DNA of 26,489 bases from the IMG/VR virus record IMGVR_UViG_3300046468_000370, positions 1 through 26,489 of that record. One strand, 5' to 3'. The stretch comes from a virus. A program made the translations under genes and the position numbers. Position 1 is the stretch's first letter; every line of letters begins with the position of its first letter. The notes beneath the pieces are model-generated. The model searched no databases. It saw only the letters and a program-made list of their open reading frames with translations, and was not told where the DNA came from. This document shows, piece by piece, positions 1 to 26,489 of the stretch.

Positions 1-46
1 TCTTAGACGGGTTAAAAAAGGCGTAAATTTTTTCTTGATTTTTCAT
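1..46 (-). CDS. 5' end of a gene running off the left edge
   Basis: An ATG at 46 on the minus strand opens a frame of 15 codons (MKNQEKIYAFFNPSK) with no stop before the window edge. The ATG follows an A-rich stretch, like the other starts here. It lies 63 bp beyond the stop of the preceding gene, in the same direction, with a small hairpin between them. It would continue the small operon that begins near 874. Too little is visible to suggest a function. Confidence 0.45.
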   Translation of the reverse strand, partial: MKNQEKIYAFFNPSK

Positions 47-64
47 TGTGTTATGTTTTAATAT

Positions 65-88
65 AGGGCGGTTTGACTCGCCCTTTTT
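65..88. other. AGGGCG hairpin between two minus-strand genes
   Basis: A 6-bp perfect stem (AGGGCG at 65-70 with CGCCCT at 79-84) and 8-nt loop lie between the stop of the gene at 109 and the next start at 46. The run of five T lies on the plus-strand side, so as an intrinsic terminator it would work best on rightward transcripts, although the flanking genes run leftward. A hairpin with the same AGGGCG arm sits after the capsid gene at 7994. It could be a weak terminator, a processing site or an RNA-stability element. Confidence 0.45.
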
Positions 89-108
89 GATTTGTTAAAT
101 TTTTAAAA

Positions 109-495
109 TTAAATTTTATCTTCAAACAAATAAATGTCGTCAGTCATTTTGGTTATTGACAAGACAATCTTATCCTTTCCTTTTTTTAGATTTTTCAATT
201 TAGGAAAAAACATTTCGCAAAAAATGCGTGAATCGAAACGCATATTTTGTTTCGGGTTGTGACTGTTGTATAAATTCAAACTGTTGTCCTTTTCATTTGT
301 AAATACAACGCAAACCTTTTCACCGATTTTTCCAATCTTGATTCTTGATTTGTCTGTTTTGATGTCTTGCGAAAACGTTGTTCCGTAATTCTTGAAACGA
401 CCGTCAAGGTTAAACCAAACCGACGCCATGTTTCCTCTTAATCGGTGTCGTTGTGACTTGTTTTCTACTTCAATAAATTCAATTAAGTCTTCCAT
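109..495 (-). CDS. unknown 128-aa phage protein
   Basis: I do not recognise this protein. It is soluble-looking and lysine-rich, with no membrane segment or signal peptide. The middle (residues 35-70) alternates hydrophobic and charged residues as in beta-strands, and the C-terminal half is basic. Its ATG at 495 lies one base beyond the stop of the gene at 497, so the two are co-transcribed and probably translationally coupled. Both sit beyond the late-operon terminator and are driven by the promoter near 897-926, so they form a separate transcription unit from the lysis genes. A DNA- or RNA-contacting accessory protein is possible from its charge, but that is a guess. Confidence 0.75.
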   Translation of the reverse strand: MEDLIEFIEVENKSQRHRLRGNMASVWFNLDGRFKNYGTTFSQDIKTDKSRIKIGKIGEKVCVVFTNEKDNSLNLYNSHNPKQNMRFDSRIFCEMFFPKLKNLKKGKDKIVLSITKMTDDIYLFEDKI

Positions 496-496
496 T

Positions 497-874
497 TTAT
501 TTTGATTTTTGATTTGTTACTTGTTTGATGTGCTTTTTGTAAATGGTTAACCGACGGTGTTGAATGGTTTGTTCAATGTGTCGACAAAACGATTTGAAAA
601 GGATTTGATATCCTTGGTCGTTTGCACATTTGTGACTGACCTCCAAAGGATAAGAATTTAATTTACGACCGTTTAATGAAAGCAATTTGATTGATTGTTT
701 CGCAGTCAATCCCGCGTGCAATTGTAAACAATAAACCTTGACCGCATCACGATGCTTAGGTTCAAAGTTCCAATCTACTAAACGAATCACGTCGTCAATT
801 GTTTCATTGTTGTGGAATAATTTTTTGCGTTTTTGTCGACCTGGAAAGGTGACTTGATTGATTTGTTTTTTCAT
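497..874 (-). CDS. unknown basic 125-aa protein, first gene of a small operon
   Basis: A strongly basic protein (many K, R and H) with a predicted helical centre around residues 40-75. The segment LHAGLTAKQSIKLLSLNGRK at about 53-72 resembles the helix-turn-helix part of a small DNA-binding protein, but I cannot assign a family. The ATG at 874 is 23 bp downstream of a well-formed Bacteroidota promoter (TTTG-N18-TATATTTG), and there is a strong terminator just upstream, so this is clearly the first gene of its own operon. A regulatory role would fit the position and charge, but it is inferred only. Confidence 0.75.
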   Translation of the reverse strand: MKKQINQVTFPGRQKRKKLFHNNETIDDVIRLVDWNFEPKHRDAVKVYCLQLHAGLTAKQSIKLLSLNGRKLNSYPLEVSHKCANDQGYQILFKSFCRHIEQTIQHRRLTIYKKHIKQVTNQKSK

Positions 875-896
875 TTGGTTTTAATTTGGTTATGGA

Positions 897-926
897 CAAA
901 TATAATAAAAAAAACGAATGTGCAAA
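897..926 (-). promoter_or_regulatory. Bacteroidota-type promoter for the leftward operon at 874
   Basis: On the minus strand TTTG (926-923), an 18-nt spacer and TATATTTG (904-897) match the Bacteroidota TTTG / TAnnTTTG promoter consensus. The start codon at 874 follows after a 22-nt A-rich leader. The bases after the -7 box, TCCATAACCAAA, recur almost exactly after the second such promoter at 24425-24432. Confidence 0.75.
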
Positions 927-936
927 TCAAGACATG

Positions 937-964
937 AAAAAAGCGCACCGTTTCCGATGCGCTT
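937..964 (-). terminator. intrinsic terminator of the late operon
   Basis: On the minus strand the stem AAGCGCATCG / CGGTGCGCTT (10 bp with one G-U pair) closes on a GAAA tetraloop and runs into a T tract. It lies 59 bp after the stop of the metallophosphoesterase gene and just before the next promoter. This is the best-formed intrinsic terminator in the window and marks the end of the long late transcription unit. Confidence 0.85.
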
Positions 965-1022
965 AAACCTAAACTAACCTTTGAAAAAACAAACTACTTT
1001 ATCAGTAGATGAACAAAGTTAA

Positions 1023-2051
1023 TTAAAATAAATGAACCAAGCTCGCTTTTTGTCCTTGTTTCTTGTGAAAAATAAAAGCTTCAATTGCTTTTGGGGCGTG
1101 CTGATACCCTTTAATGTGATGCCATGAATCGGTTGACGACGGTGATCGGGTTGTGATTATGCACACACTAAAATGATCGCGTTGAATACGATGATGCAAA
1201 TGCCCCGTAAAAATATAGCGGTGCTTGCACTTTGTCCAATCCTTTGATTCGTGTGCCATCAACATTGGGAGGTCGGCAGTTTTTGCGCCGTCGCCGTGTG
1301 TCGCGCCAAATAGATTGTCATGCCAAGAAAAATATTTCCGATGGGCAATTGAGCAATCAAATGTCACGTCTTTGCATTGGTTGAAATGTGCTTCGATTAA
1401 TTGGGCAAGAAAAAAACCGCTTTGGTAATCGTGATTCGACGGTGCGTGTAAGACGTGAACGGGTGCAACCGCTTTCAATTGATTAACCAAATCAACATAC
1501 AAACGCACTCCCGTCAAAAAGTTATCATACCAATTACCGTCAGTTTCTTGCAATGTGCCTTTTGTCGTCTTGCTTGGTGTGTCGGTGTGCAAAATATCGT
1601 TTCCAATAATCAAAAGAATTTTTTCAATATCCCATCCACTTGATTCTTGCAAGATACCGTTGACGCCATCTTTCACCCTTTTGACCGCAATTTGTTGGTT
1701 GTAATCTTCACCCGTTTCAAATGAACTGCATAACTTTCCGATATGTATATCGGTAGGTGATATGACCAAAAGGTGACCGTCTTTTGATTTGGTTCGTTTT
1801 TGTGTTGGGTAATTTGGCGCATAATCTTTAAATTGTGAAATCAATGATTCTTTCAGCTTTTGAAATTGTTGCGTCGTTTGATCTTTGAATTTTGGGTTTT
1901 TGAAAAACAAACTTGACCGATCCGATTTGATCCAACCGTGCTTAACGTCTTCAATTGGAATCCCTTGTTTTATACTTTCGTCTTTGATGCGTCGAAATTC
2001 TTGGATGATTTCCAATTCGTCATCTTTTAATCGTAGTCGTTTATTTGCCAT
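1023..2051 (-). CDS. calcineurin-like metallophosphoesterase
   Basis: The metal-binding motifs of the calcineurin-like phosphoesterase superfamily appear in order: D-x-H at 101-103 (SPTDIHIG), GND at 150-152 in place of GD, SNHD at 205-208 in place of GNHD, HGD at 252-254, and GHLH at 283-286. These residues hold a two-metal centre that hydrolyses phosphodiesters or phosphomonoesters. The natural substrate cannot be read from sequence. The first 75 residues are charged and helical, with no membrane segment. The gene overlaps the spanin gene by 11 bp and is the last gene before the terminator at 937-964, so it is expressed with the late genes. Related enzymes are common in phages and are often annotated only as phosphoesterase; a role in DNA or nucleotide processing late in infection is inferred. 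Confidence 0.85.
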   Translation of the reverse strand: MANKRLRLKDDELEIIQEFRRIKDESIKQGIPIEDVKHGWIKSDRSSLFFKNPKFKDQTTQQFQKLKESLISQFKDYAPNYPTQKRTKSKDGHLLVISPTDIHIGKLCSSFETGEDYNQQIAVKRVKDGVNGILQESSGWDIEKILLIIGNDILHTDTPSKTTKGTLQETDGNWYDNFLTGVRLYVDLVNQLKAVAPVHVLHAPSNHDYQSGFFLAQLIEAHFNQCKDVTFDCSIAHRKYFSWHDNLFGATHGDGAKTADLPMLMAHESKDWTKCKHRYIFTGHLHHRIQRDHFSVCIITTRSPSSTDSWHHIKGYQHAPKAIEAFIFHKKQGQKASLVHLF

Positions 2052-2499
2052 GTCGATTGATTTTTTTGTTTACTTCAAAATAGATGTATATCAATAGCAA
2101 AATCAAGATTGAAAACACCACGATCCACCAAGAACGATTTTTGTTTTTTGCTTTGGCTTCGGTGCGTTCAATTTTCTTGTCTTGAATTGACAATTTGAAA
2201 TCGCGTTTTGATTCTTTTTTTTCTTTTCTGTATTCTCGACGTTTGTCTTTGCGGGTGATATACCTGACTTCGCCTTTTTTGGTTACAACCCTTTCAATCG
2301 TTTTTGTGATTTCGACGAATACCGTGTCGTTTTTGGTGTATTCTATGACTTCAATAATGGTGTCGCGGATGGTGTCGGCGCGGTGTGTTATGACTGCGCC
2401 CTTGTCAATTGCTTTTTGTGTTTGCCTCTTTGCTTTATTGATATGAAATTGAGGTGAACAAGCAACATTGAAAAGAACAATGATGACCAAGTATCTCAT
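2041..2499 (-). CDS. probable one-component spanin (lipoprotein with C-terminal membrane anchor)
   Basis: From the ATG at 2499 the 152-aa product begins with a short hydrophobic signal ending in FNVAC, a loose lipobox with Cys14 as the lipidation site. It ends with a strong membrane helix at 124-141 followed by a basic tail. The middle (35-120) is charged, with beta-like then helical character. A lipoprotein start plus a C-terminal transmembrane helix is the layout of a unimolecular spanin such as T1 gp11, which bridges outer and inner membranes and fuses them at lysis. I chose this start because its ATG overlaps the amidase stop (ATGA); an upstream TTG would add six residues and bury the signal. 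The position immediately after the amidase supports a lysis role. The -3 residue of the lipobox (Asn) is unusual, so lipidation is not certain. Confidence 0.6.
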   Translation of the reverse strand: MRYLVIIVLFNVACSPQFHINKAKRQTQKAIDKGAVITHRADTIRDTIIEVIEYTKNDTVFVEITKTIERVVTKKGEVRYITRKDKRREYRKEKKESKRDFKLSIQDKKIERTEAKAKNKNRSWWIVVFSILILLLIYIYFEVNKKINRHGK

Positions 2500-3137
2500 T
2501 GCTTGTAAATATAGCAAGAATTTACGATTGTATCAATTAATCTTTTCTTATAATCTTCGGTTAGCATCAATTTTGCGCTTTCTTTATTGTCGTGAAATTC
2601 AGCTTCAATCAGTATTGCGGGGCAATTGGTCGCCCTTAAAACGTAAAAGTTGCCATTCTTGACACCACGCCATTTCGAAACCCCGTCGAAGTTCTTTAAG
2701 AAATTTTGTTCCATAATGTCGGCGAATCGTTTTGAATTCATTGACGCGGTTGGTGCAACAAAAATTTCGTTTCCGTGTGCGCTTGCCCAATCAACACCAT
2801 TCCCTGATGCGTTTGAATGTAGTGAAATGTAAACACACGAACGGGTTCTTGCATATTGATTCGCACGGTTTGCGCGGTCGGTCAATGAAATGTCACGCCA
2901 ATCGTTTACAATGTCAATCGCATCCATCCCCGCATCATTCAAAGCCTGAACCAAACGACGCGCATTGTCGCGGTTGTTTACACCCTCAAATAAAACAAAC
3001 GGTGAACCATTTGCAAAGGTGCGGTCATCCCATCTTGGTGAACGTTTTCCGCTTGTTACATATTGCCCCGCGCGGTCGTGTTCGTTTGGATATGTTCCCC
3101 CGTGACCTGGATCAATTAAAAAAAGAATTTTTTTCAT
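2496..3137 (-). CDS. endolysin: N-acetylmuramoyl-L-alanine amidase (Amidase_3)
   Basis: A zinc amidase that cuts the bond between N-acetylmuramic acid and L-alanine in peptidoglycan. The Amidase_3 signatures are all present: DPGHGG with zinc ligand His12, EG with zinc ligand Glu51, SLHSNA with zinc ligand His107, and ILIEAEF with catalytic Glu178. At 213 aa it is essentially a bare catalytic domain, with no separate wall-binding domain and no convincing secretion signal, so it should need a holin to reach the wall. It overlaps the preceding small membrane protein gene by 4 bp (ATGA) and the spanin gene by another ATGA, forming a tight holin-endolysin-spanin cassette. Confidence 0.93.
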   Translation of the reverse strand: MKKILFLIDPGHGGTYPNEHDRAGQYVTSGKRSPRWDDRTFANGSPFVLFEGVNNRDNARRLVQALNDAGMDAIDIVNDWRDISLTDRANRANQYARTRSCVYISLHSNASGNGVDWASAHGNEIFVAPTASMNSKRFADIMEQNFLKNFDGVSKWRGVKNGNFYVLRATNCPAILIEAEFHDNKESAKLMLTEDYKKRLIDTIVNSCYIYKQ

Positions 3138-3358
3138 GATTGTTCATTTTGATTGTTGCTTTTGATTCGTTCATAAATACCACCGCCCGCAAGCAATGAC
3201 AAGAACGTCAGCATTTCAGCAAGTACGAATTCAAAGTTTTCTTGATTCGTGTATATATACGTCAAAGGCGTCAACACAAAAACAACCATGTAAATAAAAA
3301 TGAACCGCTTTGTTGACCGTTTTATGATGTCGCTAATATATCCCCAAACGGCGCGCAT
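3134..3358 (-). CDS. small two-helix membrane protein, probable holin
   Basis: A 74-aa protein with two predicted membrane helices at about 18-36 and 43-62, a basic N-terminus (KRSTKR) and a polar, charged C-terminus. Size, topology and position directly before the endolysin gene (4-bp ATGA overlap) fit a class II holin, which makes the inner-membrane lesions that release the endolysin. No family-specific motif is recognisable, and holins are diverse, so the call rests on topology and context. The neighbouring 72-aa membrane protein is the alternative holin, or its antiholin partner. Confidence 0.6.
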   Translation of the reverse strand: MRAVWGYISDIIKRSTKRFIFIYMVVFVLTPLTYIYTNQENFEFVLAEMLTFLSLLAGGGIYERIKSNNQNEQS

Positions 3359-3360
3359 CG

Positions 3361-3579
3361 TTATTTGTCAAGTTCACGTTTCTTTATTTTGTTGTCGAGC
3401 ATTTGACCTTTGATGCGATGAAACAAAAAGAAAGCACCACCCAAAGCAAGGAACAATTGCAACCAATCGTTCACTTGCTCTAAAGTAATCCATTCGTATA
3501 TCTTTATTATACCCGTTGCAACAAGGGAAAAGATACCCCCTACATTCGCTTCATCGCTATCCATTAGATCTTTGAGCAT
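3361..3579 (-). CDS. small membrane protein, holin or antiholin candidate
   Basis: A 72-aa protein with a short acidic N-terminus, hydrophobic segments at about 13-31 and 38-55, and a strongly basic C-terminal tail (residues 56-72). It lies two bases upstream of the probable holin gene and is evidently co-expressed with it. Pairs of small membrane proteins before an endolysin often make a holin/antiholin or holin/pinholin combination. Which one forms the pore cannot be decided from sequence. The first segment is less hydrophobic than the second, so a single-pass protein is also possible. Confidence 0.55.
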   Translation of the reverse strand: MLKDLMDSDEANVGGIFSLVATGIIKIYEWITLEQVNDWLQLFLALGGAFFLFHRIKGQMLDNKIKKRELDK

Positions 3580-3580
3580 T

Positions 3581-3826
3581 TTAGATTTCGTATTTCTTTA
3601 AACCGTCAAGTGCGCGTTCCATCAAATTGGCTTCGCCCTCATAATTCAAATTTGACACCGCAATGTTTTCAAGTTCAACACCGTACAGTTTCGCGTTTGA
3701 AGTTTCGAGGGTTACGCTTAAACTGATTTCATTACGCAAGGCGTGAACAATGATTGAATTTGCATCGACCTCAATTGTTGGGTTTGCGATTTCTGTGTTG
3801 AATTGTGGGAATTTGTATGTTGCCAT
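3581..3826 (-). CDS. small conserved-type structural-region protein
   Basis: An 81-aa soluble protein starting MATYKFPQFNTEI, with alternating beta-strand-like stretches (ITLE, SVTLETSNAKLYGVEL) and a short C-terminal helix ending LKKYEI. I associate this kind of short protein with the region next to tail-fibre genes in Bacteroidota phages, but no function is known to me. It lies between the receptor-binding protein and the lysis cassette, with one base separating it from the membrane-protein gene. An accessory to the fibre, for example a trimerisation or folding factor, is possible but unsupported. Confidence 0.7.
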   Translation of the reverse strand: MATYKFPQFNTEIANPTIEVDANSIIVHALRNEISLSVTLETSNAKLYGVELENIAVSNLNYEGEANLMERALDGLKKYEI

Positions 3827-3845
3827 TTTTTTTTATTTTTTTAAA

Positions 3846-4688
3846 TTAACTTAATGTTGTGCCGTTTACCGTGAAGTTTCTAACGGGCATTCCAGGATAT
3901 GACGAAGTCTTACTTCTACCAAATAAATTTACATAATTCCAATTATATGCGCACGCTTGAGTAGTTGGACTGTATGGATAAGAAGTACTTGCCCATATAA
4001 AACTCATCCAAGCGCCTCCGTTAAAAATATTAATCGGTGTATATGTATGAGGCCAAACTCCGTAATTACTTATATTGTATAATTCTCTTATGTTTGCTAA
4101 TCTCCACCCGCTTGTGTATGTACCTACTGTGTGAGAATTACAGTTGCTTATCATATTAGCCCAAGTGTCAGAACTCAATAAATCTGCATAACCAAGTACA
4201 TTAGTGCCGTCATAAGTACTCCAATCAATAATTATTTTATTCGTGTAAGTCTGACCGCCCAATTCATCTGTAAATCGCTCAGTTGTACCAAAAGGATTTG
4301 CAGAAGCCAAAGTAAAAAAGTCCGTTGCTCTACCCGCTTGTATGTCTCCGTCATCCGCAGTCGCATAAGATACTAACTGGTTAGTCTTCATTAAAGTTGC
4401 TCCTACTGGAGCTGCTCCGCTACCGCCCGAAGCTGGTCTAAAACCCGTGTTCGTTCTTAGAAAGTCACGGAATGTTGCTTCGGTGTAGTTTGTGCCGTCG
4501 TTGTCAACCCAATTGACCGCATCCGATACGGGAATGATTAGTTGTTCACGTTCAACTTGCCCTTCTGAAATCAAAAAATTCCCCGCAGTTTCTTCGTACA
4601 CCGTTTTCCCAATTGGAAAAACTCGATCAACATTGTTCGCGTCAGTCACGACAACATAGTTTCCCGATAAATAAATTACTTTAGCCAT
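3846..4688 (-). CDS. receptor-binding / tail fibre protein with DUF1566-like lectin domain
   Basis: A two-part 280-aa protein. Residues 1-83 form a short beta-rich module ending in FLRTNTGF, which I have seen in Bacteroidota phage virion proteins and which probably attaches it to the tail or to a fibre. A Gly/Ala/Ser linker (86-97) joins it to a C-terminal domain with DUF1566-type signatures: a DW-S/T-Y segment at 155-159, GWRLANIREL at 194-203, WASTS at 232-236, and a closing PVRNF at 268-272. That family has a C-type-lectin-like fold used for ligand binding. The C-terminal part differs in codon use from its neighbours (almost all Arg as AGA, with ATA and TTA codons), suggesting a recently acquired host-range domain. 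Presence in the virion and receptor identity are inferred. Confidence 0.72.
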   Translation of the reverse strand: MAKVIYLSGNYVVVTDANNVDRVFPIGKTVYEETAGNFLISEGQVEREQLIIPVSDAVNWVDNDGTNYTEATFRDFLRTNTGFRPASGGSGAAPVGATLMKTNQLVSYATADDGDIQAGRATDFFTLASANPFGTTERFTDELGGQTYTNKIIIDWSTYDGTNVLGYADLLSSDTWANMISNCNSHTVGTYTSGWRLANIRELYNISNYGVWPHTYTPINIFNGGAWMSFIWASTSYPYSPTTQACAYNWNYVNLFGRSKTSSYPGMPVRNFTVNGTTLS

Positions 4689-4717
4689 TGTTTTATTGTT
4701 TTATTTTTGTTTTTATT

Positions 4718-5158
4718 TTAATTATTGAATGGTATTTCACACAATCCGATTCGTTCAATGTCAACCGACAAACGTATTGACCAACCCGCAGTATAATCAA
4801 GTAAATAATTGTTGTAAACTTGTGCGGGGTATGGTTGTTCCGATTCAAGCACTTTGACCTCATCTTCCAACCATCGCGTCAAATCTTGGTTTAATATCAT
4901 TAGCGTGTCGTTCAAGACATCTTCGGTATTCTTTCGGTCTTTCCGTAGTCGGTCAAGACAATAAACGTTCACGTCCAAAGTATTGGCAAATTCTTTTGTG
5001 TCAGCTCCAACGGGTTCAACAAATAAAATCGGGAATTCAATTTCCGCCGTTGATAGGTTCGGCAGTTGTTCCCGAAATTCAGAAATGAAACGAATCCCGA
5101 CCTTGTGATTGTCGGCGAATTGCTTCAATAGATTTGTAAATTGTGAATACCCAATCAT
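4718..5158 (-). CDS. probable tail terminator / tail completion protein
   Basis: A 146-aa protein starting with a helical segment (YSQFTNLLKQFADNH), followed by beta-rich segments (FPILFVEP, LDVNVYCLDRL) and a C-terminal beta-strand pair (WSIRLSVDIERIGLC). Helix first, then an alpha/beta domain, is the pattern of tail-terminator proteins (lambda gpU-like) that cap the tail tube at the head end, and it follows portal and adaptor genes as such proteins do. Its ATG overlaps the stop of the adaptor gene by 4 bp. No catalytic motif is visible. The family call is by layout and position, not by a diagnostic motif. Confidence 0.5.
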   Translation of the reverse strand: MIGYSQFTNLLKQFADNHKVGIRFISEFREQLPNLSTAEIEFPILFVEPVGADTKEFANTLDVNVYCLDRLRKDRKNTEDVLNDTLMILNQDLTRWLEDEVKVLESEQPYPAQVYNNYLLDYTAGWSIRLSVDIERIGLCEIPFNN

Positions 5159-5664
5159 ATGAACAGAATGTCAGAATTGAAATTGTTATCGTCTTGCGGT
5201 GCAATGATCGCGGTCTTGTTTTGCTTGTCAATGAATTCAGGAAATTTAGCTTTGTTAGTTCTCAAATAATCAACAAGAAATGATTCGTAAAATTCCGCTT
5301 TGTTTTCGTAGTGCGTTTTGACAAATCCCGTTTCGGTCAAATCAACGCTTTCGGAATTGTCACCGCTTTGTTTTTGGATTCCTTTGTTCTTTATTTGATA
5401 GGTCAATTCGACAACGCAATCCGAAGTCGCACGCCATGCAATTGCGGGTTTCATTTTAGAAACAAGAATTTCTTCGTCAGCCGTTAACGTTTGCGCATTG
5501 TAAGCAAGCAACAAATGATCATAAAAATATGAACCGAGAATTGATTGCATCCAGGTGTCGGATGCCACGGTGATGAAAGGAACGATTTCATTTGCGTCGA
5601 TGTTCTTTGTCAACGCGGTCGCTTGCTTCAAATATGCTTCGGTTACGAAATAAGTCAATGCCAT
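5155..5664 (-). CDS. probable head-tail connector / adaptor protein
   Basis: A mostly helical 169-aa protein. The N-terminal part (residues 1-100: AYLKQATALTKNID, then FITVASDTWMQSILGSYFYDHL, then a helix through KMKPAIAWRATSDCVVELTYQI) has the helical-bundle layout of gp6/gp15-type adaptors, which dock beneath the portal ring. Residues 101-115 are polar and probably disordered, followed by another helical segment. It lies 3 bp after the portal gene and overlaps the probable terminator gene by 4 bp, exactly where an adaptor is expected. The identification rests on layout and context. Confidence 0.6.
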   Translation of the reverse strand: MALTYFVTEAYLKQATALTKNIDANEIVPFITVASDTWMQSILGSYFYDHLLLAYNAQTLTADEEILVSKMKPAIAWRATSDCVVELTYQIKNKGIQKQSGDNSESVDLTETGFVKTHYENKAEFYESFLVDYLRTNKAKFPEFIDKQNKTAIIAPQDDNNFNSDILFI

Positions 5665-5667
5665 ATT

Positions 5668-7020
5668 TTAATTATTTACTTTTGAAATTAGTTCTTGCGC
5701 AAATTCTGACGCTTCGGTTTCGGCTTCAACCAAACTTGCAACCGTGTCACCGCCGTCAACCCTTGGCAAGTTAGCCATCGCACGCACTTCGTTCAATGTT
5801 AATGATTCAAGTATTTTATTCGCAAGCAATGGTGACATCGCTGAAAGTATTTCGGCGGTTTGATTGACTTGACTATTGTCACCCTCGACAATAACGTCAC
5901 CGATAATTTGATAACCATTGATTTGAAATTTGCCTTTTGTGTCAGTTATTTGACAAAGCGTTTGACCAAGGTTTTCCATGATGTCACGAAGTGGGAAAAC
6001 AACATTTTTTTCCCAAATGCCGTAACTCATTTCTAATTCTTGCGCATTACCCAACGAACCCGCAACCTTGATTCCCATGATTGACGGGTTGATTTTGTGA
6101 GCAAAACAAATCGAATCTTTTAATTCTTTTGCCGTTTCTGTGAATAGTTTGTCGTTTTGATTTGTCGGTGCGTTTACTACTTCGGGAGTATTTTCAAAAC
6201 CGTCACCCGTTAAAACTCCGACTTTCCCCGCATTTTCTGCGCCCTCGTTCCCTTTCAATCCATCAATAAAACTTTGTTGTTCTTCTTTTGAACCGAATCG
6301 TTTCGGGCGTCGTATAAAGACCGACGGAAAGATTGATTGTTGTATGTTGTTTTTGTGTAGGAATGACATTTCACCATCAAGGAAACACCAATTCAACGCA
6401 CTTGAATACGTTGGTATTGGATAAAAGTCCTGACCTGGTGCATCGTCTTGCATTGTATAAAGCACCTCACCGTAATTTCCCGCGGGGTTGTATGGTTCTA
6501 TTTGTCTACGCTTGCGACCGTTTGCCCAATCGTCAGAGTATTCAAACGAACCGTCAAAGTTGTATCGTATTTTTGACGGATCGATTCGTGTCATCTTTAA
6601 AAATTTTCCACTATCCGAAAAATTCATCAATATATGAATGCGTCGGTGCAAATAAAAGTCACGACACAAAACGTTAAACATCGAATTCAATTTGTTTTTA
6701 CGCATGAACACACGAACGTCGATGTTGTTCTTTGCACTATCTTCGACGGGTTGCACGTCTATACCCCCACCCATCACGGCGTTAGTTGTGAAGTCTACAA
6801 TTGAACCATGCAACGGGCTTGTGAAATACATTTGATTGAGCAGTTGCGGAAAAAGATTGTCTTGCCCGAAATAAATAACACCCGTAGATGACCATCGAGA
6901 TTGAACAAACGGAAGTGATAGGTTTCCTTTTCCAACTTTCAAAAATGGCGTGTTGAATGCTTGCGGTGATGTTCTTGCACCCGATCCGTTTGCGTTAAAT
7001 TCTATTCCAAAAATCTTCAT
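5668..7020 (-). CDS. phage portal protein
   Basis: A 450-aa protein with the layout of HK97/SPP1-like portals, the dodecameric ring at one capsid vertex through which DNA passes. Visible features are an N-terminal wing segment (GVIYFGQDNLFPQLLNQMY, then LHGSIVDFTTNAVMGGGI, the usual start of the portal core); a beta-rich region with RRIHILMNFSDSGKFLKM and TRIDPSKIRYN; a segment SICFAHKINPSIMGI at about 311-325 typical of the portal stem/clip region; and a helical C-terminal crown. It overlaps the preceding 109-aa gene by 4 bp (ATGA) and is followed within a few bases by the adaptor gene. In this phage it lies downstream of the capsid gene in transcription, the reverse of the usual order. Confidence 0.88.
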   Translation of the reverse strand: MKIFGIEFNANGSGARTSPQAFNTPFLKVGKGNLSLPFVQSRWSSTGVIYFGQDNLFPQLLNQMYFTSPLHGSIVDFTTNAVMGGGIDVQPVEDSAKNNIDVRVFMRKNKLNSMFNVLCRDFYLHRRIHILMNFSDSGKFLKMTRIDPSKIRYNFDGSFEYSDDWANGRKRRQIEPYNPAGNYGEVLYTMQDDAPGQDFYPIPTYSSALNWCFLDGEMSFLHKNNIQQSIFPSVFIRRPKRFGSKEEQQSFIDGLKGNEGAENAGKVGVLTGDGFENTPEVVNAPTNQNDKLFTETAKELKDSICFAHKINPSIMGIKVAGSLGNAQELEMSYGIWEKNVVFPLRDIMENLGQTLCQITDTKGKFQINGYQIIGDVIVEGDNSQVNQTAEILSAMSPLLANKILESLTLNEVRAMANLPRVDGGDTVASLVEAETEASEFAQELISKVNN

Positions 7021-7346
7021 AAATATATATCTGTTAAAATGTCATCACTTGACGAAACGGTCACGATTCCAAAGTTCACGGGTTCACCTACGACGTCGCT
7101 GATTGTCGGGTTGATTGTTTCCGATTGATATGCAGTATAATAATATTCACCTTGTCGCAATGTGGTCGTCAATTCAAATTCATTGTATCGTTCCTTTGTC
7201 GTGCTTGTGTCGGTCGGTGTAAATGATTCGACAACCTCATCCGCAACATTGAAAATTTGAATCAAATAGTGCGGATTTGCAACCGTTGTTTTTGGTGCAA
7301 ATGTCACAACGATGCTTGTTGATATGTCCTTTTCAAGTTTTATCAT
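7017..7346 (-). CDS. small beta-rich protein of the connector region
   Basis: A 109-aa protein that looks like a single beta-sandwich: HYLIQIFNV, then RYNEFELTTT, then GEYYYTAYQS, then PVNFGIVTVS, with short turns between. I associate this pattern (a YLIQ/F strand, RYN-F, and a GEY-Y-Y strand) with uncharacterised proteins encoded near capsid and portal genes of Bacteroidota phages. It may be a head decoration or minor structural protein, but there is no direct evidence. It is the first gene of the connector/lysis block: the motif WACAAAA-N11-TACTATAC lies directly before its ATG at 7346, and a terminator precedes that. Its stop overlaps the portal start. Confidence 0.65.
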   Translation of the reverse strand: MIKLEKDISTSIVVTFAPKTTVANPHYLIQIFNVADEVVESFTPTDTSTTKERYNEFELTTTLRQGEYYYTAYQSETINPTISDVVGEPVNFGIVTVSSSDDILTDIYL

Positions 7347-7376
7347 ATCAGTATAGTATAGAAACCGAATTTTGTT
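7347..7376 (-). promoter_or_regulatory. putative phage late promoter, copy 1 (connector/lysis block)
   Basis: On the minus strand AACAAAA (7376-7370), an 11-nt spacer, TACTATAC (7358-7351), and 4 nt (TGAT) lead directly to the ATG at 7346. Two other copies at 10478-10507 and 18771-18800 keep exactly the same spacing. If TACTAT is the -10 hexamer, a start six or seven bases later would fall at the ATG, giving a leaderless mRNA. Confidence 0.75.
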
Positions 7377-7380
7377 TCAT

Positions 7381-7407
7381 AAAAAAAGGGATGAACATTG
7401 TCACCCC
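7381..7407 (-). terminator. intrinsic terminator after the capsid/tail-tube genes
   Basis: On the minus strand GGGGTGA, a 6-nt loop and TCATCCC form a stem with one mismatch or bulge, followed at once by seven T. It lies 33 bp after the stop of the gene at 7440, and the next putative late promoter begins a few bases beyond it, so it separates two transcription units. The stem is imperfect, so it may be leaky. Confidence 0.65.
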
Positions 7408-7439
7408 CTCTTTTGATTGTTTGATTTTGTGGTTTCTTG

Positions 7440-7967
7440 TTACGGTGTGTAAGTGGTTACACTCGTGTAAACCGTTGCGTCAACTTCTTTTGCAAGTGAA
7501 TCATCTTCACCGTAAAAAGCGACATCGTATTTTGAACCGTCAGCACGGTTTTTCCCTGAACCGCCTCCAATAGTTTGAAGTTGTACATATGGAAAATACC
7601 AAATTAGACCGTTCAAATCTTTTACAAAAACGTAAAGGTAACGAGAACCCGCGCCCAAAATATTCAACGCTTTTGATTTTTCTTTTTCTCGTCTTGGTAG
7701 CATGATTGAAACCGTTCGGTTGACAACGTCAACACCAGCTTCGATTCCGTCTTGCTTTTCATCTGTATATTCGGAATATCTTCTTTTGACTTGTATGTTG
7801 ATAGGGGCTTCCGCAACGGTCATCGCAGTTATTTCCCACGTTGATTCGTCTGCGGTGATTGAAGATACATCCTCCATGTCACCAACATAAATCTCGTCAA
7901 TGCCTCCCGAATTTCGTGCGCACCCAAGAGCAATCTCTTCGAGTGTCGTGCAGTTTTGTATTGGCAT
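7440..7967 (-). CDS. probable major tail tube protein
   Basis: A 175-aa, almost entirely beta-type protein: an N-terminal segment with ARNSGGIDEIYVGDMEDVSSI, a strand WEITAMTV, a long charged central hairpin (VKRRYSEYTDEKQDGIEAG then VDVVNRTVSIMLP), and a C-terminal pair (SRYLYVFVKDLNGLIWYFPY then KYDVAFYGED). Tail tube proteins are beta-sandwiches with a long hairpin of this kind. It is the first gene after the major capsid gene, and no better tube candidate exists in the window. It is separated from the capsid gene by a UUCG-loop hairpin and followed by a terminator. A head decoration protein is the main alternative. Confidence 0.52.
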   Translation of the reverse strand: MPIQNCTTLEEIALGCARNSGGIDEIYVGDMEDVSSITADESTWEITAMTVAEAPINIQVKRRYSEYTDEKQDGIEAGVDVVNRTVSIMLPRREKEKSKALNILGAGSRYLYVFVKDLNGLIWYFPYVQLQTIGGGSGKNRADGSKYDVAFYGEDDSLAKEVDATVYTSVTTYTP

Positions 7968-7993
7968 ATTTTTAAAATTTAAAGTTTGTAAAT

Positions 7994-8015
7994 AGGGCGG
8001 AACGAATCCCGCCCT
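7994..8015 (-). other. UUCG-loop hairpin after the capsid gene
   Basis: On the minus strand AGGGCGGGA and TTCCGCCCT form a 9-bp stem with one G-U pair closing on a TTCG tetraloop, 23 bp after the capsid stop. What follows (ATTTACAAAC) is not a U-run, so it is probably not an efficient terminator in this direction. The plus-strand side has TTTATT. It may act as a partial terminator that lowers expression of the next gene, or as a 3' stability element for abundant capsid mRNA. The arm AGGGCG is shared with the hairpin at 65-88. Confidence 0.6.
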
Positions 8016-8038
8016 TTATTAATTAATTTGTTTTATGC

Positions 8039-9013
8039 TTATGCACAATCCAATCCGTAAGTAACCCACTCGTTTTCGTCAGCAGTTGCCGAGTCATTTA
8101 AGAAGTTGAAACCAACTTTGAAGTCAGAACGCACACGGATAGTTTTGTCACCCGTTGTTTTTGACAAGTCGATAACGTTTAAATCTTCAGGATCAGAAAC
8201 TAAGTCAGCAAGGAAAACATAATTATCAGCTTTTGAAACTGTCATTGTGTTGTCTGACATTCCCGCGCATACTGTTAATTTATATCCAAGGAAGTTCAAT
8301 TCAGGATCTTGCGCCGTGTAAACTTCTGCTGATTGAAGTGCAACCGCTAAACGATAAGCATCCGCAACGTTTTGAGAAACACACCAAAGTACATCTTCTT
8401 TTATTTGCTTGATTCGTGTCGGTAGTGCATTGTATACCGAAGTCAATTCAGCGATAACCGTTGAACTGTTGATTGTTGTTCCTACCAATCGTTGAGCCGT
8501 TGGAATTGAAGCACCACAAAGTTGCTTTTCAAGACCGTCACAAAGACCGATAAACGTTGATGGTACGTCTGGATCGAAAGTCACCGCCGTGTCACCTTGC
8601 CACGTTAAAACCTCTAAAAGGTCAGAAACGTTTCTTGATAGTTCAGAGTACATGAATGTTGCGTATTCCGCTGGCATCCACTCACCGTTTGATCCCGCTT
8701 TCATCCAATCCGCAAGGAATGATGTTTCCATTTCATACATACACAAATCAGTTCCGATTTGAATTTTGCATGGTTCCATTTCTTTTGCACCAAGCGTTGA
8801 ATTTCCTCCTTGATAATCACAATCTCCAGGAAATAACAAAGTACCGAAAGAAAGATTTCCGATTTTTGTTTTCTCTTTGATGTTCAATACCTGACGGAAA
8901 TATGAACTTGATCTGTTTTCCAAAAGTGCTTTAGTATAAAATTCTTTTGGGTTTACTTGCAACAACGCTTCGGTTGCTACAGTCATTGACATTTTTAAAT
9001 CTCTTGTTGCCAT
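8039..9013 (-). CDS. major capsid protein
   Basis: A 324-aa protein placed between the protease-scaffold gene and the probable tail tube, as a major capsid protein would be. Its composition fits an HK97-fold coat protein: a polar N-terminal arm, a region with a glycine-rich, loop-like segment (GDCDYQGGNSTLGAK, about 63-77) and strands IQIGTDLCMYEME; a helical spine with YSELSRNVSDLLEVLTW (about 126-142); and a C-terminal axial-domain pattern of helices and strands (IKEDVLWCVSQNVADAYRLA, NFLGYKLTVCAGM, TIRVRSDFKVGFNF). Nine or so cysteines are unusual for a capsid protein but no disulphide pairing can be inferred. There is no obvious N-terminal delta domain; scaffolding appears to be supplied by the adjacent gene. 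Confidence 0.82.
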   Translation of the reverse strand: MATRDLKMSMTVATEALLQVNPKEFYTKALLENRSSSYFRQVLNIKEKTKIGNLSFGTLLFPGDCDYQGGNSTLGAKEMEPCKIQIGTDLCMYEMETSFLADWMKAGSNGEWMPAEYATFMYSELSRNVSDLLEVLTWQGDTAVTFDPDVPSTFIGLCDGLEKQLCGASIPTAQRLVGTTINSSTVIAELTSVYNALPTRIKQIKEDVLWCVSQNVADAYRLAVALQSAEVYTAQDPELNFLGYKLTVCAGMSDNTMTVSKADNYVFLADLVSDPEDLNVIDLSKTTGDKTIRVRSDFKVGFNFLNDSATADENEWVTYGLDCA

Positions 9014-9040
9014 TTTTGTTTTATTTTTGATTTTTGATTC

Positions 9041-10477
9041 CTACTTTTTTGACGCGCTAAATTTCGCAAATTTTGCAAGTTTTTCACCCATCAAGTCGAT
9101 GCGACCTTTTGGTTCGTTGCTTGATAGTTGCGTGTTGCTTTCGTCAGCCACTTCAACGTCTTCGCTTGCTTCAGCTTTCACGTCTGCAACCATGTCGTAC
9201 AATTCTTTGAACTTCGCGTCGATTTCTTCTTTTGAATAATACGCTTCCATTTCTGCTTCGTCAGCCATTTCAACTTTGACTTCTTCTTTTTCTTCGTCAG
9301 CGTATTCCGTTTTGGCTTTTGCTTCAACAACCACTTCATCTTCTTTTTCTTCGGTCATTTCAACGTTAACCTCTTCTTTTTCTTCAGTTGCTTCAACAAC
9401 TTCTTCGCTTGCGCTTTCGTCAATTGGAACGATTGAAACAATCTTGTTGCACTTGTATTCGTTTTCTGTTCCCTCGTTTTCGATTACCTCCTCAACGGTG
9501 TAAACAGAGTCACCAATTGTATGAACGCCAATCGGCAATTCAATGTGCGCATGAGGTTTCCCGTCTGCTTCCATTTCGACTTCTTTTTTTTCGTCTATCA
9601 TTTTACTATTATTTATGGATTTTAGTTTTTCAATTGCCCAATTGACACCTGACGTGCCACCCCAACCAAGCCAAGCAACGCGCCCCGCATCTTTCCACGG
9701 TGTCGATTTATTTTCTTCGCCGACTTCGGCGTTCTTTTCGTGACGCTTAAATGATGCCATTCTCGCGATTGTGTCACGGCTGATATTCTCACCCTTGCTG
9801 ATTTGGTTTGCACGAGTCCAACCGATGCGCCCCATTCCCTTAACTTCGTCACCGTATTTGTCGCGCCAATCTAAAACTTTTTGTGCGTTGTTCTTTGCGC
9901 TTTCGGGATAGTCGTTGTACGTTTCTTCAAGTTTGATTTCTGACATTTCCAACATCGCCGAATGACCATGAATTGAGAAACCCGTCAACCCTCGATTCAC
10001 ATAATCGTGATACACGTCTTTGTCGGTAAATTGCTGAACGGCAAACCAAGTCCCTTCAGGTACGTCGATTCCGTATTGCGTTTTTGATTTGTCGGTTTCG
10101 GGATTAGTCACAAGCCAAGTTTCTAATATATAAGCGGGAACGGTTTTGCTTTCGTCGTGTTCCTCATTGAATACTTGTTTGCCCGCTTGCTTTTCCATAA
10201 AGTCAACGAATACCGATTCAATGAATTCGGTTGTGACTTTGGCGTAGTATTCCTCACCCGTCAATTCGTCTTTTCGGTAAATGTTTCCAGGTGTTAAAAC
10301 GGGCGACGCAATTCGGTGCTTGATGTCGTCTTTGAAAAATACGTTTTTGGTTTGATCACTAAATGCAACGCCTTTGATTTGGATTGCGGGGTTTTCCGTG
10401 TTTGCTATTTGAAAGATTGCAAGTTCGGTATCTTCTTGATATTGTGGATCAATGGAAAGCGTATATGTTGGAATCAT
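9041..10477 (-). CDS. XkdF-like head maturation protease fused to a scaffold-like tail
   Basis: A 478-aa three-part protein. Residues 1-175 resemble the XkdF-type phage serine protease: EEHD with likely catalytic His107, then a strand pair with YILETWLVTNP and GIDVPEGTWFAVQQF, and GFSIHG with likely catalytic Ser168. Residues 190-288 form a distinct module (YPESAKNNAQKVLDW, RANQISKGE-ISRDTIARMASFKRH, AWLGWGGTSGVNWAIEKL). The rest (about 295-478) is highly acidic with VEVE/EEKEE repeats and a short helix, as in capsid scaffolds, ending in a basic tail. It lies 27 bp before the capsid gene and right after a putative late promoter. Cleavage of its own scaffold and possibly of the capsid is inferred from family knowledge. 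Confidence 0.8.
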   Translation of the reverse strand: MIPTYTLSIDPQYQEDTELAIFQIANTENPAIQIKGVAFSDQTKNVFFKDDIKHRIASPVLTPGNIYRKDELTGEEYYAKVTTEFIESVFVDFMEKQAGKQVFNEEHDESKTVPAYILETWLVTNPETDKSKTQYGIDVPEGTWFAVQQFTDKDVYHDYVNRGLTGFSIHGHSAMLEMSEIKLEETYNDYPESAKNNAQKVLDWRDKYGDEVKGMGRIGWTRANQISKGENISRDTIARMASFKRHEKNAEVGEENKSTPWKDAGRVAWLGWGGTSGVNWAIEKLKSINNSKMIDEKKEVEMEADGKPHAHIELPIGVHTIGDSVYTVEEVIENEGTENEYKCNKIVSIVPIDESASEEVVEATEEKEEVNVEMTEEKEDEVVVEAKAKTEYADEEKEEVKVEMADEAEMEAYYSKEEIDAKFKELYDMVADVKAEASEDVEVADESNTQLSSNEPKGRIDLMGEKLAKFAKFSASKK

Positions 10478-10507
10478 AACAATATAGTAAAAATGTGTAT
10501 TTTTGTA
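10478..10507 (-). promoter_or_regulatory. putative phage late promoter, copy 2 (head block)
   Basis: On the minus strand TACAAAA (10508-10502 on the plus coordinates, edge at 10508), 11 nt, TACTATAT (10489-10482), and TGTT lead into the ATG at 10477. The spacing is identical to the other two copies. The upstream half overlaps a TATTTTTG box read on the opposite strand. Confidence 0.72.
10498..10505 (+). promoter_or_regulatory. TATTTTTG box, possible promoter for the inverted gene pair
   Basis: TATTTTTG on the plus strand fits the Bacteroidota -7 consensus TAnnTTTG and lies 18 bp before the ATG at 10524. I see no convincing TTTG element 17-23 bp further upstream, so the promoter would be weak or activator-dependent. 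The late-promoter motif is absent in this orientation. The box shares bases with the upstream half of the leftward late promoter. Confidence 0.45.
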
Positions 10508-10523
10508 TTAAAAATTTAAAACT

Positions 10524-11078
10524 ATGTTAATTTTTAATCTTGAGGGTGAAGAATTTAAATGCCCAACAACGCCCGACGAAATGAGTCTTGCTCAATTCGA
10601 TGAAATAATTGCAATCAGCAATGACGAATCACTTGGATCAATTTCACGATGTTTTAAAATGCTTGAATTTTTTGGTGTTCCCGAAAAGGTTCTTGATAAT
10701 CTTTCACAAAAAGAATTCGTCGAGGCTTACAAAGCACTTGTCGATTATGAAATACCGATTGACATTGAAAAATCTATTGAAGTAAATGGGCGAACATACG
10801 AGGCGTATAACGGTGACGAATTTGAATTCAATGCCCGAACTATCGAATTGATTGAAATTGCTCAAATGAAAAATGACAATCGTTTTGCGTCGTGGGTGAT
10901 GGCAGTTGTTTACAAGGATGTTGATTTGTCTTGGACTGAACACAAAGACTGGAATCACATCAAACACAAAGCGAATTTATTTCGTAAGGAATTGACGGGT
11001 GCGCACGTCATTCCATTGTTGCCACGTTTGGCACGCCGACAAATGACACAATTAGAAGATGCAATTCAAAAAGATTAA
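10524..11078 (+). CDS. probable tail assembly chaperone, first of an inverted pair
   Basis: A 184-aa helical, soluble protein: a short beta-start (LIFNLEGEEFKCPTTPDEM), then SLAQFDEIIAI and helices through about 110, FASWVMAVVY, and a basic C-terminus with KANLFRKELTGAHVIPLLPRLARRQM. Small helical proteins with an initial ubiquitin-like strand pair and a helical remainder are typical of tail assembly chaperones, which hold the tape measure protein while the tube forms. It lies between the tail-block and head-block genes, and its downstream partner overlaps it by 20 bp in the +1 frame. It is on the plus strand, opposite almost every other gene. The call rests on context and general appearance rather than a diagnostic motif. 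Confidence 0.55.
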   Translation: MLIFNLEGEEFKCPTTPDEMSLAQFDEIIAISNDESLGSISRCFKMLEFFGVPEKVLDNLSQKEFVEAYKALVDYEIPIDIEKSIEVNGRTYEAYNGDEFEFNARTIELIEIAQMKNDNRFASWVMAVVYKDVDLSWTEHKDWNHIKHKANLFRKELTGAHVIPLLPRLARRQMTQLEDAIQKD

Positions 11079-11727
11079 TTGGTCAGACGTTTCGATTCGT
11101 GACTTTCAAGAACTTCACGACATCATGAACGCAACCGACTTAACACCGACGGGTTTTGTGTTGGAAGTTGCTGACCTTTTCCATGAATTTGACGACGACC
11201 TTTCTGAAAAGGATTTGAAAAGCCTGAAAGATTCGATTTCATTTGTATCGACACCTTGCAAACCAAAAGCAAAACAATCGGTCAACGGTAAACCGATGAT
11301 GCAATTTAGTCGAATGCCGTTGTCGAACTTTATTGAGTTGGATGTCACGCTTGTTAAAAATGATTTTTGTGATGCCTTACCGATTTGTGCGCAAATTATT
11401 TATGATTTGGGTGACGAAGTTTTTGACTTGCCCGTGACCGATGTGATTGGCGCGGTTTTAAGTTTTGCCGAATACCGTCAAAATGTATATTCAAAATATC
11501 CAAATGTTTTCATGGTTGACGACGAAGATGACATTGACGAAACTGACGACGTTGAAGCTGACGAACCAAAACAAGACGTCGCAACGGGATGGTTGAAAAT
11601 AGTTTTTTTGATGGCTGAAGGTGATTTAACAAAATACAACGATATTATTTCATCACCTCACATTTTGGTTTTCAATTGGGCGTCGTTGTCGGATAGTCTA
11701 AAATCAAAAAAGGCGTCAGGTAATTGA
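11059..11727 (+). CDS. probable tail assembly chaperone partner, second of the inverted pair
   Basis: A 222-aa acidic protein beginning inside the end of the previous gene (ATG at 11059, 20-bp overlap). It has helical N-terminal segments (VSIRDFQELHDIMN, PTGFVLEVADLFHEF), a hydrophobic middle (LPICAQIIYDLGDEVFDLPVTDVIGAVLSFAEYRQNVY), a very acidic linker around 155-173 (DDEDDIDETDDVEADE), and a C-terminal helix. A two-gene overlapping arrangement is characteristic of chaperone G/GT genes, but here the second frame is closed by a TAG just upstream, at 11053-11055, so it more likely uses its own ATG by translational coupling than a long frameshift fusion. Its stop abuts the stop of the opposing gene exactly. 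Confidence 0.52.
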   Translation: MQFKKINWSDVSIRDFQELHDIMNATDLTPTGFVLEVADLFHEFDDDLSEKDLKSLKDSISFVSTPCKPKAKQSVNGKPMMQFSRMPLSNFIELDVTLVKNDFCDALPICAQIIYDLGDEVFDLPVTDVIGAVLSFAEYRQNVYSKYPNVFMVDDEDDIDETDDVEADEPKQDVATGWLKIVFLMAEGDLTKYNDIISSPHILVFNWASLSDSLKSKKASGN

Positions 11728-12105
11728 TCAAGGTTGATTCATCAAAATGATTTCCGACGGTGACAATGTGATGTTGTCAAAGTTCAAAAGCGGGTATTCA
11801 TTTTTAAGATATGCGGAAAAGTAAATTCGGAAACGGTCGGTCGTGTTTGCAAATGACCGTGAATTGATGAAATCATTTGTCACCTGGAAACGTTCGTTCA
11901 AATAAACAAGATAAACTTCGGCGTAAACTTTGACCGTGAATGTGTAGTTTGCAGTCATAAACGACGCAACGTTGTAATCAATTTCGGCGGTGACGTCAAT
12001 TGACGAATAAAGCGCACCCGTGTCAAGTAATCCTTTTCGACGAATGTCATCTTTCAGTTTTCTTGTGAATCGGCGATCCACGTCTTTGGGTGTTCTAAAT
12101 GCCAT
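11728..12105 (-). CDS. gp10-like tail completion/connector protein, second copy
   Basis: A 125-aa protein with a basic N-terminal helix (DVDRRFTRKLKDDIRRKG), the pattern LLDTGALYSSIDVTAEI (26-42) and beta-strands YTFTVKVYAEVYLVYLNERF. A basic helix, then TG-L-SS, then strands is the arrangement of HK97 gp10-like connector proteins that help close the head-tail joint. The preceding gene shows the same arrangement (VRTGRMKNT), so the pair are likely distant paralogues or partners. Its ATG overlaps the stop of that gene by one base (TAATG). Its own stop is immediately adjacent to the stop of the opposing plus-strand gene. Confidence 0.5.
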   Translation of the reverse strand: MAFRTPKDVDRRFTRKLKDDIRRKGLLDTGALYSSIDVTAEIDYNVASFMTANYTFTVKVYAEVYLVYLNERFQVTNDFINSRSFANTTDRFRIYFSAYLKNEYPLLNFDNITLSPSEIILMNQP

Positions 12106-12440
12106 TATTCAAATTGTCTGTCAATTAACCAATCAATCCACTTGTCATAAACTTTATCCAATGCCTCTTGAACTCGTGGTCGATTGAATGTTTTGTCGGT
12201 TATGTTTCGCGGTGCAATGTGTCGCGTTCCCTTATCTACAAAGATATAGTAAAATTGCGAATTCACGTCTTTGATGAAAAAGATGTCACGACCGAAGTCA
12301 TAACCGACTTTGACTTTTGTCGTGTTCTTCATGCGCCCCGTTCGAACCGCGCCGACCTCAACAATTTGTTTTTTGATTTCGGCGTTTATCGTTCGGGTAC
12401 ATGCCCCCAATTGCGATATAAATAATTGACGTGAACTCAA
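12105..12440 (-). CDS. gp10-like tail completion/connector protein, first copy
   Basis: A 111-aa protein: N-terminal helix (LGACTRTINAEIKKQIVEVG), AVRTGRMKNTTKVKVGY (31-47), strand-turn YYIFVDKGTRHIAPRNI (64-80), and a C-terminal helix RVQEALDKVYDKWIDWL. The RTGR and VDKGTRHI-PRNI features are typical of HK97 gp10-like proteins. No ATG is available upstream or near the N-terminus. The likely start is the TTG at 12440, which overlaps the tape measure stop as TTGA, so coupled initiation at a non-ATG codon is inferred. The next ATG would remove the first helix. Confidence 0.62.
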   Translation of the reverse strand: MSSRQLFISQLGACTRTINAEIKKQIVEVGAVRTGRMKNTTKVKVGYDFGRDIFFIKDVNSQFYYIFVDKGTRHIAPRNITDKTFNRPRVQEALDKVYDKWIDWLIDRQFE

Positions 12441-14638
12441 AGGGTGCTATTTTCAAAAATTTGCGCTTGCTTATCCTTTGACGTGCTGAATTGATCCAAT
12501 GAAATGACCGCTTGCACCGTCTGTTGTTCTTGCCCTTGTGCTTGGAAGAATGTATTTAAACCGTTTGCCTGACCAAACAATTCAAGGTTCGGTGTTGCTT
12601 GTGCTTGTGCGCCACCACCGACACCGCCACCGACATCACCGCCACCGCCACCGCCACCGCTTGACGGCGTTGTTGTTGAACCAAATTTTGTTTTGGATAT
12701 TGATGCAACATTGACAAGACCTTTTGCAATAGCTATTCCCGACGCCACTTGCGCACGAATCAAAGAAGACGGATCACCAGGAATAAATTGTGAGGTGAAT
12801 GCTTTTTGCGCACCGACAATTGTGTCAATTGTAGCCGTACCGATTGACATTGCCTTGTTAATTTGAAACGCCTTTTTTTGTGATGCTTCACTTTTACCCG
12901 CAAATAAATTCGCGACACTACCCAAAACTGACAATGTGTCTTTCGCTGAATTCACTTTAAAATCTTTCAATTCTTCTTCGCGCTTTTTCTCTTTATCTTT
13001 TGCGTCGATGTCGATTTGTTCCAAGTCGTCAACAAGTTGTTGTTTTAATTTCTTTTCAATGTCTGCGGTCAATAAACCCTCCGATTCAAGTTGTGCAATT
13101 CTTTGTTCGAAATCGAATTGTGCTTTGACTTTCTTTTTTTCGTCACCAGCTTCCATTAATGAAATTTCAAGTGCGTCTTTTTTAGCGTAGAAATCAGTCA
13201 ACTTTTTTAATTCATCTTGATCCTTTTTTTCGTTGTCTTCTTTTATTTTTTCGATTCGTTTTTGTTCGTTGTCAATGATTTCTTGATTTGTAATTTTCAA
13301 CAATTCAGTATATTCTTTGGCGTATTTTTTTCTTTCTGCCCTTGTCAAATCTTCGTTTGTTTTCAAGTCTTTAATAAGCCTGATGTATTTTGTACTATTC
13401 AAAAGAATTTCTTTGTGAACACTATCTTTTATTTTTTCAAATTGCAAATCTTGTAGTTCACGCTGGGCATCAATTCTGTTTTTTGCGTATTCTTTTGCGT
13501 TTGCGATTCGTTCTCTTTGTAGATCTTTTTGCGTTTCTGTTTCGTTAATGTCCAAAAGCATTCGATCGGTCGTTAATTCTGCAAGTGCTTGTGTCGCTTC
13601 GTGAAGATTGTCGGATTGAAGTTGATATATTTCGGTGTTTTTACTTGCAAATGTCGACAGGGCTTTTAATATTTTTGTTTGCAATTTCACTTCAGCTTCT
13701 GCTAATTTGATTTTTTTATCAAGTAATTTTCTTTCAAGTTCAATCGTGTTTTCACCTCGCGCCTTTCTAATTTTTATTTCACGACTCATTGAATTCGTAA
13801 CGGCTTCAAATGCACGTTTTTCGGCTTTCGCTCTAAGTTCGGCGTTCTTCTTTGCTTTCTCCGCGCTTTCTTCACCCGCAAAGTCAGTCAAACCAATCCA
13901 ATCAAGGAAGTCTTTAATTGCATCAACAACGACTTTAATGACCGCACCAAGCATTTCAAAAGCCACCTTGATGACGCCCAACGAATCAAGCAATTTATAA
14001 ATACCGACCGCAATTGCCGTGATGACACCAATCAACAAAAACAAAGGATTTGTCAAAATCGCTTTCCCCAAACTTATAATCGTACTACCTAATGACTTGA
14101 TTGAACCGATTGCCTTGCCGAATGTCATTTTGCTGACATTGTTTGAAAGCGTCGTTGCTTGCTTGCTTGCCGTGTCAAAATCCATTCGTGCCAATGACGC
14201 GCCGACCTCACCAAGACCGTCACCGAAAACCGAAAACCCTTTGTTGTCTGCAAGAATATCAACTTGCTTGTCAACCCCGATAATGGTTTGACGCATTGAA
14301 ACCGCTTCTTTTTGTAAAGCTGCAAATTCTTCGGTGTTTGCTTTGCCCGCAAACGCGAGTTCATACATTCTATCTTCAAGTTCACCAAGACGCGACGAAA
14401 GGGGCGCGGTGTCTTTATAAACGTCATCGAACTTTTTGCCCAGGTCAAACTTATCCGTTGCGGTGTTGATGTCTTTGACTTGATCTTCGGTTTGTTTCAA
14501 CGCTTTATTCAAGCGATCGACTTCTTTCGGATCGGTCGCCGTTTTCAATTCGTTGCGCATCTTTAAAATTTCCGCACTCAAAGAACGAATTCCGTTCAGG
14601 TTTGGTCTTATTTCTACGTCAATTACTTTGTCAGCCAT
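12437..14638 (-). CDS. tape measure protein
   Basis: A 733-aa protein that sets tail length by spanning the tail tube before DNA ejection. It has coiled-coil-rich ends (residues 15-60, 90-130, and the long charged helical stretch 270-570), a hydrophobic segment around 185-222 (LGSTIISLGKAIL, then FLLIGVITAIAVGIYKLL) as in tape measures that insert into the host membrane, and a small-residue-rich second hydrophobic region at 590-660. Near 660-690 a polyglycine hinge (GGGGGGG-DV-GGG) is coded by CCACCG repeats. At about 1.5 angstroms per residue it implies a tail near 110 nm. It is followed by coupled gp10-like genes and preceded by tail-tip genes, the reverse of the usual tape measure to tail-tip order. 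Confidence 0.88.
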   Translation of the reverse strand: MADKVIDVEIRPNLNGIRSLSAEILKMRNELKTATDPKEVDRLNKALKQTEDQVKDINTATDKFDLGKKFDDVYKDTAPLSSRLGELEDRMYELAFAGKANTEEFAALQKEAVSMRQTIIGVDKQVDILADNKGFSVFGDGLGEVGASLARMDFDTASKQATTLSNNVSKMTFGKAIGSIKSLGSTIISLGKAILTNPLFLLIGVITAIAVGIYKLLDSLGVIKVAFEMLGAVIKVVVDAIKDFLDWIGLTDFAGEESAEKAKKNAELRAKAEKRAFEAVTNSMSREIKIRKARGENTIELERKLLDKKIKLAEAEVKLQTKILKALSTFASKNTEIYQLQSDNLHEATQALAELTTDRMLLDINETETQKDLQRERIANAKEYAKNRIDAQRELQDLQFEKIKDSVHKEILLNSTKYIRLIKDLKTNEDLTRAERKKYAKEYTELLKITNQEIIDNEQKRIEKIKEDNEKKDQDELKKLTDFYAKKDALEISLMEAGDEKKKVKAQFDFEQRIAQLESEGLLTADIEKKLKQQLVDDLEQIDIDAKDKEKKREEELKDFKVNSAKDTLSVLGSVANLFAGKSEASQKKAFQINKAMSIGTATIDTIVGAQKAFTSQFIPGDPSSLIRAQVASGIAIAKGLVNVASISKTKFGSTTTPSSGGGGGGGDVGGGVGGGAQAQATPNLELFGQANGLNTFFQAQGQEQQTVQAVISLDQFSTSKDKQAQIFENSTL
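12611..12661. repeat. CCACCG-type microsatellite in the tape measure gene
   Basis: The plus strand reads as repeated CCACCG/CCGCCA triplets coding for a glycine-rich hinge (GGGGGGG-DV-GGG) near residue 665 of the tape measure. Such runs are prone to slippage by replication errors in units of three or six, which would keep the frame and change only linker length. Confidence 0.7.
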
Positions 14639-14641
14639 ATT

Positions 14642-17356
14642 TTATAGTTTATGGGAGTGTATAATGTTCCAAATTCCGTTGTTCGCAACAACTTTCAAGC
14701 TTTGGTCTTTTGACAATCGCACGTTTGCGGATTGGTCAATTGATGAAACCGACGCAACAACCTCGTTTCCACCTTGATTCACGTCTTTAATGATTAGACT
14801 TTCGCCTTCATACAAATCGGGATCGGGCAAAGTCAAAGCGATTCCCGTGTCATCCAAATAAACAATTTCAACTTCGTCAGGGTTTACCGTCATGCTTGTT
14901 GTGATTTGTGCGGAAGTGTATTTTTTTGATTCGTTTAGTTCGGGTATCTTTTCACCGTTTACATAATAACCCGATTCGGTCACGATTTGGTCATTTCCAA
15001 TCACGACACCTTGCACATTTTGCCCGATTACGTTACCCGTTCCGACGACGCGGGCAAGACCTTGTGAATAGTTTATATTATTGATATCGTAAACGTCAAG
15101 AATGATTGCGTTGATTGGCGGGTTTGGATCAACCGTTGTTCCTCCGTCAGTCACGTCAAACGTCGGGAGTGAAACCTCTTCGTCGGTCGTAATCAATTCG
15201 ACCTTTGTCAACCCCGCTTTGTTTGCATTGTAGTCAATCACTTTGTTAATATTCCAATATGCGTTTCTTGTGAAAATTTTATCGTTTAGTTTGATGCTTG
15301 CGATGTCGGCACTATTCAAATCAAACATTGCGGTCAGCATTTTGCCCGAATTGATTTGCGACATTGAACGACGGAAATGCAAGTTGAACAAATTGTTGTT
15401 TGTCAAATTGATTCCAGGATAGAAATAGTAATCACAAACGGCAAAATTAATGTCAACCGTTGGGTTGTAATGGTCATCGAAATGCGAAACCGTCGGGTAT
15501 GTTGTAATGTTTGCGATTCCCGTTTGACCAAAGTCATAAATATTGTAATTGTTGCAAGTGCTTGCACCGTTGTGCAATAGTATTCGAATGTTGTTTTTTG
15601 GCGCACCCCCAACCATTGACGGAACAATTGCGTTGTTTGGTGCGTTCAACGTCATCGGAGTAGGTGAAAATATCAATTCAAGTTTGTCGGTTTTTTGCTG
15701 AAATTCAGAATCAAAAATGAATTCGGCTTGACCGTATATTTTATTGATTGTGTTTTTGTACGTCGAATTAAAAACGTCTTTGTCTTCTTTGTATGTGAAA
15801 ATCTTTCTTTTGCTTCCGAGTTCAGGCAAGAATTTAATCAATTGATTTTGCTTTTTGTCAATCTTCTTTTCCCAATTCAACGTACTGCCTTGGTCATAAA
15901 ATGCGTCACGCGGTTGATAGATTATTTTATTCGGGTTGTTTGGATCGGGGTAAGCCATCAAAAAAGCCATATTGCAAACCGACTTGATGAAATCTTTTTG
16001 TTTCACTTTCTTCGGTATGTACAAATTCATGTCTTGCTCAAAACCGAATCCCGTCGTGTTTGCGGTCGTTTCAATTTTTATGTTGACTTGATTCACGTCA
16101 ATTCGAGGGTTGACCGTCACGTTGCTACCTGATGGCAATTGACTATCTTTCCATTGTAAAAAAGAAAGCGGAACACCAAAAACCGATTGTGCTTGATTAG
16201 TGTCAAGTTCAAATGTTAAAACGTCAGTAGGTAAAACGTTGCCGATTGGAATGTTGACCGTTGCCGTTGATGTTCCGATTGTTGTGTCACCATTTGAAAT
16301 TGGTGATTGATTCACGGCAAAAGGAATCCCCGAAGTGCCTAATGTAATATTAGGATTTACCACTTGACCTTGCGCAATCAATGTTGTTCCGTTCTTATAT
16401 ACTTTCCAATCACCCAAAAATCGAATTGCTTGGTTTGGAAATAGGGGTGACGGTGCAAGGTTGACAAGGTAAGCATCACCCCCACTTGTATTGTTAAGAA
16501 TATAGTCAAGATCGATTTCAACGTTCAGGTTGATACCTTGACCGCCTGACAAATATATAGGTACGTCATATGCACCCGTTGACGGCGTGAATAGGTTTGC
16601 GTCATCTAATGCCTCCGACCATCCTGAAATTGTTCCACCACCGCTTGAAAATGACGACTTGTTTGCATGAACGTCATAGTTGTTGTCAATCAATGGGGCT
16701 TCACCGTTGTAAGGTATCACCAAATTGTCAAAGATTGCCCAATCAATCACGTCGTATGAAAAACCGTTTGTCGCATGGATTTGGTCAAAATAGTGTTTAA
16801 CATATATCGCGGGGCGAAAGTCTGTGAGCAAATAGGAATTTGTATCGTTCACTCCCATAGGATAAACATATCCATCCGTCACGTCATTTGTAAACGATGC
16901 AACGACGTTCGTTGAACTATATGTATGATTCAAATATGTGAAATCCAAATCAGTCAATTCCTTGCCTCCGATACGGGTAAACAAGTCACGTTGTGCCGAC
17001 TTGACCAAGATAACATAATCCCCATCTTGTTGCGTTGCGCTTGTGTTTTGTGATTCGTTTATTTCAACCAATTGCAAAAAAGCATCCTCAACAATGACTT
17101 CACCGTTTTGAATCACCTCGCATTGTACCTTTGCGTTGAAATCAAATTCAAACGACGTCGCATTGATGTCAAAAAGCTGACCAAGAATTTGATGATTGTT
17201 GTCACTCCATGTTGCAATCAATTGCTTTGAGAATGTACCGCCCCGTTTTGATACGTCACGAATATCCGCAATACCTAAATTGATCGAGCATGATGTACCT
17301 TGCTTTAGGTAAATGTTGCCATTTGCCGTTTTGATGTGTGCCGTTTTACTATCCAT
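14642..17356 (-). CDS. large tail-tip / baseplate hub-like protein
   Basis: A protein of about 904 aa that I take to be the tail-tip hub from its size, beta-rich composition and place between the Dit-like gene and the tape measure. The N-terminus (ADIRDVSKRGGTFSKQLIA) resembles the first segment of tail-tip proteins of Bacteroidota phages. The middle contains KKVKQKDFIKSVCNMAFLM and a segment with YQPRDAFYDQG, as in the hub core of Tal/gp27-like proteins. The last 85 residues form a separate fibre-type beta domain (VYLDDTGIALTLPDP, GESLIIKDVN, VVANNGIWNIIHSHKL). I chose the ATG at 17356, which overlaps the previous stop by 8 bp; a TTG 21 bp upstream is the alternative. No peptidoglycan hydrolase motif is obvious. 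Confidence 0.65.
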   Translation of the reverse strand: MDSKTAHIKTANGNIYLKQGTSCSINLGIADIRDVSKRGGTFSKQLIATWSDNNHQILGQLFDINATSFEFDFNAKVQCEVIQNGEVIVEDAFLQLVEINESQNTSATQQDGDYVILVKSAQRDLFTRIGGKELTDLDFTYLNHTYSSTNVVASFTNDVTDGYVYPMGVNDTNSYLLTDFRPAIYVKHYFDQIHATNGFSYDVIDWAIFDNLVIPYNGEAPLIDNNYDVHANKSSFSSGGGTISGWSEALDDANLFTPSTGAYDVPIYLSGGQGINLNVEIDLDYILNNTSGGDAYLVNLAPSPLFPNQAIRFLGDWKVYKNGTTLIAQGQVVNPNITLGTSGIPFAVNQSPISNGDTTIGTSTATVNIPIGNVLPTDVLTFELDTNQAQSVFGVPLSFLQWKDSQLPSGSNVTVNPRIDVNQVNIKIETTANTTGFGFEQDMNLYIPKKVKQKDFIKSVCNMAFLMAYPDPNNPNKIIYQPRDAFYDQGSTLNWEKKIDKKQNQLIKFLPELGSKRKIFTYKEDKDVFNSTYKNTINKIYGQAEFIFDSEFQQKTDKLELIFSPTPMTLNAPNNAIVPSMVGGAPKNNIRILLHNGASTCNNYNIYDFGQTGIANITTYPTVSHFDDHYNPTVDINFAVCDYYFYPGINLTNNNLFNLHFRRSMSQINSGKMLTAMFDLNSADIASIKLNDKIFTRNAYWNINKVIDYNANKAGLTKVELITTDEEVSLPTFDVTDGGTTVDPNPPINAIILDVYDINNINYSQGLARVVGTGNVIGQNVQGVVIGNDQIVTESGYYVNGEKIPELNESKKYTSAQITTSMTVNPDEVEIVYLDDTGIALTLPDPDLYEGESLIIKDVNQGGNEVVASVSSIDQSANVRLSKDQSLKVVANNGIWNIIHSHKL

Positions 17357-18770
17357 TGATCGGATCGGTGTTTGCAATTCGTATTTTTATTTCCATTCGT
17401 TGCAACCTCTTTTGACGAAGTCGTGGAACGTTGTAACTTTTGTCAACGATTTCAGCAGAATACCAAACGCCGTCAGTTTGCAAATATACTTCAGGCGATG
17501 TTATCAGTTGCTTGAAAAGGTTCAATTCGCTTTGTCGCTTAATGTGGTTCGTTCTAAGCGTCAAAGTTTCAACCGCTGAAATGTTGAGGTGTTTCCCGCC
17601 TCTTTCAAGCGTATCGTACCCCCATTGAAATTGGTTGACCTCTCCGACAAGTTCTTGTTGAAATTCCGTTCGTTTGACCGCGCCGTTTAATTGGTCGTGA
17701 AGTTGAAAAGCGTATGAAAGCATTGAACCCTTACGATCAAGGAACGCAACAACGTAGTCGTTTATCGCGCAACGTCGGTCAAGGTGCAATGTGTAGGTTT
17801 GTGACAATGGCAAAAATACGTCGTCAACAACATAGAAATCGTAAGATGTGATTGAATCCGTCACAAGGTCACCCGTTCCGCTGACCAAAGTCAACGACGC
17901 TTGCAAGTCAGCACCCGAAACCATCACTTGATCAATGAACCCGCCCGAATCAATTGGTTTACGATAAACCGTTCCCGCACTATTCACAAACTCCATGAAA
18001 TAAATTGTTTCGGTTTGTGTTAAACAATTCACAAAAATATCTTGGAAAGGTGTGATTGTGAAGTCGTCAGGCAAGTCGGTCAATAATTTGCTATCATTAC
18101 CAGTCAAATGATATTGCGTTTCGTCGTATTGTGTCCAACCTTGAAACGTGAACGCGCCGTTGTACACAAATTTATTTCTCAATGCTTGCAAGTCACGGAA
18201 AATTGTTTTTCGGTTGTCGGCGTAATTGACCGAACCGTTGATTGTTGGGTTCGTTATTTCTGACCACAATGAGTTGACCGTGAAATCAGTCGTTCCATTT
18301 ACGGCAACAACAACAAACAATCCTTGTAATGATGGATTTGCAACACCTCCGTCAGCTTGGTCGATGACAACCGCATCACCAACAACAAACGAATGCGTTG
18401 TTATAATTTTAACAAAATTGACATTTTGCAAAAGGGTGTTCGAATAGTCGATTGAAACAATGTATTCTTCGCCAACCTTGACGTCATATTGATAATATGA
18501 TTTTGACGCATCAAAGCACGTTGAATTTGTCGGATCAAAGTCATGTGACACAAACCCTTGCAATAATTTTGAAAGGTTTTGTTTGCCGTAACCGTTCACC
18601 ACTTCGGGCGAAACCTTACGTTCTGCGATTTTGTTTGTCGTTCCCGCTTCATATACGTCAAAGATATATCTGAATCCAGGTTCATTTTGATTCGTGGAGT
18701 CTGCAATGTACCACAACGGATTGAATGCGGGTGAAATTTCGGTAGGTTTTGCGATGTTTGTGATTGCCAT
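17349..18770 (-). CDS. distal-tail-like structural protein, first gene of the tail block
   Basis: A 473-aa beta-rich protein. The start (ISPAFNPLWYIADSTN, then PGFRYIFDVYEAGT, then KVSPEVVNGYGKQNLSKLLQGFV, about residues 12-74) and the C-terminal part (SYAFQLHDQLNGAVKRTEFQQ, NHIKRQSELNLFKQLITSPEVYLQ) have features I associate with tail proteins encoded beside the hub in Bacteroidota phages. A distal tail (Dit-like) or tail-tip role is the best reading. It follows the terminase gene by 30 bp, and those 30 bp are the putative late promoter, so it opens the late tail transcription unit. Its stop overlaps the hub start by 8 bp. No enzymatic motif is visible. Confidence 0.6.
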   Translation of the reverse strand: MAITNIAKPTEISPAFNPLWYIADSTNQNEPGFRYIFDVYEAGTTNKIAERKVSPEVVNGYGKQNLSKLLQGFVSHDFDPTNSTCFDASKSYYQYDVKVGEEYIVSIDYSNTLLQNVNFVKIITTHSFVVGDAVVIDQADGGVANPSLQGLFVVVAVNGTTDFTVNSLWSEITNPTINGSVNYADNRKTIFRDLQALRNKFVYNGAFTFQGWTQYDETQYHLTGNDSKLLTDLPDDFTITPFQDIFVNCLTQTETIYFMEFVNSAGTVYRKPIDSGGFIDQVMVSGADLQASLTLVSGTGDLVTDSITSYDFYVVDDVFLPLSQTYTLHLDRRCAINDYVVAFLDRKGSMLSYAFQLHDQLNGAVKRTEFQQELVGEVNQFQWGYDTLERGGKHLNISAVETLTLRTNHIKRQSELNLFKQLITSPEVYLQTDGVWYSAEIVDKSYNVPRLRQKRLQRMEIKIRIANTDPING

Positions 18771-18800
18771 ACTTGTATAGTAGAAAAACGGCGTTTTGTT
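18771..18800 (-). promoter_or_regulatory. putative phage late promoter, copy 3 (tail block)
   Basis: On the minus strand AACAAAA (18800-18794), an 11-nt spacer, TACTATAC (18782-18775) and AAGT run straight into the ATG at 18770. The motif fills the entire 30-bp gap between the terminase stop and this ATG. The other copies at 7347-7376 and 10478-10508 have the same layout. Confidence 0.78.
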
Positions 18801-19964
18801 TTACCAACTGATTGACAAGGTTTCTTCGAAATCGTTTGTGCTATATTTTGAAATCCACATATCTGCGTACCTGATTGCATCCATTGCGTCGTCATTTGTT
18901 TTATGGATTTCCTTGTCGCGGATTTCACCGTTGATTTTTTTGTGCTTATATGCTTTGTTTTCTCGTTGGATATTCTTCGCTTTGATGTCAATGTAGTTGA
19001 TGCACGAACGAACGATTGTGATGCCCGCTTGCACGTCTTTGTTTGCGTTTAAACAATAGTAACCAGCTTGACGTAGGTCGGCAATCAAATCGGGGCGTGC
19101 ATGGTCGCAAATGATTTCGATGTCCTTTTCAATTCCCATTTCTTCAAATTTGGGAATCATGTCATTTGGTTTCAAATAGCTTTCATAAATGACTTCTTCG
19201 TAATACCGTTCATTTTCATAGTACCAAACGCGCACCAACGACAAAGGGTGAACATAACCAAAATCTAAGCCATAGCAATATTGTGTGAATCGTTTTGGGC
19301 GTTCGGTCAGCACCTCCCATTTTTGATAAACATTTTCCCGACTGACGGCGTGCAATCCAAGCGCATAAATATCGTATAAAATTGGATCGGTTCGTTTTAA
19401 ATCTTCAATTTGGTTTGCGATTGCACGCTCAAGGAATGGATTGTCTTTGTAGGTTGAGTGTATCACCTTGATTTCATCGGGCGGAAGTTCGTCAATCCAT
19501 CCGACGACCTCCGACGGGTTGTAGTCAAAAATGATTTTTTCAGTCGTTCGCATATTTAGTTGTACAAAATCTTCACCAAACAAATCGTTGCATTCGTTCA
19601 CCCAGCATTTGCGACGCTTTCGCCCCCTCAACTTTTGCTCGTTGTCTACCGAAAAGAATTCAACCCGTGCGCCGTTTGGAAAGGTGATGTGATGTTCGGT
19701 TTTGTTATGGGCAACGGTATTGTACAAATTCATTTCAGAAAGCACCGTGATGAAGTCACGAAGTACGGTAGCACGCAAAGCGGGAAAGGTCTTTCTAACG
19801 ATTGACCAATCCGCCCCGCTATCCGTCAAACAATCAAGGATGACACATTGACAAAGGGAAAACGTTTTTGATGACCGTGAACCCCCACGGTTTTCAATAA
19901 ATCGAAACGGCGAAAACAACGCATCCCAATTTTTTTCAAAAACAATTGTTCCCTTGATATTCAT
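18801..19964 (-). CDS. terL: terminase large subunit
   Basis: The packaging motor ATPase and endonuclease that drives DNA into the prohead and cuts it. Visible motifs: Walker A-like GGSRSSKT at 27-34; Walker B-like CWVNECND at 120-127 with Glu124 as likely catalytic glutamate; coupling motif FDYNPS at 146-151; nuclease aspartates at LDFGY (Asp234), ICDHARPD (Asp287) and TNDDAMDAIRYAD (358-362). At 387 aa it is short for a terminase (about 400-600 aa is usual) but all motifs are present, so it is a compact Terminase_3-like enzyme, not a fragment. Its ATG overlaps the small-subunit stop by 4 bp. It appears to belong to the middle unit, since the first late promoter lies immediately after its stop. 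Confidence 0.93.
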   Translation of the reverse strand: MNIKGTIVFEKNWDALFSPFRFIENRGGSRSSKTFSLCQCVILDCLTDSGADWSIVRKTFPALRATVLRDFITVLSEMNLYNTVAHNKTEHHITFPNGARVEFFSVDNEQKLRGRKRRKCWVNECNDLFGEDFVQLNMRTTEKIIFDYNPSEVVGWIDELPPDEIKVIHSTYKDNPFLERAIANQIEDLKRTDPILYDIYALGLHAVSRENVYQKWEVLTERPKRFTQYCYGLDFGYVHPLSLVRVWYYENERYYEEVIYESYLKPNDMIPKFEEMGIEKDIEIICDHARPDLIADLRQAGYYCLNANKDVQAGITIVRSCINYIDIKAKNIQRENKAYKHKKINGEIRDKEIHKTNDDAMDAIRYADMWISKYSTNDFEETLSISW

Positions 19965-20425
19965 TTTTCCGATTCTCCAGGGCGCACGATTGTCACGTTG
20001 ATAGCTTCAATTTTTTCACCGTCGGTTGTGACGTCAATCTTGTCACCCCATTTCCTTGCGCGTAATTTACCCAAAACAAATTTTAAGGTGTCAACCTTTA
20101 ATCGGTCACGCTGAATGTGATTCGTTCCGACGTTTACGTTGCCGACAATCTGACCGTCTTTGCGATTATCATAAGCAACCTCACGAAGTTGTTCTTCTAA
20201 AAAGTCAAGTTGTTTTTCACGCGCGCGCACGTATCGTTGATGACGGGCGTTATATTCTTCTAAATTCGTCAATCTTTGTTTCGTTGTTTCGCCGTCTTTG
20301 TAATTATAGAAAGCGCGACCGCTTGAATTTGATTCTTTGCAAAGGGTGTTGATACCTTTGTACGTGGTTTCTAATTCAATACATATTTGTTCGAATACTT
20401 CGTCGGTCATTTTTTTAGTTGCCAT
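19961..20425 (-). CDS. terS: terminase small subunit
   Basis: A 154-aa DNA-recognition subunit of the packaging terminase. It has an N-terminal helix-turn-helix region (residues about 8-42, with KGINTLCKESNSSGRAFYNY), a helical oligomerisation segment (YVRAREKQLDFLEEQLREVAY), and a C-terminal conserved stretch with IQRDRLKVDTLKFVLGKLRARKWGDK (about 103-128). That last stretch is typical of a family of small terminases that precede TerL in many phages. It overlaps terL by 4 bp. It should bind the packaging (pac/cos) site, which in many phages lies in or near the gene; no obvious cos-like site was identified here. Confidence 0.88.
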   Translation of the reverse strand: MATKKMTDEVFEQICIELETTYKGINTLCKESNSSGRAFYNYKDGETTKQRLTNLEEYNARHQRYVRAREKQLDFLEEQLREVAYDNRKDGQIVGNVNVGTNHIQRDRLKVDTLKFVLGKLRARKWGDKIDVTTDGEKIEAINVTIVRPGESEK

Positions 20426-20427
20426 TT

Positions 20428-20643
20428 TTATTCATCTTGATGTTTCATTGCTTGTTGTGCAACGTTTAAAATTTCGTCAGCGATTAAATGTTGATTTGTG
20501 CTTTCAAGCCATTCGTTATATTTATCGATCTGATGCACTTTCAATTTTAATTTGACGCGGTCGGTTTTTCCTTTTTGCCATTCTTTGACGGTTGTGATTG
20601 CGCCGATTGAAAGAATGAAACACCCTATTGCGAAAAATATCAT
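20428..20643 (-). CDS. small membrane-anchored protein before the terminase genes
   Basis: A 71-aa protein with a single N-terminal hydrophobic helix (residues 1-20) followed by a basic, amphipathic helical region (EWQKGKTDRVKLKLKVHQIDKYNEWLE) that would face the cytoplasm. I recognise no family. It is two bases upstream of terS and one base downstream of the gene at 20645, so it belongs to the middle operon. A membrane-tethered packaging, exclusion or host-takeover factor are all possible, without evidence to choose. Confidence 0.65.
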   Translation of the reverse strand: MIFFAIGCFILSIGAITTVKEWQKGKTDRVKLKLKVHQIDKYNEWLESTNQHLIADEILNVAQQAMKHQDE

Positions 20644-20644
20644 T

Positions 20645-20971
20645 TTAATCGTTTTGGTAGTTTGGGTGTTCGTTTAGTTCTGTGATGAATTCTTTCTTTG
20701 ATCGGGCGGTGATGTATGGGAAATCTTCACGAAGTTCTTTCAATGATTTTGATTCCAGGTTGTCACCGTTTTCCGTTTGCGTTTCTGTTGGTTCTTCAAT
20801 TGGCGATTCTTTGACGCTTTGGTTTGTGGAATCTTCAAACAAGAAACTGAATTCTTTGATCTTTGACCATTTGTTTGCGTCAGCAGTTGACGTGTCGATT
20901 TCTATTTTTTGCCCGAATTCAGTTCGAACCATTACTTTCGCATTGATGTATTGTTTTTTGAATTGTTTCAT
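20645..20971 (-). CDS. unknown 108-aa protein with LEM/SAP-like C-terminus
   Basis: The N-terminus is beta-like and basic (INAKVMVRTEFGQKIEIDTS). A polar Glu/Thr/Gln-rich linker spans 50-75 (with EEPTETQTENGD). The last 32 residues (KSLKELREDFPYITARSKKEFITELN) have the helix-loop-helix pattern of small LEM, HeH or SAP nucleic-acid-binding modules. It lies between the sigma-like gene and the small membrane protein of the terminase operon. DNA or RNA binding is plausible from the C-terminus but untested. Confidence 0.65.
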   Translation of the reverse strand: MKQFKKQYINAKVMVRTEFGQKIEIDTSTADANKWSKIKEFSFLFEDSTNQSVKESPIEEPTETQTENGDNLESKSLKELREDFPYITARSKKEFITELNEHPNYQND

Positions 20972-20985
20972 GATGTTGTTTTTTG

Positions 20986-21495
20986 TTATTGTTTTAATTC
21001 TATTTCTTGCAAGTCCGACTTCATTTCACGAATCAATTTTGATGCCGTCAGCGTGCTTACATTGAAGTATTTTGCCATTGCTCGACAAGTATTGATTTGT
21101 TTGTCGAAGTAGGTTTCAAATATTATTCGCTTTATGCGGTCAGGTTCTTGCCGATATTCTTCAATCGCTTTTATCGCGTCTTCGTATGGATCAAAGTTTT
21201 CTTCATTGTTGTCGGGGTTGAGGTCGGGAATAATTTCCCTTGCATTCATTTGGATGTTCAAATTCGTTTGTGAATTTGTCAGGGCTATTTCCTGGCAAAT
21301 TTTCGCAGTCATCCAACGTCGAAGCATATCTTTATCTTCGATTCGTTTTTGCACCTTTACAACGTAGATATACGCGATTGAAATCAGTTCTTGCCAATCA
21401 TAGGAACGTTGATATTTCAAACACATTGATTTTGCAGTTTGTTCAATGCGTGGCAAAATTTCTTTTAAATGACTATCAATTTCCTTTTGCGTCAT
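20986..21495 (-). CDS. sigma-70-like transcription factor, candidate late-gene regulator
   Basis: A helical 169-aa protein. Residues 10-72 (ILPRIEQTAKSMCLKYQR, DWQELISIAYIYVV, then RRWMTAKICQEIALTNSQ) follow the pattern of sigma-70 region 2, where a conserved helix pair binds the RNA polymerase clamp. An acidic linker covers 88-112. Residues 117-162 hold a helix-turn-helix, with NTCRAMAKYFNVSTLTASKL as the likely reader, placed like sigma region 4. This is a compact two-domain sigma layout. The position just before the terminase and late genes suggests that it activates the WACAAAA-N11-TACTATAY promoters. I chose the ATG at 21495 over a TTG three codons upstream. A simple HTH repressor/activator is the alternative. 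Confidence 0.55.
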   Translation of the reverse strand: MTQKEIDSHLKEILPRIEQTAKSMCLKYQRSYDWQELISIAYIYVVKVQKRIEDKDMLRRWMTAKICQEIALTNSQTNLNIQMNAREIIPDLNPDNNEENFDPYEDAIKAIEEYRQEPDRIKRIIFETYFDKQINTCRAMAKYFNVSTLTASKLIREMKSDLQEIELKQ

Positions 21496-21682
21496 ACCAT
21501 TCAAAAATAATTCGGTGATATATCTTGCGCTTTATGAACGTGCAAAACGAACACCCTTTGACGGGTATCTTTTTACTTTGATCGACTTGATTGTTGTATT
21601 CTTTTGCAAGAATTATCATTTGCGATTGATTGCGTTGCGCCGTGTCGCGATATTTTTCAAAAACATTAATTGGTTCGGTCAT
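21476..21682 (-). CDS. small unknown protein with CxxC motif
   Basis: From the ATG at 21682 this gives 68 residues: TEPINVFEKYRDTAQRNQSQ, a helix with MIILAKEYNNQVDQSKK, and a C-terminal segment with CSFC (46-49 by that start) followed by a basic patch and FEWYDAKGN. The CxxC pair could be half of a zinc site or structural only. The start overlaps the end of the preceding membrane-protein gene by 17 bp, and the end overlaps the sigma-like gene, so it is coupled on both sides. A GTG 45 bp upstream is an alternative start. It may be a partner of the sigma-like protein or of the membrane protein; neither is shown. Confidence 0.6.
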   Translation of the reverse strand: MTEPINVFEKYRDTAQRNQSQMIILAKEYNNQVDQSKKIPVKGCSFCTFIKRKIYHRIIFEWYDAKGN

Positions 21683-21908
21683 ACCATGAAGCAATAAAAG
21701 AGAATAAAAGTGCAACCCAAAGGTCACCCGACAAAATAAGCAATGACCAAAAGGTCACGCATTTAAAGCAAAAAAGATACCCGAAATATTCGCGGTATCT
21801 ATATGAAATCTTTTTTTGTAGGCTTATAAAAAGCAAAACAATCGGTTCAAAATTGGTGAAGAACCATGCACAAAGAAAGATTATGACGTGTGTTTGTGTT
21901 AAATTCAT
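21666..21908 (-). CDS. small polytopic membrane protein with CFKC-FW motif
   Basis: An 80-aa hydrophobic protein with helices at about 6-30 and 51-75 and a loop containing CFKC (47-50) followed by VTFW. Small phage membrane proteins with a Cys-x-x-Cys then FW signature occur in Bacteroidota phages, but I know of no function. It starts 4 bp downstream of a TATATTTG promoter box, and is the first gene of the middle operon that also encodes the sigma-like protein and terminase. A role in superinfection exclusion or host membrane modification is speculation. Confidence 0.7.
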   Translation of the reverse strand: MNLTQTHVIIFLCAWFFTNFEPIVLLFISLQKKISYRYREYFGYLFCFKCVTFWSLLILSGDLWVALLFSFIASWYDRTN

Positions 21909-21912
21909 AACA

Positions 21913-21920
21913 CAAATATA
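21913..21920 (-). promoter_or_regulatory. TATATTTG promoter box of the middle operon
   Basis: On the minus strand TATATTTG is followed by TGTT and then the ATG at 21908. This matches the Bacteroidota -7 consensus. No convincing TTTG element 17-23 bp upstream is visible, so strength is uncertain. The start codon sits 4 bp after the box, as in the late promoters, so transcription starting 4-6 bp downstream would produce a leaderless mRNA. The box begins 6 bp after the NinG-like stop. Confidence 0.6.
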
Positions 21921-21926
21921 TAAAAA

Positions 21927-22577
21927 TTAACTAAACTTTGAAAAATCGCTTTCATAAATCCCCAACTCTTTATTAAAACGATTGCGCATTTTGATTCGTT
22001 GCTTTGGGGTATATTGTTTATTTAGGGCTTTCAATTCCTTGTTTATTTCTGTTAATTTTTTCTTGATTTTTTCCAAGTCTTTCTTGGTCAAGTTCAAATT
22101 TGGACATTGACAAAGGTGCATATCAACGAAGTCGGCATATTTCTGACCGTAGATATTAATTAATCCGTGACGGTATCGGATCGCGTCACCGCCTTTGTAG
22201 CTATTTGATTGTTCGCTTTGGATGTGAATGTTGTGTAGGTTCAATGAAAGGGTGACATTTGAACCGACTGAATGATAATGCCCGCCGTTCATCTTGCCTT
22301 TAATGTTTCCCGTTGCGATACATGGTTGACCGTGGTCAATTATTCTTGCCAATTCATTAATCAAGGGTTGAACGTGTTTTGATCGGTAGCCGTTTGCGGT
22401 CAGTCGGGTGACTTTGTGTTTTGCTTTTGCGCGTTCGGCATCTTTGATTTGTTTGCGTTTTACGGCGTGATAAAATTCTTTTGTGCAGTCATCATTCCCT
22501 AAACAAAAACGAAGCACCCCGATTTGATTGGGGTACTTCTTTTCAAATTTCTGTTTGCAATGGATGCAACGGGGCAT
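21927..22577 (-). CDS. ninG: NinG/Rap-like recombination endonuclease
   Basis: A 216-aa protein with the marks of the lambda NinG (Rap) family: an N-terminal zinc-ribbon-like set of cysteines (Cys4, Cys7, Cys25, Cys31) and a core with GGHYHSVGSN followed by LNLHNIHIQSEQSN and the segment GGDAIRYRHGLINIYG, which resembles the ligand pattern of NinG nucleases. The final 60 residues are a long basic helix. Rap cuts branched DNA such as Holliday junctions and boosts annealing-type recombination. It follows the ERF gene in the same operon, so the pair would make a complete single-strand-annealing and resolution route. It ends just before the TATATTTG box of the next operon. Confidence 0.8.
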   Translation of the reverse strand: MPRCIHCKQKFEKKYPNQIGVLRFCLGNDDCTKEFYHAVKRKQIKDAERAKAKHKVTRLTANGYRSKHVQPLINELARIIDHGQPCIATGNIKGKMNGGHYHSVGSNVTLSLNLHNIHIQSEQSNSYKGGDAIRYRHGLINIYGQKYADFVDMHLCQCPNLNLTKKDLEKIKKKLTEINKELKALNKQYTPKQRIKMRNRFNKELGIYESDFSKFS

Positions 22578-22580
22578 TGA

Positions 22581-23039
22581 TTAAAATTTAATCGTTAATA
22601 CTTCACCGCCGTGCGTCTTGATTCCGACCTTTGGAACTTGCACACCGTCGGCGTCATAAATCGCGTCAGTTGATTTGTATGCTACTTTGAGCAAGTCGGC
22701 GCGTTCCTTTAGTTGGTTAGATAGCTTTTCATAGATGTCGTCTTGCATATAGTCAAGACGGTCGCCCGTGTTACGCATTGAAAAAACGACGTTTGCTTTC
22801 TTGTATTCCTTTTCAGGAACTTGATCAATCATTTTACGAATGCTTTTTGAATAGCTTTCGACGTATGCTTTCAACCGTTCAACGCTTGCGATGGTTTCGA
22901 ATTCGTCAAGGTGTCCGTCATCCATCATTTGAAGCGCGTTTTGTTCGGCTTGTGCAATGATTTCTTTCTTTGTCATTTCGGGGAATTGCGTCAGCATTTC
23001 TCCCATGCTATCAATGTGATATAGTTCTTCGTTTCTCAT
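22581..23039 (-). CDS. coiled-coil protein of the recombination operon
   Basis: A 152-aa helical, charged protein: helices from about 20-75 (KKEIIAQAEQNALQM, then VERLKAYVESYSKSIRKMIDQV) and 85-120 (DDIYEKLSNQLKERADLLKVAYKS), and a short beta-like C-terminus (GVQVPKVGIKTHGGEVLTIKF). Small coiled-coil proteins next to ERF-type annealing proteins are common in phages, and a recombination or nuclease-inhibitor role is sometimes assumed, but I cannot assign a family. Its start lies in a 23-bp sequence exactly repeated at the start of the 60-aa gene just upstream, so the start region itself has been duplicated. It is followed after 3 bp by the NinG-like gene. Confidence 0.65.
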   Translation of the reverse strand: MRNEELYHIDSMGEMLTQFPEMTKKEIIAQAEQNALQMMDDGHLDEFETIASVERLKAYVESYSKSIRKMIDQVPEKEYKKANVVFSMRNTGDRLDYMQDDIYEKLSNQLKERADLLKVAYKSTDAIYDADGVQVPKVGIKTHGGEVLTIKF

Positions 23040-23058
23040 TTTGTTATTTTTTAAGGTT
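23036..23058. repeat. 23-bp exact direct repeat, copy 1 (left end of the cassette)
   Basis: On the minus strand this runs AACCTTAAAAAATAACAAAA then TGA, and covers the last codons of the 60-aa gene, its TAA stop and the ATG of the next gene. An identical copy lies at 23223-23245, at the junction between the ERF gene and the 60-aa gene. The two copies are 187 bp apart. Confidence 0.9.
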
Positions 23059-23226
23059 TATTATTTGTTCAATATCTTCGATACTTAGTTTTGAATAAAT
23101 ATCGAAAAGTTTACTTCTAAAATGTAACGGTTCTTTTTTATATTTACTATCTGCATCTGATAACCCTGATTTTCTATATAGGCTAACATCAAGCAAAGTT
23201 AATTTATGAATCAATTTATTTTTCAT
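23044..23226 (-). CDS. 60-aa gene in a 187-bp duplicated-end cassette
   Basis: A short protein beginning MKNKLIHKLTLLDVSLYR and ending IINLKK, with no recognisable family, and a weak helical C-terminus (SIEDIEQIINL). The coding strand is markedly richer in A and T than its neighbours and avoids their common GAC/GTC codon style. Both its end plus the following start codon and the matching junction upstream are identical over 23 bp: each reads N-L-K-K-stop-CAAA-ATG-A. I chose the ATG at 23226; a TTG 24 bp upstream lies inside the ERF gene. It looks like a recent insertion between the ERF and coiled-coil genes. Confidence 0.6.
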   Translation of the reverse strand: MKNKLIHKLTLLDVSLYRKSGLSDADSKYKKEPLHFRSKLFDIYSKLSIEDIEQIINLKK

Positions 23227-23245
23227 TTTGTTATTTTTTAAGGTT
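23223..23245. repeat. 23-bp exact direct repeat, copy 2 (right end of the cassette)
   Basis: This is the second copy of the 23-bp repeat at 23036-23058. It spans the last codons and stop of the ERF gene and the ATG of the 60-aa gene. Recombination between the copies would delete 187 bp and rejoin the ERF gene to the coiled-coil gene with one intact stop-start junction. Confidence 0.9.
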
Positions 23246-23773
23246 CTCAATTGCTTTGCGTTGTGATGCGGTCAAGGTGTGCTTCTCCGCCCATTCAATA
23301 AAACTTGCAACCTTTGAATCATCTTCGTCTTGCAGTTTTAAAATATAGTCGTCAAACGTCTTTTCGTTGATGGTTTGTTTTACGACCTTGATAGGTTTCT
23401 TTTGTTGCTCTCCCGATGCGTCGGTGTCTTTGTCGGTTACAATACCGCAAATCGCAGAAATTTGATAACGTCGGATGTAAGAGCAAGCCGAACCGAACAC
23501 CTGAAAGTCGTTCATACCTTTCAATGAAACGTCTTGCGGAATGTCGGCAACGCTTTCGATGGTTTCACCGCTTTCACAATGGAAAAGAATGGTTTTGATT
23601 TGTTGCCCTTGAATCAATTGAGTGAATCCAAGACCGTGTTTTGCAAGTAGTGGATTGATTGTTTCGAAGATTGTAGGAAGATCGGCGTATGTGTACCCGT
23701 ACCCCTTTGTTGCTTTGTGGATTGTTGGACATTCTTGTTGAAATGATGCCAAACTTTGATAAATGTTTTTCAT
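23231..23773 (-). CDS. erf: ERF-family single-strand annealing protein
   Basis: A 180-aa recombinase that binds and pairs complementary single strands. The ERF signature is clear: GYGYTYADLPTIFETINPLLAKHGLGF at about 24-50, the middle strands (TILFHCESGETI), and SACSYIRRYQISAICGI at 96-111 followed by DKDTDA. After about 120 there is a basic linker (QKKPIKVVKQ) and a helical C-terminal region (FIEWAEKHTLTASQRKAIENLKK). It sits in one operon with the coiled-coil and NinG-like genes, so it probably supplies the annealing step of phage recombination and genome-end circularisation or concatemer formation. Upstream lie two small unknown genes and the TATATTTG promoter at 24425. Confidence 0.92.
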   Translation of the reverse strand: MKNIYQSLASFQQECPTIHKATKGYGYTYADLPTIFETINPLLAKHGLGFTQLIQGQQIKTILFHCESGETIESVADIPQDVSLKGMNDFQVFGSACSYIRRYQISAICGIVTDKDTDASGEQQKKPIKVVKQTINEKTFDDYILKLQDEDDSKVASFIEWAEKHTLTASQRKAIENLKK

Positions 23774-23810
23774 GGTTGTTTGTTTTTTGGGTTAAAAATA
23801 ATAAAAAAAT

Positions 23811-24017
23811 TTACATATCGACTTCAAAAATCTGACCGAATGCGCTGATGTTTTCAAGGCTTGTTTCGATTGATTCAAATTCTTTTGTCGTGGTGATGAC
23901 TTTGCCGTTCAATTGTAGTACAAAATTCTTTGTCGGTCGTGAATACCAAATAGAAATGATGTCGTTAAGTCGGTTTGATAGTTCGATTCGTTCGTATCGC
24001 AATAGTCGTTTTTTCAT
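23811..24017 (-). CDS. unknown 68-aa protein
   Basis: A small, soluble-looking protein: a basic start (MKKRLLRYERIELSNRLNDI), strands IISIWYSRPTKNFVLQLNGKVI and an acidic end (ESIETSLENISAFGQIFEVDM). It resembles a single alpha+beta fold but no family is recognisable. It is encoded 2 bp after the gene at 24020 and 37 bp before the ERF gene, in the recombination operon. Confidence 0.6.
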   Translation of the reverse strand: MKKRLLRYERIELSNRLNDIISIWYSRPTKNFVLQLNGKVITTTKEFESIETSLENISAFGQIFEVDM

Positions 24018-24019
24018 GG

Positions 24020-24397
24020 TTATGAGTATTTATGTAAACGTTCGTAGTCACGCATTGAATCAAATTCATGATCTTCATTGCAATCATTCGGTTCAGGGAT
24101 TTCCCTTTCTTCGAATTCAATGTCGGCTTTCAAATCATTTGTCAAGTTCATTCGATTGACGGGGATTCCATCAATACACAAAACACCGTCGTGGTTTTTT
24201 TCAGCGGTTGCAATTGGTTGCATTTCGTCGTCGTTGATTTCAACGCATCCCGATTCGTAATGAGCAAAGAGTTCAGTACCCTCCGAAAATAAAACTTCTT
24301 GAAATGTTCCTTTTGTGGCTTTCCAAATGGTCGCCTCGTCAAGTGATGCGGTTGCTTTTACAATTCCGCTTTGATTTGATAAAATAAAAATAGTCAT
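24020..24397 (-). CDS. unknown acidic 125-aa protein, first gene of the recombination operon
   Basis: An acidic protein, starting TIFILSNQSGIVKATASLDEA and with many Asp/Glu residues, especially at the C-terminus (EEREIPEPNDCNEDHEFDSMRD). Beta-strand-like N-terminal half; acidic and probably disordered C-terminal third. No family is recognisable. DNA mimicry or a host-inhibitor role would be typical of small acidic early phage proteins, but that is a guess. The frame extends upstream to a TTG at 24478, but I reject it because the TATATTTG promoter box at 24425-24432 lies inside that extension; the ATG at 24397 is preceded by an A-rich tract, as elsewhere. Confidence 0.7.
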   Translation of the reverse strand: MTIFILSNQSGIVKATASLDEATIWKATKGTFQEVLFSEGTELFAHYESGCVEINDDEMQPIATAEKNHDGVLCIDGIPVNRMNLTNDLKADIEFEEREIPEPNDCNEDHEFDSMRDYERLHKYS

Positions 24398-24424
24398 TTT
24401 TGTTTGTTTTTTTTTGGTTATGGT

Positions 24425-24432
24425 CAAATATA
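24425..24432 (-). promoter_or_regulatory. TATATTTG promoter box for the recombination operon
   Basis: TATATTTG on the minus strand, then ACCATAACCAAA, then an A-rich leader to the ATG at 24397. The box and the following 12 bases repeat those at 904-885 with only one difference, so the two promoters share both core and leader. The -33 region has no exact TTTG, so the upstream contact is weak by eye. Confidence 0.65.
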
Positions 24433-24464
24433 TATAAAAAAATAAATATAATCCTATTTTTTTA

Positions 24465-24731
24465 TTAAGAAATTTCAAAGTTCAAATCAATTTTTTCGTC
24501 TTTGTCCAGGTGCAACCCAATCGAATGGGCAAAATACTTTGTCGATTCTTTAAGAATTTGCAAGTCGTCGTGACTGATATTTGACAAGCTGACGTTTTCA
24601 AGATCCGAATACCATTTCAAAAAGTCATTCAGTTCATCGCGACACATCAACGTGCCATCGTTCAACAATTTCTTGTGAATCAAATCACGAATTGCAAAAT
24701 AGTATTTGACGTCTTGTTTGCTTGCTTTCAT
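24465..24731 (-). CDS. unknown 88-aa acidic protein
   Basis: A helical protein (KQDVKYYFAIRDLIHKKLL, RDELNDFLKWYSDLENV, ILKESTKYFAHSIGLHL) with no membrane segment and no recognisable motif. It is the last gene of the early block and is 1 bp downstream of the gene at 24733. The stop at 24465 lies before the promoter at 24432-24425 of the recombination operon, so the two units are separate. A small host-interaction protein is the default possibility. Confidence 0.6.
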   Translation of the reverse strand: MKASKQDVKYYFAIRDLIHKKLLNDGTLMCRDELNDFLKWYSDLENVSLSNISHDDLQILKESTKYFAHSIGLHLDKDEKIDLNFEIS

Positions 24732-24732
24732 T

Positions 24733-25002
24733 TTAGTCAGTTTTAAAATAGTTGTTTTGATGTGAATTCAATCGGGGTTGCGGTTTGTTCCATTGCGTTT
24801 CGTCTTGCAACGCTTCGACAATCATTATTACATTTGATTCGGTCGTTGTCAATTGACGTTGATTTTCGCTTGTCTTTAAAATATGCGCATAAAATTCAAG
24901 GGTTTTTTTGACGTCGGAATAATAAGCAAATTTTGAATCAAGGGTTTTCGGTAAGCGTTGCCAATTTTCACGCAAATAAATTCGTGCTTGTTGCATTGTC
25001 AT
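24733..25002 (-). CDS. unknown 89-aa protein, partner of the preceding gene
   Basis: Soluble, helical, with an N-terminal amphipathic segment (QQARIYLRENWQRL) and a central ILKTSENQRQLTTTESNVIMIVEAL. No motif or family is recognisable. Its ATG overlaps the stop of the gene at 24999 by 4 bp (ATGA) and the next gene starts 1 bp after its stop, so this is a tightly coupled trio. It is probably involved with the same early replication or host-control process as the larger upstream gene. Confidence 0.6.
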   Translation of the reverse strand: MTMQQARIYLRENWQRLPKTLDSKFAYYSDVKKTLEFYAHILKTSENQRQLTTTESNVIMIVEALQDETQWNKPQPRLNSHQNNYFKTD

Positions 25003-25535
25003 AGGTTCAAACCTTTTGATTGTTTTAATTCTTTTCGGTCACTACTTCGCAAGCTATGATCGTTGTGACGGTCTTGCGTTGACTTGTTGATGAATACTTG
25101 CGTGCGTTCTTCGACGTACTGATTGAACCAATCTAAGATTGCGACAATGTTCAAAACCCCATAAAGTTGACCGTATTCACCCCGCTTTGCTTTTCTAAGA
25201 ACAAAACATATTTCAGTCATTGAAAGAAAATAAAACATCGAATGAATTTCAATCGCGATTTCTTTGATTTGGTACTTGCTCAACGGTTGCCCTACGTTGA
25301 CCGATTCAGAAAGTGACGCAAGATGCACCTCGATCAATGCAAGAACGGAATCCATTCCGATGTGTTTTGAAGATAGTGCAAGACTGACTTCGTCGTTTTC
25401 AATTGCTTGAATTGATGTCTTTATGTGACGCAATGACGTCAGCACTTTCAAAGGATCGTATTTTTGTAGATATGCGACCTTGTCAAATTTTACAATTTCA
25501 TTGTTTTCCTTTTTGATGATTTCATTGTTTTCCAT
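24999..25535 (-). CDS. unknown helical protein of the replication block, DUF6633-like
   Basis: A 178-aa protein with a disordered start (many E, N and K), then helices and the segment LSKYQIKEIAIEIHSMFYFLSMTEICFVLRKAKRGEYGQLYG (about 86-127). An LS-YQI start, a hydrophobic helix pair, then a KRGEYGQLYG turn is a pattern I link to a conserved, uncharacterised protein of Bacteroidota phages next to replication genes; I believe it is DUF6633, with low certainty. It overlaps the initiator-like gene by 14 bp, so a loader or partner of the initiator is a reasonable inference. The C-terminus (HNDHSLRSSDRKELKQSK) is polar and probably flexible. Confidence 0.6.
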   Translation of the reverse strand: MENNEIIKKENNEIVKFDKVAYLQKYDPLKVLTSLRHIKTSIQAIENDEVSLALSSKHIGMDSVLALIEVHLASLSESVNVGQPLSKYQIKEIAIEIHSMFYFLSMTEICFVLRKAKRGEYGQLYGVLNIVAILDWFNQYVEERTQVFINKSTQDRHNDHSLRSSDRKELKQSKGLNL

Positions 25536-26181
25536 ATAGTCGGGTTTTTAGTTCGTTCATGTATTCAGCATTGACACCGTCACCGCGTTTTTTGTTTCCT
25601 TTGATTGGGGTGTCGTGTTCCTTTTGTTTCCAGGTTGCAAGTCGTCGCGCTACATTAAAGGGTTGATTTTTGGAATATTCAAACCTCATCTTTTTGCCGT
25701 TTTCATTATGCTCCGACCAATATAAGAAAAAATTGTTCAACGTTTGTTTGCCGTAGTCACTCAAATAAGGTTTCAATGAATTGGCAAATTTCAATTTGCG
25801 TTCTTCAATATCAAGTTCTTTCCCTTTCTCTTTCTCTTTCCCTTGTACTTTCCCTTTCTCTTGTACTTGTACTTGTTGGGTAGGGGTGTTCAACCCCCCT
25901 TGCGTAGGGGGTACGGTAGGGGGTACGGTAGGGGGTTCAATACCCCCTTGCAGTTTGTTGCCCGTCTTGTCCTCGTATCCTTTGATTTGCGTGTCGATGC
26001 TATTGGTTTGACTGATGTATGCAAACTTTGCCATTCCTTTGAGGTCGTGCGGTTTAACGCCCAAAAATTGACGGTCAAGTAGTGCATCCATGAATTGCAC
26101 TTTGTCTTTGTCATTGAGTTCATTGTAAACGTCGTAATAACTACGGAAGAAATTGAACCCTTTTCGTTTGGTTAGTTTCAT
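25522..26181 (-). CDS. replication initiator-like protein (O/DnaD-like layout)
   Basis: A 219-aa protein in three parts. Residues 1-75 (KRKGFNFFRSYYDVYNEL, KDKVQFMDALLDRQFLG, GMAKFAYISQTNSIDTQI) are a helical DNA-binding-type domain that I associate with phage replication proteins of this group. Residues 76-127 are a low-complexity linker (PPT-V repeats, then Q, K, E and G). Residues 128-190 are a C-terminal domain with NNFFLYWSE, MRFEYSKNQPFNVARRLATW, similar to the DnaD/DnaB-like tail of replisome organisers. A DNA-binding N-terminus, flexible linker and helicase-interacting C-terminus match lambda O in layout. The linker DNA holds tandem repeats that could be the origin. Assignment is by layout. 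Confidence 0.6.
   Translation of the reverse strand: MKLTKRKGFNFFRSYYDVYNELNDKDKVQFMDALLDRQFLGVKPHDLKGMAKFAYISQTNSIDTQIKGYEDKTGNKLQGGIEPPTVPPTVPPTQGGLNTPTQQVQVQEKGKVQGKEKEKGKELDIEERKLKFANSLKPYLSDYGKQTLNNFFLYWSEHNENGKKMRFEYSKNQPFNVARRLATWKQKEHDTPIKGNKKRGDGVNAEYMNELKTRLYGKQ
25818..25950. other. candidate replication origin within the initiator-like gene
   Basis: Three tandem 12-bp units GTAGGGGGTACG lie at 25904-25915, 25916-25927 and 25928-25939 (the last ending GGTTCA). A related GTAGGGGT occurs at 25880-25887. Runs of C at 25894-25899 and 25943-25947 can pair with the G runs. On the left, a 15-bp direct repeat CTTTCCCTTTCTCTT (25818-25832 and 25848-25862) sits in a 60-bp pyrimidine-only stretch on the plus strand. 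G runs of this kind stand out sharply in this AT-rich genome. Lambda's origin has the same arrangement: iterons and a strand-asymmetric tract inside gene O. Confidence 0.5.
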
Positions 26182-26216
26182 TTAATTTTGTTTTTGTTCG
26201 GCTAATTTAAAAAAAA

Positions 26217-26483
26217 TCATTTCAATTCAACGTTTATTTCTTTGGTCACTTGTTCCAATTCCGAAACGATGTCGACATAATATTGTGATTCAGAAACGTC
26301 AGCGTTGCGCAATAGATTGTCAAGTTTGGGTTCTAAGAATCGCAAGGTTCGATTCATTTCTTTTTTGAATTGATGCTTATAAATGACCGAATCATGAAGA
26401 TCGTCAATGCAATGAATGATCGCTTGCGAATGAAGAAACAAACGAAGTATTTTTGTTGTTTGGTCAAGGTCGGTTTCAATCAT
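26217..26483 (-). CDS. unknown 88-aa helical protein
   Basis: A small, mostly helical protein (DLDQTTKILRLFLHSQAII, KHQFKKEMNRTLRFLEPKL, ESQYYVDIVSELEQVTKEI) with no recognisable motif. It is 35 bp upstream of the initiator-like gene and in the same direction. Its ATG at 26483 lies 6 bp from the window edge, so an upstream overlap or an operon continuing from outside the window is likely. A structural or regulatory helper of replication is a reasonable default guess. Confidence 0.55.
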   Translation of the reverse strand: MIETDLDQTTKILRLFLHSQAIIHCIDDLHDSVIYKHQFKKEMNRTLRFLEPKLDNLLRNADVSESQYYVDIVSELEQVTKEINVELK

Positions 26484-26489
26484 TGGTTT

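Follow-up and report, generated by a model that had tools for sequence, protein, structure and literature searches.

In the window (the whole 26,489-base stretch of DNA analysed here, from a tailed phage), a phage-encoded ECF-like sigma factor probably directs the host RNA polymerase to three nearly leaderless late promoters, which head the tail, head and connector gene blocks. This reading is built on four observations: the sites themselves, the conservation of their positions in related phages, the coordinated drift of their sequences and the conserved presence of a sigma-like protein.

A preliminary description of this DNA reported three minus-strand copies of the motif WACAAAA-N11-TACTATAY-N4-ATG, identical in layout and each ahead of a block-opening gene. 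Scanning the window for the exact motif revealed precisely these three, all on the minus strand (18800-18768, 10507-10475 and 7376-7344, from the first motif base to the G of the ATG). Two of the coordinates given earlier were right, and the middle copy starts at 10507 rather than 10508. As had been claimed, the copies are beyond chance, with no exact match in 100 dinucleotide shuffles. When three mismatches were tolerated the bare motif had 12 matches against 4.8 expected, so only the three exact copies stand out. Each ATG is the start of an ORF (17349-18770, 9041-10477 and 7017-7346), and the sites are laid out as follows.

18775 to 18800, minus strand: candidate late promoter 1, with the WACAAAA box at 18800-18794, the box TACTATAC at 18782-18775 and, 4 nt on, the ATG at 18770
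10482 to 10507, minus strand: candidate late promoter 2, with the first box at 10507-10501, TACTATAT at 10489-10482 and the ATG at 10477
7351 to 7376, minus strand: candidate late promoter 3, with the first box at 7376-7370, TACTATAC at 7358-7351 and the ATG at 7346

The genes around these sites are listed below.

17349 to 18770, minus strand: tail gene, the first after the terminase genes, in the tail block, ahead of the tape measure protein
9041 to 10477, minus strand: head gene with an XkdF-like protease domain (protease/scaffold), headed by late promoter 2
8039 to 9013: probable major capsid gene, after the head gene
7017 to 7346, minus strand: connector gene, headed by late promoter 3 and followed by the portal gene (5668-7020)
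18801 to 19964, minus strand: large terminase subunit
19961 to 20425, minus strand: small terminase subunit

Late promoter 1 lies immediately after the large terminase stop codon. A family search with the tail gene product returned no match. Elsewhere in the window, the protein encoded at 3846-4688 shares 72% identity with its counterpart in a near relative (L038), against 98-100% for its neighbours; from its sequence, it is possibly a receptor-binding protein.

We scanned 2.9 million viral contigs for the exact pattern and found it in 23 stretches. All sites that head long ORFs of the window phage's genes are in near-identical contigs, so the exact string is specific to the window phage species. 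The remaining matches, one ahead of a 279-aa open frame and the others ahead of short frames, look like chance occurrences. Relatives were collected by a capsid-protein search, which identified 38 loci with the same gene order, and by a broader profile that added seven more; all are metagenomic contigs and several are incomplete. The capsid protein had no match among annotated phages, a terminase search of annotated phages returned relatives only, below 60% identity, and two scans of bacterial genomes found no related prophages.

In the syntenic relative G1, the exact motif had no match with two mismatches. Aligning the upstream regions gene by gene brought out a two-box element, which in G1 reads AAC-N17-CTA[TA]AC-N4..6-ATG at the same three genes. 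At the same tail, head and connector genes, each relative has its own version of xACA-N14/15-(seven-base box)-N4..8-ATG. Recast in this way, the element of the window phage is (A/T)AC(A), 15 nt and the seven-base box ACTATAY; the extra AAAA and T of the original motif are partly kept among relatives. The preliminary description had proposed conservation in relatives of the same gene order as a check, and what is conserved is not the exact letters but the three gene positions, each with a phage's own two-box version. These versions are alike within a phage and unlike between phages (ACTATAY, CCTATTW, ACATTA, CGTTAC and others):

G1: AAC[AG]-N15-CCTA[TA]AC
G008: AAC[AG]-N15-ACTATAC
L060: TACA-N15-ACTATAA
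L097: TACA-N15-ACTATAA, as in L060
G015: TTCA-N15-CCTATAC
L061: AACG or ATCA-N15-CCTGTA
G020: [TC]ACA-N15-[AC]CATT[AT]
L062: TTACA-N15-CGTTAC
L044/G010 subclade: GGACA-N14-CCTATT

In G020, for example, the sites are TACA-N15-ACATTA (tail), CACA-N15-CCATTT (head) and TACA-N15-ACATTA (connector). The 11-nt gap in the original motif had been read as too short for ordinary -35/-10 spacing. It is a product of how the boxes were drawn, and we abandoned it as a special spacing once the relatives were aligned: the recast boxes lie 15 nt apart (14 in one subclade), an ordinary and ECF-like -35/-10 spacing.

All three orthologous genes carry a site in the window phage, G1, G008, G009, G010, G011, G013, G014 and G020, and in G015, L060, L062 and L097 a site precedes both of the visible genes. 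The copies are few, with three per genome that open structural gene blocks and keep to the same genes. With the spacing to the ATG included, phage-specific patterns found three sites in each of the five genomes tested, whereas first-order Markov shuffles gave 0-0.11 expected per genome. Extra pattern matches were limited to one each in G008 and G020 and four within genes to the loosest window pattern. Throughout the GGACA/CCTATT subclade, in which sites were picked by box sequence and every member site matched, all 11 box positions are invariant at the three genes while the spacer and the last 6 nt ahead of the ATG are variable. G025, the most distant relative, is AT-rich and has a looser, less sharp site at more genes than in the other phages: AAC[AG]-N15-ACAAT occurs at six gene starts among eight matches, with 0.8 expected. 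Both code and regulon may have widened in this phage, judging by these matches. Its sites include L104:2635, 4575, 8796 and 11812 as well as G025 17997 and 20882 (in L100), and are often followed by TATAT.

The two boxes drift together across genes. Among ten representative phages, head and connector upstream regions, scored by their best match to a 5-gap-7 template, agreed at 10.7 of 12 positions within a phage versus 8.9 of 12 between phages (p about 5e-5, the lowest value that 20,000 permutations can give). For the five phages with a tail site, the head-tail and connector-tail comparisons gave p=0.009 and p=0.008. Alignment of the boxes was initially done by eye and the template was picked afterwards; the label permutations are independent of the hand alignment. 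When 21 pairings of upstream regions were compared, head-connector alone was clearly significant (p=0.0002), and the 20 other pairings of the seven genes' upstreams showed no effect beyond one nominal p=0.045. Agreement within genomes combined with drift between them is as expected from one DNA-reading protein acting on all three sites.

Such drift would fit any trans-acting DNA-binding protein, including a repressor or activator for which the three sites serve as operators of promoters located elsewhere. We consider this highly unlikely, given that the boxes have no symmetry and that both their spacing and their location are as in a promoter at the ATG. Furthermore, there is no room for another promoter at the connector site, because a probable terminator lies directly before it. 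The terminator candidates near the head and connector genes are:

7381 to 7412, minus strand: probable intrinsic terminator, a hairpin and T run (-13.9 kcal/mol, z -3.5) directly upstream of late promoter 3
7994 to 8015, minus strand: hairpin GGGCGGGAUUCGUUCCGCCC between the capsid gene and the gene at 7440-7967, a possible terminator

Similar sequences with a hairpin and T run occur upstream of the connector gene in relatives.

The nearly fixed, short distance to the ATG could also suggest an element that acts in translation initiation or otherwise on the mRNA. Bacteroidota do without Shine-Dalgarno sequences and rely instead on upstream preferences for certain bases, which would lend some weight to this idea (PMC6847099). 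We rejected it as most improbable on the grounds of the two-box spacing and of one copy in L061. The 14/15-nt distance between the boxes is conserved while the spacer is variable, only three genes per phage carry the element and the boxes drift in a coordinated manner between them. Moreover, the distance from element to ATG is 4-8 nt in relatives and about 18 nt in one copy, and for this reason we regard the element as a promoter rather than a translation signal. The exceptional copy is that of the head gene in L061 (L061:2076-2120), the sole clearly leadered copy among those examined.

The preliminary description also held the motif to be unlike the Bacteroidota TTTG promoter, and this is borne out: neither TACTATAY nor the versions in relatives contain TTTG. 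The published consensus for the phylum is TTTG/TANNTTTG (PMC6847099). At the three sites the sigma-A element TAHHTTTG is absent, and host-type boxes are found elsewhere in the same phages. Together with the A-rich upstream regions, the TAHHTTTG type of those boxes suggests that the host is probably a member of the Bacteroidota. An E. coli-type promoter scan yielded as many matches as shuffled sequences and none that would read the three sites. Two host-type boxes of the window phage are:

21913 to 21920, minus strand: host-type -7 box TATATTTG, 4 nt before the ATG of 21666-21908, the first gene of the run that includes the proposed sigma gene
10498 to 10505, plus strand: host-type -7 box TATTTTTG, for the divergent gene pair at 10524-11727

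The box TATTTTTG and, on the opposite strand, the first box of late promoter 2 overlap; the host-type box is kept 16-18 nt before the divergent ATG in the window phage, G1, G008, G010, G013 and G015. At this head promoter, the late polymerase would compete with the host polymerase reading the divergent box, and the overlap (10482-10524) is possibly a built-in switch between the host and phage forms of the polymerase. The pair at 10524-11727 (plus strand) consists of two opposite-strand genes inside the structural block, an orientation kept in nearly all relatives; the genes have no clear family match and could encode tail assembly chaperones. Two other host-type promoters, at 875-919 and 24403-24447, both have TATATTTG as the box with CCATAACCAAA right after it, and are 80% identical over 45 nt. 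The shared CCATAACCAAA is possibly a common operator or leader.

The candidate reader of the three sites is encoded upstream of the small terminase gene, at a distance of a few genes:

20986 to 21495, minus strand: proposed phage sigma factor, 169 aa, ECF-like with two domains

Homologs with 27-50% identity to the window protein were identified in the relative contigs that span this region (G1, G008-G011, G013-G015, G020, G022 and the distant G025), with a partial match in G021. The shorter contigs with no homolog are fragments, and absence there is uninformative. ECF (group 4) sigma-70 factors have the sigma2 and sigma4 domains only, are about 20 kDa in size and lack sigma1.1 and sigma3. TIGR02937 (sigma70-ECF) aligned with residues 10-164 of the window protein (profile positions 7-163 of 165) at E=8e-5, with a score of 22.3 bits against the curated cutoff of 42.9. 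Within the family, six of 11 members matched TIGR02937 and five of 11 matched the phrog_1740 sigma factor; Pfam Sigma70_r2 matched one member only (E=0.059). For the 169-aa protein itself, the Pfam search gave no significant match, a search of annotated phages with it found no match and a PDB sequence search with the sigma alignment returned nothing relevant. Without a significant Pfam match and below the NCBIfam cutoff, this family is likely to be missed by automatic annotation.

The AlphaFold model (pLDDT 81, pTM 0.52) has two helical domains, at about residues 3-83 and 105-168, joined by a loose linker, and the C-terminal domain comprises four helices. Two domains and no more agrees with the ECF make-up. 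Nearly all of the 50 best PDB fold matches are sigma or sigma-like proteins, many of them ECF factors (RpoE, sigma-E, AlgU, SigW, SigH), with probabilities up to 0.99 and E values of 0.02 or worse; the poor E values may reflect the uncertain arrangement of the domains in the model. Among viral models, most of the best named fold matches are sigma factors. The sub-cutoff profile match and the fold similarity make it likely that the protein belongs to the ECF family. The sites agree with this assignment. An AAC-type -35 element is a hallmark of ECF promoters, which are in two parts with a spacer of about 15-17 nt, and the sites consist of an AAC, TAC or GGACA box (changed in some members, as in TTCA), 14/15 nt and a seven-base box. 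From its conserved presence and its type, we infer that the 169-aa protein is the putative reader of the sites.

Alternatively, the sites could be late promoters at which the 169-aa protein is a RinA/ArpU-type activator that aids the host sigma-A polymerase. Genes of this type are commonly found just upstream of terminase genes, the TIGR01636 (RinA) profile has a weak match to residues 97-160 and the C-terminal domain could suffice for binding to the upstream box. This match (E=0.033, 14.4 bits against a cutoff of 31.9) falls short of the RinA/ArpU profile, however, and the sigma profile match is much stronger and covers both domains. The fold matches are to whole ECF sigma factors. In addition, the downstream box departs from the host-like TAHHTTTG (CGTTAC, ACATTA, CCTATT), which is hard to square with reading by the host sigma. 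We therefore view an activator of this kind as unlikely.

With an ECF-like sigma factor as the reader, the host polymerase with a host sigma would act first and read the sigma-gene run from its host-type promoter. The ECF-like sigma (20986-21495) would then join the host RNA polymerase and recognise xACA, 15 nt (14 in one subclade) and the seven-base box (ACTATAY here). The three sites so recognised, heading the tail, head and connector blocks, would constitute the late regulon, with transcription starting on the A of the start codon or no more than about 3 nt ahead of it. In this scheme the role of the 169-aa protein as reader, its action as a sigma with the host polymerase, the late timing, the exact 5′ ends and the order of expression are inferred from the observations above.

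The start point was placed by analogy. The -7 element TAHHTTTG of Flavobacterium johnsoniae spans -12 to -5 (PMC6847099), and the same register on TACTATAY-N4 puts +1 at the A of the ATG. Promoters of the phage 7-11 sigma factor, GTAAtg-(16)-aCTA, start transcripts 6-9 nt from the element (PMC8948821), a distance that leads to the ATG here as well. In relatives the seven-base box is followed by 4 to 7 nt, which predicts leaders of 0-3 nt, and the late mRNAs would be leaderless or nearly so. Leaderless starts are not universal in the clade, as the L061 head copy indicates by its position. Outside genes in seven of these phages, most host-type TAHHTTTG boxes are separated from the next ATG by 16-27 nt and five by 3-6 nt; since most are this far off, the near-leaderless position is typical of the late class and not of all promoters. 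In F. johnsoniae, 87% of predicted transcripts with a probable promoter have leaders >10 nt (PMC6847099). In combination, the comparison of relatives backs the earlier proposal that these promoters are a class specific to the phage, recognised by a phage factor and giving nearly leaderless mRNAs, with "late" and "leaderless" as predictions from sequence.

More tentatively, it is plausible that this clade of probable-Bacteroidota phages has its own, previously unrecognised ECF-like sigma family with drifting promoter codes and a late class that is leaderless by design. If so, the switch to the phage sigma may bring a switch in the mode of translation as well, in a phylum in which leaderless mRNAs appear rare, and leaderless translation would become testable where Shine-Dalgarno sequences are not used. 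The 169-aa sigma-like gene was previously unannotated. About ten related phages would form a natural series of joint change in one sigma factor and three promoters, and thereby a direct route to matching sigma residues with the promoter bases that they read. Orthogonal sigma/promoter pairs would also become available for Bacteroidota, where promoters are unlike those of E. coli.

Among known systems, RinA/ArpU proteins are late-gene regulators in phages of Gram-positive bacteria and share with the present protein a gene near the terminase genes; they differ in that the 169-aa protein matches them weakly and in its C-terminal half only. Our literature search, incomplete in coverage, found no relevant report on late promoters or sigma factors in Bacteroidota or Flavobacterium phages. 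TA-led genes are similar in that leaderless mRNAs are marked by a -10-like box close upstream of the start codon (TANNNT, about 10-12 nt ahead of it; PMC3160421). Unlike the sites described here, they are ascribed to housekeeping-sigma promoters and are common in Actinobacteria and Deinococcus-Thermus; in Bacteroidetes/Chlorobi, TA-led leaderless genes were found in one of 37 genomes surveyed (PMC3160421). The phiEco32 gp36 protein, of ECF type, is likewise a phage sigma factor with few promoters (PMC8948821, PMC4281155), but it recognises a single element, tAATGTAtA, with no -35, and a small partner protein inhibits host sigma-70 transcription. In phage 7-11, the sigma factor SaPh711_gp47 works with the host core polymerase on late promoters of two parts (GTAAtg-(16)-aCTA) that stand where a few gene blocks open, as proposed here; that phage is phiEco32-like, infects Salmonella and has eight promoters, and the word "leaderless" does not appear in the paper (PMC8948821). 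Promoters of 7-11 and phiEco32 occupy similar positions and have different sequences (PMC8948821), making this pair a two-phage precedent for the drift reported here, and the closest one. The logic is the same in the present phages, which belong to another phage group; their promoter codes form a graded series, and transcription is predicted to start at the ATG.
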